NCBI GenBank assembly: GCA_024743215.1
Contig: JANSWZ010000002.1
Location: forward strand, 434,001-498,000
Direction: 5' to 3'
DNA: 64,000 bases
Source: Alphaproteobacteria bacterium
GTDB lineage: Bacteria; Pseudomonadota; Alphaproteobacteria; Rhizobiales; GCA-2746425
Shown: positions 1 to 64,000 of the stretch, piece by piece
How positions within the stretch are numbered: the stretch's first letter is position 1
How the letters are laid out: each line of letters starts with the position of its first letter
Made by a program: the position numbers and the translations under genes
Notes under the pieces: generated by a model
Database searches by the model: none
Told to the model about the DNA's origin: nothing
The model's input: the letters and a program-made list of their open reading frames with translations, nothing else

Positions 1-411
1 CCCTTCCACAAGCACCGGGCTGCGATCGACCAGCACTTGAATACGGATATTGGGAAACTGCTCGGAGAACTCGGATAGAGCGGTTGGAAAGAAGCTTTCC
101 GCGATGTCCTGGACAACGCCCATTCTGACAAGGCCGGAAATCTGACTGCTGCGCGTGATCTTCAGGACAGCATCGTTTTGCGTAAGAATTGCGCGGGCGT
201 GCTCCAGCACCTCCCGGCCCGTAGATGTGAGAACCTGATTGCGACCTTCCTTCTTGAAGAGTGCGGTCCCAATCTGACTTTCCAGTCGGTTCATCTGCAA
301 GCTGATGGCCGGAGATGTTCGCCCCGCCCGCTCAGCAGCCTTTGAAAAATTCCCAAGCTCCACCACCGCCACGAAGGAGCGCAGGCAGTCCATGTTGAGG
401 TTTGTCATCAT
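1..411 (-). CDS. LysR-family transcriptional regulator (partial, N-terminal 137 residues)
   Basis: The reverse strand reads open from an ATG at 411 (a second ATG is at 408) to the window edge. The N-terminus has the winged helix-turn-helix of LysR regulators: FVAVVELGNFSKAAE, then SPAISLQMNRLE, then LFKKEGRNQVLTSTG. The start of the effector domain follows (GLVRMGVVQDIAESFF). The C-terminal part lies outside the window. The gene is divergent from the TctC/TctA transporter, the usual arrangement for a LysR protein controlling uptake of a carboxylate, so it probably regulates that operon; this is inferred from position. No strong ribosome-binding site precedes either ATG. Confidence 0.93.
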   Translation of the reverse strand, partial: MMTNLNMDCLRSFVAVVELGNFSKAAERAGRTSPAISLQMNRLESQIGTALFKKEGRNQVLTSTGREVLEHARAILTQNDAVLKITRSSQISGLVRMGVVQDIAESFFPTALSEFSEQFPNIRIQVLVDRSPVLVEG

Positions 412-639
412 AGTTTAATTTTATTAGCGTTTTCGGTAAAATATGTAAACTTTATTTATATGTTGGGGTGTGTACATTTTCGCTATCGACGTGCCCTTCC
501 GCCAGAAGAGCTTCTTGTTTTACCTGTTCTGAAAAATTGCACGCGCGGTCGTCGCGGTTTCAGACATGAGTATTGGCCGGAAGTTTCCCTCGGAAAGGGC
601 CGCGTTCAGAAAAGACTAATTTGAATGGGAGGAACAGAA

Positions 640-1734
640 ATGAACCTGAAAAAAATGGGCCTGAAAACACAACAATGTCTGGCCGCAATTGCCATGTCCG
701 CAGTTGTTTATATCGCTCCTGCGGTTGCCGATGACTTCTACGACGGCAAAACACTGGATGTCATCGTCAATTATGACGCCGGTGGAAACACTGACATTAC
801 AGCCCGCACTTTGATGCAGTTCATGCAGAAGCACATCCCCGGCGAACCGCGTATCGTGGTGAAAAACCGGGCCGGTGCCGGTGGCATTGTCGGCACAAAT
901 TACTTTGGCCAGGCAGTCAGGAATGATGGTCTTACCGTTGGAGTGTTCTCCGTTGCACTGATGCCGGAAATGATGGGCAATGACGCGCTCACTGTCTCTC
1001 ATGGTGACTTTGTGTTTATCGGCGGAATTCCGGAAGACACAATCTTCCACCTGCGCAAAGGCGTTGGCGTGGAAAAGGCGACCGATATTTTTGAGCTTGA
1101 TGCACCAATCAAAACTGCGGGCCATGGCCCCGTAAACATGAAAGATCTCATTTTGCGTGCTGCTATGGATCTGCTGGAGGTCGATTATCAGCACGTCACG
1201 GGCTTTCAGTCATCCGGTAAAATTCGAGGAGCCATCCTGAAGAGTGATGTGGACATGTCCGCCGATTCCATGACCGGCTACGCATCGCGCGTGAAACCCA
1301 ATCTGGTGGATGAAGGTCATTCCATTCCTCTGTTCTCCCTTGGCACTCCGACCGAAGACGGTCATTTGGCGGCATCGCCCGGTACACTTGATGGCGTTCC
1401 AACTTTTGATGAATTCTATGAAGCCAAATTTGGCAAGAAGCCGTCGGGTCCGACCTATGATGTGTTGCGGACGGTGGCTCAGGTTCGTTCAACATCCCTG
1501 CGGGCCGTATTCCTGCCCAAAGGCTCCCCGCAAGAAGCTGTCGATACTCTGCGCGCCGCTTTCCAGGCGACAACCGAAGATCCTGAATATCGTGCCGAGT
1601 TCATGAAGATCAGTGGCTTCGATCTGGTGGCCTTGCCGGGTGAGGAAGCTGAAGTGCGTCTGGCAACACTGCTGAATACCGATCAGAAAATCATCGATAT
1701 TCTCAAATCTTATGCCGCTGAAGGTGCCAGGTAA
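640..1734 (+). CDS. Tripartite tricarboxylate transporter substrate-binding protein (TctC/Bug family)
   Basis: A 364-residue protein with an N-terminal signal peptide (hydrophobic stretch ending near APAVADDF). A Bug/TctC-type domain follows, with the typical early motif YDAGGNTDITARTL and the KNRAGAGGIVGTNY segment that contacts the carboxylate ligand in this family. It would bind an organic acid in the periplasm and deliver it to the membrane component encoded next. The start is placed at ATG 640 because GGGAGG at 628-633 sits at good spacing; an upstream in-frame ATG at 625 overlaps that ribosome-binding site. The ligand cannot be read from the sequence. The divergent LysR gene probably regulates it. 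Confidence 0.9.
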   Translation: MNLKKMGLKTQQCLAAIAMSAVVYIAPAVADDFYDGKTLDVIVNYDAGGNTDITARTLMQFMQKHIPGEPRIVVKNRAGAGGIVGTNYFGQAVRNDGLTVGVFSVALMPEMMGNDALTVSHGDFVFIGGIPEDTIFHLRKGVGVEKATDIFELDAPIKTAGHGPVNMKDLILRAAMDLLEVDYQHVTGFQSSGKIRGAILKSDVDMSADSMTGYASRVKPNLVDEGHSIPLFSLGTPTEDGHLAASPGTLDGVPTFDEFYEAKFGKKPSGPTYDVLRTVAQVRSTSLRAVFLPKGSPQEAVDTLRAAFQATTEDPEYRAEFMKISGFDLVALPGEEAEVRLATLLNTDQKIIDILKSYAAEGAR

Positions 1735-1773
1735 CAGACCGGTCTGATTTTTCCTTTGAGGATATGAAACACT

Positions 1774-1797
1774 GACGGGCGGCGCACGCTGCCCGTC
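1774..1797 (+). other. Strong hairpin between tctC and tctA
   Basis: GACGGGC at 1774-1780 pairs with GCCCGTC at 1791-1797 around a 10-nt GC-rich loop that can pair further. No U-tract follows, so it is unlikely to be a complete intrinsic terminator. In operons where the binding protein is needed in excess, such hairpins can stabilise the 5' transcript; that role is an inference. Confidence 0.5.
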
Positions 1798-1900
1798 ATC
1801 GACTTTATCAGGCATTGTGCGCGCCCAATGCGATACAAGCACAGCGCATAGACACTGTTTCCAAACCCTAAGGGATCTGCCTGTCTGGCAGCACATGTGA

Positions 1901-3880
1901 ATGTATTTTGAAAGTGCCCTTGCCGGACTAGCCATGGTGGCAGTCTGGCCCGCCATTGGTTATCTGGGTCTGGGAATTGTTCTGGGCATGTTTTTCGGGG
2001 CCGTGCCGGGATTGTCCGGATTGGTGGGGATGGCCATTCTCCTGCCCTTTACCATCGGCATGGACACAGCTTCTGCCTTTGCTTTTCTGATTGGCATGTA
2101 CGCAGTGACCACAACCAGCGACACGCTGGCCTCGGTTCTGCTGGGTGTGCCGGGAACGGCTGCCTCGCAGGCCACTATTCTGGATGGTTATCCATTGGCC
2201 CAAAAAGGCGAAGCTGCACGTGCATTGGGTGCTGCATTTACCGTGTCCGGAATTGGTGGGCTTTTGGGTGCTATGATGCTGGCCCTGTCCATTCCCATCG
2301 TGGAACCTTTGATACTGGCTGTTTCGGACCCGGAGTTCTTTGTGCTTGGTATCCTGGGACTGACCATGGTCGGTGCCCTGTCGGGTCATTCCATTCTGAA
2401 GGGACTGACTGCAGCATGCTTGGGACTATTGCTGGCCACCATCGGTTTTGCAGAATTCAGCGGTCAGCCCCGCTATACATTTGATTTTATCTATCTGCTG
2501 GACGGCGTGCCCATTCTTCCGCTGGTTCTGGGCCTGTTTGCCATTCCGGAAATTCTCGATCTTGCCATCAGTGACGGCTCCATCTCGCGTGTGAAGCGCG
2601 CCGAGGTAAAGGGCGGCATGATGAAAGGCGTGCGCGATGCGTTCAAACATTGGTGGCTTGGTCTGCGCTGCACTGTGATCGGCGTCTATATCGGCATGCT
2701 GCCCGGCTTGGGTGGTGCCATTGTGGATTGGGTTGCCTACGGCCATGCTGTGCAAAGCAGCAAGGATAAAAGCCAGTTTGGAAAAGGAGACATTCGCGGC
2801 GTGATTGCGCCGGAAGCTGCCAATAATGCCATGAAGGGCGGCGCACTTTTGCCGACCATTGCCTTTGCCATCCCCGGCAGCGCTTCCATGGCTATTCTGC
2901 TGGGTGCCTTTACCATTCAGGGGCTGCAGCCCGGCCCGCAAATGCTGATCAGCGAGCTGGATGTGACCTTCAGCCTGATCTGGTCATTGGCTATCGCCAA
3001 TGTGGCCGGTGCGCTGGCACTTCTGGTCTGGGGCAATCAGCTTGCAAAACTGACTTTTGTGAAAGGTCATATTCTGGTTCCAGCCGTGATGCTGTTCATT
3101 TTCATGGGCTCGTGGATTGAGCGCAGCGACATGGGTGACTGGATCTTGTTGTTGGGCTTTGGTGCGCTTGGGTATCTGATGAAGAAGGGCGGCTGGTCAC
3201 GCCCGCCTCTGGTCCTTGGCTACATTTTGGGAAAAATCATGGAATCTGCGCTGCATATAAGCATCCAGACCCACGGCATGGGGTCGTTTTCACGGCCCAT
3301 TGTTCTGGCAATGATCGCATTGCTGATCCTGACCCTTTATGTGGCTTACCGGCGGCACAAAACCAACCAACAGAACATTGATCCGCTTGAGGATTCAGAA
3401 TCAGAAGGTGGCTCGGTTCATCACCCCAGCCTTTCCGTTCCTGTATCAATGGGCGCTTTACTGGTGTTTCTGGCTGCCGGTGCCACGGCCTTGGGATGGT
3501 CTTATGGCTCGAAACTCTTTCCCTTGACCGTCATTGCAGTCGGCACTGTTTTGGCATTGTCCGTGGTTCTGTCGGATGTCCGGAATCTGGCCTTGATGAA
3601 ACGCGGGGCGAATACGGCTTTGCGTCCCATTGTCGCCTCGGAGATGAGCAACGCCATGAAGTTTGTCCTGCTGCTATTGGGTGTTCTGCTGGCTGCCTTG
3701 GTGGTGGGTCAATACCTTGCCCTGATTGCTTTTGTCGCAGTCTATCTTTGGTTTTGGGGGCGCTACAGCCCCCGTATCATCGCGCTTTACTGCGCTCTTT
3801 CCGCCATTGGCCTTTACGGCCTTTTTGAAGTGGTTGTGCCTGTCATCTGGTATCAACCGCTTTTCTTCACCCTGTTCTGA
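1901..3880 (+). CDS. Tripartite tricarboxylate transporter permease, TctA-TctB fusion
   Basis: A 659-residue polytopic membrane protein. Residues ~1-500 are a TctA domain, with the glycine/proline-rich signatures GAVPGLSGLVGMAILLPFT and GVPGTAASQATILDGYPLA near the N-terminus and a second set (GMLPGLGGAIVDWVAYG, AFAIPGSASMAILLGAF) in the middle. After a charged linker (~residues 485-510), a further region with about four membrane segments matches the size and layout of TctB. Normally TctB is a separate ~150-residue protein encoded between tctC and tctA; no separate tctB is present here, which supports the fusion. Solute uptake would be driven by an ion gradient. The start has no clear ribosome-binding site. 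Confidence 0.88.
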   Translation: MYFESALAGLAMVAVWPAIGYLGLGIVLGMFFGAVPGLSGLVGMAILLPFTIGMDTASAFAFLIGMYAVTTTSDTLASVLLGVPGTAASQATILDGYPLAQKGEAARALGAAFTVSGIGGLLGAMMLALSIPIVEPLILAVSDPEFFVLGILGLTMVGALSGHSILKGLTAACLGLLLATIGFAEFSGQPRYTFDFIYLLDGVPILPLVLGLFAIPEILDLAISDGSISRVKRAEVKGGMMKGVRDAFKHWWLGLRCTVIGVYIGMLPGLGGAIVDWVAYGHAVQSSKDKSQFGKGDIRGVIAPEAANNAMKGGALLPTIAFAIPGSASMAILLGAFTIQGLQPGPQMLISELDVTFSLIWSLAIANVAGALALLVWGNQLAKLTFVKGHILVPAVMLFIFMGSWIERSDMGDWILLLGFGALGYLMKKGGWSRPPLVLGYILGKIMESALHISIQTHGMGSFSRPIVLAMIALLILTLYVAYRRHKTNQQNIDPLEDSESEGGSVHHPSLSVPVSMGALLVFLAAGATALGWSYGSKLFPLTVIAVGTVLALSVVLSDVRNLALMKRGANTALRPIVASEMSNAMKFVLLLLGVLLAALVVGQYLALIAFVAVYLWFWGRYSPRIIALYCALSAIGLYGLFEVVVPVIWYQPLFFTLF

Positions 3881-3914
3881 TTGAAACCGAATGTTCACTA
3901 CCCAGGAGGTCAAA

Positions 3915-4559
3915 ATGAAAATCACTTTGTATTATGCGCCCATCGCCTGCTCGCTTGTTCCCTTTGTGAGCCTGAATGAAGCACAGGCGGACTTTGAGGT
4001 CAGCCCGATCAATATTCGCGGCAAGGAACAAATGTCGCCGGATTATCTCAAGCTGAACCCGAAACACAAAGTTCCTCTTCTGATCGTAGACGGAGAGCCG
4101 CTGACCGAAAACGTGGCCATCCAATACTGGATATCCAAGACATATCCTGATGCCAATCTGCTGCCATCAGGCACATGGCAGGAAGCCCAGGGCCTTTCGC
4201 TTTTATCCTGGTTTGCTTCAGGTTTTCATCCTCATATCAGCCGCTGCAATGCCCCATCGGGGTTTTGTGATGTGCCCGGCACGGAAGACAATGTGCGAAA
4301 TCTGGCCAAGAAGACGCTTATGAGCAGTTTTCAAATTGCCGATGACATGCTGACTGGTCAGGATTTCTTCTTCGATCATTTCACAACGGCGGATGCCTAT
4401 TTCTTCTGGTGCTTCCGCCGAACCGGAATGTTCGATGTAGACCTGTCGGGTTTCAAGAATTGTCAGGCCCATTTCGAGCGTCTTTCAGAGCGCCCCAGTG
4501 TTCAAAAAGTTCTGGCTTTTGAAAAAGAAACTCTGGCGAAATTCAAGGCGCGGAGCTGA
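3915..4559 (+). CDS. Glutathione S-transferase family protein
   Basis: A 214-residue protein with an N-terminal thioredoxin-like GST domain (LYYAPIACSLVPFVSLNEA, then KVPLLIVDGEPLTENVAI) and an all-alpha C-terminal domain. The Ala-Cys-Ser motif near residue 12 is at the position of the catalytic Cys/Ser of beta-class GSTs. It would be cytosolic and conjugate or reduce electrophiles with glutathione; the substrate is unknown. The start at 3915 follows an AGGAGG ribosome-binding site at 3904-3909; an in-frame ATG at 3891 lies upstream but is less well placed. It is the last gene of the transporter cluster, only 34 bp after tctA, so it may be co-transcribed. Confidence 0.87.
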   Translation: MKITLYYAPIACSLVPFVSLNEAQADFEVSPINIRGKEQMSPDYLKLNPKHKVPLLIVDGEPLTENVAIQYWISKTYPDANLLPSGTWQEAQGLSLLSWFASGFHPHISRCNAPSGFCDVPGTEDNVRNLAKKTLMSSFQIADDMLTGQDFFFDHFTTADAYFFWCFRRTGMFDVDLSGFKNCQAHFERLSERPSVQKVLAFEKETLAKFKARS

Positions 4560-4585
4560 GTTGACACAAAGTGCTGTGTGAAAAC

Positions 4586-4624
4586 CATTCGGTTCTGTTC
4601 GTCTCAACCAAACAGGACCGAATG
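4586..4624. terminator. Inverted repeat between convergent genes (bidirectional terminator-like)
   Basis: A 14-bp stem (4586-4599 with 4611-4624, one G-T pair) and an 11-nt loop lie where the GST gene and the DUF2306 gene converge. The stem overlaps the last codons of the DUF2306 gene. The U-tracts are poor on both strands, so termination is plausible rather than certain. Confidence 0.5.
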
Positions 4625-4999
4625 CATGATGCGACCCGGCCAGAATGTAAAACCGCCTGCCAACAGCAAACTGAACACGTAAAGCTGGATCATGGCGCTG
4701 CGGTGCGCCGCAATGTCATGCTTTCGAGCAAGGCCAACACCGCGCCAAAGTGCCCAAAGAACAAAGGCGGACAATATGTGAATGGGTCCAAACGGCCCGA
4801 CCGTGCGGAACTCGTTGATGAAGAAGCTGGAGGCAGCAACGACAAACATTGCGCTGACCCATATATAGCCGATGCATCGATGCACAATTGTGCCTTTGGG
4901 CAGCGCAAATTGCAGGCCACCGGATACAACGGCAAAGATGGCCAGAATGGCATGGGTCGGGACCGGCTGTGCAGCCGATAGAAGCGGTTCAAAATTCAT
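4604..4999 (-). CDS. DUF2306-type small membrane protein
   Basis: A 131-residue protein with four predicted membrane segments. It has the pattern of the DUF2306 family: a histidine in the first helix (VPTHAILAIFAVVSGG), then LPKGTIVHRCIGYIWV, a loop rich in Gly/Pro, and a C-terminal KHDIAAHRSAMIQLY helix pair. The conserved histidines suggest possible haem or metal binding, but no biochemical function is established for the family. The start at 4999 is chosen because the longer reading frame upstream overlaps the promoter region of the divergent LysE gene and lacks family resemblance. Confidence 0.72.
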   Translation of the reverse strand: MNFEPLLSAAQPVPTHAILAIFAVVSGGLQFALPKGTIVHRCIGYIWVSAMFVVAASSFFINEFRTVGPFGPIHILSAFVLWALWRGVGLARKHDIAAHRSAMIQLYVFSLLLAGGFTFWPGRIMHSVLFG

Positions 5000-5129
5000 G
5001 TTGGGTTTGTGCCACAGGCACGCTACGCCTTCCACGCAAAATTGGGACTTGAGTTCAATTGGAAGGTTTGAAAAACACCCGACTTCGTGCAAGATCTTCC
5101 CACATTCAATAGCCAAGCTGGAAAATCCC

Positions 5130-5741
5130 ATGTCGGTTGAATTTCTCATCACGTCCATGATTGTCATTTTATTGCCGGGAACTGGCGTTCTATACACGCT
5201 GGCTGTGGGGCTTGGGCGAGGTTTCAAAGCCAGTATTGCCGCTGCGTTGGGCTGCACATTCGGCATTGTTCCTGCTGCCATTGCCAGCATTATCGGACTG
5301 GCTGCCATCTTCCACACAAGCGCGTTGGCGTTTCAGACCGTCAAATATCTGGGCGCTGCTTATCTGCTGTTCATGGCCTGGCGCATTCTTCGGGACAGCG
5401 GCGCTCTTGACGTCGATGAAGACAGTAAGCCGGTCTCCTTGTTTCAGACCGCACTGAACGGAACACTTATCAATGTTCTGAACCCGAAATTATCGCTTTT
5501 CTTTTTGGCGTTCCTGCCTCAATTCGTTGACACGAACCAGGTAAATGCCATGCCGACCATGTTCTTTCTGGCCGGTATTTTCATGCTGCTCACCTTTCTG
5601 GTCTTCGTCCTTTATGGCGGCTGTGCGGCACTGGCCCGAGACTATTTTGTCAGGCGGCCAGGTGTCATGGTCTGGATGAAGCGATCATTTGCTGGCGCGT
5701 TCGGTTTCCTCGGGCTGCGTTTGGCGCTGTCGGACAGGTAA
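5130..5741 (+). CDS. LysE-family translocator
   Basis: A 203-residue membrane protein with about six hydrophobic helices. It carries the LysE/RhtB signature near the N-terminus (VILLPGTGVLYTLAVGLGRG) and the mid-protein NGTLINVLNPKLSLFFLAFLPQFV motif that is diagnostic of the family. Members export amino acids or related small molecules from the cytoplasm; the substrate cannot be told from sequence. The start at ATG 5130 places the first helix directly after the initiator; the reading frame extends upstream without family similarity. It is convergent with the MerR gene, with about 139 bp between the stop codons. Confidence 0.87.
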   Translation: MSVEFLITSMIVILLPGTGVLYTLAVGLGRGFKASIAAALGCTFGIVPAAIASIIGLAAIFHTSALAFQTVKYLGAAYLLFMAWRILRDSGALDVDEDSKPVSLFQTALNGTLINVLNPKLSLFFLAFLPQFVDTNQVNAMPTMFFLAGIFMLLTFLVFVLYGGCAALARDYFVRRPGVMVWMKRSFAGAFGFLGLRLALSDR

Positions 5742-5880
5742 GGTTTTTCAGCAGGGTCGGAATGACCACCTCCATTTGACCCGCAAAGACTTCAGATATG
5801 CCGCATTTGATTGACTTGCTGATTGCGGAAGCGGAACGGCGGCGAGTGATAGATTCGGCTGTGCGATTGCATTGCCGCAC

Positions 5881-6318
5881 TCATCGCTTTGACGGGTGCT
5901 TTTTCCGGGCTCGCTGATCCCCCTTCTTGCGTGCTGTGGTGACCTTCAACAGCCGCTTGAAAGTCGGGCATTCCATGTGAGATGGAGCGGGACATTCGGC
6001 CACATGGCGCAGCGCATTGCGCAACAGAGTCAAATCACGAATTTGCCGATCAAGCTGATCAGCCCGGGTCAACAAATCATCTCTTGGCAGGTCCGGTTGA
6101 CCGTCACTGCCAAACATCCCAGCAATTTCATCCAGCGAGAATCCAGCGGACTTGCCCATGGTGATGAGTGAGAGCTGCAACAGGGTTTCCGGCCCGTATT
6201 GCCGCCGAAGCCCATGTCGGCCCGCGGAGTCAATCAGGCCGATTTCTTCATAATAACGCAATGTCGATGGCGGCAGACCGGAGCGTTCGGCTACGTCTGC
6301 AATGTCCAGAATTTTCAT
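5881..6318 (-). CDS. MerR-family transcriptional regulator
   Basis: A 145-residue protein with the MerR DNA-binding domain at its N-terminus (DIADVAERSGLPPSTLRYYEE, then IGLIDSAGRHGLRRQY), a dimerisation helix and a short C-terminal effector tail holding two cysteines (ECPAPSHMECP). It lacks the CX2CXCX5C cluster of true SoxR, so it is not a [2Fe-2S] SoxR despite the SoxR-like operator next to it. The start at ATG 6318 removes a poorly conserved extension that would overlap the operator. It is divergent from an MFS pump and probably activates it in response to a drug, thiol or metal signal, an inference from layout. Confidence 0.88.
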   Translation of the reverse strand: MKILDIADVAERSGLPPSTLRYYEEIGLIDSAGRHGLRRQYGPETLLQLSLITMGKSAGFSLDEIAGMFGSDGQPDLPRDDLLTRADQLDRQIRDLTLLRNALRHVAECPAPSHMECPTFKRLLKVTTARKKGDQRARKKHPSKR

Positions 6319-6320
6319 GC

Positions 6321-6351
6321 TTGACCTCAAGTTGACTTGAATTCGTAGAGT
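6321..6351 (+). promoter_or_regulatory. MerR-type operator in a promoter with a 19-bp spacer
   Basis: TTGACC (6321-6326, -35) and TAGAGT (6346-6351, -10) are separated by exactly 19 bp, the stretched spacing typical of MerR-activated promoters. Within the spacer lies the dyad TCAAG-TTGA-CTTGA (6327-6340), with the left flank giving CCTCAAGTTGACTTGA. From memory this is very close to the E. coli SoxR box. It reads towards the MFS gene and begins 2 bp upstream of the MerR start codon. Confidence 0.75.
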
Positions 6352-6387
6352 GCCCTTACACAATGATTCAAGCAAGGAAAACAAGAC

Positions 6388-7608
6388 ATGGACCAGACCT
6401 TAAGAGACGAAAAACCATCCCTTTGGCACGACCAGCGAGCCATTGCGCTGTTGCTGGCGGCCAGTTTGACGACCATGGCAAATGCCACTATCAGCCCGGC
6501 ATTGGCTGGCCTGCAGACCTTGTTTGCGGATCATCCTCACAGTGCATTGCTGATACCGCTTTTGGTGTCCGCGCCTTCTTTGACAGTTGTCCTGTTTGCG
6601 CCCCTTGCCGGTTTTTTTACGGATAGGCTCGGACGGCGCTGGATGCTGCTGGCGGGTGTTTTGCTGTTTGCCCTCAGCGGGACGGCCGGTTCATTCCTGA
6701 CAGACCTTGATATGATTTTTGGCAGCCGGTTGGTATTGGGTATTGCTGTGGCGATGATCATGACATCACAGACAGCGCTTGTCGGCGACTATTTCACTGG
6801 TGACAAGCGCGTGGCCCTTACCGGGCTTCAGATATCAGCTCGAAACTTTGGCGGGTTTCTCTTTATCTCGCTGGCCGGTTGGTTGGCTGTCTTCTCACCC
6901 AAATTCCCATTTGCGATCTATGGTTTGGCTGCTCTTTTTCTGCCCATCATGTGGATTGCAATCCATGAACCCACAAAGTCCCGAAAGAGTGCAGACCCTT
7001 CAAACCCGGCAGCAAATGGCGGTGCATCGAATTGGGTGTTTCTGATCGCCCTGCTGACACTTTTGCAGATGTCCACAAATATGCTGTTCTTCATCATGCC
7101 GACCCAGTTGCCCTTCTTTCTGGATATGCTTGGGTATGAAAGCGCTGTCATGACGGGGGTGACACTGGGCGCGCTGACGCTTTCGGGCGGATTTATGGCT
7201 CTCACTTACGGACGCATCAAAAAAGCATTCGGATTCAGAGCCACCTATGTGGTGGCTTACGGATTGATGGCTCTTGGTTTCATCTCCGTGTCTCAAGGAC
7301 AGGTGTTCACTTTGCTGATTGCAGGGGCAGTTGCTATTGGAGCTGGCTTTGCTCTGGCAATGCCAGGCTTCGTCGCGATTGCGCTTCAGCTAACGCCGCA
7401 AAATCGTCGCGGAATTGTCGGTGGCGCGCTGACAACGGCGATTTTTCTGGGGCAATTTCTGTCGCCGCTTATCACCACTCCGTCCATTTCAGCTCTGGGT
7501 TATGAAAGCACTTTCCTTGGAGCAGCCCTTATATTGGCCGTCCTGGCGGTTTCTGGGGCGGCCAGTCAAGGGTTTGATCGTTACCGCCAGATCCGGAAGG
7601 CACTTTGA
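6388..7608 (+). CDS. Major facilitator superfamily efflux transporter
   Basis: A 406-residue protein with about 12 membrane helices. The MFS motif A is visible between helices 2 and 3 (GFFTDRLGRRWMLLAG) and a second, weaker copy is near the middle. Length and layout fit a drug:H+ antiporter of the 12-helix group. The start ATG 6388 lies downstream of AAGGAAAACAAG. The promoter in front of it has the 19-bp spacer of MerR-regulated genes, and the MerR gene is divergent, so induction by the MerR ligand is likely. The substrate is unknown. It converges with the MarR gene downstream. Confidence 0.88.
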   Translation: MDQTLRDEKPSLWHDQRAIALLLAASLTTMANATISPALAGLQTLFADHPHSALLIPLLVSAPSLTVVLFAPLAGFFTDRLGRRWMLLAGVLLFALSGTAGSFLTDLDMIFGSRLVLGIAVAMIMTSQTALVGDYFTGDKRVALTGLQISARNFGGFLFISLAGWLAVFSPKFPFAIYGLAALFLPIMWIAIHEPTKSRKSADPSNPAANGGASNWVFLIALLTLLQMSTNMLFFIMPTQLPFFLDMLGYESAVMTGVTLGALTLSGGFMALTYGRIKKAFGFRATYVVAYGLMALGFISVSQGQVFTLLIAGAVAIGAGFALAMPGFVAIALQLTPQNRRGIVGGALTTAIFLGQFLSPLITTPSISALGYESTFLGAALILAVLAVSGAASQGFDRYRQIRKAL

Positions 7609-7633
7609 AGCGGTCTGATACGGGTTGAACCGA

Positions 7634-8083
7634 CTAGTCCGCTTCGTTCCAATTATTTGCGTTCTGCTCGGCCCGTTCGAGCAGGCTGAACAACATGTCG
7701 GATTCCTCCTTAGAGAAACCGTTCAACAGCACTGCGTTGATGTCTTCGAAAAAGTTTGCGAGGTGGCTGAGCTCCTTCGCTGCTTTAGTCGCGTCAATTC
7801 TGATCGTGCGTCTGTCATGCGCGTCAGGCGTTCTGAGCAGAAGCCCCTTATCAACCATGCGATCTACAATGCGTGAGGTTGCAGGCGCGTTGTTGCCACT
7901 ATAGGCGGCCAGATCACCAAGGGTCAGGCCGCTGTTACGCCAAACGGCGGACAGAATGACCCATTGCGGCAACGACAGATCATACCGCTCCAAAATTTTC
8001 TGGCACACAGCATTGCACGCACCTGTTGTGTAATTGAGTTGTCTGCCCATGGATCGTGGTGGTGCCAATTTTTTATTTGCCAT
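7634..8083 (-). CDS. MarR-family transcriptional regulator
   Basis: A 149-residue winged-helix protein. The recognition region reads LTLGDLAAYSGNNAPATSRIVDRMVDKGLL and is followed by the wing LRTPDAHDRRTIRIDATKAA, whose Asp-Arg-Arg is the MarR hallmark. The N- and C-terminal helices form the dimer interface in this family. It is divergent from the EF-hand and cytochrome b561 genes, with a GTAAA-type palindrome in the short intergenic region, so it probably represses itself and those genes. The ligand cannot be inferred. Confidence 0.88.
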   Translation of the reverse strand: MANKKLAPPRSMGRQLNYTTGACNAVCQKILERYDLSLPQWVILSAVWRNSGLTLGDLAAYSGNNAPATSRIVDRMVDKGLLLRTPDAHDRRTIRIDATKAAKELSHLANFFEDINAVLLNGFSKEESDMLFSLLERAEQNANNWNEAD

Positions 8084-8124
8084 GTAAATATTTTACCTGT
8101 AATAAATATGCTTGTAAATATAAT
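8084..8124 (+). promoter_or_regulatory. Palindrome and -10 element between the marR and EF-hand genes
   Basis: A perfect 13-bp palindrome (GTAAATATTTTAC, 8084-8096) directly abuts the MarR start codon. It is followed by further GTAA/TTAC half-sites and by TATAAT at 8119-8124, positioned as the -10 box of the EF-hand gene. The layout fits a MarR operator that also covers the regulator's own start region. Confidence 0.6.
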
Positions 8125-8151
8125 CTAGTCCATGACAACAGGGGATGTAAA

Positions 8152-8652
8152 ATGAAGTTTCCGGGAATATCAGCACTCACCATCGCGATTGGCACAATGA
8201 CATGCGCATTGGCACCCATCGCCAATGCGGCCGACAAACCAGCGGGCCGGTTCACGGCTGAACTGACATTCGATGCCATTGATACAGCTGGCAAAGGGTA
8301 CATTCATCAAGGAGATCTGGAAGAATTCCGCTCCAATGTGTTTTCAAGCATGGATTATGATGACAGCGGAAAGCTGACCTATCAGGAATTCACTGCATGG
8401 GACCCTGGCTTCTCGAGCATTGCTGAGGAAGATGGGAAATCCGAGGCCTACACCACAGCGACAAAAATTGTATTCGCGTTCTGGGATCGCGATGGCAATG
8501 GCGAAATCAATGAAGCGGAAATGCGCTTTGCCATGAATGCCGACTTTCGCCGTGCCGATCTCGACGATAATGGTACGCTATCGCAATCTGAATTCATCGG
8601 CGGTTTCGCGGTGATTGTTGCCATGCGTGCTGCGATCCGGCCCGACCTTTAA
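8152..8652 (+). CDS. Secreted EF-hand calcium-binding protein
   Basis: A 166-residue protein with an N-terminal signal peptide (hydrophobic core then PIANAADKP). Three loops follow the Asp-x-Asp/Asn-x-Gly EF-hand pattern: DYDDSGKLTYQEF, DRDGNGEINEAEM and DLDDNGTLSQSEF. A degenerate first loop, DTAGKGYIHQGDLEEF, completes two EF-hand pairs. It is probably periplasmic and binds Ca2+. The start at ATG 8152 is preceded by GGGGATG and begins the signal peptide. It lies 26 bp upstream of a cytochrome b561 gene and divergent from marR, so these form a small regulated unit of unknown purpose. Confidence 0.85.
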   Translation: MKFPGISALTIAIGTMTCALAPIANAADKPAGRFTAELTFDAIDTAGKGYIHQGDLEEFRSNVFSSMDYDDSGKLTYQEFTAWDPGFSSIAEEDGKSEAYTTATKIVFAFWDRDGNGEINEAEMRFAMNADFRRADLDDNGTLSQSEFIGGFAVIVAMRAAIRPDL

Positions 8653-8678
8653 ACTTCTGAAGCCGAATGGAGGCGGAT

Positions 8679-9212
8679 ATGAAAAGCACAAAACAATCCT
8701 ATGGACGCTTTGCAGTCAGCATTCACTGGTTAAGCGCCATCCTAATTCTGGTGCTGTTGGGGTCTGGTCTCAGGTCAGACATGACCCTGGATCCAGCCGT
8801 AAAAATCATGATCCTCCGGGTTCATATTCCTGTCGCGATTCTGGTGCTGGTCCTCACAGTGGTGCGGCTGGTCTGGTGGTGGCGTTTTGATAAAAAACCA
8901 GCCCCGCTTGACGGGACACCTTCATGGCAGGAAAGCATCGCTGTATGGACGCATCGGCTGCTTTATGTGTTGCTGTTCGTGATGCTGGGTAGCGGTATTG
9001 GACTGTCCATCCTGTCCGGTGCACCGGATGCCGTGTTTGGCAATGCCGAACTACCGGATTTTTCACAATACCCACCACGCATTGCCCACGGAATAGCGGC
9101 CAAGATACTGGCTGGGCTGATTGCACTTCATGCAGGTGCTGCGCTGTTTCATCATTTCATGAAAAGAGATGTGACCTTGAAACGAATGTGGTTTCAGAAG
9201 AGTTCGAGTTAA
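8679..9212 (+). CDS. Cytochrome b561 family protein
   Basis: A 177-residue protein with four membrane helices and well-placed histidines for two b-type haems: SIHWLSA in helix 1, LRVHIPVAILV in helix 2, WTHRLLYV in helix 3 and ALHAGAALFHHF in helix 4. This matches prokaryotic cytochrome b561 (YceJ type), which moves electrons between quinol and a periplasmic or membrane partner. ATG 8679 is preferred over ATG 8667 because GGAGGCGG lies directly upstream. The stop codon overlaps the end of the convergent gamma-glutamyltransferase gene by 4 bp. Co-transcription with the EF-hand gene is likely. Confidence 0.88.
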   Translation: MKSTKQSYGRFAVSIHWLSAILILVLLGSGLRSDMTLDPAVKIMILRVHIPVAILVLVLTVVRLVWWWRFDKKPAPLDGTPSWQESIAVWTHRLLYVLLFVMLGSGIGLSILSGAPDAVFGNAELPDFSQYPPRIAHGIAAKILAGLIALHAGAALFHHFMKRDVTLKRMWFQKSSS

Positions 9213-10780
9213 TCCACAACCACGAAAACGCCTTCACGGCGCGGGTCCCCTGCGCCGTTAAAGCGACCACGAGGGGTCCGCTCTACAGCGTGAACGCCGC
9301 CGAAATAAAGGCTTTGCTCCTGCCAGAATTCGGTCTCGGGAAACACACCTTCCAGCGCCTTTGCTTCCGGCTGGTTGCTATAATCTTCGATATCCAGTCG
9401 CCGCCTTTCTCCGTGAATGCGTGGCCGATGCACGGCCTCGCGAATGCCCATGCCAGTTAAAAAACGATTGGCCAAAACCTGATAAAGGGCAGTGCGAATG
9501 CGATTTGAACCGCCAGATCCCAAGGCCAACAAGGTCCCGTCTGCACCATCGGCAATAGTGGGCGCCATCATTGATGACAGGCGTCGTTGCCCCTTGGGTT
9601 GCGGTTGCCAACCGGTCGGCCCTGCCGGATTGACATCCTCTTCCCCAAGCATGTTGTTCAACATGTAGCCACGACCGGGAACGATCTGGCCATTGCCCTC
9701 GCCATTGGTGACGGTCACGGCAACCGCATTGCCATGGCGATCTATGACGCTGATATGCGTGGTTCCGTTAAATCCGTCTTTTGTACCTGCCTGCTCCGGC
9801 TGTTTTGCCTGCACTTTGAATTTTTCAGCTATTTCTGAGCCTGACCGGCCAGAGCGCCAAAAACGATCCACCTGTGCAATTGCATCTGCCCTGCCGGCCA
9901 GCGGCGATGAGGGGGTGCTGTCTGCGCTCAGCATGGCAAGCGACAGCACGCCCCCCATTGCTGGCAACGCATTGCTGAACACCCGGCATGCTGAGTTTTC
10001 CCAACGGGTCGGATCACGCAATTGGGCAACATAGTCAGAAAAATCATCGGCCTTTATGTGGCCGCCTTCATCCATCTGCTGCTGCAGCACCCGTTCAGGC
10101 TCGCACAGGCCGTTGAAAGATGCATCGCGACGCTCTGCAAACTCATTGAACAGGTGCCGCAATTCGATATTGTCGAATGCATCACCTTCTGCCAGCAGTT
10201 TCTCATCCGGCGCATATAATAATCTCGCGGGGTCCGATGCCTTCAGAATGGGTGAAACTATTTCAAACAATTTGGCCTGAAGCGGGCTGATCGTCAGACC
10301 ATTTGCACTTGCAAGAGCAGTTTGAAAAAGCTGTTGAATTGTCAAACCTTCATGAACTGCCCGGCCATTGTGAACTGTATGGGCATTCGCTGTATTGCCA
10401 AGGTCGAAGAGGGCAGTCAGACCAGCCTCCATTCCAGGCACGGCACTGGTTCCAGCGCCAATGTGAAACAATTGCCGGACACTGCCAAAATCGGCTTCCA
10501 CCTCCATTGTTTGGGCATCGGTCTGCTTCTGCCCCGGCAGATCAACAAAGAAATCCAGAACTTCCGTTTTTCCGCTACGATGCCGAGCAGTCATGAAGCC
10601 CCCTCCGCCGGGGCTGGCAAAAACCGGCTCGGCAAGACAGGCCGCAATCAATCCGGCAGCGGCGGCCTGAAAGGCATTGCCACCATCATTCAGCGTTCGA
10701 GCGGCCGCATCAGCCGTAACCTTGTGCCCGGCCGCAACAGCCCCGGCCTGCAAATCTCGCGCCTTGTGAAGGAAAGACAT
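9209..10780 (-). CDS. Gamma-glutamyltransferase family protein
   Basis: A 523-residue member of the Ntn-hydrolase GGT family. The autoprocessing and nucleophile site is the first Thr of GTTHISVID (about Thr340), with the downstream NNMLGEEDVNP and MMAPTI motifs and the N-terminal substrate loop VFASPGGGGFM. The precursor would split at Thr340 into large and small subunits. Classical GGTs are exported, but this one starts without a recognisable signal peptide, so a cytoplasmic location is likely. It could act on glutathione, other gamma-glutamyl compounds or a cephalosporin-like amide. It converges with the cytochrome b561 gene. Confidence 0.87.
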   Translation of the reverse strand: MSFLHKARDLQAGAVAAGHKVTADAAARTLNDGGNAFQAAAAGLIAACLAEPVFASPGGGGFMTARHRSGKTEVLDFFVDLPGQKQTDAQTMEVEADFGSVRQLFHIGAGTSAVPGMEAGLTALFDLGNTANAHTVHNGRAVHEGLTIQQLFQTALASANGLTISPLQAKLFEIVSPILKASDPARLLYAPDEKLLAEGDAFDNIELRHLFNEFAERRDASFNGLCEPERVLQQQMDEGGHIKADDFSDYVAQLRDPTRWENSACRVFSNALPAMGGVLSLAMLSADSTPSSPLAGRADAIAQVDRFWRSGRSGSEIAEKFKVQAKQPEQAGTKDGFNGTTHISVIDRHGNAVAVTVTNGEGNGQIVPGRGYMLNNMLGEEDVNPAGPTGWQPQPKGQRRLSSMMAPTIADGADGTLLALGSGGSNRIRTALYQVLANRFLTGMGIREAVHRPRIHGERRRLDIEDYSNQPEAKALEGVFPETEFWQEQSLYFGGVHAVERTPRGRFNGAGDPRREGVFVVVD

Positions 10781-10964
10781 TTAAGGGACCTTTGTGAAAA
10801 TTCGGAGGCCTGGAAGAATTCAGCCGCACCGTAATGGATGTGTGTGCAGCTTCAAACCAGATTTTCAGCCGTTTGAACAACGCAAAAAGGTGTCAGCCAT
10901 AATTTGCGCGCAATTTTGCTGCGAAAGCGCTAAAGACACTCAAAAAGCCGTTGGAGCTGACTTT

Positions 10965-11666
10965 ATGCCGACAATCGCTCTTGTTGACGATGACCGTAAC
11001 ATCCTGACCTCCGTCGCCATGGCGCTGGAATCGGAAGGTTACAGGGTTCAGACCTACACAGATGGAGCCTCTGCGCTTGACGGGCTGATGGATAATCCAC
11101 CCGATATGGCCATTCTGGATATCAAAATGCCACGGATGGATGGCATGGAACTGCTGCGCCGACTGCGCCATAGCAGCGATATGCCGGTGATCTTTCTGAC
11201 ATCGAAGGATGATGAGATTGATGAATTGTTCGGCCTGAAAATGGGCGCGGACGATTTTATCCACAAACCCTTTTCTCAGCGCCTGCTGGTGGAACGTGTC
11301 AAGGCCGTGATGCGTCGTGTCGCGCCTCGTGACGGCAGTGTCATCAAGGAACCCGAAGCCAGCAAAGCCCTGGAGCGCGGTGCGCTGTCCATGGATCAGG
11401 AGCGGCATACCTGCACCTGGAACGGTAAAAATGTGGTTCTGACCGTAACAGAATTCCTGATCCTGTTTGCTCTGGCACAACGACCGGGTGTGGTAAAAAG
11501 CCGAAATGCCTTGATGGATGCAGCTTATGATGATCAGGTCTATGTGGATGATCGCACCATCGACAGCCACATCAAAAGGCTGCGTAAAAAGTTCAAGGCA
11601 ACCGATGATGATTTCGATATGATCGAAACATTGTATGGTGTCGGTTACCGCTTTCGCGAAGGATAG
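10965..11666 (+). CDS. chvI: Response regulator ChvI
   Basis: A 233-residue OmpR-type response regulator. The receiver domain has the acidic pocket VDDD, phospho-acceptor Asp52 in AILDIKMP, the Thr/Lys switch residues ([16 protein letters not shown]), and is followed by a winged-helix DNA-binding domain ending in [20 protein letters not shown]. The neighbours chvG, hprK, EIIA(Man) and ptsH give the synteny known for ChvI in Rhizobiales, where it controls envelope, exopolysaccharide and acid-response genes. ATG 10965 starts the receiver domain directly. Longer frames upstream are not conserved. In many rhizobia pckA is divergent from chvI; here the neighbour is a GGT gene. Confidence 0.93.
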
Positions 11667-11684
11667 GGACTCCAGCAAACCGCC

Positions 11685-13514
11685 ATGTCGGCTTCTGACG
11701 CCACAAAAGAGGATGATCTGCCCCAGTCTGAGGATAAGATTGCCAAACCGGCATCTGCCTTGCGGCGGGTTGCCGAAAAGGCCAAAAAGGGTGCGCGCAG
11801 GCGCGTGCGTTTGTCCCGGCTGACGCCCCGACGGGTTTTGGCGGCTGTCAGTCTGCAGGTTTTCTCATCCCTCACACGACGGATCGTCTTTCTCAATCTT
11901 GCGGCGCTTCTTGTGCTCCTGTCCGGAATCCTGTTTCTCAACCAGTTTCGGGCTGGACTGACAGAAGCCCGGATTGAAAGCCTTTTGACACAGGGCGAGA
12001 TCATTTCGGGGGCCATTGCGGCCTCTGCCAGTGTGCAAACCAATACTATTACAATTGACCCTGATCGGCTTCTGGAACTGCGCAGTGGTGAGAGCATTGC
12101 TGCATTTGAAGATGACGAAGACGCACTTGAGTTCCCCATCAATCCGGAACTTGTCGCCCCCGTTCTGCGTCGGCTGATCTCGCCAACCCGAACGAGGGCG
12201 CGCATATATGATCAGGAAGGCACACTTATCCTGGACAGCCGCGCGCTTTATGCTTCTGGCCAGATCTTGCGGTTTGATCTGCCGCCGGTTGAAGCGGAAC
12301 CTGCCTGGTATGAGTTGCTGTGGCAGAGAGCCAAATTGTGGCTGCGGCGCGGCGACCTGCCGCTCTACAGTGAAGTTGATGGCGGCAATGGTCGCAATTA
12401 TCCTGAGGTGGTGCGCGCGCTGTCGGGGACACCGGCCAGTGAAGTACGTGTGACCGATCAGGGCGAATTAACCGTTGCGGTTGCAGTGCCAATCCAGCGT
12501 TTTCGCGCCGTGCTGGGCTCGTTGCTGCTCTCGACACAAGGCGGCGATATTGATGCCATTGTGCAAGCGGAACGTCTGGCTATTTTCAGGGTCTTTCTGG
12601 TTGCAGCCATCGTTACAATTTTACTGTCCATTCTTTTGGCCAGTACGATTGCGGGACCCATGCGCCGTCTGGCGGCGGCAGCAGACCGGGTGCGCCGGGG
12701 TGTGAAAACCCGTGGTGAGATTCCGGACTTTACCAAACGACGGGATGAAATCGGGCATTTGTCTCAGGCATTGCGCGATATGACCGACGCGCTTTTTACA
12801 CGCATGGCCGCAATTGAAAGCTTTGCTGCGGATGTTTCTCACGAGTTGAAAAACCCACTCACCTCTTTGCGCAGCGCCGTGGAAACCCTGCCACTTGCCA
12901 AGAATGAGGAGCAACGCGAACGACTGTTGAGCGTAATCCTGCATGACATCCGACGGCTGGACCGCCTGATCAGCGACATTTCAGATGCGTCCCGTCTGGA
13001 TGCTGAACTGGCTCGCCAATCCTCAGAACCAGTTGACCTGTGGTTGCTGCTGGATACAGTTGTCGCAATTGCGCGCGAGACCGCAACAGCTACATCTCCA
13101 ACCATCGAACTGAGCATTGATGACGCTTTGAAGGATCAGTTATTCGTCTTGGGAGATGATGGACGTCTGGGACAGGTCATCAACAACCTTCTGGATAATG
13201 CGTGTTCGTTTACAGGCTCGAAGGGCAGTGTGCGTATTTCAGCTGTGTGTGATGATGATGACGTGGTGATTACGATTGAAGATGATGGGCCCGGCATCAG
13301 GCCGGACGTTCAGACACGGATTTTTGAGCGGTTCTATACAGACCGTCCTGAAAGCGAAGATTTTGGTCAGAATTCCGGTCTTGGCCTGTCGATCAGCAAA
13401 CAGATTGTGGAAGCCCATCGCGGAACGATCGAAGCCCAGAACTGGTATCATACCGATGAAGACGTGCCAGCAGGTGCCCGCTTCATCGTTCATCTGCCAT
13501 TGGTGGGAGTCTGA
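11685..13514 (+). CDS. chvG: Sensor histidine kinase ChvG (ExoS)
   Basis: A 609-residue membrane kinase. The order is a long cytoplasmic N-terminus, a membrane segment at about 67-87, a periplasmic sensor domain of ~210 residues, a second membrane segment (~303-323), HAMP, and the kinase core. The H-box SFAADVSHELKNPLTSLRSA carries the phosphorylated histidine, and N, G1 and G2 boxes follow (INNLLDNACSF, EDDGPGI, GLGLSIS). In rhizobia the periplasmic domain is held off by ExoR at neutral pH; exoR is not in this window. It lies 18 bp after chvI and is surely co-transcribed. Confidence 0.93.
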   Translation: MSASDATKEDDLPQSEDKIAKPASALRRVAEKAKKGARRRVRLSRLTPRRVLAAVSLQVFSSLTRRIVFLNLAALLVLLSGILFLNQFRAGLTEARIESLLTQGEIISGAIAASASVQTNTITIDPDRLLELRSGESIAAFEDDEDALEFPINPELVAPVLRRLISPTRTRARIYDQEGTLILDSRALYASGQILRFDLPPVEAEPAWYELLWQRAKLWLRRGDLPLYSEVDGGNGRNYPEVVRALSGTPASEVRVTDQGELTVAVAVPIQRFRAVLGSLLLSTQGGDIDAIVQAERLAIFRVFLVAAIVTILLSILLASTIAGPMRRLAAAADRVRRGVKTRGEIPDFTKRRDEIGHLSQALRDMTDALFTRMAAIESFAADVSHELKNPLTSLRSAVETLPLAKNEEQRERLLSVILHDIRRLDRLISDISDASRLDAELARQSSEPVDLWLLLDTVVAIARETATATSPTIELSIDDALKDQLFVLGDDGRLGQVINNLLDNACSFTGSKGSVRISAVCDDDDVVITIEDDGPGIRPDVQTRIFERFYTDRPESEDFGQNSGLGLSISKQIVEAHRGTIEAQNWYHTDEDVPAGARFIVHLPLVGV

Positions 13515-13519
13515 TCTCC

Positions 13520-13972
13520 GTGCCAGATGACCACATGAAAGGTTCCGCGATTCATGGCACAGTTGTTGTTTGGCAAAACTCAGGCATTCTGATTATCGGC
13601 CGCTCCGGCAGCGGAAAATCTCAATTGGCTCTGGCACTGATGAGCGACGCCACGCGTCCCTGCTCTCTTGTCGCAGATGATGGCGTGCTGTTGCGTGCAG
13701 ATGGCGCAGATCTGTGGGCATCGGTTCCCGCAAGGCTGCGTGGCAAAATCGAACGTTACGGCATGGGCATTGAAACCCATGAATTCGTGGAAACCTGTCG
13801 TCTTGCTTTGGTGGTTGAACTGACGCCAAGAGACCGGATTGAGCGCATGCCAGAACCCGATGTGTTGATCTGGGCGCATGAGGCTGTTTCATTGCCCAAG
13901 TTGATCCTTCCGGAGCAGCCCAGAAATGGTGCCTCGGCTATTTATGCAACCTTGAGGCGCATCAACGCATAG
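13520..13972 (+). CDS. hprK: HPr kinase/phosphorylase, short alphaproteobacterial form
   Basis: A 150-residue protein equal to the C-terminal catalytic half of Firmicute HprK. The P-loop is GRSGSGKSQL and is followed by the VADDGVLLRADG region and the LRGKIERYGMGI segment. It would phosphorylate a serine of HPr, encoded downstream, linking carbon or nitrogen status to regulation rather than sugar uptake. The N-terminal domain of long HprK proteins is absent, as is usual in alphaproteobacteria. The start is GTG 13520, 5 bp after chvG; ATG 13535 is an equally possible start five codons later. Confidence 0.9.
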   Translation: MPDDHMKGSAIHGTVVVWQNSGILIIGRSGSGKSQLALALMSDATRPCSLVADDGVLLRADGADLWASVPARLRGKIERYGMGIETHEFVETCRLALVVELTPRDRIERMPEPDVLIWAHEAVSLPKLILPEQPRNGASAIYATLRRINA

Positions 13973-14081
13973 CTGCTTTGAAAAAGCGTTAAAATCAAAA
14001 ATTGGGCCTTGCCTTCGCACGGTCAATGCACAAGATAAAGACTGTGTTGTTACTGGGTCTGCATTTAAGCTGGGTTGTTCA

Positions 14082-14504
14082 ATGATCGGATTGGTGCTCG
14101 TCACCCACGGTAAGCTTGCGGATGAATTTCGCTCCGCTCTGGAACATGTTGTCGGCGTTCAGGAAGCGATTGCTACTATCTGCATTGGTCCCGATGACAA
14201 TATGGAAACCAGACGTGACGATATTGTCGCCGCCATTCGCTCAGTTGAGACCGGCTCCGGTGTGATTGTACTGACCGACATGTTTGGTGGCACACCTTCA
14301 AATCTCGCGATCTCCGCCATGGAACCTGGCACCATTGAGGTGATTGCTGGTCTGAACCTGCCGATGCTGGTGAAGCTGGCCAGCGTGCGGCGCGATTTGG
14401 GCGTAGTCGACGCTGCGCTCGAGGGGCAGGATGCCGGCCGCAAATACATCAATGTTGCCAGCGCGCTTCTGGGCGCAGCACCTCAAAAGACAACAACAGG
14501 ATGA
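14082..14504 (+). CDS. PTS mannose-type EIIA component (regulatory PTS)
   Basis: A 140-residue cytosolic protein with the EIIA(Man) fold. The phosphorylation site is His9 in LVLVTHGKLA, and the family motif LTDMFGGTPSN is present in the middle. With no EIIB or EIIC gene nearby, it belongs to the incomplete regulatory PTS of alphaproteobacteria, receiving phosphate from HPr and probably modulating the neighbouring ChvG/ChvI kinase system or metabolism. Its stop codon overlaps the start of ptsH (ATGA), showing translational coupling. Confidence 0.92.
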   Translation: MIGLVLVTHGKLADEFRSALEHVVGVQEAIATICIGPDDNMETRRDDIVAAIRSVETGSGVIVLTDMFGGTPSNLAISAMEPGTIEVIAGLNLPMLVKLASVRRDLGVVDAALEGQDAGRKYINVASALLGAAPQKTTTG

Positions 14505-14779
14505 CTGGCGACACGTCAGCACGCACTCTTACCATCTTGAACGCAAAGGGTTTGCACGCGCGCGCGTCAGCCAAATTTGTCAAATGCGCTGGTGCCTTTG
14601 ATGCGTCCGTATCGGTGTCCAAAGACGGACAGACGGTTGGCGGAACGTCCATTATGGGTTTGATGATGCTGGGTGCAACACCTGGAAGCACGGTGGCACT
14701 TTCAGCGACCGGGCCCGACTCCACAGCGGTTCTGAACGCTCTTGAGGCCTTGATCAAAGGTCGCTTCGGCGAGGAATAA
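14501..14779 (+). CDS. ptsH: Phosphocarrier protein HPr
   Basis: A 92-residue HPr. The EI-dependent phosphorylation site is His19 in NAKGLHARASAKF, and the HprK-dependent serine is Ser50 in GGTSIMGLMMLG. Both regulatory sites are therefore intact, in agreement with the hprK gene 530 bp upstream. It acts as the phosphate carrier between EI (ptsP, not in this window) and the EIIA encoded just upstream. The start overlaps the EIIA stop codon by four bases. Confidence 0.93.
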   Translation: MTGDTSARTLTILNAKGLHARASAKFVKCAGAFDASVSVSKDGQTVGGTSIMGLMMLGATPGSTVALSATGPDSTAVLNALEALIKGRFGEE

Positions 14780-14793
14780 AGCCCGCCAAAACG

Positions 14794-14811
14794 TATAAAG
14801 AAATCTTTATA
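14794..14811. promoter_or_regulatory. 18-bp palindrome upstream of ahcY
   Basis: TATAAAGAAATCTTTATA is a perfect dyad (8-bp arms, 2-bp centre) between ptsH and ahcY, 100 bp before the ahcY start. It could be an operator for a methionine-cycle repressor of the ArsR type (SahR/SamR group), which act on ahcY in Proteobacteria. I cannot confirm the match to their consensus. It has no U-tract and does not look like a terminator. Confidence 0.5.
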
Positions 14812-14910
14812 TTTAGTTTGCTTTATGGCTTTCACCATGATAGCAAATCGTCAAATTTACCTGCTTAAAGCCGGTCTTCCATTTCACTTATTTATCAAGG
14901 GCTATTCCTC

Positions 14911-16302
14911 ATGGCTGACTATATTGTCAAAGATCTTTCGCTGGCCGATTGGGGCCGCAAGGAAATTGCGATTGCCGAAACTGAAATGCCGGGCCTGATG
15001 GCTCTGCGCGACGAATTTGGCAAGGAAAAACCGCTGAAAGGCGCGCGGATTGCCGGGTCTTTGCACATGACCATTCAAACCGCTGTTCTGATTGAAACGC
15101 TTGTTGCACTGGGCGCAGAAGTCCGTTGGGCTTCGTGCAATATTTTCTCTACTCAGGATCATGCTGCATCTGCCATTGCAGCATCAGGTGTTCCGGTTTT
15201 CGCTGTCAAAGGCGAAACCCTAGAAGAGTATTGGGACTATGCGGACCGCATCTTCAATTGGGGCAATGGTGAAACTGCCAACCTCATTCTTGATGATGGC
15301 GGCGATGCAACGATGCTGATCCTGTTGGGTGCGCGCGCTGAAAAGGATATTTCGGTTCTCGACAAACCGGAAAACGAAGAAGAAGAAGCCCTTTTCGCGA
15401 CCATCAGAAAGCGTATCGCCGAAACACCAGGCTGGTTCTCCAAAGTTCGTGAGAACCTTCAAGGTGTGTCAGAAGAGACAACCACAGGCGTTCACCGTCT
15501 TTATCAGATGCAACAGCGCGGTGAGCTGCCGTTCCCAGCCATCAATGTGAATGACAGTGTTACCAAATCGAAATTCGACAATCTTTATGGTTGCCGTGAA
15601 AGCCTTGTTGACGGCCTGCGCCGTGCAACCGATGTGATGATGGCAGGTAAAGTGGCCGTCGTATGTGGCTATGGTGATGTTGGCAAAGGATCTGCTGAAT
15701 CCCTGCGCTCGTCCGGAGCGCGCGTTATTGTCACCGAAATCGATCCCATTTGTGCGCTTCAGGCAGCCATGGAAGGATTTGAAGTCGATATACTGGATGA
15801 TGTTGCCTCAAAGGGCGATATTTTCGTGACAACGACCGGCAACAAGGACGTCATCACCGTCGATCATATGCGCGCCATGAAGGACCGGGCCATCGTGTCC
15901 AATATTGGTCACTTTGACAGTGAAATTCAAATTGGTGGACTGCGGAATTTCAAATGGCACAATGTAAAACCTCAGGTTGATGAAGTTGAATTCCCGGATG
16001 GAAAGCGCATCATTGTACTGGCCGAAGGCCGGTTGGTGAATCTTGGCTGTGCAACAGGGCATCCAAGCTTTGTGATGTCAGCCAGCTTCACCAATCAGGT
16101 ACTCGCACAGATGGAATTGTGGAACAGAGGCGACCAGTACAAAAATGAGGTCTATGTCCTGCCCAAGCACCTTGATGAAAAGGTAGCCTTGCTGCATTTG
16201 GCCAAGCTTGGCGTTAAATTGACCCGCCTGACAGATGATCAATCCAATTATATTGATGTACCGGCAGACGGCCCATACAAGCCTGACCACTACAGGTATT
16301 AA
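14911..16302 (+). CDS. ahcY: Adenosylhomocysteinase (S-adenosylhomocysteine hydrolase)
   Basis: A 463-residue cytosolic enzyme that splits S-adenosylhomocysteine into adenosine and homocysteine, removing the inhibitor left by methyltransferases. Visible family signatures are [15 protein letters not shown], the NAD-binding [17 protein letters not shown] with the acidic ribose ligand in [17 protein letters not shown], and the C-terminal KPDHYRY tail that closes the neighbouring subunit's NAD site. GGGCTATTCCTC precedes the ATG. A dyad at 14794-14811 may regulate it. The adenosine product could feed the adenosine deaminase-like gene further downstream. Confidence 0.96.
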
Positions 16303-16329
16303 TACAAAATTAACCATACACTATATGTA

Positions 16330-16367
16330 GGGGTCGGTGAAAAAAGTGATTCACCGCCCCCTTTTTT
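16330..16367 (+). terminator. Intrinsic terminator after ahcY
   Basis: GGGG-T-CGGTGAA at 16330-16341 pairs with TTCACCG-CCCC at 16350-16360 around an 8-nt loop, followed by six thymines. It lies 28 bp after the ahcY stop codon and fits a strong Rho-independent terminator. Confidence 0.88.
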
Positions 16368-16556
16368 ATGCCCTTAAGCGCTTCCCCCCGATTCGCGAAG
16401 CAGGTAATTTCGACTGATTCGTTTTGGTTGATGCGGATCTTTTAGTCCCAACAACCGTATCGCCCTGGTGGCGACCAACGAATTTTGTGAGTAGCCGATG
16501 TGGCCATTGTATGGGTCACGCTCTGGCGCGTTGAGTTTGGTTCTTGAGGATTACGT

Positions 16557-19124
16557 ATGCACCGCATTGTGCGGGCTGTTGAAAAATACAGCCGCAAATC
16601 ATTCGGGATTCCCGGTCGCCGCTCTTTGCGGCGACGCATTGCATTTTTGTCAACCAGCGCCATTGCCGCTCTTGGAACCTCTGCCCACGTCCTGGCTCAG
16701 GATGCCGCAGCTAAACCCGAAGTCACAATTCAACCGCAAACCCTTTTATTGTTGGTGGCCGCCTTGGCCGGATTGGTCGCTGCAGGTGTTAGCAGTCTGT
16801 TTCTCCTCAAAAACCGACATCGCCACGCGGCTGAAAGGCGCGCTCTGGAAAGCGCACTGGCCGAAGCGCGGCGGGAAGCCGACAGTGCCGAGCGCCTCTT
16901 GCATGCTGATGAGCAACTGACTCTAACCATTCAGCGTGGGCCGGTTGGCACAATTGTCGGGACCAAATTGTTTGGTGCCTTGTCTCTTGGCGATCAGGTT
17001 CTGGAAGAAGCATTGGCAACTGACAGTATACGGTTGCTGCAGTTTGACGATTGGCTTGAACCGGAAGCAGCTGCGGAACTGACTGACGCTGTGCTGGAAC
17101 TGGTCCAGACCGGCAAGGCCTTCAGCCAGGCAGCTCACACACTCAGCGGCGGCATGGTGGAAGTTGTTGGCCGCATTGCAGGCCATGAGCCGATGTTGCG
17201 CTTCCGCACCCTGAGCGATCATTCCATGGAACTGGCAGAGCTAAAAGCCCACCACAAGCTGATGACACGTGATACTGCCGTATTACGCGCCCTTTTGCAG
17301 GCAACACCGATGCCGGTGTGGATGCGTGATGATGTGGGCCGTCTGATCTGGGTCAACCAGGCCTATGCAAGCGCTGTGGATGCATCGGATCCAGAAACAG
17401 CGGTCGCGCAGGATCTTGAATTGCTGGACAGCGATGAGCGCGCCGACATCATCAAGGCACAGCAGGGTGAAAGCGTGACCAGCGGTCGGATGAGCGCAAC
17501 CATGGCCGGACAACGGCGCGTTCTTGAAGTTCTGGATGTGCGGGCAAACCGCGGATCAGCCGGCATAGCCACTGATGTCACGGCTGTGGTGGATGCAGAA
17601 ACAGAACTCAGCCGGATGCTGCAATTTCATGCCCGGACACTGGATCAACTGGCCACACCAGTTGTTGTTTTCGGAACCGATCAGCGTCTGCGGTTTTGCA
17701 ACAGTGCCTATCAAAAACTTTGGGGGCTTGAAGAGTCATTCCTTCAAACCTCACCATTGGAAAGCGAAATTCTGGATAGATTGCGCGAACTGCGCCTGTT
17801 GCAGGAACAATCCGATTTCGGATCCTGGCGGAAGTCCTTCCTGGAACATTACAAATCCATGGAGCCAATCAGCGACTGGTGGCATCTGCCAGATGGGCGC
17901 TCCCTTCATGTCATAACCACGCCGCATCCGCAGGGCGGCATTACCCAGATATTCGAAAACGTCACCGAAGAACTGGATTTGCGCAGCCGTCTGAAGCGCG
18001 TTTCGCAAGTTCAGGGGGAAACGCTGGACCACCTTTCAGAAGGGGTCGCCGTGTTCGCTTCGAATGGACGTCTGCAACTGTCCAATCCGGCCTTCAGTTC
18101 CATATGGCTTTTGGAGGAGGAAGCCGTTGAGCCGGGCCGCCACATCAGCGAGATCGTGGACGCTGCTTTCCTGCACTCTCAGGACTGGACGCAGAATGTG
18201 ACGCAGGACTGGCAGAACATAGCCAATGCGATCACAGGTCTGGAAGACCGGCGCAGCGGGATTTCGGGACAGATATCCTGTGCTCCCGACAAAACTGTTG
18301 AATATGCTCTGGTGCCCCTGCCCGATGGGCTCTCCATGCTGACCTTTGTCGATGTCACCTATTCTGTTCAGGTCAAACAAGCGCTGATCGATCGCAACCA
18401 GGCGCTCGAAGCTGCTGACGCAATCAAGTCCACTTTCATCAAGCATGTTTCCTATGCCCTGCGCGCGCCGCTGACCAATATCATTGGATTTGCCCAATTG
18501 CTGGCGGAACCAAAAATTGGATCTTTGAATGAGAAGCAGGACGATTATGTCGATCACATCCTAACCTCGTCATCATCCCTGATGGCGATTATCAACGACG
18601 TTCTGGATCTGGCGACCGTAGAAGCCGGTATCGTTGAGCTGGAGTTGGGTGAAGTCGATGTCGCGGAAACTGTAGCAGCTGTGATTGAAGCTTCGAAAGA
18701 CCGGGTCAATGAAACCAAGATTCGTCTGATCAAGGAAATTGACAAGAACGCCTCCAGCTTCGTTGGCGATGCAAAACGTGTGCGCCAGGTTTTGTTCAAT
18801 GTGCTTAGCAACGCCATCCGATTCTCTGATCCAGGCTCCGAGGTCAAACTGGCCTGCCGTCTGGAAAAGAACGAGATTGTCTTTGCAATTTCAGATCAGG
18901 GTCCCGGCATCCCGGACAAATATCGCTCGACAGCGTTTGAACCCTTTGAAAGCACAGCGCCATCCGATGGACGTCGCAATGTCGGTCTTGGGCTCTCCAT
19001 CGTCGAAAAATTCATGGGACTGCACAATGGAACCGTGGAACTTGAATCAGAAGAAGGCCAGGGCACAATTGTAACCTGCCGCTTCCCTATTGAGCCGCAG
19101 CCGATTACCCAGGCCGCCGAGTAG
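16557..19124 (+). CDS. divL: DivL-type atypical histidine kinase (cell-cycle regulator)
   Basis: An 855-residue protein with two N-terminal hydrophobic segments (~29-47 and ~62-84), a coiled coil (~86-115), three PAS-like domains (~270-610), a DHp domain and an HATPase domain. The H-box reads FIKHVSYALRAPLTN: the phospho-acceptor His is replaced by Tyr633, the hallmark of DivL. The ATP-binding boxes remain intact (NVLSNAIRFSD, DQGPGIP, NVGLGLSIV). In Caulobacter and relatives DivL senses DivK~P and controls CckA and thereby CtrA. tsaE follows 12 bp downstream, an arrangement I recall from other alphaproteobacteria. Confidence 0.93.
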   Translation: MHRIVRAVEKYSRKSFGIPGRRSLRRRIAFLSTSAIAALGTSAHVLAQDAAAKPEVTIQPQTLLLLVAALAGLVAAGVSSLFLLKNRHRHAAERRALESALAEARREADSAERLLHADEQLTLTIQRGPVGTIVGTKLFGALSLGDQVLEEALATDSIRLLQFDDWLEPEAAAELTDAVLELVQTGKAFSQAAHTLSGGMVEVVGRIAGHEPMLRFRTLSDHSMELAELKAHHKLMTRDTAVLRALLQATPMPVWMRDDVGRLIWVNQAYASAVDASDPETAVAQDLELLDSDERADIIKAQQGESVTSGRMSATMAGQRRVLEVLDVRANRGSAGIATDVTAVVDAETELSRMLQFHARTLDQLATPVVVFGTDQRLRFCNSAYQKLWGLEESFLQTSPLESEILDRLRELRLLQEQSDFGSWRKSFLEHYKSMEPISDWWHLPDGRSLHVITTPHPQGGITQIFENVTEELDLRSRLKRVSQVQGETLDHLSEGVAVFASNGRLQLSNPAFSSIWLLEEEAVEPGRHISEIVDAAFLHSQDWTQNVTQDWQNIANAITGLEDRRSGISGQISCAPDKTVEYALVPLPDGLSMLTFVDVTYSVQVKQALIDRNQALEAADAIKSTFIKHVSYALRAPLTNIIGFAQLLAEPKIGSLNEKQDDYVDHILTSSSSLMAIINDVLDLATVEAGIVELELGEVDVAETVAAVIEASKDRVNETKIRLIKEIDKNASSFVGDAKRVRQVLFNVLSNAIRFSDPGSEVKLACRLEKNEIVFAISDQGPGIPDKYRSTAFEPFESTAPSDGRRNVGLGLSIVEKFMGLHNGTVELESEEGQGTIVTCRFPIEPQPITQAAE

Positions 19125-19136
19125 TCGGCCGTCAGC

Positions 19137-20645
19137 ATGCTGCAGCAAAACCTCATCAAGGTCTTTGACGAAACCCTCTCCAATGAAGCTGCGACACGTC
19201 GCTTTGCGCAGGATGTTGCAGCAGCCATTCTACCCGGTGATCTGATTGCCCTTTATGGTGATCTGGGCGCCGGAAAAACCGCATTCTGCCGGGCACTGAT
19301 CCGCAATCTGGCGGGCGACGAACAGTTGGAAGTTCCAAGCCCGACATTCTCTCTGCTACAGCCATATGAGTTGCGCATTCCGGTTCGGCACTTCGATCTG
19401 TATCGGCTGGCCGATCCGGAAGAACTGGAGGAAATCGGCTTCTTCGATGAGCCTGACACGGCTCTTACCCTTGTTGAATGGCCCATTCGGGCGGGTGATA
19501 TGCTACCAGAGCAGCACCTCATTTTATCCATAGACATAGAGGCTGGAGATGCCAGATCTGTTCAGCTTTCTGTGCCTGAGCCTCACAAAGCCCGGTTCGA
19601 GCGCACATTTGCGGCGCGAAAATTCTTGGCATCTGCTGGTTACGGAGCCGCGATGCGTCGCCATGTTCAGGGGGATGCTTCCCATCGCTCCTATGAACGT
19701 ATTTCCACGCCAGGACAGCCAACAACAATCTTCATGAATGCACCGGAAACGCCTCCGGGGGACATTATAGAAGATGGCAAATCCTATGCCGACCTTGTGC
19801 ACCGTGCCGCTGATACCCGACCATTTTCTGCGATGGCTGACGCCCTTCTGAAACTGGGATTCAGCGCACCTTCAATTCTGTCTTCGGATCATGTTTCAGG
19901 CTTTCTGTTGCTTGAGGATTTTGGCAAGGAAGGCATTGTAGACGCCCATGCTCAGCCAATCGGGGCGCGTTATCTTGCAGCAATTGATGTTCTGGCAGCG
20001 TTGCATGACAAAGGCCCTGCCCTGTCGCAGACAATTGATGGCCCGTACGAGATCCCGACTTTTGATCGCACAGCGTTTTTGACGGAAGTCGCCCTGTTTG
20101 CCGATTGGTACGCGCCCTATTGTGACAAACAATTGCAGGCGCAGGAACAGCAGAGTTTTGTGGCCCACTGGTCTGGCTTGTTTGATGAATTGAAAATGGC
20201 CGAAACCGGTTTCATCTTGCGCGATGTGCATTCCCCCAACCTGATGTGGTTGGCTGAGCGTGAACCGCTGCAACAAATCGGACTGCTAGATTTTCAGGAC
20301 GCCCTTTGGGGACCCCAACTCTATGATCTGGCTTCTTTGGTCTATGATGCGCGCATCACGATTTCAGTAAACTTTCGACAACAGATGCTTGATCGATACC
20401 AGTCCATGCGGAAGACCTCATTTGAGCGCGCTGACTTGGACAAGCACCTTGCGATACTTGGTGCGCAGCGCACCATGAAAATACTCGGTATTTTTGCACG
20501 CCTGGCGTCTCATGACGCAAAAATGTCATACGTTGCCCATATGCCTCGCAATGAAGAATATTTGCGCGAAATGCTGGCACATGAGGCAATGGGCGCAGTC
20601 AGACACTGGTATGAGATCCACCTTGGTAACGGGCAGCGCAATTGA
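19137..20645 (+). CDS. tsaE: TsaE ATPase fused to an AmgK-like sugar phosphotransferase
   Basis: A 502-residue two-domain protein. Residues ~1-150 are TsaE (YjeE), with the Walker A motif YGDLGAGKTAFCRAL, PSPTFSL and the HFDLYRL and VEWP signatures; it supports TsaBD in making the t6A37 tRNA modification. Residues ~165-500 are an aminoglycoside-phosphotransferase fold with the catalytic loop LRDVHSPNLMWL and the metal-binding DFQDALWGPQLYD. This domain resembles AmgK, the anomeric MurNAc/GlcNAc kinase of cell-wall recycling. The next gene encodes a MurU-like nucleotidyltransferase, which supports that role. The fusion is known in Rhizobiales. Confidence 0.92.
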   Translation: MLQQNLIKVFDETLSNEAATRRFAQDVAAAILPGDLIALYGDLGAGKTAFCRALIRNLAGDEQLEVPSPTFSLLQPYELRIPVRHFDLYRLADPEELEEIGFFDEPDTALTLVEWPIRAGDMLPEQHLILSIDIEAGDARSVQLSVPEPHKARFERTFAARKFLASAGYGAAMRRHVQGDASHRSYERISTPGQPTTIFMNAPETPPGDIIEDGKSYADLVHRAADTRPFSAMADALLKLGFSAPSILSSDHVSGFLLLEDFGKEGIVDAHAQPIGARYLAAIDVLAALHDKGPALSQTIDGPYEIPTFDRTAFLTEVALFADWYAPYCDKQLQAQEQQSFVAHWSGLFDELKMAETGFILRDVHSPNLMWLAEREPLQQIGLLDFQDALWGPQLYDLASLVYDARITISVNFRQQMLDRYQSMRKTSFERADLDKHLAILGAQRTMKILGIFARLASHDAKMSYVAHMPRNEEYLREMLAHEAMGAVRHWYEIHLGNGQRN

Positions 20646-20697
20646 TGCCACGCCAAGATCGTGGCAAACTCATCTGCAAATCAGGATTAGCAGACAT

Positions 20698-21489
20698 ATG
20701 AAAAAGACCAAGGCGATTAACGTCATATCATTGGCAAATACCAAGGCACGGCGCGCTGGCGAAATGGCGCGCATCCGCCCTGAAACAGCAATGGTTCTGA
20801 CGGCCGGACTTGGCAAACGCATGCGCCCGCTGACGGCTGTCACGCCCAAACCACTGATCGAAGTGTGCGGCAGGCCGATTGTTGACTATGGTCTGAACCG
20901 GCTGAAAGCAGCGGGTCTTCGCAAAGCCGTGCTGAATGCCCATTACCTTCCGGACCAGATTCACCAATTCGCGGCTCTCTATCCCGGATTGGATATTGCG
21001 ATATCAGACGAAACCGACGCGCTTCTGGACACTGGTGGCGGCACCAAAAAGGCCTTGCCGTTGCTCGGCGACAAGCCTTTTTTTGTGCTCAATGGCGATA
21101 GTTTCTGGATAGAGGGCGCACGGCCCAATCTTTCCTGGCTGTGTGAAAGTTGGGATGATGATGCCATGGATATGCTGCTGCTCCTGTCGCCGACAGTGGG
21201 TGCGGTGGGCTATGAAGGGCCCGGCGATTTTCTGTTCGGGCCGGAAGGGCAATTGGAACGCCGCCCTGAAAAACGCATTGCGCCTTATGTCTATGCCGGC
21301 GGGGCCATTGTTCATCCCCGCGTATTTGACAAGTCTCCTGATGGGGCCTTCTCCTTCAATGTGCTGTTTGATGCCCTGATTGAAGAAGGCCGATTGCATG
21401 GCGTTCGCATGGATGGAACATGGCTCCATGTCGGCACGCCACAAGCTGTGCGGGACGCCGAATACGCCATTGGTGAAAGTGCCGCGTGA
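20698..21489 (+). CDS. murU: MurU-like nucleotidyltransferase (MurNAc-1-phosphate uridylyltransferase)
   Basis: A ~263-residue sugar-phosphate nucleotidyltransferase. The N-terminal signature AMVLTAGLGKRMRPLT and KPLIEVCGRPIVDY bind the nucleotide. VLNGDSFW holds the metal-binding Asp, and the C-terminal part has WLHVGTPQAV. Together with the AmgK domain encoded just upstream it would convert MurNAc to UDP-MurNAc, bypassing de novo synthesis and fosfomycin-sensitive MurA. ATG 20698 is used; ATG 20764 lies closer to the conserved core and is an alternative. The longer upstream frame overlaps tsaE and is unlikely. Its stop overlaps the addB GTG start. Confidence 0.85.
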   Translation: MKKTKAINVISLANTKARRAGEMARIRPETAMVLTAGLGKRMRPLTAVTPKPLIEVCGRPIVDYGLNRLKAAGLRKAVLNAHYLPDQIHQFAALYPGLDIAISDETDALLDTGGGTKKALPLLGDKPFFVLNGDSFWIEGARPNLSWLCESWDDDAMDMLLLLSPTVGAVGYEGPGDFLFGPEGQLERRPEKRIAPYVYAGGAIVHPRVFDKSPDGAFSFNVLFDALIEEGRLHGVRMDGTWLHVGTPQAVRDAEYAIGESAA

Positions 21490-24400
21490 GTGATCAGGGC
21501 CACACACAGTCCATTCGCAAATCGTCTCGCATTGCCACCATTGCCCCACAATATTCGTTTCTGGATACGCTTGTAGAAGCCCTGTTTGACGGCGAACTGG
21601 TTCCCGCCTTCGCTCTTGACGCAAAAGCACTTGCCGAAAACCCTTTCTGTCTTGCCGATGTGACCCTGTTTCTGCCCACCCGGCGGGCAGTGCGTGCCGC
21701 AGAAGATGTGATCGTGCAGGCGGTTGCCCGGCGCAGTGGTGGTGCATCGGCAGCGTTGTTGCCACAAATCCGCGCCATCGGTGATACGGATGAAGCCGAT
21801 CTGATGCTACAGGAAAGCGCAATTGATCCGCTGTCCGCGCTGTCTGATTTGCCGCCGGCAATGCCTGAGTTGGAGCGTCATGTCGCCTTGACAGAAATGG
21901 TCTGGGGCTGGAGCCGCGCTCTGGTCAAGCAGGTGGCCAATATGGAGCCCTATGAGGCTGTCATAGTTCCGGCCAATCCGGCAGATGCTGCCCGGCTCGC
22001 CTCTGACCTGGCGGCCCTTCTGGATGAAGCGGAAAATCACAAAGTTGACTGGAGTCAGCTAAAGACCATGGTTCCAGATGATTTTGCCCGTTATTGGCAA
22101 TTGAGCCTGTCTTTCCTGGAAATCGTAACCAAGGCCTGGCCTCAACATTTGGCAGACCTTGGCCGCGTTGATGCGATGGCCAGGCGTAACAGACTGATTG
22201 AAGCCAAGGCCGATGCACTGTCTCGGAGTTCCGGTGGATCAGGGCCAACCATTGCGGCGGGCTCAACCGGTTCGGTTCCAGCCACTGCACGCTTGCTGAA
22301 AGCGATTGCGCAAATGCCAAATGGCTGTGTGGTTTTGCCGGGTCTGGATTTGGAATTGCACGCCACCGCATGGGCCGCAATTGGTGCAGACGCGGAAGAT
22401 GGCTTCGATCCTGCTGCCCTTGGGCATCCGCAGGCGGCGCTGAAACACACGCTTTCGCATCTCGATGTGACGCGTGACGATGTCCAGAATTTGCAACCAA
22501 AGCTGCAAAAGGGAAATGACGCGCTGTTCCGTTTGGTGAATGAGGCCCTGCGACCTGCAGCGACGACGGATCAATGGTCGCACATTATCAGTGATTTTCC
22601 GCCATCATCTGTCGGTCAAACCCTTTCAGACCTCACTGTCATAGAAGCCCGCACCCCGCAGGAAGAAGCACTTGCCATAGCCGTTTCCATTCGTGAAGCG
22701 CTGGAAGCCGATGGGCAGAGCAGCATTGCATTGGTAACGCCGGACCGATCTCTGGCGCGACGGGTTTCAGTGGAACTGGAGCGGTTTGGCATCAATGCGG
22801 ACGATTCCGCCGGGCAGCCATTATTTGCCACCCCTGCCGGAACCCTTGCGCGACTGATTGCCGAGTCAGCACGCGATGGCACTGCCATTTCAATGCTCGC
22901 ACTGCTGAAGCACCCGCTGTGCGGCCTGGGATTGGCGCGCGCTGAAATTCGCTCTGGCGTGCGCGCTTTGGAGCGGGCCATTCTGCGCGGCCCGGCATTG
23001 CCCTCCGGCAGCGCAAACCTGTCTCACGCCATTTCTGAATTGCGGGGAAAATTATTGGCTGAACCGAAGCAGAGATTACGTGCTTCGCAGGCCAGTCTGT
23101 CTGGAGATGATTGGGAGAGAGCTGAACAGATTGCCCACGCCTCCCAAAAAGCCCTGGAGGATTTTGAACGCCTCTTCACTGACAAAGACAATCGGTTTGC
23201 GTTGGGTGATCTGATTGATGCACATCTGCAAACACTTCAGGCCATCACTGCCGGTGATGATACGGCACCGCAGTTTGCAACGTCCGAAGATGGCACCGCC
23301 CTAATTGGTGCCATGGCGGAATTACGCGATTTGGGGCCGGACGCCCGTACACTGGAAATCGCAGCGTCCGACTATAGTGATCTGCTGCAGGCATTGCTGG
23401 GTGCGCGCCCGGTGCGGCGTCATCGCCCCAATCTGGAAGAAGACACGCGCATCCAGATATTGGGCACCCTGGAAGCGCGCTTGCTGACTGCGGATCATCT
23501 GGTTCTGGGCGGTCTCAATGAAGGAGGCTGGCCATCGGATGGCAAGCTGGACCCTTGGCTCTCGCGCAATATGCGGGCGCAATTGGGTCTTAACCCACCA
23601 GAACAGGCCATTGGATTATCAGCGCATGATTTTGTGCAGCTTGCTTCCAAGCCGAAGGTTGTTTTGACACGATCGCTGCTGCAAGACGGCGCGCCCACAA
23701 AGGCGTCTCGCTGGTTGCAGCGCATAGATGCCATGATCGGTTCCGCCGAAAAGGATGCCCTTTCATCCCGGGGAACGCGCATTTTGCATCTGGCGCGCAA
23801 GCTTGATGCGCCTGCTGATCCAACCGGTCGGTCCGGGTTGCGCCCCTCCCCCAGACCTGCGGTGGAGTTGCGTCCCAAACGACTGTCGGTCACCGAGATT
23901 GAAACACTCATCCGCGACCCTTACGCGATCTATGCAAAGCATGTTCTGAAACTGCCGCCATTTGATGGCATTGGCGAAGTGCCCAACTATGCCAATCGTG
24001 GCAGTCTGCTGCATGACATTCTGCAACAGTTTCTAGAGGCTCGGAGATCAGATTTCGATACGCCGGAAGCGGCTGAGGATTTGAAGCGGATTGCCCAAGG
24101 AGAATTTGAAAAGATTAAGGATTACCCGGACCTTTATGCGCGCTGGCAGACCCGCTTTCAGCGCATTTCAGACTGGTTCCTGAAGTTTGAAACCGACAGG
24201 TCCGACAGGGTTCGTCAGCGACTTACCGAATTATCCGGGTCGCTGGAACTGACCATGCCGCAGTTTCGACTGACAGGCCGGGCCGACCGGATTGACCTTC
24301 TCGAAAATGGTCTGGTTGAAATCATCGATTACAAGACCGGCCAGGTGCCGTCCAAAGCGCAGGTGGAATCCAGCCTGGCACCGCAATTGCCGCTGGAAGC

Positions 24401-24728
24401 TGCCATGATTGCTGCCGGGGCATTTGAAAGTGTCCCGGCGTTGCCATCACAGACCCTGTCTTATGTTCGCCTGTCAGGAAATCGCATTCCCGGCGTTTAT
24501 GCGCCCGTGTGCCAGGATGAAACCGCCGTTGCCGCACTGGCCGATGCAGCCCTTGTGAAGCTCAAAGAATTGATCGCGCATTATGCCCAGCCGGACATCG
24601 GTTATCTGTCACAGGCCCAACCGCAAACCGTGCGTTATGAAGGTGCTTATGACCATTTGGCGCGGGTTGCCGAATGGCGCGGCCAAGATACTGAAGGGCT
24701 GGGCAGCGAAGAGGATGCTGCAGAATGA
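21486..24728 (+). CDS. addB: AddB subunit of the AddAB double-strand-break repair helicase-nuclease
   Basis: A 1080-residue protein with the AddB layout of alphaproteobacteria: a degenerate UvrD-like N-terminus, a long central region and a C-terminal RecB-type nuclease. The nuclease motifs are RGSLLHDILQQFLEAR, GRADRIDLLENG and IIDYKTGQVPSKAQ, with the catalytic Asp-Tyr-Lys. The four Fe-S cysteines of Firmicute AddB are not evident. The complex resects broken ends and loads RecA. GTG 21486 overlaps the murU stop (GTGA), and the stop overlaps the addA start (ATGA), so translation of the three genes is coupled. Confidence 0.93.
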   Translation: MSDQGHTQSIRKSSRIATIAPQYSFLDTLVEALFDGELVPAFALDAKALAENPFCLADVTLFLPTRRAVRAAEDVIVQAVARRSGGASAALLPQIRAIGDTDEADLMLQESAIDPLSALSDLPPAMPELERHVALTEMVWGWSRALVKQVANMEPYEAVIVPANPADAARLASDLAALLDEAENHKVDWSQLKTMVPDDFARYWQLSLSFLEIVTKAWPQHLADLGRVDAMARRNRLIEAKADALSRSSGGSGPTIAAGSTGSVPATARLLKAIAQMPNGCVVLPGLDLELHATAWAAIGADAEDGFDPAALGHPQAALKHTLSHLDVTRDDVQNLQPKLQKGNDALFRLVNEALRPAATTDQWSHIISDFPPSSVGQTLSDLTVIEARTPQEEALAIAVSIREALEADGQSSIALVTPDRSLARRVSVELERFGINADDSAGQPLFATPAGTLARLIAESARDGTAISMLALLKHPLCGLGLARAEIRSGVRALERAILRGPALPSGSANLSHAISELRGKLLAEPKQRLRASQASLSGDDWERAEQIAHASQKALEDFERLFTDKDNRFALGDLIDAHLQTLQAITAGDDTAPQFATSEDGTALIGAMAELRDLGPDARTLEIAASDYSDLLQALLGARPVRRHRPNLEEDTRIQILGTLEARLLTADHLVLGGLNEGGWPSDGKLDPWLSRNMRAQLGLNPPEQAIGLSAHDFVQLASKPKVVLTRSLLQDGAPTKASRWLQRIDAMIGSAEKDALSSRGTRILHLARKLDAPADPTGRSGLRPSPRPAVELRPKRLSVTEIETLIRDPYAIYAKHVLKLPPFDGIGEVPNYANRGSLLHDILQQFLEARRSDFDTPEAAEDLKRIAQGEFEKIKDYPDLYARWQTRFQRISDWFLKFETDRSDRVRQRLTELSGSLELTMPQFRLTGRADRIDLLENGLVEIIDYKTGQVPSKAQVESSLAPQLPLEAAMIAAGAFESVPALPSQTLSYVRLSGNRIPGVYAPVCQDETAVAALADAALVKLKELIAHYAQPDIGYLSQAQPQTVRYEGAYDHLARVAEWRGQDTEGLGSEEDAAE

Positions 24729-27700
24729 GCGCATTGCCCATCCCGCAAGACACACGCCGGCGACAGCGGCAGGCTTCGGATCCAAGCATTTCGGCTTGGG
24801 TCAGCGCCAATGCAGGATCCGGTAAAACCTATGTGTTGTCGCGGCGGGTCATCCGGCTGCTGCTAGCGGGTAATGATCCTTCCACCATTCTGTGTCTGAC
24901 CTTCACAAAAGCCGCTGCCAGTGAGATGTCCAATCGCGTGTTTGCTGAATTGGCGCGCTGGACAGTTTTGGATGACGCGGCGCTCACGCAGGTTTTGGCG
25001 GATTTGGGTGAAGAGCGCGTTCAGGCGCGAACACTCAGCTTTGCCCGGCAATTATTTGCACGCGCGCTGGAAGCGCCCGGTGGCCTGAAAGTCCAGACCA
25101 TTCACGCCTTTTGCGAGCGGCTGTTGCAGCAATTTCCGCTTGAGGCCAATGTGCCGGGCCATTTTGAAGTGGCCGATGATGATCGACAAAAAAACCTGTT
25201 GGACCGAGCCAAGAACATCGTCATGCAGCGCTCAATTGAAGCTGAGGACAGTGATCCCAACAGCGCGCTTCGACATGCGCTGGTTGCGCTGATTGACGCC
25301 AGCGATGATGAGACCATTGATACAGCCGTTGGGGAACTGTTGCGCAAACGGGACGTGTATATTCGCTACATTGCCAGCCGGGAAAACGGGCTTGCCGAGC
25401 ACAGCAAACGATTGAGCGCGGTTCTGGGCCTGTCGCCGGGAGACACAATTGAGCGTCTCGCAAATGACATTGCTGATGGAACGCTCGGCGCTTTCAACCG
25501 TGAACGGTTGGCAGATTTGCAAGAAGCTGCACAAAACAGCGACAAAAAATCAGATCTGGATTTGGCAAACCGTGTCAGTACGGCTCTGGCAACCGAAGGG
25601 AGCGCGGCTCAGATTGAAAAATGGCTTGCCGTCTTTACGACCAATGCAGGGGAGCCGCGCAGTGAAGCACGGTTTCTGACGAAGAATGTGCGCCAGGATT
25701 TCCCTGACCTTTATGACGAAGCTGTTGCGGTTCTGAGATTTGGCGTGCCCGATGTACGCAACAGGCTCAATGCATTGAAGACCTTTGCGGACACATCGGC
25801 ACTTCTGACTTTGGCCGGTGCCATCATCGAGGCCTATCTGGGGTTCAAAAACCAGCTCGGCCTGCTGGACTATGACGATCTGATTGCCAAGACCGAGCGG
25901 CTTCTGGCTGGCTCGGAGGCGGCAATGTGGGTGCAATACAAGCTGGATCGGGGTCTGTCCCACATTCTGGTTGATGAAGCGCAGGATACAAGTCCGGCGC
26001 AATGGCGCGTTGTCACAGCTCTGAGTGAAGCCTTCTTCCATGATGCGGGAAGCGATCATCGCGCCCGTGGCGGACCTGTGCGCACCCTGTTTGCCGTCGG
26101 TGATGAAAAACAATCCATCTATTCGTTTCAGGGAGCTGCTCCCGATGCGTTTGACTATCAAAGGCGCTTTTTCGAACGAAAAGCAGAAGAGGCACAACTG
26201 CCCTGGCACAACATCACCTTGAACCTGTCATTTCGGTCAACCAATGACATTTTGTCAGCAGTGGATGCCGTGTTTGCGCCGGTGGAAATGGCAACCAGCG
26301 TCAGTCGGATGGGGGTCGATCCCCATCAGGCATATCGCGCCAATGCCGCCGGCGAAGTGCGTTTGTGGCCCCTTCTGGAAGAAAGCGACACAGAAACTGC
26401 GGAAGATTGGCGGCGGCCAGTGGACCGTCCGGCAAATGCATTGGAGCAACTTGCTGCAAGAATTGCTGCAGATATCGCGTCGTCCATCCGGAATGAAGGT
26501 TTGCGTGCCGGCAATTTTCTGATCCTTCTGAAAAAGCGCGGCCAGATTATGGGCCTTGTGAACAAGGCGCTGAAAAGTGCAGGACTGCCCGTTGCCGGGA
26601 TGGATCGACTTGCACTCACAGACCACATTGCCGTGCGGGATTTGCTGTGTCTGGCCGATGTCATGCTGCTGCCTGAGGATGATTTGTCGCTCGCCAGCTT
26701 GCTGAAAAGCCCTTTCTTCGATTTTTCAGATGATGATTTGATGGCGCTGGCAACAGCGCGCAGCGGATCGCTTCTTGAAGCCATGCGTGGTTCAGGAGAG
26801 GCCCGTTATCGCTCGGCGTATGATCAGATTGTTCTGTGGCTGAACCGGGTGGACTTTGAAACACCCTATCGGTTCTTCGCCCGTATATTGGCAGCCGATG
26901 GCGGGCGCAGGAAGCTGCTGACGCGGCTTGGCAGTGAAGCGGATGATTTGATCGACGAGTTTCTGGCTCAGGCATTGGATTATGAAACCACAATGACGGC
27001 AGGGCGCGGCGGCTCTGGCCTGCAGGGTTTCAGCCACTGGATCAAACAGAAAAGCGGCGATATCAAACGCCAGATGGATGCCGCTCGTGACGAAGTGCGC
27101 GTGATGACGGTTCATGGTGCCAAAGGTCTGGAATCGCCGATTGTGTATCTGGTTGATGATGGCAGCCAGCCACGTGCCCATGTCCACAGACCCCATATTT
27201 TTGCCCATTGGCCCGAAGGCGCGAAAGGAATGCCCGCTCTCTTCTGGGGGGCACGAGCGAAAAAGGATCAGACCGATTTACAGCGCGAATTGCTGGATGC
27301 AAGCGATATGGACGCTATGGCGGAGTATCGCAGGCTGCTTTATGTCGGCATGACCCGCGCTGAAGACCGACTGATCGTCTGCGGAAAGCAAGGCAAACGG
27401 GCGATGTCGGATGATAATTGGTATCGTCTTGCTGAAGCCACGTTGAAACCGAACATGCGGACGGTTGAAACCGAGGATGGTCAGGTGGACCACTTTCTCT
27501 GGCGCACCTCCGAACCTCAAGCGTCAGAACGTCCGGAACCTGCCAAAATGCAGACAGATGATTTAGGCGGGATTCCAGACTGGCTTTTGACCCCACCGCC
27601 GCCGCCGCCCCCCGTCGCCAAAGCCATGTCACCGTCACGTCTGGATGCAGCACAGGAGCGGGCTGAAGAATTGTCCTGGGAGGAACGCTTTGACGCGCTT

Positions 27701-28267
27701 GGAAACCAGGACAGTTCATTCGCTTTGAAACGAGGACAGGCCGTCCATACATTGTTGCAGCATTTGCCGGCACTGGTGGACGAAGACCGTGATGCCGCAG
27801 CGCAGTCGTATCTGGCACATGCCTTGCCGTCCGGTTGTCCACCCCACATGGTTGAACAGATCACTGCATCCGTATTTGATATTCTGACGGATCCAAAATT
27901 CTCTGTTCTGTTCGGCCCTGAATCCAGAGCTGAAGTCGGCATTGCCGGACACCTTCAGTCAGCCGAAGGACTTTATTCAGTCAGCGGAAAAATTGACCGC
28001 CTCTGCCATTTGGAAAAGGGTCTGCTGATTGTTGATTTCAAGACGAATGCGCGTGTCCCCGACACGGTCGCCGGGACGCCAACCAACTATGTCAATCAGT
28101 TGGCGGCCTATCGTGCGCTGCTCCGGCGCAGTTTTCCAGATACCGACATACATGCCGCTATCCTTTGGGTAAGCGCCGCCCGGCTGGATCAGCTATCGAA
28201 GAATGTGCTGGATGCGGCAGAGACCCGAATTCTGAGCGGGCCTCGCCAAAAAGAAGACGACGATTAG
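24725..28267 (+). CDS. addA: AddA subunit of the AddAB helicase-nuclease
   Basis: A 1180-residue UvrD/Rep-type helicase with a C-terminal nuclease. Walker A is ANAGSGKTYVLSRR and motif Ib/II signatures follow (LCLTFTKAAASEM, LVDEAQDTSPAQW). VGDEKQSIYSFQGA is motif III, VMTVHGAKGLE motif V and YVGMTRAEDRL motif VI. The nuclease motif is GKIDRLCHLEKGLLIVDFKTN. A run of seven prolines precedes the nuclease domain. It translocates along DNA and cuts both strands with AddB. Many relatives have trxA downstream; here gcrA follows on the other strand with only 9 bp between the genes. Confidence 0.94.
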   Translation: MSALPIPQDTRRRQRQASDPSISAWVSANAGSGKTYVLSRRVIRLLLAGNDPSTILCLTFTKAAASEMSNRVFAELARWTVLDDAALTQVLADLGEERVQARTLSFARQLFARALEAPGGLKVQTIHAFCERLLQQFPLEANVPGHFEVADDDRQKNLLDRAKNIVMQRSIEAEDSDPNSALRHALVALIDASDDETIDTAVGELLRKRDVYIRYIASRENGLAEHSKRLSAVLGLSPGDTIERLANDIADGTLGAFNRERLADLQEAAQNSDKKSDLDLANRVSTALATEGSAAQIEKWLAVFTTNAGEPRSEARFLTKNVRQDFPDLYDEAVAVLRFGVPDVRNRLNALKTFADTSALLTLAGAIIEAYLGFKNQLGLLDYDDLIAKTERLLAGSEAAMWVQYKLDRGLSHILVDEAQDTSPAQWRVVTALSEAFFHDAGSDHRARGGPVRTLFAVGDEKQSIYSFQGAAPDAFDYQRRFFERKAEEAQLPWHNITLNLSFRSTNDILSAVDAVFAPVEMATSVSRMGVDPHQAYRANAAGEVRLWPLLEESDTETAEDWRRPVDRPANALEQLAARIAADIASSIRNEGLRAGNFLILLKKRGQIMGLVNKALKSAGLPVAGMDRLALTDHIAVRDLLCLADVMLLPEDDLSLASLLKSPFFDFSDDDLMALATARSGSLLEAMRGSGEARYRSAYDQIVLWLNRVDFETPYRFFARILAADGGRRKLLTRLGSEADDLIDEFLAQALDYETTMTAGRGGSGLQGFSHWIKQKSGDIKRQMDAARDEVRVMTVHGAKGLESPIVYLVDDGSQPRAHVHRPHIFAHWPEGAKGMPALFWGARAKKDQTDLQRELLDASDMDAMAEYRRLLYVGMTRAEDRLIVCGKQGKRAMSDDNWYRLAEATLKPNMRTVETEDGQVDHFLWRTSEPQASERPEPAKMQTDDLGGIPDWLLTPPPPPPPVAKAMSPSRLDAAQERAEELSWEERFDALGNQDSSFALKRGQAVHTLLQHLPALVDEDRDAAAQSYLAHALPSGCPPHMVEQITASVFDILTDPKFSVLFGPESRAEVGIAGHLQSAEGLYSVSGKIDRLCHLEKGLLIVDFKTNARVPDTVAGTPTNYVNQLAAYRALLRRSFPDTDIHAAILWVSAARLDQLSKNVLDAAETRILSGPRQKEDDD

Positions 28268-28276
28268 ACGACCAGA

Positions 28277-28801
28277 TCAGGAAGCTCTACGGCGACGATC
28301 ACTGGCAGGTTGATAGGCCACTTTGCAGTGATAATTGCAGTATGGCGCGCCTTCCTTGGAATCATGTCCACAGAAGTGAAAATCATTTCCGCCGGGATCG
28401 CCAATCGGCCATTTGCAGGTCTGTTCAGTGATTGTCAGAATGCTGGCGCGCTTTGAAATTGGCACCACAACATCATCATGAGCCTGTGGCGCAATAGCAG
28501 CCTCAGCTTGAACGTCTGCTTCAAATTTCAGCGCTGTTGCGCCCATTGTCTGAGGTCGCCGCGGTGCAGAGGATGTACTTTCAGACTTACCGGATGGTTT
28601 GGATGCTGTATTCGCACGCGGCTTACGAGGACGAGCGGCCGTACTGGCTGATTTTGCGCGGCCGGAAAGGCCAAGGCGGTGAACCTTGCCAATAACGGCA
28701 TTACGCGTCACACCACCCAATTGGGTTGCAATCTGACTGGCACTCAGGCCATCAGCCCAAAGTTTGCTTAAAAGGGCTACGCGTTCTTCGGTCCAGGACA
28801 T
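28277..28801 (-). CDS. gcrA: Cell-cycle transcriptional regulator GcrA
   Basis: A 174-residue protein. The N-terminal DNA-binding helix-turn-helix is diagnostic of GcrA: MSWTEERVALLSKLWADG, then ASQIATQLGGVTRNAVIGK. A basic, low-complexity linker follows. The C-terminal sigma70-interacting domain contains QTCKWPIGDPGGNDFHFCG and PYCNYHCKVAYQP with conserved cysteines. GcrA works with the CcrM methylase at GANTC-containing promoters and activates S-phase genes. ATG 28801 fits the family start exactly; an upstream in-frame GTG at 28813 adds four residues not seen in the family. Several GANTC sites lie in the upstream region. Confidence 0.95.
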   Translation of the reverse strand: MSWTEERVALLSKLWADGLSASQIATQLGGVTRNAVIGKVHRLGLSGRAKSASTAARPRKPRANTASKPSGKSESTSSAPRRPQTMGATALKFEADVQAEAAIAPQAHDDVVVPISKRASILTITEQTCKWPIGDPGGNDFHFCGHDSKEGAPYCNYHCKVAYQPASDRRRRAS

Positions 28802-29232
28802 GCTTGTCTCCACAATTATTCATGTTACTTTCCGGACGAGCTTGAACAAAAGCGCTCAAACGACCGGAATCCAACTCCCCGTTCAAAACCGATTATGTTT
28901 TAAACGCGCGAACACCGCATATAGGGGGTATTGGAAACGCGACACGATATGTCGTACTTAACTAAATCGAAACTACAATATGCGGTGAGTCTGTGACAAG
29001 AGTCGGAGATCAATTAAATTGGTTTTCCCCGTTTTTTTTGCCGCAGCCAGAGTCCGCGATTCCGGTAAAATTTAATGCGATTAAATGGGCTCTGATAAAG
29101 GGTCTTTGAATTCAGACCTTTAGGCTGTATGTAAGGTCCATAAAACGATGTGACGCCGCCAACCGACAGAGTCGGAAGGGCGGCATTTTTTATTGGAATT
29201 TCTTCCAGATCTGGACTGACGGAGACAGGATT
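28802..29232. promoter_or_regulatory. 431-bp gcrA-argD intergenic region with a GANTC cluster and a leader hairpin
   Basis: I see no convincing coding sequence here. Five GANTC sites (CcrM methylation motif) fall within 187 bp, at 28987, 29000, 29050, 29058 and 29169, where chance predicts fewer than one. A possible promoter on the plus strand is GTGACA (28993-28998) with TAAATT (29015-29020). Downstream are a hairpin at 29098-29121 and a terminator at 29155-29191. The region could hold the gcrA promoter, the argD promoter and either a small RNA or an argD leader. Confidence 0.55.
29155..29191 (+). terminator. Terminator-like hairpin in the argD leader
   Basis: GCCGCC (29155-29160) pairs with GGCGGC (29179-29184), and inside it CCGAC pairs with GTCGG around an AGA loop. 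ATTTTTT follows. The structure is a good intrinsic terminator lying 42 bp upstream of the argD start codon on the same strand. No gene precedes it on that strand, so it either ends a small RNA or acts as an attenuator. Confidence 0.75.
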
Positions 29233-30441
29233 ATGGTATCGCAGGCGCAAGAATCCGCGCTTTACAGCACGTATGCACGGTCGAAGCTGAGCTTTGAACG
29301 CGGAGAAGGTGCGCGACTATATACTGCCGACAATCAGGAATATCTGGATTTTGCCGGTGGCGTTGCAGTGTCTTCGGTCGGCCATGGCCACCCTCATATT
29401 GTCTCCGCCCTCAAAGAGCAGGCCGACAAGGTGTGGCATGTCTCCAATATTTACAAGATTCCAGGCCAGGAGAAACTGGCGCAGCGTTTCGCCGACGTCA
29501 CTTTTGCTGACAAGGTGTTCTTCACCAATTCAGGTGCGGAGGCGATGGAATGCGCGATCAAGACTGCGCGGCGCTATCACTTCGTCAAGGGCGCGCCGGA
29601 ACGGACCCGCATTCTGACGTTTGAAGGGGCATTTCACGGCCGGACTTTGGCGACATTGGCTGCCGGTGGTCAGGAAAAATATCTGGAAGGTTTCGGTCCG
29701 AAAGCTGGTGGTTTTGACCAGGTCCCCTTCGGCGATCATGATGCCATGAAGGCAGCGATCACAGACGAAACGGCTGCCATCCTGATTGAACCCATCCAGG
29801 GTGAAGGCGGGGTGAACGTCGTTCCTCATCAATGCCTGCGTGGCTTGCGCGAACTGTGTGATGAGCATGGTATATTGCTTGTGATGGACGAAGTTCAGAC
29901 GGGCGTGGGCCGGACTGGCAAGCTGTTTGCTCATGAATGGGCCGGCATCACCCCTGATATCATGGCGATTGCCAAAGGGATTGGAGCCGGGTTTCCAATT
30001 GGCGCCTGCCTTGCGACTGAAGAAGCTGCTTCTGGCATGACTGCCGGAACTCATGGCTCCACTTTCGGCGGCAATCCTCTGGGCATGGCCGTCAGCAATG
30101 CTGTTCTGGATGTTGTTCTGGCTCCGGGATTTCTGGAAGAGGTTCAGCAGAAAGGCCTGCGGATCAAGCAGCGCCTTGCAGAGCTGGCCGACACTTATCC
30201 GGACCAGATTGAAAGCATTCGTGGTGAAGGACTGTTGCTTGGCCTGCAGCTGAAAGCTGATGCGTATCCAAATGGTGTTGGACCTGTGGTGGATGCGGCT
30301 CGCAAGCACCATCTGCTTACTGTTGGTGCTGGCAACAACGTCGTACGCTTTTTGCCACCGCTGACAATCACGCTGGAAGAAGCCAATGCCGCCATTGACC
30401 GAATGGACGCTGCATTTGCAGATCTGAAATCAGCAAACTGA
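29233..30441 (+). CDS. argD: Acetylornithine aminotransferase
   Basis: A 402-residue class III PLP-dependent aminotransferase that converts N-acetylglutamate semialdehyde to N-acetylornithine in arginine synthesis; the family can also serve lysine synthesis. Visible motifs are [17 protein letters not shown] (phosphate-binding), [21 protein letters not shown] (Asp contacting the PLP ring) and [14 protein letters not shown] with the Schiff-base Lys. ATG 29233 follows GGAGACAGG. argF lies 36 bp downstream, so the two form an operon, probably with hslO. A leader hairpin precedes it. Confidence 0.95.
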
Positions 30442-30477
30442 TCGATAGCCAATAAACCATTTAGACGAGGTCGTTCC

Positions 30478-31398
30478 GTGGCCAACACGAACACAAGACA
30501 TTTCCTGCAGATTGCAGATCATCCCACCGAGGCGCTGCGCGCCATGCTGGATGAGGCAGTACGCCTGAAATCGATCCGCCGAACTGCGCCCGAAAAACCA
30601 CTCGCCGGCAAGGTGCTTGCTTTGGTGTTTGAGCAGCCTTCAACCCGCACGCGCATTTCATTTGATGTCGGCATGCGTGAGTTGGGCGGTGAGACGATCA
30701 TGCTCAATGGCAGCGAATTGCAGATTGGCCGCGGAGAAAGCATTGCCGATACGGCGCGTGTGATGTCGCGGTTTGTGGACGCAATCATGATCCGGATGCT
30801 CAGCCATGAGGATGTTACGCAACTTGCAGAATATGCCACCATTCCGGTCATCAACGGTCTGACGCAGCGGGCACACCCGACGCAGATCATGGCCGATATC
30901 CAGACAATTGAAGAACATCGCGGTTCGCTTGAAGGTAAAATCATCACCTATTGTGGTGACGGCAACAACATGCTGGCCAGTTGGGTGGAAGCTGCAACCA
31001 AGTTTCCGTTCCAATTGCGGATGGCTTGCCCACCGGAACTTTCGCTGGACCCGGCGCTGATTGAAGATGCGCGCGCAAAGGGTGCAGACCTTGTTGTCAC
31101 GACCGATCCAGAGGAAGCGGTTGCTGGTTGTGATGTGGTGATGACAGATACATTTGTGTCCATGGGCGATGATGATGCGGGACGGCGTCACAATCTGCTG
31201 ATGCCTTATCAGGTCAATGACCGCCTGATGAGCCGGGCCGATGAGAATGCCATTTTCCTGCATTGTCTGCCTGCACACCGTAACGAGGAAGTGACGGATT
31301 CCGTTATGGACGGGCCTCAGTCTGTTGTGTTCGATCAGGCGGAAAATCGGTTGCACGCCCATAAGGGAATTCTGGTATGGGCGTTTGACGCTCTTTAA
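30478..31398 (+). CDS. argF: Ornithine carbamoyltransferase
   Basis: A 306-residue cytosolic enzyme that joins ornithine and carbamoyl phosphate to citrulline. The carbamoyl-phosphate loop [11 protein letters not shown], the HPTQIMAD motif and the ornithine-binding [11 protein letters not shown] are all present, as is SMGDD in place of the usual SMG loop. The start is GTG 30478, with GAGG nine bases upstream. It follows argD directly and is followed by hslO, an order common in Rhizobiales. Confidence 0.95.
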
Positions 31399-31458
31399 AT
31401 CCTGAGTTCAGTTCTTAAATAGCTGCTTTGCTCACATGATGCTTTGGAAAGGTCTGCC

Positions 31459-32463
31459 ATGACAGATCAAACAACTCTGGATGTTCTCACAAAGGCTCCG
31501 GGACACGATGAAGTGCTGCCATTTTCGGTTGACGCGCTGGATGTGCGCGGCCGCATGGTCAATTTGAACCAAAGCCTCAACAGCATTTTGGAACGCCATG
31601 ATTATCCAAAGGCGGTGTCCCGTCTGCTGGGGCAGGCTGCCGCATTGACGGTGATGCTTGCAGCATCCGTCAAGCTGGAAGGCCGAATGATTGTGCAGGC
31701 ACAAACAGATGGTCCGGTCTCGTTGCTTGTGGTCGATATGCAGGCCCCCGGTGACTATCGCGCAACAGCCAAATTTGATGCAGATCGCGTGGCCGCCCTG
31801 GAAGCTGCCGACAATGCCGATTCAGGCTCATTGCTTGGAACCGGAACGCTGGCTCTGACCATCGATCAGGGACAATATATGAACCGGTATCAGGGTTATG
31901 TGGAATTGAAAGGCGGCTCGTTGGAAGATGCTGCCCATGATTATTTTGAGCGCTCTGAACAGATACCAACACGTATTCGCCTGGCCGTTTCGGAACTGAT
32001 CACCCGGTCTGTCTCCGGTGAAACCAGTCATTCCTGGCAAGCCAGTGGAATGATGGTTCAGTTTCTGCCTCATGCCTCGGACCGACTTGTCCAAAAGGAC
32101 CTGCCTGGGGGCGGTGTTGCTGATGAGGAGTATCACGCTGGGCTGCCGGATGATGATGACGCTTGGCTCGAAGCTCTGGCGCTTGTCGACACATTGCAGG
32201 AAAACGAACTGGCCGACCCGGATTTATCTGCAGAACGGCTTCTGTTCCGCCTTTTTCATGAACGCGGTGTCCGGGTTTACGACGTGCTGGAAGTGCACGA
32301 CAAATGTTCCTGCACTGCAGAGAAGGTCGGTGGAGTTTTAAGCCAGCTCAGCCGGGAAGAAGTGGTCGAAAGCATTGCCGACAGCGGACAGATTGAAGTG
32401 ACGTGTGAGTTTTGCGCCCGCAGATATGACTTTGATCCGAACACACTTTTGAAGCCGTCCTGA
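31459..32463 (+). CDS. hslO: Redox-regulated chaperone Hsp33
   Basis: A 334-residue cytosolic holdase chaperone. The C-terminal redox switch is complete: CSCTAEKV and CEFCARRYDF supply the four zinc-binding cysteines. Oxidation releases zinc and unfolds the linker, which activates the chaperone in oxidative stress. The N-terminal core has the family pattern LGQAAALTVMLAASVKLEGR. ATG 31459 is chosen over 31444 because GGAAAGG lies between them at proper spacing. A perfect hairpin overlaps the stop codon. Confidence 0.94.
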   Translation: MTDQTTLDVLTKAPGHDEVLPFSVDALDVRGRMVNLNQSLNSILERHDYPKAVSRLLGQAAALTVMLAASVKLEGRMIVQAQTDGPVSLLVVDMQAPGDYRATAKFDADRVAALEAADNADSGSLLGTGTLALTIDQGQYMNRYQGYVELKGGSLEDAAHDYFERSEQIPTRIRLAVSELITRSVSGETSHSWQASGMMVQFLPHASDRLVQKDLPGGGVADEEYHAGLPDDDDAWLEALALVDTLQENELADPDLSAERLLFRLFHERGVRVYDVLEVHDKCSCTAEKVGGVLSQLSREEVVESIADSGQIEVTCEFCARRYDFDPNTLLKPS

Positions 32464-32477
32464 TTATCAGGACGGCT
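32453..32477 (+). terminator. Perfect hairpin overlapping the hslO stop codon
   Basis: Arms of 11 bp (AGCCGTCCTGA / TCAGGACGGCT) enclose a TTA loop and include the hslO stop codon. The following GCTTCTTA is only weakly U-rich. It probably ends the argD-argF-hslO transcript or protects its 3' end. Confidence 0.6.
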
Positions 32478-32527
32478 GCTTCTTAGGTGAGCTTTTCATA
32501 GATGATTGCAGAGACACCAACAATTTG

Positions 32528-32637
32528 TGGGCCCTCGGAACAAGCCCGAGGGTGACGGCGGAGAAGGTAAGTCGAGGCCTGCAGGGATCGGCGCCAATGC
32601 CCAACCCAGTCGTTCTCGGACTAATTCCGAGAACCCA
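32528..32637. repeat. Bipartite palindromic element, copy 1
   Basis: Two 29-bp arms (32528-32556 and 32609-32637) are inverted relative to each other and separated by 52 bp. Each arm is itself a hairpin (CTCGG-AACAAGC-CCGAG type). The arms have diverged from each other here but have the same layout as copy 2 at 38615-38729. The element lies between hslO and maeB. It fits a small non-autonomous repeat (REP/MITE-like) dispersed in the genome. Confidence 0.8.
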
Positions 32638-32675
32638 TTGCGTTCAATGGCTTGGCACCAATCCGCCAACTGCTA

Positions 32676-34958
32676 TCAGCCAGAAATGCCATAGGCCGCG
32701 ATGGCGGCCATGTTGACTATATCGCTGTCGCGTGAGCCCATCGGCATGATCTGCACCGATTTATCAAAACCAACCAGAAGCGGGCCGATAACCGTCGAAC
32801 CGCCCAGTTCCTGAAGCATTTTGGTGGAGATGGATGCCGAATGGAACGCTGGCATGACCAGCACATTGGCCGGGCCGGTCAGACGGCAGAACGGATAGGA
32901 ACTCATCACATCCGCATTCAAGGCAACGTCTGCTGCCATTTCGCCATCATACTCGAAATCAACGCGTCGTTTGTCGAGGATTTTCACGGCTTCCTGAACA
33001 CGCTCAGAGCGTTCGCCCTGTGGATGACCGAAGGTGGAATAAGCCAACATGGCGACTTGAGGCTCATAGCCCAAACGCCGGGCAACACCAGCGGCTTCCT
33101 CCGCAATATCCGCCAGTTCAACGGCATTTGGCATATCGTGAACGGCGGTATCGGCCACCAACACTGTACGGCCACGGCAAATGGCCATTGACATGCCGAT
33201 GACGCGGTGCCCCGGTTTTGGGTCAATCATCAACCGCACATCTTCCAGCACAGTGGAATAGTTTCGTGTGATGCCGGTGACCATACAGTCCGCATCTCCC
33301 AGAGCGACCATCGCGCTGCCGAAATAATTACGATCGGTGTTCATCAGGCGCACGCAATCACGATAGAGATAGCCCTTGCGCTGCATGCGGGCATACAGAA
33401 AGTCTGCATAATCCTTGTTGCGATTGGAACTTCTGGCGCTGACAACTTCTATCTGTCCGCCCAGTTCCACACCAACGGATTTGGCCGTGCTGTATATTTC
33501 ATCCTCACGGCCCACCAGAATGGCAGTCCCTAGACCCTGCGCAACAAAACTGACTGCTGCGCGGATCACCTGCTCCTCTTCACCTTCGGCAAAGACAACC
33601 CGTTTTGGATTGCGTTTGACCTTGGCAATAATGCGTTGCAGGGCATTGGCTGTCGGGTCACGGCGTGCGGACAATTCGGCTTGATACGCATCCATGTCGA
33701 CGATGGGTTTGCCGGCAGCGCCCGACTCCATGGCGGCTTTGGCCACGGCCATTGGCACAGCCGAAATCAACCTTGGATCAAATGGCACCGGAATGATGTA
33801 TTCCGTGCCGAATTTGGGCCGGTTCCCACGATAGGCCGCGGCCACTTCATCAGGCACGTCTGCGCGTGCCAGATCAGCAAGGGCGCGCGCGGCTGCAATT
33901 TTCATATCATCATTGATGGTCGAAGCGCGCACATCCAGCGCACCGCGGAAAATGTAAGGGAAGCCAAGGACATTATTGACCTGATTGGGGTAATCCGAAC
34001 GACCGGTTGCAACAATCGCATCGTCGCGAATTTCGGCAACTTCCTCAGGTGTCATTTCAGGGTCAGGATTGGCCATGGCAAAGATGATCGGCTGATCAGC
34101 CATGGCGCGAACCATATCAGCGGTCAGAGCGCCTTTGGCGGACAGGCCAAAGAATACGTCCGCACCTTCCATCGCTTCCAGCAAAGTGCGCGCCTCAGTT
34201 GGCACCGCATGGGCAGATTTCCACTGGTTCATGCCTTCCTGGCGGCCCTGATAGATCGGACCCTTGGTGTCGCACAGAATGATGTTCTCATGGGGCATGC
34301 CCATGGACTTGATCAATTCAATGCAGGCAATTCCAGCAGACCCTGCCCCGTTACAAATCAGTTTTGTGGTCTTGATGTCACGCCCGGTAAGATGCAGGGC
34401 ATTGATCAATCCTGCGGCCGAGATGATTGCGGTGCCGTGCTGATCATCATGGAACACCGGAATGTCCATCAATTCGCGCAAACGCTGCTCGATGATGAAG
34501 CAATCCGGAGCCTTGATGTCTTCCAGATTTATGCCACCGAAAGAAGGCCCGAGATAGCGTACGGCATTGATGAATTCGTCGACGTCTTCGGTGTCAATTT
34601 CAAGATCAATACTGTCGACATCAGCAAACCGTTTGAACAGGACAGCCTTGCCTTCCATCACCGGCTTGGAGGCCAGCGCACCAAGATTGCCAAGGCCCAG
34701 AATGGCCGTGCCGTTCGTGATGACGGCCACCATGTTACCGCGTGTCGTATAGTCAAAAGCGCGTGAAGGATCTTCTGCAATGGCCAGTACCGGCACCGCC
34801 ACACCTGGAGAATAGGCCAGCGACAAATCGCGCTGTGTTGCCATAGGTTTTGTTGGTGTGATTTCCAGCTTGCCAGGTCGGCCCTGCTGGTGAAATTGCA
34901 ACGCTTCCTGATCGGTCATCGGGATCTTGCTTTTGCCGGACTTATCCGTTGCTGGCAT
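32676..34958 (-). CDS. maeB: NADP-type malic enzyme with C-terminal phosphotransacetylase-like domain
   Basis: A 760-residue fusion. Residues ~1-420 are malic enzyme ([48 protein letters not shown], the dinucleotide motif [12 protein letters not shown]). Residues ~430-760 are a phosphotransacetylase-like domain that in this family senses acetyl-CoA rather than catalysing. It decarboxylates malate to pyruvate, supplying NADPH and pyruvate for growth on organic acids. ATG 34958 has AGGAAA upstream, whereas the longer frame starts at TTG 34976. It is divergent from mutS. Confidence 0.94.
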
Positions 34959-35096
34959 GGCGTTTCCTGTTTTCAATTTGTTGATTTTTAAATTGGACCA
35001 AGAACTTAGCGAGACGGGGCGTTATCCACAAGGTGTGGTTTGGTGATGACGACAATCCCTCGTGAATTACGTTGGATTATTTGCTATTGAAGGTCC

Positions 35097-37838
35097 ATGC
35101 GCAGCGACGATTCCACCAGTGATGACCACCAAACAGAAAACGGTTCTGCAATGAAAACTGCAGTTGATGCGCCTGCGGAGTCAAAACTGACACCGATGAT
35201 GGCCCAATTCATCGAGATCAAGGCGGCAAATCCCGGGTCGCTTTTGTTCTATCGCATGGGCGACTTCTACGAAATGTTCTTCCACGATGCGGAAATCGCG
35301 AGCAAGGCGCTCGGCATCACACTCACGAAGCGCGGCAAGCATCAGGGGAAGGATATCCCGATGTGTGGTGTTCCGTATCATGCAGCCGATGATTACCTGC
35401 AGAAGCTGATTTCGCTGGGTCATAAAGTGGCCGTGTGCGAGCAGATGGAAGACCCGGCAGAGGCAAAAAAGCGTGGTGCCAAATCGGTGGTGAGGCGTGA
35501 TGTAGTGCGCCTGGTCACGCCGGGTACAATCACCGAGGAACGCTTGCTTGATGCGGCGCAGAACAGTTTTCTGGCTGCATTGGCGCGGGCAAAGTCCGGT
35601 CCCTTCCCCTTCGCGCTTGCATGGATTGACATGTCGACCGGTGCATTTTTCGTCAGAGCGCTGGACACGATGCAGGTGCCTGCTGCCCTTGCCCGCATTG
35701 ATCCAAAAGAACTGATCCTTTCGGATGCGCTGCTGGATGATGACGAGATCAAAACCCTTCTGGAGGGCAGCGGCACAACTGTCAGCCCGGTTCCAAAAGT
35801 ATTTTTCGACGGTGCGACAGCCGACAATCGTTTGTGCCGGTTTTTTGACCTCAAGACATTAGAAGGTCACGGCAGTTTTGAACGGGTTGAATTATCTGCA
35901 GCCGCCGCAATTCTTTCCTATGTCGAAAAAACCCAGATCGGCGCGCGTCCCCCATTATCCGTACCGGAGCGGGAGGCTGCGCGCAGTGGCATGTCAATTG
36001 ATGCCGCAACACGGGCCAATCTGGAACTGATGCAGACCTTGTCTGGCAAGCGTTCCGGCAGTGTGTTTGACGCCATAGATCGCACGGTTACCGGAGCCGG
36101 GGCCCGGTTGCTGGCCATGCGTCTGGCCGCACCCTCAACCGATGTAGCAACCATTCAGGCCCGACAAGATGCCCTGGCATGGGCCATAAAGAACCCGGCT
36201 GGTCTGTCAGACCTGCGCAAACAATTGAAACGTCTGCCGGATATGGCGCGGGCTCTGTCGCGGCTGATGCTGGATCGTGGCGGCCCACGCGATTTGGCTT
36301 CCATCCGTGATGGCTTGTCCGAAGCTCAGTCCCTGTCTGGTGATCTGAACGGTTCTGATGGTCTCGTTGCTGCCATCCAGCAGGCTCTCAGTGAAGCTGG
36401 CACAGGAGAATTGGCGGCGCTGGCAGATGAACTGACCAATGCCCTTGCCGATGATCTGCCCTTGCTGAAGCGAGATGGCGGGTTTGTGCGCACCGGATAC
36501 ACCGGGGAACTGGATGAACATCGTGGGCTGCGCGATGAAAGCCGCAAGATCATTGCCGGACTGCAGAACCAGTATGCCAATGAAACCGGTGTGAAAGCGC
36601 TTAAGGTCCGGCACAATAATGTGCTGGGTTACTTTATCGAGGTAACGGCACAAAATGCGCCAGCGCTGCAAGATGATGCTGACCAGCGTTTCATACATCG
36701 ACAGACCATGGCCAATGCCATGCGTTTTACGACAACCGAACTCAGTGCCCTGCAAAGCCGGATTGCAGGTGCCGCTGATGCAGCAATCAGGCTGGAACTG
36801 GATTTGTTTGACCGGTTTTTAGGTCAGGTCAGCGCCGCGGCCGAACCAATACAGTCCCTATCCCGCAATTTGGCAGAGCTGGATGTAATTTGCGCGTTGG
36901 CGACGCTTGCGGACAGCGAGAATTATTGTCGCCCCGAAGTAGATGACAGTCTGGCCTTTGCCATAGAAGGTGGTCGACACCCGGTTGTGGAACAGGCGCT
37001 TCGGCAGGCGGGCGATGTTTTTGTTGCGAATGATTGCACGCTTACCGGCGATAAAGCCGGGCAGATATGGCTTCTGACCGGACCGAACATGGCTGGTAAA
37101 TCAACCTTTCTCAGGCAAAATGCGCTGATTACCATTCTGGCCCAAATCGGCTCCTATGTGCCAGCGACACAGGCCCATATCGGCATTGTTGATGCGCTGT
37201 ACAGCCGGGTTGGTGCGTCTGATGATCTGGCGCGCGGCCGCTCGACCTTTATGGTCGAAATGGTGGAAACGGCAGCAATCCTCAATCAGGCCGGACCAAA
37301 GGCGCTGGTCATACTGGATGAAATTGGTCGGGGCACAGCCACTTATGACGGGTTGGCCATTGCCTGGTCAGCCGTTGAGCATTTGCATGCCATCAACAGC
37401 TCACGCGCTTTGTTTGCCACCCATTACCATGAGCTGACGGCGCTGTCTCAAACGCTGGATCGGCTGTCCAATGCCACAGTTCGCGTCAAGGAATGGGATG
37501 GCAATGTTGTCTTCCTGCATGAAATTGTACCGGGCGCTGCCACCAGTTCCTACGGCATTCAGGTGGCAAAGCTGGCAGGACTTCCGGAAGCTGCGCTGAG
37601 CCGGGCACGGGATGTTCTAAAGCAGCTTGAAGCGCAGGAACGGGAACGCTCGAAAACCACGCTGGTGGATGATCTGCCACTGTTTTCTGTGTCGCCTGAA
37701 CGCAAGCCTTCCAAGGCCATGGCGTCGCAGGATGAAAAGGCACTGGCAGAGCTGGATGCAACTGACCCGGATGATTTGACGCCCCGCGAGGCGCTTGAGG
37801 CCTTGTACCAGTTGAAGAAACTGAGACAGACCAAATGA
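35097..37838 (+). CDS. mutS: DNA mismatch repair protein MutS
   Basis: A 913-residue mismatch sensor. The N-terminal domain carries the wedge motif [12 protein letters not shown], whose Phe stacks on the mismatch. The ATPase domain has Walker [14 protein letters not shown], Walker [16 protein letters not shown] and the ATHYHELT motif. A short C-terminal tail would support tetramer formation. ATG 35097 follows GAAGG; ATG 35151 is a possible shorter start closer to the conserved core. Its stop overlaps the next gene's ATG (ATGA). Divergent from maeB, as often in Rhizobiales. Confidence 0.96.
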
Positions 37839-38596
37839 GTAGCGCACCACTCTCCCCGGAAGAAATACAGCGCTATGCCCGTCATCTGGTTTTGCCGGAA
37901 ATCGGAGGCTCCGGTCAGCAGAAGCTGAAGGCCGCGCGCGTTCTGATCGTCGGTGCAGGTGGCCTTGGTGCTCCCGTGTTAATGTATCTGGCCGCAGCCG
38001 GTGTGGGCCATCTCGGTCTGGTTGATGATGATCATGTCAGCCTCTCCAATTTGCAGCGACAGATTGTGCATACGAGCCAAAATGTTGGCAAAAGCAAAGT
38101 GGAAAGCGCGGCTGAACTCCTGACGGCCATCAACCCGCATCCGGTTCTGGACCTGCACAACACACGCATTGATGACAGCAACGCTTCCGATCTCATTTCC
38201 CGGTATGAAATTGTGGTGGATGGCAGCGATAATTTCGCCACTCGTTTTCTGGTTGCTGATATTTGCGAGCAATTGGAAAAAACGCTGATAACCGGTGCGG
38301 TCAACCGGTTTGACGGTTCGATCACGACCCTTCAGCCCTTTCTGACCGGGGCGGATGGCACACTCAACCCGCGTTATCGGGATCTGTTTCCGCAAGCGCC
38401 TGATGACAGCACGGTGCTGACCTGTGAAGAAGCAGGCATCATGGGCGCACTGACCGGTGTCATCGGCTCACTTCAGGCACTGGAGGTGATCAAGGCAATC
38501 ACCGGCGCTGGAGAATTGCTGATTGGACGTCATTTACTGTTCGATGCGGGGTCCATGCTGTTTTATCCGGTGAAATACGGACGCAAAACCGCTTAA
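37835..38596 (+). CDS. ThiF/MoeB/HesA-family sulfur-carrier adenylyltransferase lacking the zinc cysteines
   Basis: A 253-residue E1-like enzyme. The ATP loop is [20 protein letters not shown], and [13 protein letters not shown] with the Arg finger and [10 protein letters not shown] follow. The Cys-containing [21 protein letters not shown] crossover loop is present. It would adenylate the C-terminal glycine of a ubiquitin-like carrier (MoaD or ThiS). The two CxxC pairs that bind zinc in MoeB and ThiF are missing: the first reads RYRDLFP and the C-terminus has none. It is translationally coupled to mutS, which is unrelated in function. Whether it serves molybdopterin or thiamine cannot be decided. 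Confidence 0.88.
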
Positions 38597-38614
38597 AGCT
38601 GGCGGTCAGCGGCG

Positions 38615-38729
38615 TGGATCCTCGGAACAAGTCCGAGGATGACGAGCAGAAATGTTTTCGAACAACTCAATCAAACGCGCTGACTGCCAAGCTCAGTCCG
38701 GTCATCCTCGGACTTGTTCCGAGGATCCA
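38615..38729. repeat. Bipartite palindromic element, copy 2 (perfect arms)
   Basis: The 29-bp arms at 38615-38643 and 38701-38729 are perfect inverted repeats, separated by 57 bp. Each arm folds alone (CCTCGG-AACAAGT-CCGAGG), so the DNA can form either two small hairpins or one long cruciform. It sits between the convergent thiF/moeB-like gene and recR, and shares layout and core with copy 1 at 32528-32637. No coding potential. Confidence 0.88.
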
Positions 38730-38752
38730 TAAGAGTCATCACACATCAAAAC

Positions 38753-39346
38753 TCAGAATTTTGTCCGACTCCGCATGGCCGCGCTGAGCGTGCCTTCGTC
38801 CAGATAGTCCAGCTCCCCGCCCACAGGCACGCCATGGGCAAGGCGTGTGATTGAAACATCCAGACCCTGGATCTGATCTGTGATGTAGTGTGCCGTTGTC
38901 ACGCCATCGACCGTCGCGTTGACGGCCAGAATGACCTCGCTGACATCGGGCGATGCTGCCCGCTCCACCAGTCTGGCGATAAACAGGTCTTCCGGACCAA
39001 TGCCATCCAGCGGTGACAGGGTTCCGCCGAGCACGTGGTAGCGTCCGCGTGTTGCAGTTGCGCGCTCCAACGCCCAAAGATCAGCCACATCTTCCACCAC
39101 CACCAGCACTGCGTCGTCGCGGCGCGGATCGGTGCAGATGGTGCAGGGATTAATCGTATCCACATTGCCGCAATTGCTGCAAAGCTGAATCTTGTCAACA
39201 GCAACACCCATTGCCTGCGCCAATGGCACCAGCAACTCATCCTTTTTCTTGATCAGGTGCAAAGCTGCGCGGCGGGCCGAGCGCGGACCGAGCCCCGGAA
39301 GCCTTGCCAGAAGCTGGATCAGCCGCTCAATTTCAGAACCGGTCAT
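38753..39346 (-). CDS. recR: Recombination protein RecR
   Basis: A 197-residue protein that acts with RecF and RecO to load RecA on gapped DNA. The helix-hairpin-helix motif [16 protein letters not shown] is followed by the zinc finger [16 protein letters not shown] and a Toprim domain ([13 protein letters not shown]). ATG 39346 is used instead of the preceding TTG codon. It is the third gene of dnaX-ybaB-recR, a classic cluster, and begins 9 bp after ybaB. Confidence 0.94.
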
Positions 39347-39355
39347 CAAACGGGC

Positions 39356-39679
39356 CTAGAAAGGAAGTTTCAGACCTTCCGGCAGGTTGAGGCCCCCGGT
39401 CACGCTTTGCATTTTTTCAGCAATGACGGCTTCAGATTTTGATTTGGCGTCGTTGTGCGCAGCCATAATCAGATCTTCCAGCATTTCGGGATCTTCAGGA
39501 TTGATCAGCGATGGATCAATTGAAATGCCTTTGATGTCGCCCTTGCCGGACAGTTTGATGGTCACCAGACCTGCCCCGGACGTGCCTTCAATTTCCAGCT
39601 CGCCGATTTCGGCCTGTGCATCCTGCATTTTCTGTTGCAGCTGCTGTGCCTGTTTCATCATGCCCATGATGTCTTTCAT
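39356..39679 (-). CDS. ybaB: YbaB/EbfC nucleoid-associated protein
   Basis: A 107-residue protein of the YbaB/EbfC family: a glutamine-rich N-terminal helix ([21 protein letters not shown]) followed by an alpha-beta core with the [22 protein letters not shown] motif. It forms dimers that bind DNA and influence nucleoid structure. It sits between dnaX and recR as in most bacteria, three bases after the dnaX stop codon. Confidence 0.94.
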
Positions 39680-39682
39680 GAT

Positions 39683-41512
39683 TTATTCCTGTTCATTCTT
39701 ATCTGTGTCTTTGTTATCTGTGTCTTGACTAAGATCGCGATCTACCACATCCACAATGCGCGCGCCGGGAAAGGTTTCCAGTGCTGCAGCAACCAATGGG
39801 TGGGCACGAATTTCAGCCATTTTCTGTGCCTTGTCGGCTTCGGCCTGTTCATACAACGTGGTGGCGCCTTCGGCCTGTACCACTGAAACCATCCAGCGCT
39901 GGCCGGTCCAGTCGGACAATTTTTTACCCAGATCACCGGCAATTCCTGCGGGGGCACCTGGCGTCATGGCAACTTCAATTCGACCCGCTTCAAACCGGAC
40001 CGGGCGCATATAGCGTTCCACCGCCATCTTTAGCATCAAGTCCCGTTTCTCAGATGCCATTTCTGCAATATCGGCCAGAGAGTTCAGCTGTTGCTGAGGT
40101 TCGTCGTTCAAATTGGGATCGGAAACCGGTTCAGCAATCGTTTCTGGCAGTGCAATGCTCTCGTCAGCCAACGCCACAGCCTCATGCTCTGTCACAACGG
40201 CACGCAGTTGCGGACCACCGGATGAGATGGCCTGCACAGGCCGCGCCCCTTGTGCATTGACGCCGCCGCCAGAAGAGGGTGCCCCACTTGTGCTGGCTGG
40301 TGCGTTTTGCGCCCCGCCTGTCTGGTCTTTCAGTTGCCGCAGTGCTTCGTCGGGGCTTGGCAGATCAGCCGCATAGGCCAGGCGCACCAGCACCATGTCC
40401 GCAGCCGCCAGCGGCTTGGGCGCGTTGGCGACTTCCTGCAGGCCGCGCAGCAATATCTGCCATGTCGACGATAAGACCCGCATGGACAATTGCGCTGCCA
40501 ATTCGGCACCACGTTCTTTTTCACGCGGAGACAATGCACCCTGATCTGTCACATCAGGTGCAGCTTTGAGGCGGGTCAGTAGATGACAGAACTCAGACAG
40601 ATCGGTCAGCACCACCGCAGGGTCAGCGCCGGAATTATACTGCTCGTTGAATTCCGCCAGAGCTTCCGCAATTTTGCCCGACATCAAAAGTTCAAACAGG
40701 TCGATGATGCGCGCCCGGTCGGCCAGACCCAGCATATCGCGCAAATCTTCTTCGCCAATGTCACCGCTCCCCTTCACGGCACCATGGGCAATGGCCTGAT
40801 CCATCAAGGACAGAGCGTCACGTGCAGAGCCTTCGCTGGCGCGGGCCAGAAGTTGAAAAGCCTCATCCGCAATCGACACATTTTCCTTGCCCGCTATGCC
40901 TTTCAGATAAGTGGTCATGGTGTCCGCATCGATGCGCCGCAAATCAAAGCGCTGACAGCGGGACAGGACCGTAACGGGCACTTTTCGGATTTCCGTGGTG
41001 GCAAAGATGAATTTGACGTGTGCTGGCGGCTCTTCCAGTGTTTTCAGCAGGCCGTTAAAGGCCGCTGTGGAGAGCATGTGCACCTCATCGATGATGTAGA
41101 CTTTATAGCGAGCGCTCGCCGGCTTGTAGCGAGAGGCTTCTATGATTTCGCGAATGTCGTTGATGGATGTGTGCGAGGCCGCATCCATTTCAATGACATC
41201 AACGTGACGGCTTTCAATAATAGCCGCGCAATGCTCGCCAAGTTCTGGCATGTCGATGGTTGGTGCGCTTATCGCTTCCTGACCATCCCTTGCCGATACT
41301 TCAAAATTCAGGGCGCGTGCCAGAATTCTGGCCGTTGTTGTTTTGCCCACTCCACGCACGCCTGTCAGCATGTAAGCCTGCGCTATGCGGCCCAGCTTGA
41401 ATGCGTTGGTCAGGGTCTGCACCATGGGTGCCTGACCAATCAGATCGTCAAATGTGGAAGGGCGGTACTTTCTGGCAAGAACGCGATAGGCGGTGTTTTC
41501 CTGATCGCTCAT
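39683..41512 (-). CDS. dnaX: DNA polymerase III subunit gamma/tau
   Basis: A 609-residue clamp-loader subunit. The AAA+ motor has Walker A GVRGVGKTTTARILARA, the VYIIDEVHMLS Walker B motif and the LSRCQRFDLRRI sensor/Arg-finger region. A proline/serine-rich linker (~385-425) and a tau C-terminal domain follow. The zinc-binding cysteines between Walker A and B are largely lost, with only GEHCAAI left, in a segment reading SAPTIDMPELG; I recall this degeneration from other Rhizobiales. The SRP RNA gene lies 73 bp upstream on the same strand. Confidence 0.95.
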   Translation of the reverse strand: MSDQENTAYRVLARKYRPSTFDDLIGQAPMVQTLTNAFKLGRIAQAYMLTGVRGVGKTTTARILARALNFEVSARDGQEAISAPTIDMPELGEHCAAIIESRHVDVIEMDAASHTSINDIREIIEASRYKPASARYKVYIIDEVHMLSTAAFNGLLKTLEEPPAHVKFIFATTEIRKVPVTVLSRCQRFDLRRIDADTMTTYLKGIAGKENVSIADEAFQLLARASEGSARDALSLMDQAIAHGAVKGSGDIGEEDLRDMLGLADRARIIDLFELLMSGKIAEALAEFNEQYNSGADPAVVLTDLSEFCHLLTRLKAAPDVTDQGALSPREKERGAELAAQLSMRVLSSTWQILLRGLQEVANAPKPLAAADMVLVRLAYAADLPSPDEALRQLKDQTGGAQNAPASTSGAPSSGGGVNAQGARPVQAISSGGPQLRAVVTEHEAVALADESIALPETIAEPVSDPNLNDEPQQQLNSLADIAEMASEKRDLMLKMAVERYMRPVRFEAGRIEVAMTPGAPAGIAGDLGKKLSDWTGQRWMVSVVQAEGATTLYEQAEADKAQKMAEIRAHPLVAAALETFPGARIVDVVDRDLSQDTDNKDTDKNEQE

Positions 41513-41584
41513 GTTTCTTTGCCAATAATCCGCTTCATAAGACCGCCGCAGAATCCCGCCAGGATCAGCAGCGCTGTTTGAAAA

Positions 41585-41685
41585 GTGGGAGGCTGAACAA
41601 AGACCCGAACCGGAATCTCGTTAGGGCTGCTTCCTTCCGGATCTGACCCGGTTGGCGAGTGGTCCGTCCTACGCCAACCTCCCAC
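41585..41685 (-). ncRNA. ffs: Signal recognition particle RNA (4.5S type)
   Basis: The reverse strand folds into a single long hairpin with complementary ends (GTGGGAGG with CCTCCCAC). It carries the universally conserved SRP domain IV segment: GGTCAGATCCGGAAGGAAG followed by CAGCCCTAACGA, including the GGAA tetraloop and the symmetric and asymmetric internal loops bound by Ffh. Its length of ~101 nt fits the bacterial 4.5S class. Position upstream of dnaX is common. Confidence 0.95.
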
Positions 41686-41736
41686 ACTTCATATCGTCCG
41701 AAATGCAGGAGATTGCAAGGTGCCGTTTAAAGCAAT

Positions 41737-42162
41737 TTATTCAGACGATGATCGGCTTGCCATGAACTTGTCGAACTCTTTCTTATCTTTGGCATGACGC
41801 AGATTGTCGACAAACTCGTCAAACTCGGCACGCATTTCATCAATTTTCCGGCGTTCTTCTTCAAGACGTGCCAATTCGGCAGAGCGATATTCGTCAAAAG
41901 CAGTGTTGCCAGTTGCCTGCGCACGGTAGTGCGGACGGCGACCACGGCTGAACTTTGCGCCAAATCCATCCATCTTATCGCGTGCTGTTGCAAGATTTCC
42001 AGTCATTCTATCACCCCATATAATGTAAGCCAGCATCGCCAGGCCAAGCGGCCAAAACAGGACAAATCCCAAAATCATGACGACGGTATTAAAAGGCGTC
42101 CAACGGCGGCTGCGAAACGGCCCTGAACAATTTCTCTGGTCTGCAGTAGTTGCGTTCATCAT
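41737..42162 (-). CDS. DUF2852 family membrane protein
   Basis: A 141-residue protein. One membrane hairpin at residues ~20-50 (FNTVVMILGFVLFWPLGLAMLAYIIWG) is followed by a basic stretch (FSRGRRPHYRAQATGN) and a C-terminal coiled coil (FDEYRSAELARLEEERRKIDEMRAEFDEFVDNLR). This order is that of DUF2852 proteins, found in Rhizobiales and relatives; their function is not known. GAGAGGG precedes the ATG at 42162. It may tether a cytoplasmic partner to the membrane, which is only a guess. Confidence 0.8.
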   Translation of the reverse strand: MMNATTADQRNCSGPFRSRRWTPFNTVVMILGFVLFWPLGLAMLAYIIWGDRMTGNLATARDKMDGFGAKFSRGRRPHYRAQATGNTAFDEYRSAELARLEEERRKIDEMRAEFDEFVDNLRHAKDKKEFDKFMASRSSSE

Positions 42163-42475
42163 TTTCACCCTCTCGTTCAGTTGATGAGTTTCAGGTGGTG
42201 AGTTTTACGCCCCGTTCAAGGTAAAATTGAATGATTTTTCCGCATTTTCTGAAAAATCCAGGTCCATTTTTGGCTCGCAAGACATTGTTTTTAATACGGT
42301 ATTTTTCCATTTTTAAAAAAATGCTGTTTTTGGTAGATTTTGGAATGAAAATTTTGGAAGTGAAGAAATAGCCTCCGAAAAGTGACTTGATCGTCGTTCG
42401 CGGCAGCGAACGGGACATATAGGGAATGTCAAATTCGAATTGCAGAAAGTGTCCTTGAATTACCGATCAGTGGCA

Positions 42476-42504
42476 TTGACCTTTATCTGCCCAAGGCATA
42501 AATC
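42476..42504 (+). promoter_or_regulatory. Sigma70-type promoter for the small RNA candidate
   Basis: TTGACC (42476-42481) and TAAATC (42499-42504) are 17 bp apart, the optimal spacing for a housekeeping promoter. Transcription would start near 42511. Confidence 0.6.
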
Positions 42505-42510
42505 ATCTGT

Positions 42511-42598
42511 GATCTGTAGAAGGAATTTGATGCGCAGAAATTGAAATTTTGCCGCTTGGTTGCGGCTTGGTGAACGCCCCTTTCTGGGTGCGTTTTTC
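42511..42598 (+). ncRNA. Candidate small RNA of about 88 nt (or leader of the GNAT gene)
   Basis: Downstream of the promoter the transcript would contain a 5-bp hairpin (GCCGC-TTGGTT-GCGGC, 42551-42566). An intrinsic terminator follows: AACGC-CCC pairs with GGG-T-GCGTT (42573-42594), then five thymines. I do not recognise the family. The GNAT start codon lies 29 bp further on, so a transcriptional leader that attenuates this gene is the alternative. Confidence 0.55.
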
Positions 42599-42626
42599 TG
42601 TGCTTATTCAACACTACGGAATTACA

Positions 42627-43076
42627 ATGAAAAATCTGGAACTTCAGATCCGTGCCTATGAGGCCTCGGATCTGCCTAGGCTATCTTCAATCTGGCATGA
42701 TGCGTCACAACAAGCGCACCCGTTTCTGGGAGTACAGCGCTTGCGCGAACAAAGGGCTTTGATCGAGACCGTGTATCTGCCCAATTCAGAAACCTGGGTC
42801 GCGTGTCAAACCGGTAAACCAATTGGTTTCATTGGTCTGCTCGACAATTTGATTGGCGGTCTCTTTGTCGATCCTAAGCAACAGGGTAGCGGCGTGGGGC
42901 GGGCATTGATCGCTCACGCGTTGAAGCTGAAAGGTGATCTGCATCTTGAGGTGTATTCAGACAACAAGAAGGCTGTTGCATTCTATCAAAAGCTTGGTTT
43001 CGAAGAAACGACGCGGCGATCTGAAGACGATGAAGGCCTGCCATTCGCGAACATTCAAATGCGTCTGGTCCTATAA
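42627..43076 (+). CDS. GNAT-family N-acetyltransferase
   Basis: A 149-residue acetyltransferase of the GNAT fold. The acetyl-CoA pyrophosphate loop is QQGSGVGRALIAHA after the beta-4 strand GGLFVDPK, and the C-terminal part has the typical LEVYSDNKKAVAFYQKLGFEETTR. It is close in pattern to RimI/YjaB-type enzymes that acetylate small molecules or proteins; the acceptor is not known. ATG 42627 begins the fold directly; the frame extends upstream through a terminator-like structure and is not coding there. Confidence 0.85.
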   Translation: MKNLELQIRAYEASDLPRLSSIWHDASQQAHPFLGVQRLREQRALIETVYLPNSETWVACQTGKPIGFIGLLDNLIGGLFVDPKQQGSGVGRALIAHALKLKGDLHLEVYSDNKKAVAFYQKLGFEETTRRSEDDEGLPFANIQMRLVL

Positions 43077-43226
43077 ACATCCGGCAGGGTGAGCAATCGC
43101 CCTGCCATCGGACGGAGTAAAACTGGAGGATAGAAAAAATTTCGGCTGACCATAATTTGAATGGATTGGCGTCTTATTTCGTTCGGTCATCTTCTAATTG
43201 CAATCGGTGTGCGGGAGAAACCAGTT

Positions 43227-43448
43227 TTGAAATCGGACAAAGTGGAAGATCCAGTCAGATATTATACGGCAATGGGCCTAGCGCTTGGTATGGCTTTCGG
43301 CTCCGCGTTCGGTGCGCTCTTTTCCAATCCTGGAACCGGATTGGCCCTGGGTCTGTGCCTGGGCCTTGTCATAGGGGCCCATATCGGGAAGAAAAAGAAA
43401 GCGCAGAATGCTGAGAAAGAGCAGCAAGATGCCGTGGAGAGCCAGTGA
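43227..43448 (+). CDS. Small glycine-zipper membrane protein, hypothetical
   Basis: A short protein of ~73 residues with a conserved-looking start (KSDKVEDPVRYYTAMG) and two membrane helices built on small residues (ALGMAFGSAFGALF and GLALGLCLGLVIGAHIG). A lysine-rich cytoplasmic tail follows. The proposed start is TTG 43227, which has GGGAGA upstream; an in-frame ATG at 43161 would add 22 residues but lacks a ribosome-binding site. Function unknown. Glycine-zipper hairpins often oligomerise in membranes. Confidence 0.6.
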   Translation: MKSDKVEDPVRYYTAMGLALGMAFGSAFGALFSNPGTGLALGLCLGLVIGAHIGKKKKAQNAEKEQQDAVESQ

Positions 43449-43463
43449 TGCCAACGCTGCCAA

Positions 43464-44192
43464 TCAACGAATGACGGCCAGAATTTCCTGCAGAAATTGT
43501 GTCATATCGTCCGTAACGAAATCCACCGGGTCACCATCCTGCTTTTCCAACTCCCACTCCTCGTGGAACACTTCACGGGTTCCTTGCGGGACGAGCAAGG
43601 TTGTGACCATACCTTCATTCTTGGGCACGCGCAGATTTTTCGGCAAGTCCTCGAACATGGCCGCCCGTGTTGGATCAACACCCATCATGGCAAAAAACTT
43701 CCCATAGGGAGCCGGATCCGGCTTTGGCTCCAGATCTGCCGCAACAATGTCGAAAATATCTTCAAAATGTTCTGATATGCCCAATCGATCGGCCACCGCT
43801 TCGGCGTGTTTGCGAGACCCGTTGGTGTAAATCAGTTTTCGTCCAGGCAACGCCTTGATGGCTTGGGCAAGCTCGGGATTGGGTTCAATGGGTGTGTGGT
43901 CGATATCATGGACGAATTCCAGGAACTCATCCGTATCGATCTGTTGTTCCAGCATCAGGCCACGCAAGGTCGTACCGTGGCGATGATAAAAATCCTTCTG
44001 GATGATCCTCGCCTCATCGCGTTCAAGATTCATCAGGCGCGCCACATAGGTGGTCATGCGCTTGTCAATCTGATCGAACAGATTGGAATGTTGTGGATAC
44101 AGCGTATTGTCCAGATCAAAGACCCATTCACTGACATGGTCAAAAGCGATCAAATCGTCCGCATCATGCGGCTCAAGTTTTTCAACGGTCAT
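43464..44192 (-). CDS. HAD-family pyrimidine 5'-nucleotidase
   Basis: A 242-residue HAD-superfamily phosphatase. Motif I is VFDLDNTLYPQHSNLF with the nucleophilic Asp, motif II is LIYTNGSRKHAE, motif III has the lysine in LEPKPDPAPYGKFF, and motif IV is AAMFEDLPKNL. The pattern matches the SDT1/YjjG-like pyrimidine 5'-nucleotidases that dephosphorylate UMP, CMP or damaged nucleotides. ATG 44192 begins the protein at MTVEKLEPHDAD; the longer frame overlaps the end of argB's 3' region without similarity. It is co-directional with argB, 25 bp downstream. Confidence 0.87.
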   Translation of the reverse strand: MTVEKLEPHDADDLIAFDHVSEWVFDLDNTLYPQHSNLFDQIDKRMTTYVARLMNLERDEARIIQKDFYHRHGTTLRGLMLEQQIDTDEFLEFVHDIDHTPIEPNPELAQAIKALPGRKLIYTNGSRKHAEAVADRLGISEHFEDIFDIVAADLEPKPDPAPYGKFFAMMGVDPTRAAMFEDLPKNLRVPKNEGMVTTLLVPQGTREVFHEEWELEKQDGDPVDFVTDDMTQFLQEILAVIR

Positions 44193-44217
44193 TATGTCTC
44201 GATCTGTTTTGGGAAAG

Positions 44218-45123
44218 TCAGCCCGGCACGAATAAAGTGCCAGCACCATGTTCTGTGAAGAGTTCCAGCAAAACCGCATGTCTGGTTTTGCCATTCAGGA
44301 TAACGACACCGGATACGCCCTGTTCCAATGCCTCGATACAGGTTTCGACCTTTGGAATCATGCCGCCGGAAATCGTTCCATCGGCAATCAGCGCTTCGGC
44401 TTCCGAGACGGTGAGTTGTTTGATCAGATTTCCATCCTTGTCCAGAACACCTGGAACGTCGGTCAGAAACAGCAGTCGCCGTGCAGAAAGCGCGCCAGCA
44501 ATTGCACCGGCACACGTGTCTGCATTGACGTTGTAAGTCTCACCATCCTTGCCCGGAGCCACCGGCGCGATGACAGGGATGAGTTTGCTCTGCGCCAGCA
44601 TCTGCAACACTGTGCTGTCCACACTCACCGGTTCACCGACAAAGCCAAGATCAATGATCCGTTCAATATTGCTGTCAGGGTCCATCATGCTGCGGGCCAG
44701 TTTTCGGGCCGTCAGCAGATTGCCGTCTTTGCCGCACAAGCCAACGGCGCGACCGCCTTCGCTGTTGATGGAGGCAACAATATCCTTGTTGATAGACCCG
44801 GCCAGAACCATTTCCACGACTTCGACCGTCGCTTCATCGGTAACGCGCAATCCACCTTCGAATTTGCTCTCAATGCCAAGACGCTGAAGCATCTGGCCGA
44901 TCTGTGGGCCGCCGCCATGGACAACAACAGGCAAGACGCCGGATTGGTGCAGCAGCGTGATATCGCGCGCAAAGGCACGGGACAGTGAGGCGTCGCCCAT
45001 GGCGTGACCGCCGTATTTTACGACAACGGTCTGACCATCATAGCGCTGCATGAAGGGCAGCGCTTTGGACAGAAGCTGCGCCTGAGCGCTGGGTGAAGAG
45101 AGAAGTTGGTCGTTATCGGTCAT
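44218..45123 (-). CDS. argB: Acetylglutamate kinase
   Basis: A 301-residue amino-acid kinase that phosphorylates N-acetylglutamate in the second step of arginine synthesis. The ATP-binding [23 protein letters not shown] and the substrate-binding [12 protein letters not shown] region are visible, with ATP/lysine motifs MIPKVETC near the C-terminus. The N-terminal helix ([16 protein letters not shown]) marks the arginine-sensitive hexameric type. It is unlinked to argD-argF in this window. A HAD nucleotidase follows in the same direction. Confidence 0.95.
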
Positions 45124-45285
45124 GAACTCTTGGCGGGAATTGTGAATACGAAACGTCAGCTATAGGCGTTTTCCTGATTTCGTGCCAGTGGACTTTCCAG
45201 CGTTTTGACATGATGGTTTAAACAAACCTCAGTGAAACAACAGATGACTATCTGATGTGCGAAGTCCATCTGTCTGACCGGAGTT

Positions 45286-46176
45286 ATGAAAATGCAATCT
45301 GACTTGCCTGTCGCCAAACGTTTTGTCAGCACTGCCGATGGCAGACCGACCCCGGAAATGCTGGCCTTTTATGAAGAGAACGGTTTTCTGATTCTGGAAG
45401 GTTTTGCCAGCGATGCTGCCTGTGACGCTTTGAAAGCCAGGATTGCCGGACTGGTGGACGCGTTTGATCCGGAAAGTGTGCGCAGTACCTTTTCAACAGA
45501 TGATCAGGCCCATGCACGGGATCTCTATTTCAAGGAGTCCGGCGACAAAATCCGCTTCTTCTTCGAGACCGGGGCATTTGATGCCGAAGGCGAGCTGGTA
45601 AAGCCAAAGCATCAGGCGCTCAACAAGATCGGCCATGCCCTGCATGATCTTGATCCGGAATTTGACCGGTTTTCACGATCTGAAAAACTGTCCAATCTTG
45701 CTGAGGCGCTGGGATTGCAGGATCCCGGTCTGGTGCAATCCATGGTGATCATGAAGCAGCCCTTCATTGGCGGCGAGGTGGGCATGCATCAGGATTCAAC
45801 TTTTCTCTATACAAGCCCAATGACCACAACCGGTTTCTGGTTTGCACTGGAAGATGCAGATCAGAGCAATGGCTGCCTGATCGGACAGGCCGGAGGGCAC
45901 AAAGCCGGGTTGCTGGAGCGGTTCCACTATGATGGCGATGACCTGATCATGGAAAAAACATCTGATGCCAAACCACAAGGTCCCCAGGAAGCTCTGGAAG
46001 CACCCAAAGGTACGCTGGTTGTGATCCATGGGCTTGTTCCCCACAGCTCTGCATCCAATACAAGTGCGCGCTCGCGGGAGGCCTATGCACTTCATATGTT
46101 TGACCGCAAAGCGGATTGGGCAGAAGATAACTGGCTCAAACGTGCATCGGACATGCCGGTCAGAGGGTTTGCATAA
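45286..46176 (+). CDS. Phytanoyl-CoA dioxygenase (PhyH) family protein
   Basis: A 296-residue Fe(II)/2-oxoglutarate-dependent oxygenase of the PhyH family. The facial-triad motif HxD is in GMHQDSTFLYT, the distal histidine is probably in VIHGLVPHSSASN, and the 2-oxoglutarate Arg is in SRE or later. GFWFALEDADQSNGCL is the typical core strand. Substrates in the family range from phytanoyl-CoA to small metabolites and nucleosides. Its stop overlaps the start of the adenosine deaminase-like gene (TAATG), so a role linked to nucleosides is worth considering. GGAG precedes ATG 45286. Confidence 0.87.
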   Translation: MKMQSDLPVAKRFVSTADGRPTPEMLAFYEENGFLILEGFASDAACDALKARIAGLVDAFDPESVRSTFSTDDQAHARDLYFKESGDKIRFFFETGAFDAEGELVKPKHQALNKIGHALHDLDPEFDRFSRSEKLSNLAEALGLQDPGLVQSMVIMKQPFIGGEVGMHQDSTFLYTSPMTTTGFWFALEDADQSNGCLIGQAGGHKAGLLERFHYDGDDLIMEKTSDAKPQGPQEALEAPKGTLVVIHGLVPHSSASNTSARSREAYALHMFDRKADWAEDNWLKRASDMPVRGFA

Positions 46177-47147
46177 TGGTCTTGAAAGCAGAACTGCATT
46201 GCCACATTGAAGGCGCCGCCTCCCCTGCCCTCGTGCGCAAGAAAGCCAGGCAAAACGGAATTTCGATTGACGGGTTGATCGATGCAAACGGGCATTATAT
46301 CTGGAATGATTTCACCAGTTTCCTGAATGCATATGACCGGGCAGCGGCCGTGTTTATCACTGAGCAGGACTACAGTGACCTGTCTCATGATTACTTCAGC
46401 AGTGCAGCGGCACAAGGCATGATCTATGGAGAAATCTTTGCTTCTCCAGATCATGCGGAATTGGCCGGGCTTAGCTACACCGCATACATTGAGGCACTGG
46501 CAGATGGCATAAAGCGGGCGGGCAATGAGACCGGCATTGAAGGCCGGATTATCGTCACTTGCGTGCGCCATTTCGGGCCTGAACGGGCCGAGCCCGTTGC
46601 GCGTCTGTTGCACACACATCCCCATCCCATGGTTACCGGCTTTGGAATTGGCGGCGATGAACGCATGTTCCACCCGGCGGATTTTGCCAGAGCATTTCAG
46701 ACGGCTGCAGATGCAGGCATGGGTCTGACGGCCCATGCCGGTGAATTTGCCGGGCCGGAAAGTGTGCGCGCCGTTCTTGATGAGCTTGATGTCAAACGGA
46801 TTGGTCATGGTGTGCGTTCTGTTGAGGACGCAGACCTGCTGCACCGGCTGCGGGAGGAAGACATCGTTCTGGAAGTGTGCCCCGGCTCAAATGTATCGCT
46901 CGGCTTGTGCAGCGGTCGTGACACACATCCGTTTACGGCACTTCGAACCGCTGGCGTGCGCATGACACTCAACTCCGATGATCCACCCTTCTTCCAGACC
47001 AGTATCGGTCAGGAATATGAAGAGGGTGCGTTGGCATTCCGGCTTGCCGCAGTCGATTTGGTGGCGATCACCCATCAGGCGATTGAAGCTGCCTTTGTGG
47101 ATGAACCGACGCGGCAGCGCCTGTTTCAACGCTTGTTTGACGATTAA
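46176..47147 (+). CDS. add: Adenosine deaminase family protein
   Basis: A 323-residue amidohydrolase of the adenosine/AMP deaminase family. The metal ligands and catalytic residues appear in order: KAELHCHIEGA (HxH), LTAHAGEFAGPE (third His and Glu), RIGHGVRS, and the NSDDPPFF motif with the last Asp. It hydrolyses adenosine, deoxyadenosine or a related purine such as adenine. The short length and the IEGA in place of the usual LDG motif mean adenine or another purine cannot be excluded. It overlaps phyH and is followed by upp, forming a nucleoside salvage group. Confidence 0.85.
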   Translation: MVLKAELHCHIEGAASPALVRKKARQNGISIDGLIDANGHYIWNDFTSFLNAYDRAAAVFITEQDYSDLSHDYFSSAAAQGMIYGEIFASPDHAELAGLSYTAYIEALADGIKRAGNETGIEGRIIVTCVRHFGPERAEPVARLLHTHPHPMVTGFGIGGDERMFHPADFARAFQTAADAGMGLTAHAGEFAGPESVRAVLDELDVKRIGHGVRSVEDADLLHRLREEDIVLEVCPGSNVSLGLCSGRDTHPFTALRTAGVRMTLNSDDPPFFQTSIGQEYEEGALAFRLAAVDLVAITHQAIEAAFVDEPTRQRLFQRLFDD

Positions 47148-47264
47148 CGGTGCAAAACCTGACTGAATCCCCTCAGGCCTGTAGTTTCGGGTGGCCAAAG
47201 GCTTTTTCCGCTAGCTGTGCGCTGCTAAGAAATCTGCAGTACGTTTTGCTCAGGGAAGTTTCCA

Positions 47265-47918
47265 ATGGTTACCGACGCCAATAATCTGCCAGCTCCGTTT
47301 ACGATTGTTGATCATCCGCTGATCAAGCACAAACTGACCATCATGCGGGACAAGGAAACCTCAACAGCCGGGTTTCGCCGATTGCTGCGCGAGATTTCAT
47401 TGTTGCTTTGCTATGAGGTGACGCGCGATCTGACGCTGACCACCAAGCGCATTGAAACTCCGATGCAGGAAATGGATGCGCCAATTCTGGAAGGCAAGAA
47501 ACTGGTATTCGCGTCCATCTTGCGCGCTGGCAACGGCTTGCTGGAAGGCATGCTGGATCTGGTGCCTGCAGCTCGGGTCGCTCATGTTGGCCTTTACCGT
47601 GACCACGATACACTGGAGCCGGTGGAGTATTACTTCAAGGCCCCGGAGAAGCTGGAAGACCGATTGGTGATTGTAGTGGACCCGATGCTGGCGACATCCA
47701 ACTCGGCGACCGCGGCCATTGAAAAACTGAAAGAGCGCGGCGCAAAGCAAATCCGCTTTTTGTGCCTGCTGGCAGCGCCCGAAGGCGTTGAGAAATTCCG
47801 CACAAGCCATCCAGATGTGCCGATCTATACTGCGGCTCTGGATGAGCGGCTGAACGAAAAGGGCTACATCATGCCGGGCCTCGGCGATGCCGGTGACCGC
47901 ATGTATGGAACCAAGTAA
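47265..47918 (+). CDS. upp: Uracil phosphoribosyltransferase
   Basis: A 217-residue enzyme that joins uracil with PRPP to UMP in pyrimidine salvage. The PRPP loop [15 protein letters not shown], the [13 protein letters not shown] segment and the uracil-binding C-terminus [18 protein letters not shown] are all present. ATG 47265 is preceded by GGGAAG. The stop codon overlaps the next gene's start by one base (TAATG). Confidence 0.95.
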
Positions 47919-48679
47919 TGAGTTCCGCCCGTTTCCCCGACCTTGAAGGCAAAGTCGTTCTGATCTCTGGCGGTGGCAGTGGTATTGGCGCGCATCTGGT
48001 GCGTGGCTTTGCCGAGCAAGGGGCGTCGGTCGCGTTTTTCGATATTGCTGATGCGCCCAGTAAGGCTCTGGAACAAGAGCTGACCGATGCCGGGCATTCG
48101 GTTGCGTTTCTACATTGTGATCTGACAGATATTCCAGCGCTTCAGGCAAGCATTGGTCAAGTGCGGGCTCGCTTTGGACAGATTGGCGTTCTGGTCAACA
48201 ATGCAGCGCATGATCAACGCCATGATATGAAGGATGTGACATCAGAGTATTGGGATGAACGCTTCGCCGTCAATTTAAAGCATCAGTTCTTCAGCGCACA
48301 GGCGGTGCAGGATGATATGAAACAACTGGGCGGTGGCTCCATCATCAATATGGGGTCAACTTCCTGGGTTATGGGGACTGGAGCCATGCCCTGTTACACC
48401 ACGGCAAAATCGGCGGTGGAAGGTCTGACACGTTCGCTGGCACGCATCATGGGTCCGGACAATATTCGCGTCAACACGGTACTGCCGGGCTGGATTATTA
48501 CGAAGCGGCAGGAAGAGTTGTGGCTGGACGATGAGGGCGAGAAATCGATCCTGGAAAACCAATGCCTGCAGCGCAAACTGGTGCCTGATGACATGGTCGG
48601 TCCCATTTTGTTTTTAGCTTCTGATGCTGCAGCGGCCTGCACCAATCAGCGCTTCATCGTGGATGGCGGCTGGGTCTAG
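47918..48679 (+). CDS. XylB-like short-chain dehydrogenase (probable sugar 1-dehydrogenase)
   Basis: A 253-residue SDR. The cofactor motif is SGGGSGIGAHLVRGFAEQGA with the acidic residue in FFDIAD favouring NAD. The catalytic Ser-Tyr-Lys lies in MGSTSW and CYTTAKSAVEGL. From memory the protein follows Caulobacter XylB (D-xylose 1-dehydrogenase) closely, from the N-terminal MSSA..P.L.GK to the C-terminal FIVDGGWV. It would oxidise an aldose to a lactone. Its position 110 bp before an aldose-1-epimerase gene supports a sugar substrate, though it begins overlapping upp. Sulfoquinovose dehydrogenases also belong to this broad family. Confidence 0.82.
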   Translation: MSSARFPDLEGKVVLISGGGSGIGAHLVRGFAEQGASVAFFDIADAPSKALEQELTDAGHSVAFLHCDLTDIPALQASIGQVRARFGQIGVLVNNAAHDQRHDMKDVTSEYWDERFAVNLKHQFFSAQAVQDDMKQLGGGSIINMGSTSWVMGTGAMPCYTTAKSAVEGLTRSLARIMGPDNIRVNTVLPGWIITKRQEELWLDDEGEKSILENQCLQRKLVPDDMVGPILFLASDAAAACTNQRFIVDGGWV

Positions 48680-48789
48680 GCGCCGTTGTATCGGCAGCTT
48701 GGAAACGCCTGCCCCGTTTCCTAAGATGATGATCTGCGCTAACACTGAAGGCAGGCATACAGTCATTGATTCGATTGAAGGTGGGGTTC

Positions 48790-49803
48790 ATGAATTTCAA
48801 GCGACCATTTGGCAAATTGGAAGATCGCACTGAAATCAACGAAGTTGAAATTGGTGCCGGAGCGTTGCGCGCAAAAATTCTGACCTGGGGAACCGTCCTG
48901 CGGGATTTGCGGCTGGATGGTTTTGATCATCCCCTTGTGCTGGGTTTTGACCGCCTTGAGGATTACGCCAATCACTCGCCTTTCTTTGGCGCAACTGCGG
49001 GCCGCTATGCCAACCGCATCGCCTATGGCCGATTTCCACTCGATGGCCGCATACATCAACTCAGTCAGAACACCGAGCCGCACCATCTGCATGGAGGGCA
49101 TGCCAGTTTTGGCAAGCGTCTATGGACGGTCGGATCGATTGCGCCAGATTCCATTCGCCTGACACTTGTTTCGCCCGATGGTGAAGATGGGTATCCTGGT
49201 CGGGTGATGGTCAGCTGTACCTACAAGATCGTTCCGCCTGCCTCACTTCACGTGATTTATGAAGCCACGACCAATGCGCCAACACTGATGAATCTGGCGC
49301 ATCATTCCTATTTCAATCTGGATGGCTCACCGGACATTCTGGACCACACACTGCAGATTGAGGCAGATGCCTATACGCCCGTGACACAGGATATGATTCC
49401 AACCGGCGCCGTGTTGCCAGTGCAAAATACCTTGTTTGACTTTCGCGAAGCGCGGCCTGTGCGCACTTTGCATGAAGGCCGCCGCATTGCCTTTGACACC
49501 AATTATGTACTGGCACTTGCGCCACGCCCAAGACCCGTTCCCGCTGCGCGACTGAGCAGCTCCCGCAATGGTTTGTCGATGGATGTTCTGTCCACAGAAC
49601 CCGGCCTGCAATTTTACGATGGTTACAAGTTGAATGTGCCGGTTCCCGGTCTGGATGGCCGCAATTACGGTGTCAGTGCCGGGCTGTGTCTGGAGCCCCA
49701 GCGCTGGCCGGACAGTCCAAACCACCGTCACTTTACCGATTCCACATTGCGGCCAGGCGAGACCTATTTTCAGGAAACGATTTACCGCTTCAACATGGCT
49801 TGA
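48790..49803 (+). CDS. Aldose 1-epimerase (mutarotase, GalM-like)
   Basis: A 337-residue GalM-type epimerase that interconverts alpha and beta anomers of free aldoses. The core motifs are FFGATAGRYANRIAYG, NTEPHHLHGG, NLAHHSYFNL with the catalytic His, and GLCLEPQRWPDSPN with the catalytic Glu. ATG 48790 is preferred (AGGTGGGG directly upstream) over a TTG at 48766. It could be an analogue of YihR, the mutarotase of the sulfoquinovose operon, given the neighbouring genes, or simply serve the XylB-like dehydrogenase upstream. Its end overlaps the convergent EamA gene by 22 bp. Confidence 0.88.
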   Translation: MNFKRPFGKLEDRTEINEVEIGAGALRAKILTWGTVLRDLRLDGFDHPLVLGFDRLEDYANHSPFFGATAGRYANRIAYGRFPLDGRIHQLSQNTEPHHLHGGHASFGKRLWTVGSIAPDSIRLTLVSPDGEDGYPGRVMVSCTYKIVPPASLHVIYEATTNAPTLMNLAHHSYFNLDGSPDILDHTLQIEADAYTPVTQDMIPTGAVLPVQNTLFDFREARPVRTLHEGRRIAFDTNYVLALAPRPRPVPAARLSSSRNGLSMDVLSTEPGLQFYDGYKLNVPVPGLDGRNYGVSAGLCLEPQRWPDSPNHRHFTDSTLRPGETYFQETIYRFNMA

Positions 49804-50723
49804 TCCGTCTTCTTATCCAATTGCCTTCGATAGAGGGAATAGGCATGTGGCAGCATGACTCCGGCGATGATTACCATCATGCCTGCCCAGTCAAACAGGC
49901 GCGGAATATCTCCCAGAATGACTATTGCAGCCAGTGATCCAAGGACGGGGTTCAAGGCAACGTAAATTGACACCCAGGCCACTTGCAGGTGTCGCAGCGC
50001 AAAGTTGAAGATTGCGTAGTTCAACACCGTCATGCCCAGAACAAGATACGCCATTGCGAAAATCTGCAGCGGGGTGCCCAAGGTGATAAATGACAAGGCG
50101 TTGGTGGCAAGTGCGAGACTGAAAACGGCAATCAGTGCTCCGGTCACCTGCAGGGTCGCTATCTGGAACCAGGGAATGTCGCCGCTGTTCATACGCCGCC
50201 CCACAATCTGGCTGAAACTGGCGCACAGAACAGCAACAAACACCAATACATTGCCGGTCAGATCACCAACTCCGGCGGCTTCCCGGCTGAGGCTGACGAT
50301 CAGGAGCCCACCAAAACCGACACAGCTACCAACAGCCAGTGACCAATGGGCATTTTCCCGAAGCATCAGATAACCAAGCGCGGAGACAATCAACGGCAAT
50401 AGTCCCCACATAAGGGCCAGTGAAACCCCGTCAGTGCGCGCACCGCCATGAATGCTGAAGATCAAAACTGCGCCTGGTGCCATGAAACCCCATAGCAAAG
50501 TTTTTCCAAAGCGCAGATTCAGTGGCGGCAGCTGATGCCTTGCAAAACAGATGATCCACATGATGATGGCAGCGCCCAAAAACTGCCAAAGCAGAACGGT
50601 GGTGGGTGCGAATTCTACGGCCAAAGCCTGCTGTACCATGAAGCCGCAAGAAAAAATCGCCACTGAGGAAAGCTGCGCCAGATGTGCCAGCAAAGTGGAC
50701 CTTTTGGTCGTCCGTTCTTTCAA
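49782..50723 (-). CDS. EamA/DMT-family transporter
   Basis: A 313-residue membrane protein with ten helices in two EamA repeats (residues ~12-145 and ~160-290), each ending in a typical small-residue helix (AYLVLGMTVLNYAIFNFALRH, VSIYVALNPVLGSLAAI). The family exports metabolites or imports small solutes. The start is TTG 50723, with GGTGGA upstream. It is divergent from the TRAP operon, and the dyad at 50745-50765 lies between them. Co-regulation suggests it may export the end product of the pathway encoded here, such as a C3 sulfonate, an inference. Confidence 0.83.
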   Translation of the reverse strand: MKERTTKRSTLLAHLAQLSSVAIFSCGFMVQQALAVEFAPTTVLLWQFLGAAIIMWIICFARHQLPPLNLRFGKTLLWGFMAPGAVLIFSIHGGARTDGVSLALMWGLLPLIVSALGYLMLRENAHWSLAVGSCVGFGGLLIVSLSREAAGVGDLTGNVLVFVAVLCASFSQIVGRRMNSGDIPWFQIATLQVTGALIAVFSLALATNALSFITLGTPLQIFAMAYLVLGMTVLNYAIFNFALRHLQVAWVSIYVALNPVLGSLAAIVILGDIPRLFDWAGMMVIIAGVMLPHAYSLYRRQLDKKTDQAMLKR

Positions 50724-50744
50724 GATTAGTCCACCATTTGTTGA

Positions 50745-50765
50745 GTCTTGTAAAAGATATAAGAC
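50745..50765. promoter_or_regulatory. Shared operator, copy 1 (GTCTT-N11-AAGAC)
   Basis: GTCTT (50745-50749) and AAGAC (50761-50765) form an interrupted dyad whose 11-bp spacer differs from copy 2 at 54647-54667 in only one base. The flank TTGA lies before both copies and TTAGG after them. It sits 22 bp upstream of the EamA start codon and 106 bp upstream of dctQ, placed to control both. No regulator gene is in the window. Confidence 0.72.
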
Positions 50766-50870
50766 CTGTTAGGATTGAAGAAGGGAAGAATTGAATTGAC
50801 CGCCGCAGCGGTATCGTCTTGCATAAAAAGGTCCGTTAAGGATCGGGTGGGCGATGCAGGGGGAGACATC

Positions 50871-51422
50871 ATGGCAGCTTTAGCTGGCTTTATAACACTT
50901 CTAACACGTATCAATGATGCGGTCTTCTGGGTTGGTCGACAACTCTCCTGGATCGCAATTGGAGTGATGGTCCTCATCATTCTTGCGCAAGTATTCGCGC
51001 GTTACATCCTGAATGACGCCTTGCCCTGGTCCGAAGAACTTGCACGGGTTTTGATGTTGTGGCTGACAGGATTGATGGCGCCATCCGCCTATCGCTGGGG
51101 CTCCTTCGTTGCCATTGACATGTTCCGCGATCTTCTTCCGCGCTGGCCGCGCGCTATTTTGACCCTCTGCCTGTTTGGTATTTCACTGATCGTTCTGATC
51201 GTGATGACACAGTATGGCTGGAAACACATCAACAGTGGTTGGTTGTTCGGGTCCGCTACACTGAAAATCAAACTTGCCTGGGTCTATATGGCACTTCCGG
51301 TAGGGTTCCTGATGATGATTTCAGCCTGTGTTGAGCTGATTGCCAAGGAACTCCACGAAGCACTTGATCCGAGTGTCAATTATAAATCCGGCGACAACGC
51401 GCCAGAATTTATCGCGGAGTAA
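50871..51422 (+). CDS. TRAP transporter small permease (DctQ type)
   Basis: A 183-residue protein with four membrane helices. It shows the DctQ signature ARYILNDALPWSEELARVLMLWLTGLMAPSAYR split over helices 2 and 3, where the Trp-Ser-Glu-Glu is the strongest family mark. It forms the stalk that couples DctP to DctM in periplasmic TRAP uptake driven by Na+. The start is ATG 50871 because GGGGGAGAC sits directly upstream; a longer TTG frame from 50775 overlaps the promoter. The dctM gene follows after 5 bp. Confidence 0.9.
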   Translation: MAALAGFITLLTRINDAVFWVGRQLSWIAIGVMVLIILAQVFARYILNDALPWSEELARVLMLWLTGLMAPSAYRWGSFVAIDMFRDLLPRWPRAILTLCLFGISLIVLIVMTQYGWKHINSGWLFGSATLKIKLAWVYMALPVGFLMMISACVELIAKELHEALDPSVNYKSGDNAPEFIAE

Positions 51423-51427
51423 AGCCC

Positions 51428-52765
51428 ATGCTTGTCTGGTTCCTGCCTCTCTTTCTAGTCCTCCTGATGATCAGCCTGCCGGTGTTTTTCGGCTTGTTGT
51501 TTGCACCCGGCGTTCTGCTCTGGCTGAACGGCCAGGAGCGTGATCTGGCGCTTTTGTACCGTAACGTTTTCAACGGCATCGACTCCTTTCCATTGATGGC
51601 CATTCCATTCTTTATGCTGGCAGGTGAAATGATGAACCGGGGCGGCATCACCATGCGCCTGGTTGAATTCAGCCAGTCCATGATGGGCCACTTTCGCGGC
51701 GGACTTGCCCATGTGAACATTCTGTCGTCCATGCTGTTTGCGGGCCTTTCCGGTTCGGCCGTTGCTGACACATCGGCACTTGGATCAATGCTTATTCCTG
51801 CCATGGAAAAGCAAGGCTATACGCGCCGTTTTGCGGCTGCCATTACCGCGGCCTCATCTGTCATCGGGCCGATCATTCCGCCTTCAGGCATCATGATTAT
51901 TTATGCTTATGTGATGGGCGAATCAGTTGCCGCTCTGTTTCTAGCTGGCATCGTTCCCGGCGTTCTGGTGGGTGTCGGCCTGATGGTCGTTACCGGCATG
52001 ATGGCCCAACGTTATAATTACCCTGTCGCCAGAGAGCGTGCCAATTGGGGTGAACGCTGGCAGGCATTGGTAAAGGCATTTTTCCCGCTCCTGACCCCCG
52101 TCATTATTTTGGGCGGCATTCTGGGTGGCGTCATGACGCCAACAGAAGCTTCTGCTGTCGCGGCGGCCTATGCGTTTTTTGTCGGTATGTTTCTTCTTAA
52201 AACCATTAGCTTCAAAGACCTGCCATCGATCCTGACAAAAGCCGCACTGACCTCTTCGGTTGTGCTGCTGTTGGTTGGAGCGGCAATGGCTTTCAAAACA
52301 GTGGTCAGCCTGTCCCGCGCTCCTGAAGCGCTTGCGGAAATGATTTTGACACTGTCCAGCGATCCTTTGATGCTGCTGTTCCTTATCAATATCCTGCTGT
52401 TCATTGTCGGCATGTTCCTGGATGCGGGCCCTGCGATCATCATTCTGGGGCCAATCCTTGGGCCCATATTCATCAATATGGGCGTCGACCCGGTCCATTT
52501 TGCCATCATCATGAGCGTCAATCTGACGGTTGGTCTGGCAACGCCGCCGATGGGACTGGTGTTATTTGTCGCCTCGAGCGTCTCCGGTGAGAAGGTGGAG
52601 GCCATTTCAAAAGCCATTCTGCCATTCCTGGCCGTTGAAGTTTTCGTGATTTTCCTGATCACCTATTTCCCGGTCATCTCTATGGGCGTGCCATGGCTGA
52701 CTGGTTTCGTTTCACCGGATTCCGATCTTATGGGACCGGTTCTAAGACTGATTTTCGGGGGCTAA
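51428..52765 (+). CDS. TRAP transporter large permease (DctM type)
   Basis: A 445-residue permease with about 12 helices. It shows the DctM motifs AIPFFMLAGEMMNRGG, SSMLFAGLSGSAVADTSALGS, and IGPIIPPSGIMIIYAY in the first half, and MFLDAGPAIIILGPILGPI plus NLTVGLATPPMGLVLF in the second. It carries out Na+-driven uptake of the solute delivered by DctP. TRAP systems usually take up carboxylates and sulfonates, seldom neutral sugars, which matters for the substrate of this cluster. Confidence 0.93.
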   Translation: MLVWFLPLFLVLLMISLPVFFGLLFAPGVLLWLNGQERDLALLYRNVFNGIDSFPLMAIPFFMLAGEMMNRGGITMRLVEFSQSMMGHFRGGLAHVNILSSMLFAGLSGSAVADTSALGSMLIPAMEKQGYTRRFAAAITAASSVIGPIIPPSGIMIIYAYVMGESVAALFLAGIVPGVLVGVGLMVVTGMMAQRYNYPVARERANWGERWQALVKAFFPLLTPVIILGGILGGVMTPTEASAVAAAYAFFVGMFLLKTISFKDLPSILTKAALTSSVVLLLVGAAMAFKTVVSLSRAPEALAEMILTLSSDPLMLLFLINILLFIVGMFLDAGPAIIILGPILGPIFINMGVDPVHFAIIMSVNLTVGLATPPMGLVLFVASSVSGEKVEAISKAILPFLAVEVFVIFLITYFPVISMGVPWLTGFVSPDSDLMGPVLRLIFGG

Positions 52766-52844
52766 AACCGGAAATCATATAAATGACATTTGCTTGTTAC
52801 ATCGTAGCGAATAAACTGAGATTCATTGTAAAGGGAGGACTTCC

Positions 52845-53933
52845 ATGAAACTCAAATCCTTACTATCAACCTTCGCGGCTTTTGCCGTTGGAGCAGCCTT
52901 TATGGGCACCGGAATTATTTCCGATGCACAGGCCGCTTCGCATGCCGAGAAAATCACTCTGCGTGCAACTGCCAACTCCAATGAAAATGATGAAGACTAT
53001 GATGGTCTGGTTGTTTTCAAGAATTATGTCGAAAATGCATCCAATGGTGCCATTGCCGTTGATTTGTTCATCGGTACACAATTGTGCTCCAAGGGCGCTG
53101 AGTGTCTTCAGGGCATCGCTGACGGATCGATTGATATTTACATCTCCACATCAGGTGGTGCCGCCGGCATTTTCCCATATGTGCAGGTGCTTGATCTGCC
53201 TTATCTGCTGCGCGATGACCGGATTGCCGAAGAAGTTCTGCAAAGCGACTTCGTCCGCACAATGCGTGCCCAGATGCTGGCTGATTCCGGTGATACGATC
53301 CGCCTGATGACAATTGGCAATACTGGTGGCTGGCGGAACTTTGCCAACACACAGCGTCCGATTCAGAAGCCTTCCGACATGGAAGGTCTGAAAATCCGGA
53401 CCGTGGTGGCAGATCTTCCACAGGAACTCGTCAAAGCACTTGGCGCCAGCCCGACCCCGATTCCCTGGCCTGAGCTTTTCACTTCATTCCAGACGGGTGT
53501 TGTTGAGGGTTCCAAAAACGGCATTACCGATGTCATGGGCATGAAGTTCCCGGACGCCGGTCTGCAGTACATGACCCTTGATGGCCATGCCTATATGGGC
53601 GCCTTGTGGTTCATGAGCAATGATCGCTTCATGGCTATGGATGAAGGCATGCGCCGCGTAGTCGTCGATGGTTTTTCTGCTCTTCAGCAGGCAACCTTCG
53701 CGTCACCAAAACGCAAATCCATTGCAGCCTATGAAGAGTTTGTCGCCGGTGGCGGTAACCTTTATGTGCCAACGCCTGAAGAAAAAGCCATGTTCCGCGA
53801 AGCAGCTGCGCCTGTGTTCGACTGGTTCAAGGAAAATATTCGTGAAGGTGAAACCTTCTATCAGGCACTTGTTGATGCAGCCGCTGCAGCGGAAGAAAAA
53901 ATCGACGGCGGCGCTATGATGGATGTGAAGTAA
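52845..53933 (+). CDS. TRAP transporter substrate-binding protein (DctP type)
   Basis: A 362-residue periplasmic protein with a signal peptide ending near AQAASHAEK. The DctP fold is seen in IGTQLCSKGAECLQGIADGSIDI, NWRNF-type GGWRNFANTQRPIQKPSDMEGLKIRT with the Arg that binds the anionic group of the ligand, and WPELFTSFQTGVVEGSKNGI. It would present an acidic solute to DctQM. In this operon P is last (Q-M-P). AGGGAGG precedes ATG 52845, and a strong terminator follows the stop. The ligand might be sulfoquinovose or a sulfoquinovosyl glycerol if the downstream operon is sulfoglycolytic. Confidence 0.92.
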   Translation: MKLKSLLSTFAAFAVGAAFMGTGIISDAQAASHAEKITLRATANSNENDEDYDGLVVFKNYVENASNGAIAVDLFIGTQLCSKGAECLQGIADGSIDIYISTSGGAAGIFPYVQVLDLPYLLRDDRIAEEVLQSDFVRTMRAQMLADSGDTIRLMTIGNTGGWRNFANTQRPIQKPSDMEGLKIRTVVADLPQELVKALGASPTPIPWPELFTSFQTGVVEGSKNGITDVMGMKFPDAGLQYMTLDGHAYMGALWFMSNDRFMAMDEGMRRVVVDGFSALQQATFASPKRKSIAAYEEFVAGGGNLYVPTPEEKAMFREAAAPVFDWFKENIREGETFYQALVDAAAAAEEKIDGGAMMDVK

Positions 53934-53986
53934 TCCAGTCGCCCCAATCTGACGGCCCTGATTTCAGGTCTGTCAGACATAAATCA

Positions 53987-54019
53987 GGCCGCTTCAGCGT
54001 CATGTTGAAGCGGCCTTTT
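53987..54019 (+). terminator. Intrinsic terminator after dctP
   Basis: GGCCGCTTCA (53987-53996) pairs perfectly with TGAAGCGGCC (54006-54015) around a 9-nt loop, followed by TTTTGTTTG. It ends the TRAP operon and lies in the gap before the convergent Sel1-repeat gene. Confidence 0.92.
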
Positions 54020-54045
54020 GTTTGAGCATCTGCAAGGTCAGAGCC

Positions 54046-54561
54046 TCAATATTCCGGATAAAGATGATCCTTGTAATCATCAATCAGCAATTCAGCTTTT
54101 GCGATCTGTTCCGGTGTCATTTTCTTGACGACTTCGTTCATGGAAATTGCTGCATCGGGATCGCCGCCAATGGCCGACAGCGTATACCAGGTATAGGCGC
54201 GCGGCAGATCCGGGGCTGGTATGCCGCGACCGACTTCATAATACCATCCAATGCCTGATTGTGCGCCGGGATGTCCCTTCAACGAGGCCCTCAAATACCA
54301 GTCAAACGCGCGTTCGTCATCACGCTCGACGCCAAGGCCCATGGCATACATGACACCAATCAGCTCCTCTGCATCTGCGTTTCCGCCCTGTGCCAATGGC
54401 AGAAAAATTTCTCTGGCTTCCTCAAATCGGCTGGCTTTCATGGCCGTTAAGCCATCAAACAAATCCGCCCCAGCAGCGCTTTGCGTTGCCAGCCCCGCCA
54501 GCGCAAACAGGCCGATGACACCATTGCGCAAATTGAGTCTGAAACTGGTTTTTCTGATCAT
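54046..54561 (-). CDS. Sel1-like repeat (tetratricopeptide-type) secreted protein
   Basis: A 171-residue protein with a signal peptide (hydrophobic segment ending in QSAAGADL). Three Sel1-type helical repeats follow: AREIFLPLAQGGNADAEELI, AFDWYLRASLKGHPGAQSGIGWYY and AYTWYTLSAIGGDPDAAISM. Such domains are protein-interaction scaffolds in the periplasm. It lies on the opposite strand between the TRAP operon and the kinase operon, divergent from the latter, with the second operator copy 86 bp upstream of its start. Its role in the cluster, if any, is unknown. GGAGG precedes ATG 54561. Confidence 0.83.
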   Translation of the reverse strand: MIRKTSFRLNLRNGVIGLFALAGLATQSAAGADLFDGLTAMKASRFEEAREIFLPLAQGGNADAEELIGVMYAMGLGVERDDERAFDWYLRASLKGHPGAQSGIGWYYEVGRGIPAPDLPRAYTWYTLSAIGGDPDAAISMNEVVKKMTPEQIAKAELLIDDYKDHLYPEY

Positions 54562-54646
54562 TTTCGCCTCCGTAAAAATCTCTGCCTACAATAGGAAGAC
54601 AACAGGGAAACGCAATGCGACGAAGACGTGATTTCCGCCATTGAGA

Positions 54647-54667
54647 GTCTTGTAAAAGACATAAGAC
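54647..54667. promoter_or_regulatory. Shared operator, copy 2 (GTCTT-N11-AAGAC)
   Basis: The same interrupted dyad as at 50745-50765, with one base changed in the spacer, again after TTGA and before a TTAGG motif. It lies 65 bp upstream of the kinase ATG and 86 bp upstream of the Sel1-repeat gene on the other strand. A likely promoter overlaps it (TTGTAA at 54650-54655, TAGGGT at 54673-54678, 17-bp spacer), so a bound repressor would block it. Confidence 0.72.
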
Positions 54668-54731
54668 TTGATTAGGGTCAAAAGTGAGCAAATTTGTGCT
54701 CTACCTACACCCAGAAATTCGGGATCGGCTC

Positions 54732-55655
54732 ATGGCCACGGTCATTTCTCTTGGCGTTGCAGTGCAGGATTTCGTCTTTTCCATAGATGAAATCCCGACA
54801 GAGGCACGCAAATACAGAGCAAAAGATTTTACGGCAGTCGGTGGTGGCTGCGCGGCCACGGCAGCTGTTGCCGTGACACGCCTTGGTGGCGACTGCCACC
54901 TGATTTCACGGCTTGGCAATGACATGACGGCTGACATAATTGTTGGCGATCTGGAGTCAGATAACGTCAACTGCGCAGGCGTGAAACGCTTCGAAGGTTA
55001 TAAATCTCCCCTGTCTTCCATCATGGTGGACCAGGCCGGTGAACGCCTGGTAGTCGGTTTCCGTGACGAAAAAATGCCGACGGATCCGGGGTTTGTGGCA
55101 GATTACTTTGGCGCGCCAGATGCGGTGCTTGCAGACAGCCGCTGGGCAGAAGGTGCCGTGCGTCTGTTTGAGTTGGCTGCGGAGAAACACATTCCTGCCG
55201 TTCTGGATGGAGAAATGCCCTTTGGCGAGATCGAGCGCGAAGCAGCGCATCTGGCGACCCACCCGGTTTTCTCGGCTCAGGGCCTGCGGGACTATGCAAA
55301 GGAGTCTGATGTTCGAACCGGTGTGCTGGCTGCCAGTGCGTTGCGCGAAGGGCGATGGACAGCAGTGACTGACGGACCAAATGGCGTTTATGTCGCTCAC
55401 AATGGACTGCTCAACCGCTTGCCCGGACACCAGATGGATGTGGTCGACACATTAGGCGCCGGTGATGTCTGGCACGGTGCATTTGCGCTGGCTCTGGCCG
55501 AAGGCAAAAATGACGAACAGGCTATGATATTTGCGACAGGCGCAGCGGCATTGAAATGCACTCAGTTCGGTGGGCGCAAAGGCACACCATCGCGCCAGAT
55601 TCTAAACAATTTTCTTGAAACACACCCACTCCAGATGGAGCCTATTTCCCTATGA
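54732..55655 (+). CDS. PfkB-family sugar kinase resembling YihV (6-deoxy-6-sulfofructose kinase)
   Basis: A 307-residue ribokinase-fold kinase. The N-terminal PfkB motif is VGGGCAATAAVAVTRLGG and the C-terminal one is VDTLGAGDVWHGAFA with the catalytic Asp. From memory it aligns with E. coli YihV without gaps over the first ~108 residues (IPTEARKYRAKDFTAVGGG; SSIMVDQAGER) and again at ALKCTQFGGRKGTP. Of YihV's reported sulfonate-binding residues Lys27, Asn109 and Arg138, Lys27 and the Arg (Arg137 in ADSRW) are kept, while Asn109 is Gly. ATG 54732 gives this register; an upstream GTG at 54684 would sit at the probable transcription start. The stop overlaps the aldolase gene. Confidence 0.85.
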   Translation: MATVISLGVAVQDFVFSIDEIPTEARKYRAKDFTAVGGGCAATAAVAVTRLGGDCHLISRLGNDMTADIIVGDLESDNVNCAGVKRFEGYKSPLSSIMVDQAGERLVVGFRDEKMPTDPGFVADYFGAPDAVLADSRWAEGAVRLFELAAEKHIPAVLDGEMPFGEIEREAAHLATHPVFSAQGLRDYAKESDVRTGVLAASALREGRWTAVTDGPNGVYVAHNGLLNRLPGHQMDVVDTLGAGDVWHGAFALALAEGKNDEQAMIFATGAAALKCTQFGGRKGTPSRQILNNFLETHPLQMEPISL

Positions 55656-56707
55656 CACACTCACTTTCTCACGGTAAATTATGGGGCCTTCGCAGAATGG
55701 CGGACGCCAATGGTCGCTACAAAATGCTTGCCGTTGATCAACGCCCGCCGATCAAGAATCCGATTGCGAAGTTCCATGGCACCGCGGAAGCTCCTTACAA
55801 GGATGTGACGCAATTCAAGCTGATGTTGCTGGAAGAATTGCAGGCCAGTTCAACGGCCATGCTTCTGGACCCCCATTTTGCGCTGCCAAAAGGCCTGCGG
55901 ATGATCGATCCAACCAATGGTTTGATTGTCACTCTGGAAGACTCCCTGTTTGAAGAATCTGATGGCGGACGTGTTTCAGCGGAAATCGACAATTGGAGTG
56001 TCGAGAAAATCAAGCGGGTTGGCGGCGATGCGGTCAAGGTCCTCGCCTGGTATCGCCCTGATGCCTCTCCGCAAGTCTGTCAGGCGCAAAAGGATTTCAC
56101 CAAACGGATTGGCGATGCTTGCGCCCGTTTCGACATTCCGTTTCTGTTTGAGTTGCTTGTCTATCCGCTGTCCCATGATGCGCATCAGACGAAAGATTAC
56201 GTGGAAATGCAGGGCAAGGATTCTGCCCATGTCCTGGAAAGCGTTGCCGAATTTGCTCATGCCGATTACGGCGTCGACGTATTCAAGCTGGAAAGCCCTG
56301 TCAGTGCTGCCGTTGCAGCCGGTAACGGGTCCATGGGCTCTGATGCCATTCAAGGCCTGTTTGATGAAATGGGCCGCCTGTCTGCCCGGCCATGGGTGAT
56401 GCTGTCAGCCGGTGCTGACAAAGCGGCTTTCACGAACATTCTGGACCATGCCTACAAAGCCGGCGCGTCTGGCTATCTGGCGGGACGGGCAATCTGGCTG
56501 GATGCGTTTGGTGCATATCCGGACTGGGACGCGGTGCGGACCGGACTGCAGGCCGATGCAGTGCCATATATGAAATCAATCAATGAATTGACCGATGCAA
56601 ATGCTTTGCCCTGGTTTGATCATGACCGCTTCGGTGGGACAACAGGACCGGATTTTGCTATTGATGATGACGATGCCGGTTTCCGCAATTCCTATACCGG
56701 GTTTTAA
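55652..56707 (+). CDS. LacD/YihT-like class I ketose-1-phosphate aldolase
   Basis: A 351-residue class I aldolase of the LacD/YihT family. Recognisable parts are YKMLAVDQRPPIK near the N-terminus, MLLDPHFALPKG, IKRVGGDAVKVLAWYRPD, VDVFKLESPVS with the probable Schiff-base Lys212, and RPWVMLSAGADKAAF followed by AGASGYLAGRAIW. Each has a counterpart in YihT as I remember it, with an N-terminal and C-terminal extension. It would split a ketose 1-phosphate into DHAP and an aldehyde: 3-sulfolactaldehyde if the substrate is 6-deoxy-6-sulfofructose 1-phosphate. A tagatose bisphosphate aldolase role is the alternative. Start ATGA overlaps the kinase stop. Confidence 0.83.
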   Translation: MTHSLSHGKLWGLRRMADANGRYKMLAVDQRPPIKNPIAKFHGTAEAPYKDVTQFKLMLLEELQASSTAMLLDPHFALPKGLRMIDPTNGLIVTLEDSLFEESDGGRVSAEIDNWSVEKIKRVGGDAVKVLAWYRPDASPQVCQAQKDFTKRIGDACARFDIPFLFELLVYPLSHDAHQTKDYVEMQGKDSAHVLESVAEFAHADYGVDVFKLESPVSAAVAAGNGSMGSDAIQGLFDEMGRLSARPWVMLSAGADKAAFTNILDHAYKAGASGYLAGRAIWLDAFGAYPDWDAVRTGLQADAVPYMKSINELTDANALPWFDHDRFGGTTGPDFAIDDDDAGFRNSYTGF

Positions 56708-56718
56708 AGGTTTATCGC

Positions 56719-58104
56719 ATGTCCAGCATTGGTGTTCTGGCCCTTGGCCGCCCCACATTTGATGTCGAATTCGCGCAGGAGCTGCTTGGCGAAGCGCGCG
56801 AAGCTCTGACAGCCAGCGGCCATGAGATCATTGGCGGTGAAACATTGTTGTTCGACGCTGATGCCACCGTGTCAGCACTGGACATGTTGAAATCCCGGGA
56901 TCTGGACCTTGTTCTGATTCTTCAGGTAACCTTCACCGATGCCAGCATGACCGTGCGGATTGCCAGTGAGCTGAATGCGCCTTTGGCGTTGTGGGCGTTT
57001 CCAGAACCGCGCCTTGGCGGGCGGTTGCGATTGAACGCATTTTGCGGCCTGAATCTGGCCGCACATGCTCTTGGCCTGAATGATACGGCCTTTTCCTATG
57101 CTTATTCCGCGCCCGGTGAAACAGATGTAAAAGCTTTGCTGGATGATTTTCTATCAGGCAACCGACAAGCTTCCCCTCGCCTTGGCAAGGAGGTCACGGT
57201 TGATACCAGTGCAGTAAGTGTGGCCATTGAGCGTCTCAAGGGCAAGCGCATTGGCCGTATTGGTGAACGTCCGGACGGGTTCGATACCTGTCGCTACAAT
57301 GCCAACACCGTGGAGCATCTCACCGGCGTCAAAATTGATGAAATCGAGCTTGATGATCTGTTCCAGACGGCCCGCACAGTGCCTGCAGAAGCAATTTCGG
57401 CCAGCCGGAATATGGTGTCCGATCTGGGCGGGCTTGCAGAAGTGGATCAGCCACAGCTGGATCGGTCGCTGGCGTTACATGGCGCTTTGCAAGATATGCA
57501 AAAGGGCAAGGATTACAGTGCTTTTGCCATTCGCTGCTGGCCGGAAACCTTCACTGAATATGGCGGCGCGGTCTGCGGACCGGTTGGCATGATGGGCGAA
57601 TCCAGGATTCCCTGTGCCTGCGAAGCTGATGTTTATGGCGCGCTAACCAATCTGCTGGTGCAGGAACTGACCGGATTGCCTCCATTTCTGGTGGATCTGG
57701 TCGATTTGGATGAGGCCAGTGAGACCGGCGTTGTCTGGCATTGCGGACAGGCCCCCATATCCATGTGTGATCCGGAGTTTGAGCCTCAGGCGAGCATTCA
57801 CTCCAATCGAAAAATGCCGCTTCTGTTTGAATTTCCATTGAAGCCAGGACGCGTGACCCTTGCGCGTATCAGCCAGGCGCGTGGCAAACAAAGCCTGTTT
57901 CTGGCGACCGGAAACATGCAAACGGCACCGCTGGCCTTTTCCGGCACCGCCGGCGTGATGCAGTTTGATGCGGGCATCAAGAAGACGCTGAAAGCAGTGA
58001 TGGATGCCGGGCTGGAACATCACACGACCCTCGCCTATGGCGATCATGCGGAGACGCTGACGGCAGCTGCCAGCGCCCTCGGCCTTCCCGTGATTATGGC
58101 TTGA
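56719..58104 (+). CDS. L-fucose isomerase-like ketol-isomerase
   Basis: A 461-residue protein of the L-fucose/L-arabinose isomerase fold. The N-terminal Rossmann-like domains (IGVLALGRPTFDVEFAQ; LDLVLILQVTFTDASMTV) and the metal site near AIRCWPETF (Glu276) and PCACEADVYGAL (Asp304) fit FucI-type Mn2+ enzymes. It would turn an aldose into a ketose ahead of the kinase. Sulfo-EMP2 and sulfo-transketolase pathways use an isomerase of this general family (SqvD) instead of YihS, which fits the neighbours. AAGG precedes the ATG, and the stop lies just before the GH31 start. The natural sugar is not proven. Confidence 0.8.
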   Translation: MSSIGVLALGRPTFDVEFAQELLGEAREALTASGHEIIGGETLLFDADATVSALDMLKSRDLDLVLILQVTFTDASMTVRIASELNAPLALWAFPEPRLGGRLRLNAFCGLNLAAHALGLNDTAFSYAYSAPGETDVKALLDDFLSGNRQASPRLGKEVTVDTSAVSVAIERLKGKRIGRIGERPDGFDTCRYNANTVEHLTGVKIDEIELDDLFQTARTVPAEAISASRNMVSDLGGLAEVDQPQLDRSLALHGALQDMQKGKDYSAFAIRCWPETFTEYGGAVCGPVGMMGESRIPCACEADVYGALTNLLVQELTGLPPFLVDLVDLDEASETGVVWHCGQAPISMCDPEFEPQASIHSNRKMPLLFEFPLKPGRVTLARISQARGKQSLFLATGNMQTAPLAFSGTAGVMQFDAGIKKTLKAVMDAGLEHHTTLAYGDHAETLTAAASALGLPVIMA

Positions 58105-58115
58105 AAGAGAACAAG

Positions 58116-60221
58116 ATGAGCGCCCTTCCACAAACCACCAAGATTGATGAAACCATTCCCTTTGATATTCTCAATCCCAATTGGAGCGCGTGTCGCCAGA
58201 CAGAAGTTCTGGGCACCGCAAAAATTGTCTCTCCCGGCCAACTGATCTTCGACACGACCGACGGTCCGTTTCACATCACGACGCTGGAGAATGGCGTCAG
58301 GCTCAATCTGGGGCCACATGACAAGCCGGATTATGGCATTCTGGATGGAGACCCGGCTCCCATACCGGCAGACGTAGAACAAACCGACGGCGAAACCAAA
58401 ATCAGCTGGGGCTGGTTTACCTTGACCGTCCGTCACCAACCAATGGCGATTGATTTTCACAGATGGGACGGCCCGATTCTGGAGTCGGCCCGTGACGGCC
58501 ATTTCGTACGTGAATTCCGCCTGCCGCCATTTGCCCGTGTCGACAAGGGCTGGCTTGTCAATTTCGATCTGACCAGCCAGGAGCCGGTCTATGGACTTGG
58601 GGAAAAATGGGGCCCGCTGGACAAGCGTGGACAGCTTGTCCATTCCTATACACATGATGCGCTGGGTGTTAATTCGGAGCGGTCTTACAAAAACTGCCCA
58701 TTTGCGTGGTCCCCGGCAGGTTGGGGCATTTTTGTGCATACACCAGCGCCGGTTCTGCATGCCATTGGATTTTCGCAATGGTCACACCGGGCTTATGGCT
58801 TGCTGGTGGAAGATGAAGCGCTTGATCTGTTTCTGATTTGCGGCAAGACCCCCGAGCGCATTCTTGAACGCTATACGCGGCTCACTGGCCGGCCCGCCAT
58901 GCCGCCGCTCTGGAGCCTTGGGGCTATCCTTTCCAAAGCCTATTATCAGACACCGGCAGAGTTTCTGGAAGCTGCCCAAACTGTTCGCAGTTACGGCATG
59001 CCATGCGATACAATTACCTTTGATGGCCGCGCCTGGCAGGACACTGATACGCGGTTCCATTTTGACTTCGACCCAAAGCGGTTCGACGATCCCAAAGCAA
59101 TTATCGACCAGGTCAAGGAGATGGGCTTTCATGTGTGTTGCTGGGAGTATCCGCTCGTCTCGGTCAACAGCCCGATCTATGATCAATTGAGCGAGAAGGG
59201 TTATTTTCTCACCGACAGACGTACTGATTTACCCTATCGTTATGAATGGGATATGGAACCATTTGGTCAGGTCCTGACACCCTTGCCGGATTCAAGCCTC
59301 ATAGATTTCACCAACCCAGCTGCCTATGATTGGTGGCGCGATCAGCACAAGGATCTGTTTGCGCTTGGCGTCGATATGATCAAGAGCGACTTTGGCGAAC
59401 AGGTTGAGCTGGATTGCAAGGCCTTCAATGGCGATACCGGTCATAGACTGCATAATGTGTATCCGCTGCTCTACAATCGATGCGTTTACGAAGCCTCTGA
59501 AATGTATTCTCCTGACGGCGCATGCCTTTTGGCACGGGCTGGCTGGGCTGGTTCCCAGCGTTATCCGGCCCAGTGGGGCGGCGATCCGCAAGCCGACTGG
59601 GAAGGTTTGGCTGCTTCTCTGCGCGGCGGCCTGTCATGGGCCAATACCGGCGCGGCCTGTTATGCAACAGACATCGGCGGATTTTACGGTGACACACGGG
59701 ATTCAGAACTATTCGTGCGCTGGACGCAGGCCGCTGTCTTTTCTTCTCACATGCGCTTCCATGGTATTGGTGACCGGGCTCCATGGTCCTATGGGGAACG
59801 GGCGGCAAATGCTGTCATGGCTGCCCTGAAGCTGCGCTACAGATTGTTGCCTTATCTTTGGCGAGCCCTTCAGACAGCCTGCGAAACCGGGCTCCCCGTT
59901 CAGCGTCCCATGGCGGTCGCTTTCCCCGATGATCCCGCTGCTTGGAGCTTTGAGCTGCAATTCATGTTTGGTCCCGACATTCTGGTGTCTCCGATTGTGC
60001 GTTCGCAGGGTATTGGCAAGACCTATCTGCCTGCCGGCAATTGGCGCCATCTTGTGACGCAAGAGCCAGTTGCGGGTGGGCGGGTGATCAATCAGCAACT
60101 TGATCTGGAAAGCATGGCCGTTTATGTGAAAGAAGGAGCCACAATTCCGTTCGGTCCTTCCGTGCAGCATACGGGCCAAATCGGAGATACTCCGCTGATT
60201 GAGGAAAGCTGCAAATATTGA
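58116..60221 (+). CDS. GH31 alpha-glycosidase (YicI-like)
   Basis: A 701-residue GH31 hydrolase. An N-terminal beta-sandwich is followed by the barrel, whose nucleophile is Asp425 in MIKSDFGEQ and acid/base Asp490 in QWGGDPQADW; RFHGIGDRAPW carries the family's substrate Arg. Layout and motifs resemble YicI alpha-xylosidase and related alpha-glucosidases more than YihQ. No signal peptide, so it acts in the cytoplasm on a glycoside imported whole. It would release the aldose for the isomerase. A YihQ-like RTHEG motif is absent, so sulfoquinovosidase activity is not supported by the known signature. ATG 58116 is used; the frame opens at TTG 58101. Confidence 0.88.
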   Translation: MSALPQTTKIDETIPFDILNPNWSACRQTEVLGTAKIVSPGQLIFDTTDGPFHITTLENGVRLNLGPHDKPDYGILDGDPAPIPADVEQTDGETKISWGWFTLTVRHQPMAIDFHRWDGPILESARDGHFVREFRLPPFARVDKGWLVNFDLTSQEPVYGLGEKWGPLDKRGQLVHSYTHDALGVNSERSYKNCPFAWSPAGWGIFVHTPAPVLHAIGFSQWSHRAYGLLVEDEALDLFLICGKTPERILERYTRLTGRPAMPPLWSLGAILSKAYYQTPAEFLEAAQTVRSYGMPCDTITFDGRAWQDTDTRFHFDFDPKRFDDPKAIIDQVKEMGFHVCCWEYPLVSVNSPIYDQLSEKGYFLTDRRTDLPYRYEWDMEPFGQVLTPLPDSSLIDFTNPAAYDWWRDQHKDLFALGVDMIKSDFGEQVELDCKAFNGDTGHRLHNVYPLLYNRCVYEASEMYSPDGACLLARAGWAGSQRYPAQWGGDPQADWEGLAASLRGGLSWANTGAACYATDIGGFYGDTRDSELFVRWTQAAVFSSHMRFHGIGDRAPWSYGERAANAVMAALKLRYRLLPYLWRALQTACETGLPVQRPMAVAFPDDPAAWSFELQFMFGPDILVSPIVRSQGIGKTYLPAGNWRHLVTQEPVAGGRVINQQLDLESMAVYVKEGATIPFGPSVQHTGQIGDTPLIEESCKY

Positions 60222-60249
60222 CACGCGCGAAGCGCTAACGAGGCCTGGA

Positions 60250-61251
60250 ATGAGATTTGCCGCCCATAGTCATCGTTTCGGCGCGGCAATTCTGGTTTTA
60301 ATGTTCCTCACCATGTCTGCCTGGGCGCAGGGTACGCGCCCTATCTCCACATTGCGCATTGGCGTGGTGGTGGGCGACAATCTGAATCACACATTGCGGC
60401 GAATGGAACCGTTTCGTCTCTATCTGGAAGACAGGCTCAATCGTCGGGTAACCATTGAGGGCACCCACAGTTTCCAAAATCTGATGGAAGTGCATGCACG
60501 AGGGCGCATTCACTATGCCATATATTCAGCATCTGCCTATGCCAGAGCATGGGCCTCGTGCCGCTGTCTGGAACCATTGGCTGCTCCAAAATCCATCGGA
60601 GGTGGATCCGGTATCTATTCGGTATTGCTGGTGGCTGCTGATACGCGCTTTCGGTCGCTTGATGATCTGAATAATCAGCGTGTTCTGTACACCTCGCCCT
60701 CAACCCTGGCAGGACATTTGATACCAGCCAGAGCCATGTCATTGCTCAGCGGCAAAGATCGTTTTGTCTTCGCGGATGCAGATATGGCCCGCAATGCCGC
60801 GATCGGATTGGAGGCCCTCAAGTCCGGAAGCGCCAACGGTGTATTTGCCTGGGAAGGTGCTGAAGGCCCCCTGCGCGGCACGGCCGCTTCTGCAGAAAAA
60901 CGAGGCGTCATTGAACCAGGATTTGCACGATCTGTCTGGCGATCAGACCTTTTGCCGCATGGGCCACATGCGATTTTGAGCGACCTTCCTGCCGCCCTGA
61001 TTGCCGATCTGCGATCGGCTTTGATCAATCTGGATCCAGAGGATGATTCAGTACAACTGCGTGTTCGCAATGCCGCAGCGTCTAATGATGGCCAGCCAGC
61101 ATCTGAGACCAGTTATACAGCTTCGGATATTCTGGATTCCATCGACAATTTATTTGGAGGTGGCTTTTCTCCAATCGACCATTATGACTATCTGCCCGTG
61201 CTGAATGTGCTGGGTTGGGGAACTGAGAACACAGTGCCTGCCTGGCCCTGA
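60250..61251 (+). CDS. PhnD-like phosphate/phosphonate-type periplasmic binding protein (orphan)
   Basis: A 333-residue protein with a signal peptide (LVLMFLTMSAWAQGTRP) and a type 2 periplasmic-binding fold of the PhnD/PtxB group (RIGVVVGDNLNHTLRRMEPFRLYLEDRL; DLNNQRVLYTSPST). No ABC ATPase or permease gene is adjacent, so it is unlikely to work in uptake alone. The neighbour on the other strand is a membrane sensor, so a ligand-sensing partnership is possible. ATG 60250 is preceded by GAGGCCTGG. It lies 28 bp after the GH31 stop and might be read through from that operon. Confidence 0.82.
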   Translation: MRFAAHSHRFGAAILVLMFLTMSAWAQGTRPISTLRIGVVVGDNLNHTLRRMEPFRLYLEDRLNRRVTIEGTHSFQNLMEVHARGRIHYAIYSASAYARAWASCRCLEPLAAPKSIGGGSGIYSVLLVAADTRFRSLDDLNNQRVLYTSPSTLAGHLIPARAMSLLSGKDRFVFADADMARNAAIGLEALKSGSANGVFAWEGAEGPLRGTAASAEKRGVIEPGFARSVWRSDLLPHGPHAILSDLPAALIADLRSALINLDPEDDSVQLRVRNAAASNDGQPASETSYTASDILDSIDNLFGGGFSPIDHYDYLPVLNVLGWGTENTVPAWP

Positions 61252-61306
61252 CCTCTCTTGAACCCCCTGCACACTTGGCAATTCCTAGTCTTGTGTGCGA
61301 TGGAAT

Positions 61307-63097
61307 CTATCCAGCCTTGCGCATGGAAGGTCCGGCTGACGGCGATGATGCTCCACCAAAGCTTGCCGCTCTGAAGGCAGGCAATTGCATGACAATCTTG
61401 CCATTGAGTGCATTGGGGTCAAAAGACACCAGTTTCCCGCCAGCTTCTCCAAGGGCTTTCTGGAAGGCATTGAAATTATGCGTCCAGCCCATAATTTCAT
61501 CCTGTTGCTGTGTTTGGGGCGCGCCGGGTTGTGGGATCTGCTCAATGCTGAACTCTGCCATTCGACCGCTTACAAGCCGTGAGGCAATTTCAATCCGGGG
61601 AGATATCTCACCACTTTTGGAGAATAGGGCATTGTAGGCCTGCCGGATAACGATCCGGATGATTTCAGGATTCCCGCTGACAGCTTCCAGAGCGGTGTCA
61701 TCAAAGTCTTCGGGTCGCTCACCCATATCCTCGTTTTCCTGATACCACTCGTTGATCAGTCGCTCCATGCTGATAAAGACTGACTTTTCACCTTCGGCTC
61801 TATTTTTTCCATCTCGTGGCGTGGACATGCTGGCCAGAGCTTCCACCTGTCGCTGTAACTGCAAATTAAGCCGCTTTGCGTCCTGATTGGCAGATTCCAG
61901 CGTGTCAGCTTGCTGCTCCTTTGTCACAAGACGTGTGAAAAATGTCGTTGCATCAGCAAGCACCACCTGGATGGCTGCATTTTTTCGCGCTTCCGTTGAA
62001 GCCATTGTGGTGATGTCGGCAAAGCAGATTTTGCTGTTACCCTTGTCAGTTTGAACAAGGATTTGTCCCTGATAACTGCCATCATCACTGGCCTGGCTAA
62101 GCGCCAGTGGCGTACCCTGCGTATGCTCGGCAATGGTGGTGAACAGAAAATCAAAGTCTTTCAATTGGGCAGGATTTTCCCGTTCAAAGAAAAATGCCGC
62201 GGCCTCATTGGCTTCGCTAAGGCGCCCATTTGCATTGAATTTCAAAATTGGAAAGCCGGATTTATGAAAAGCATGCCTCAGTGGCGCCAATTCACTTTCA
62301 CGCAAGTAGTGCAGGCGGGCGATTAGCGTATCAATGGCTTTGGCGGTCACACCAATTGTATCACCTCGTCGCCATTTCAATCGAGTAGCCGCAACATTCT
62401 TTGAAGTGGAAGCGGCTCTTATCGCTGCCCGTTGAAGATGTCTGTGCGGGCCCACTATCAATGTAAGAAAAAGCAAAGCAACTGCAGTTGCGACAAAAGC
62501 GGCAATGATCACATCATTGGTCAAATGACTCGAAAGAGCGATGGCCTCATCCTGCTTGGAGAATGCGTGACCGGGACCGGGAATACTCAAAATGAGTTGA
62601 TAGATAAATCCTGTGTCAAACTGTTCGAGGGACACATCGACGGTTTTGTCGTCTGAGTAATGACGATAATTTTCGCCATTCAATTGAACGTCTTGCCAAG
62701 TCAGTGATGGTTGGCGGCCAAAACTGGCCAGAATATCACCCGTCGGGCTGAGAACTTTTCCACCCAGAATAATGTCATGCACGATGAACTGTTTACCGAG
62801 CGCTGAAATCTGTTGCGCGTTCAAAAAATCCTGAACTGACGCGCCTGCCTGCATGCCCAGCAGGACACGTTCAATTGCAGCATCAACAGTTGCTTTCGTT
62901 TTTTGCTCTTGGGTCAGTAAATGCCACCCGGCAAGACCACAGTAGGACACCAGCGCGACGACAATCCACACCCTCATAAACAGACGAATTGCGGGAAGAA
63001 ATTGATGCATTTTAGGTGCAAATGACTTGGGACCTTCAGACTGAACCAGCCCTTCAGTCCTTAGCTTTGGCTCACGAATAGAGGCGTTTGACGCCAT
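61307..63097 (-). CDS. Membrane PAS sensor with degenerate kinase-like C-terminus
   Basis: A 596-residue protein. The order is a cytoplasmic N-terminus, a membrane helix (~residues 41-60), a ~140-residue periplasmic sensor domain, a second helix (~195-216, IIAAFVATAVALLFLTLIVGP), a HAMP-like region, a PAS domain (FPILKFNANGRLSEANEAAAFFFE), a coiled coil (~390-415) and a C-terminal region reminiscent of a HATPase (EIIRIVIRQAYNALFSKSG). I find no H-box and no intact G1/G2 ATP motifs, so it cannot autophosphorylate by the usual route. It may signal through a partner. It converges with the PhnD-like gene and is divergent from the aminopeptidase gene. Confidence 0.75.
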   Translation of the reverse strand: MASNASIREPKLRTEGLVQSEGPKSFAPKMHQFLPAIRLFMRVWIVVALVSYCGLAGWHLLTQEQKTKATVDAAIERVLLGMQAGASVQDFLNAQQISALGKQFIVHDIILGGKVLSPTGDILASFGRQPSLTWQDVQLNGENYRHYSDDKTVDVSLEQFDTGFIYQLILSIPGPGHAFSKQDEAIALSSHLTNDVIIAAFVATAVALLFLTLIVGPHRHLQRAAIRAASTSKNVAATRLKWRRGDTIGVTAKAIDTLIARLHYLRESELAPLRHAFHKSGFPILKFNANGRLSEANEAAAFFFERENPAQLKDFDFLFTTIAEHTQGTPLALSQASDDGSYQGQILVQTDKGNSKICFADITTMASTEARKNAAIQVVLADATTFFTRLVTKEQQADTLESANQDAKRLNLQLQRQVEALASMSTPRDGKNRAEGEKSVFISMERLINEWYQENEDMGERPEDFDDTALEAVSGNPEIIRIVIRQAYNALFSKSGEISPRIEIASRLVSGRMAEFSIEQIPQPGAPQTQQQDEIMGWTHNFNAFQKALGEAGGKLVSFDPNALNGKIVMQLPAFRAASFGGASSPSAGPSMRKAG

Positions 63098-63254
63098 GAT
63101 GCACCGGTGGTGTTTATGTTACTAATCTACCAATGGTACCCATAATGTGTTGATAAACTATTTCATAAGTAGTTGGGGACGCTGACTTCGGGGCTTTAGG
63201 AATTTCGGGCCAGATGCTAGAGCCAATTCAAGATTTAACTCAGTGGACGCATTT

Positions 63255-64000
63255 ATGACCGATAGATTTGCCTTTCAGACATTTGACCCCGGATTTACAG
63301 ACACCACCCCTCCGGCACATTGCATACCGATTTATCTGCTGACTGCAGACAATGTCATGTTCGAAGATGATCCATTCGAGGCCATAAGTCTGCGTGCAAA
63401 AAACTGGATCAAGGCATCCAATTTCGGCGCAGCGAGTGGCGCACTACTTCTTGTGCCGGATGATGAGGGGTTCCTGTCTTGCATTGTCCTTGGTGTTGGA
63501 CCGACGGATGTCGGGGATCAGGACCCTCTGATTGTCGGTGCGTTACCGCAGGCCCTGCCAGGCGGTGACTATCGGATTGCCTATGGAGAGAACATCACCC
63601 GTGATCGCGCCCGCGACGCGTTAGCATGGGCATTGGGATCCTATAAATTCGACCGCTACAAGAAAATGAGTTCTGCTGAACCGAAATTATGCCTCGATCA
63701 GGATATCACGAACCTGGACGAGGTACGGGCACTTGCCCGTGCCACGGCTTTTGGCCGCGATCTGGTGAGCACCCCGGCCAATGATATGGGACCAAAGGAA
63801 ATAGCGGACGCAGCCCAAGCGCTGGCCAGCGCCTATGATGTTCCCTGCAAAATCACCATTGGTAATGACTTGCTGACGGAAAACTTTCCGATGATCCACG
63901 CTGTTGGCCGTGCCAGTGAGGAAGCGCCGAGGCTGGTTGACTTTTCTTGGGGTGCAACACGTAATCCAAAGGTAACGCTTGTCGGCAAGGGTGTGGCTTT
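63255..64000 (+). CDS. Leucyl aminopeptidase family M17 (partial, N-terminal ~248 residues)
   Basis: The reading frame starts at ATG 63255 and runs off the window. The N-terminal domain (~1-150) is followed by the M17 catalytic domain: ARATAFGRDLVSTPANDMGPKEIA and the start of the active-site loop, VTLVGKGVAF, where the Lys is catalytic. The family removes N-terminal residues from peptides with two metal ions and works in the cytosol as a hexamer. Only the first half can be seen, so completeness is not known. Divergent from the sensor gene. Confidence 0.9.
   Translation, partial: MTDRFAFQTFDPGFTDTTPPAHCIPIYLLTADNVMFEDDPFEAISLRAKNWIKASNFGAASGALLLVPDDEGFLSCIVLGVGPTDVGDQDPLIVGALPQALPGGDYRIAYGENITRDRARDALAWALGSYKFDRYKKMSSAEPKLCLDQDITNLDEVRALARATAFGRDLVSTPANDMGPKEIADAAQALASAYDVPCKITIGNDLLTENFPMIHAVGRASEEAPRLVDFSWGATRNPKVTLVGKGVA

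Follow-up and report, generated by a model that had tools for sequence, protein, structure and literature searches.

Sulfoquinovose is a major sulfonate of plants and algae, and many bacteria take it only as far as a C3 sulfonate, leaving another organism to finish. SlcHFG is an importer of the tripartite tricarboxylate type, and YvoA/NagR and DasR, GntR proteins of the HutC subfamily, regulate amino-sugar genes with a core operator different from the one considered below. The closest described regulators, as the accessible portions of the cited articles present them, are SuyR, CsqR and HpsR: the SuyR gene was named together with suyAB, slcC, comC and the putative importer SlcHFG in Chromohalobacter salexigens (PMC6018796, citing Denger and Cook, 2010); CsqR (YihW) represses the sulfoquinovose genes of E. 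coli, with sulfoquinovose as reported effector (PMC10991401); and HpsR of Ruegeria pomeroyi, annotated to the LacI family, belongs to dihydroxypropanesulfonate genes (PMC4334477). Neither an operator nor a protein family for SuyR was found in the accessible text of the PMC open literature searched, and a search of the PMC open library returned no article joining sulfoquinovose, sulfolactate and GntR. Here we consider two 21-bp sites in one stretch of 64,000 nucleotides (the window) of an alphaproteobacterial genome. Most likely both are bound by a single regulator encoded elsewhere in the genome, and this putative regulator appears to induce jointly the genes for using sulfoquinovose and the sulfur-containing products of its breakdown.

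Two predicted operators and their architecture

The sites and the genes around them are as follows.

50745..50765, + strand: predicted operator 1, GTCTTGTAAAAGATATAAGAC, 5′ of the TRAP transporter genes, also facing divergent EamA
50746..50757, no strand: inner palindrome of operator 1, TCTTGTAAAAGA
50759..50765, + strand: third half-site of operator 1, ATAAGAC
54647..54667, + strand: predicted operator 2, GTCTTGTAAAAGACATAAGAC, 5′ of the kinase-aldolase-isomerase-GH31 operon
54648..54659, no strand: inner palindrome of operator 2, TCTTGTAAAAGA
54661..54667, + strand: third half-site of operator 2, ATAAGAC
49782..50723, − strand: EamA-family transporter, divergent from operator 1
50871..51422, + strand: TRAP small permease DctQ, probable start ATG 50871
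51428..52765, + strand: TRAP large permease DctM
52845..53933, + strand: TRAP solute-binding protein DctP
54732..55655, + strand: PfkB-family kinase, probable start ATG 54732
55652..56707, + strand: LacD/DeoC-type class I aldolase, nearest solved relative 8tnf (DUF2090)
56719..58104, + strand: fucose-isomerase-like protein, sole NCBIfam match the sulfoquinovose isomerase SftI
58101..60221, + strand: GH31 glycoside hydrolase, nearer YicI than YihQ

An earlier note on this DNA had described near-identical 21-bp dyads at 50745-50765 and 54647-54667, and both are indeed present, one base apart, in divergent promoter regions as it had said (EamA(−)/TRAP(+) around site 1, Sel1(−)/kinase(+) around site 2). 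The common flanks it claimed are only roughly right: TTGA directly abuts site 1, whereas site 2 reads TTGAGA-GTCTT; the 3′ flanks are GACCTGTTAGG and GACTTGATTAGG, respectively. The bare dyad GTCTT-N11-AAGAC, allowing one mismatch, has 3 matches in the window versus 1.18 expected, and at least 3 occurred in 10 of 100 shuffles, which is not significant; the claim is built on the full 21-mer. The full pattern GTCTTRTAWAAGAYATAAGAC, allowing three mismatches, matched the two sites only, with no match in 100 shuffles. At the same tolerance, a somewhat stricter pattern matched 4 times across the 5.09-Mb genome and its reversed control not at all; the expectation of about 0.29 was computed for the looser pattern at the base composition of the window. 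Three genomic copies have at most one mismatch, each adjoining related genes; a match with three mismatches at C12:346769 seemingly lies within a coding stretch and is taken as chance.

The N11 dyad had been put forward as the conserved unit, and this needs correction. In relatives, conservation is highest in an inner palindrome of 12 bp, TCTTRTAWAAGA (GTCTT-N4-AAGAC), after which comes a third half-site, ATAAGAC; the N11 dyad pairs half-sites one and three. Unguided expectation maximization on 28 suyA-regulator intergenic sequences, including that of this genome and one duplicate, returned the same motif, GTCTTATATAAGACATAAGAT, with a log-likelihood ratio of 475.8, compared with 56-63 for four shuffled sets run with fewer starts. 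A matrix built from 25 sites, all outside the genus, gives window sites 1 and 2 scores of 31.7 and 32.5 bits (training sites, 22-41), and a Markov null yields 0.018 matches of at least 14 bits per 20 kb. Between species the flanks diverge, whereas the 21 bp stay invariant except for one base. A sigma-70 scan of 50600-54900 found no promoter-like match, and we therefore make no firm promoter claim; by eye, TTGTAA-N16/17-TAGGRT overlaps each site in this genome.

The cluster contains all five classes, isomerase, kinase, aldolase, glycosidase and mutarotase, as an apparent hybrid of the sulfo-EMP and sulfo-EMP2 types in which the isomerase scores below cut-off (268 bits against 700 for the SftI model, 9e-80; no PDB relative at 0.001) and the GH31 enzyme is YicI-like. 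The sugar that the operon behind operator 2 degrades is most likely sulfoquinovose. The kinase frame opens at GTG 54684 and the DctQ frame at a TTG, and neither 5′ extension is frame-conserved in G004.

A candidate regulator and the sites in the genus

The absence of a regulator gene nearby had been reported correctly; the candidate sits on another contig, where a third copy of the site, differing from site 2 at two bases, lies between suyA and the divergent regulator gene.

G000:C15:97778-98575: GntR/HutC-type regulator gene, divergent from suyAB-slcC-comC-like genes

The protein has an N-terminal GntR winged helix-turn-helix (PF00392, 2.4e-22) and a C-terminal UTRA domain (PF07702, 4.1e-29), and its best-scoring solved relatives are DasR and YvoA. 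The gene order suyAB, slcC, comC-like, that of sulfolactate degradation, adjoins the regulator at L005, and among 121 regulator rows 80 have suy genes at the locus. The ComC-like protein scores 213 in NCBIfam (cut-off 500), and SuyB has galactarate dehydratase as best match (137 versus 731); the split of small SuyA and large SuyB fits the galactarate-dehydratase-like architecture, with no dedicated model at cut-off. The genome holds 35 first-look candidates for other GntR-like genes, 1 of them passing 1e-40, and roughly 7 kb separate the third site from a LysR gene. The recognition helix VSQGTVRKA is common to 78 site-bearing and 18 site-less rows and does not separate the two.

Four of five genus genomes have the regulator, the cluster and exactly three sites without mismatch (two at the sulfoquinovose cluster, one at the regulator), the suyA/regulator intergenic site being found in all four that possess the regulator. 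In the fifth, site and isomerase are both missing and no match to the regulator reaches 1e-40; G001 has a regulator relative with 33% identity (3.7e-36). Across the five genomes the exact 12-bp core is found at 25 places; at 22 of them sulfoquinovose, sulfolactate, TctC-importer or SoeABC-like genes follow, and the other three, two in G004 and one in G001, are unassigned. Counted as strand matches there are 35, and 13 for the reversed core. Far from being frequent and unrelated to sugar genes, all 6 exact-core sites of this genome precede sulfosugar, sulfolactate, importer or sulfite-oxidase-like genes, the last two sets having been recognised only after the sites pointed there, and the motif stands before the orthologous operons in all three genus relatives carrying the cluster. 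Whether the Tct sites stand before TctC depends on where the gene starts: they do so with the ATG but not with the first TTG of the frame. TctC/TctA relatives lie in the suy locus at 19 of 120 loci and SoeABC-like relatives at 4 of 120, and EamA carries its own site in G044 and G083.

That one regulator would serve both transporter and catabolic operon, as the earlier note proposed, is supported by the genome-wide rarity of the motif, its retention before orthologous operons and the third copy beside the regulator.

Distribution beyond the genus

Outside the genus, the site precedes 12 of 16 testable sulfoquinovose operons with the regulator present (3 of the 12 read by hand) and is missing at four (L131/L139, L135, L140 and L141). 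It is also missing before all five sulfoquinovose-isomerase loci that lack the regulator, which come from a single genus. At the order level (249 genomes), three mismatches gave matches in 49 genomes versus, by hand count, 52 for the reversed control, which is why hits with at most one mismatch and the trained matrix were used there; 23 genomes have such hits, and all of them, again by hand count, are among the 30 whose regulator match is close (E ≤ 1e-59). Regulator and isomerase, found in 30 and 19 of the 249 genomes, share 12 (Fisher p = 2.9e-8, or 4e-6 when our own genus counts once). Among regulator loci of named genomes, a site of at least 18 bits lies within 400 bp upstream at 60 of 80 (two of the 80, both site-bearing, repeat training genomes), and at 40 of 49 in suy/sulfoquinovose context. 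Of 83 regulator rows in suy/sulfoquinovose context, ten lack a site in the 400 bp upstream of the regulator; seven of these have one before suyA instead, and L171, L191 and L200 have none.

Relatives of the regulator near TCA-type genes carry the same operator, so the operator alone is no proof of a sulfonate role. Betaproteobacterial relatives of 40-44% identity, probably akin to the RegPrecise ‘SdhR’-like regulator, sit next to malate dehydrogenase or citE-type genes and have an almost identical operator upstream.

Rival readings and known systems

We consider it very probable that the sites are operators of a SuyR-type GntR repressor encoded on the other contig, with five transcription units held off until a C3 sulfonate binds. 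A regulator dimer would bind the inner palindrome TCTTRTAWAAGA, the third half-site ATAAGAC perhaps giving it an extra contact, and so repress the five units. Binding of a C3 sulfonate in the UTRA domain, most likely sulfolactate, or its neighbour sulfolactaldehyde or sulfopyruvate, would then lift repression and turn on jointly the uptake and cleavage of sulfoquinovose, the uptake and desulfonation of sulfolactate, and sulfite oxidation. As a more tentative proposal, about which we are slightly more doubtful than confident, TCTTRTAWAAGA plus the third half-site and its GntR protein might be an ancient pair whose code was kept across Alpha-, Beta- and Gammaproteobacteria while the regulon was re-assigned between TCA-type and organosulfonate genes, the organosulfonate branch sensing a C3 sulfonate as a phosphate-like UTRA ligand and gathering genes for sulfosugars, sulfolactate and sulfite, whether scattered or clustered, into one sulfonate regulon.

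The sites might instead belong to another factor, LysR-type or a different GntR protein, with the suyA-side site one more co-regulated target and the regulator beside it a bystander. LysR boxes have the form T-N11-A, a spacing that fits the outer dyad, and the LysR gene some 7 kb from the third site could be invoked. We consider this very unlikely, given that the highest information lies in the inner N4 palindrome, that the 60 of 80 named loci at which the site accompanies the GntR gene include betaproteobacterial loci without suy genes in the fetched DNA, that the 23 order-level genomes all have the close regulator, and that the five regulator-less isomerase loci lack the site; a LysR-type operator, with conserved T-N11-A as main element, was rejected on the first point. 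Attenuators, terminators or mobile repeat copies would likewise appear as intergenic inverted repeats, and this reading, extremely improbable to us, was rejected because no T run follows the sites, which are both missing from the terminator-like list, because the three near-identical copies adjoin related genes, and because the 21 bp are conserved amid diverged flanks.

Somewhat less improbable, though still unlikely, is that the operators are those of the GntR protein and the window operon degrades another sugar, such as a xyloside or deoxy sugar. The GH31 enzyme is closest to the alpha-xylosidase YicI, kinase and aldolase are of general families, and the isomerase has the shortfalls given above; against this, the only NCBIfam family of the isomerase is sulfoquinovose isomerase, isomerase, suyAB and operator share one locus at seven loci (L102, L156, L166, L188, L195, L215 and L221), and hybrid clusters with a FucI-type isomerase and YihR mutarotase are reported in the accessible text of PMC9594981.

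Returning to the SuyR-type repressor, it would join sulfosugar breakdown to sulfolactate desulfonation and probably to sulfite oxidation as well. With one operator common to sulfosugar cleavage, the desulfonation of sulfolactate and a complex resembling sulfite oxidase, the prediction for this genus is that the whole job is done in one cell under one switch. For the regulator this supplies a DNA site open to testing and a few candidate effectors, and a motif scan could reveal the regulon, with the transporters that are part of it, in many proteobacterial genomes.

The operator is not described in the accessible text of the PMC open articles searched (articles included PMC9594981, PMC13372026, PMC4334477, PMC11131964, PMC11382572, PMC5343134, PMC10991401 and PMC6018796). 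YvoA/NagR and DasR share the two-domain architecture and are the best-scoring solved relatives, but their pathway and operator are unlike those here; the betaproteobacterial GntR relatives form a separate, well-supported group in a TCA-type neighbourhood, and the DNA fetched for them contains no suy genes. HpsR, from what is accessible of its description, also regulates a C3-sulfonate gene set but is annotated to the LacI family. CsqR, on the same footing, is a local repressor of sulfoquinovose catabolism but of the DeoR family; the present regulator is a GntR/UTRA protein encoded on another contig and acting, by prediction, also on sulfolactate genes, and identity with CsqR was rejected. The likeness to SuyR, as far as the accessible source describes it, is one of gene neighbourhood: here too the regulator gene belongs to the sulfolactate-degradation genes, and what differs is the tie to sulfoquinovose operons and sulfite-oxidation-type genes predicted here.

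Two window sites and a third beside a regulator gene

A pattern check of the window recovered both dyads of the earlier note, GTCTT-N11-AAGAC, where they had been reported. Allowing at most one mismatch, the dyad on its own is no commoner there than chance predicts (three matches, 1.18 expected); the 21-mer with up to three mismatches occurs in only two places (0 of 100 shuffles). With a matrix built from 25 suyA-regulator sites excluding the own genus (training sites 22.0-40.8 bits; Markov null 0.018 matches per 20 kb at ≥14 bits), these two score 31.7 and 32.5 bits. In the whole 5.09 Mb genome a slightly stricter form of the pattern, again at ≤3 mismatches, gives four matches and its reversed control none; at the base composition of the window ~0.29 would be expected for the looser form.

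50745-50765: site 1, between EamA (minus) and TRAP genes (plus)
54647-54667: site 2, between a Sel1-repeat gene (minus) and the kinase-aldolase-isomerase-GH31 operon (plus)
C15:97723: third copy, GTCTTATATAAGACATAAGAC, one mismatch to the pattern, two bases from site 2
C12:346769: three mismatches, apparently within a coding stretch and taken as chance

To one side of the third copy is a minus-strand set encoding a small subunit like SuyA, a large one like SuyB, a SlcC-like 2-hydroxyacid dehydrogenase and a ComC-like Ldh_2 protein; to the other is a gene on the plus strand whose product has GntR and UTRA domains. The earlier note had seen no regulator gene nearby; because the third copy adjoins this GntR/UTRA gene, the candidate regulator lies on a different contig, C15. 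Just past the suy genes (4650-5966 of the extracted locus L005) is an N-acylglucosamine-2-epimerase/D-mannose-isomerase-like gene, an enzyme type to which YihS, the E. coli sulfoquinovose (SQ) isomerase, is related. In the window itself, a bacterial small SRP RNA (41584-41683, minus strand; Rfam RF00169, 53.3 bits) adjoins a DNA polymerase III gamma/tau gene.

Shape and conservation of the probable operator

Unguided EM on 28 suyA-regulator intergenic sequences (own genome plus 27 from outside the genus, one genome among these twice) returned GTCTTATATAAGACATAAGAT with an LLR of 475.8; four shuffled sets, given fewer starts and rounds than the real set, reached 55.7-63.0. Information amounts to 1.6-1.8 bits at motif positions 2-13, position 6 apart, and to 0.6-1.4 bits in the third half-site, ATAAGAC. 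The 12-bp core TCTTRTAWAAGA is exact in 27 of the 31 listed rows; the miss at locus L117, whose site overlaps the start of the tblastn match, is a cut-off artefact. Because information peaks at positions 2-13 and the core is so often exact, the conserved unit is a palindrome, its spacer 4 bp long, together with one half-site in direct repeat. The N11 dyad is real as the outer pair of this unit, but it is not the conserved unit itself.

Within the genus, three 0-mismatch sites, regulator and isomerase are all present in four of five genomes, and the reversed control matched once, in G003. The remaining genome, G001, lacks both a site at ≤3 mismatches and the isomerase; no regulator match reaches 1e-40 there, the one relative matching at 33% (3.7e-36). 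In genus alignments the 21 bp are invariant except for one base and the flanks diverge, most clearly in G004; the alignments favour starts at ATG 50871 (DctQ) and ATG 54732 (kinase). Among 249 genomes of the order, the regulator is matched at 1e-35 in 48 and the isomerase at 1e-40 in 19. A regulator cut of 1e-59, picked after the list was seen and followed by a gap in it, defines 30 genomes, 12 of which are among the 19 (Fisher p 2.9e-8; 4e-6 with the own genus counted once). The pattern at ≤3 mismatches matches 49 of the 249 genomes and its reversed control, by hand count, 52, so this level is uninformative across the order; at ≤1 mismatch it matches 23 (also by hand), every one among the 30 close-regulator genomes.

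In named genomes (Alpha-, Beta- and Gammaproteobacteria represented), a site of ≥18 bits lies ≤400 bp upstream of the regulator at 60 of the best 80 regulator loci, and at 40 of the 49 among them with suy or SQ genes nearby. Two of the best 80, L193 (= G219) and L226 (= G169), both with a site, repeat training genomes; excluding them leaves 58/78 and 38/47. Across all 121 rows, training included, 73 of 83 suy/SQ-context rows and 23 of 38 others have the site, and seven of the ten context rows without it upstream of the regulator have one before suyA instead. One locus, L095 (G192), holds several operator-like sites; there the regulator and suyA are separated by genes for a TauE/SafE sulfite exporter and for succinate dehydrogenase/fumarate-reductase-like proteins (11069-16467).

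Footprinting in relatives, as the earlier note had suggested, covered 23 distinct SQ loci outside the genus, 21 of them testable after two cut by contig ends; the site precedes 12 of the 21 operons. Nine came from the automated count (L101, L109, L136, L138, L156, L188, L195, L215, L221), the site at L195, L215 and L221 belonging to the regulator that heads the operon. Three were added by hand: L166 and L168, with a 35.8-bit site directly before the kinase where the automated gene chain had broken, and L102, with a 29.2-bit site ahead of a same-strand ORF run into the kinase that includes an ABC binding protein and permease. No site precedes the SQ operon at L131/L139 (one genome), L135, L140 and L141, where the regulator is present, nor at five loci from a single genus, where the genomes lack a regulator match and the isomerases are more distant (42-45%). 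The site thus accompanies 12 of 16 operons with the regulator versus none of five without. At L147 (G091) a 34.0-bit site precedes a sugar-type ABC transporter. Judged from these loci, the transporter type changes while the operator is kept.

The predicted regulon and its proposed ligand

The exact core occurs at 25 distinct places (35 strand matches; reversed control 13) in the five genus genomes, before regulon-type units at 6/6 places in G000, 5/5 in G002, 6/6 in G003, 5/7 in G004 and 0/1 in G001. These units are of five kinds: TRAP/EamA, the kinase operon, suyAB//regulator, TctC-TctA, and a molybdopterin oxidoreductase with iron-sulfur and DmsC-type subunits, the last two recognised only after sites pointed to them.

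L254 3406-3453 (G000:C12:881413 and 881441): two cores 28 bp apart before the TctC/TctA importer
L148 8680-8700 (L148 = G004:C1:984000-1003900; G004 C1:992687): strong full-length site GTCTTATATAAGACGTAAGAT, 36.3 bits, between flavodoxin-fold and extensin-like genes, no recognisable sulfonate gene adjoining

The paired TctC/TctA sites recur in G003 and are single in G002 and G004; they fall within the longest ORF, yet upstream of the likely ATG. The L148 site and the cores at G004 C1:4150142 and G001 C62:30582 are not assigned to any of the five kinds, the latter two having neighbours without a match to the regulon query set. The oxidoreductase looks like SoeABC, with a putative SoeA, and no dedicated NCBIfam model matched it at its cut-off. 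TctC/TctA relatives (52-75%) lie within the suy locus at 19 of 120 loci, two of the Tct loci being repeats, and SoeABC-like relatives (49-69%) at four of 120, one by SoeC alone; since such relatives occur in suy loci elsewhere, the membership of both units gains independent support. SlcHFG appears in PMC6018796 as the putative importer of the sulfolactate gene set.

As for the pathway, the isomerase matches the NCBIfam sulfoquinovose isomerase SftI at 9e-80, below cut-off, the aldolase matches LacD/DUF2090 and the kinase PfkB, and a GalM-like gene is also present. By these family matches the gene set would be a hybrid, drawing on both sulfo-EMP and sulfo-EMP2; hybrids are reported in PMC9594981. 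The GH31 protein (58101-60221) is closer to YicI than to YihQ; it may represent a type of sulfoquinovosidase not yet characterised. GntR proteins of the HutC type are usually repressors released by their ligand. Because 18 of the 30 close-regulator genomes have no isomerase match, the effector would be expected to form from sulfolactate by itself as well, and we infer that a C3 sulfonate fits best. Residues R158, R160, R237 and R250, invariant in 24 aligned regulators, would be compatible with an anionic ligand.

A wider subfamily and its relation to known regulators

The regulator tree (121 rows, drawn with a midpoint root) has a supported group (100/96) of 13 regulators, and those with a recognisable taxon are Betaproteobacteria; 11 of the 13 are near malate dehydrogenase or citE-type genes. 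Since all 13 also have the site, the operator is a property of the wider regulator subfamily. GntR relatives with a near-same operator beside citE-like or malate dehydrogenase genes were seen at L205, L212, L223, L225 and L230 (Methylophilaceae, Gallionella), and likewise at L194, L201, L203, L206, L227 and L231. Such loci probably represent a second regulon of the same subfamily. The predicted sulfonate role belongs to most alphaproteobacterial and some gammaproteobacterial members sampled here. We found no description of this regulator-operator pairing in the open-licence papers searched. The assignment, as predicted here, would be new in its particulars, and its kind is a known one, that of the autoregulated GntR/HutC regulon.
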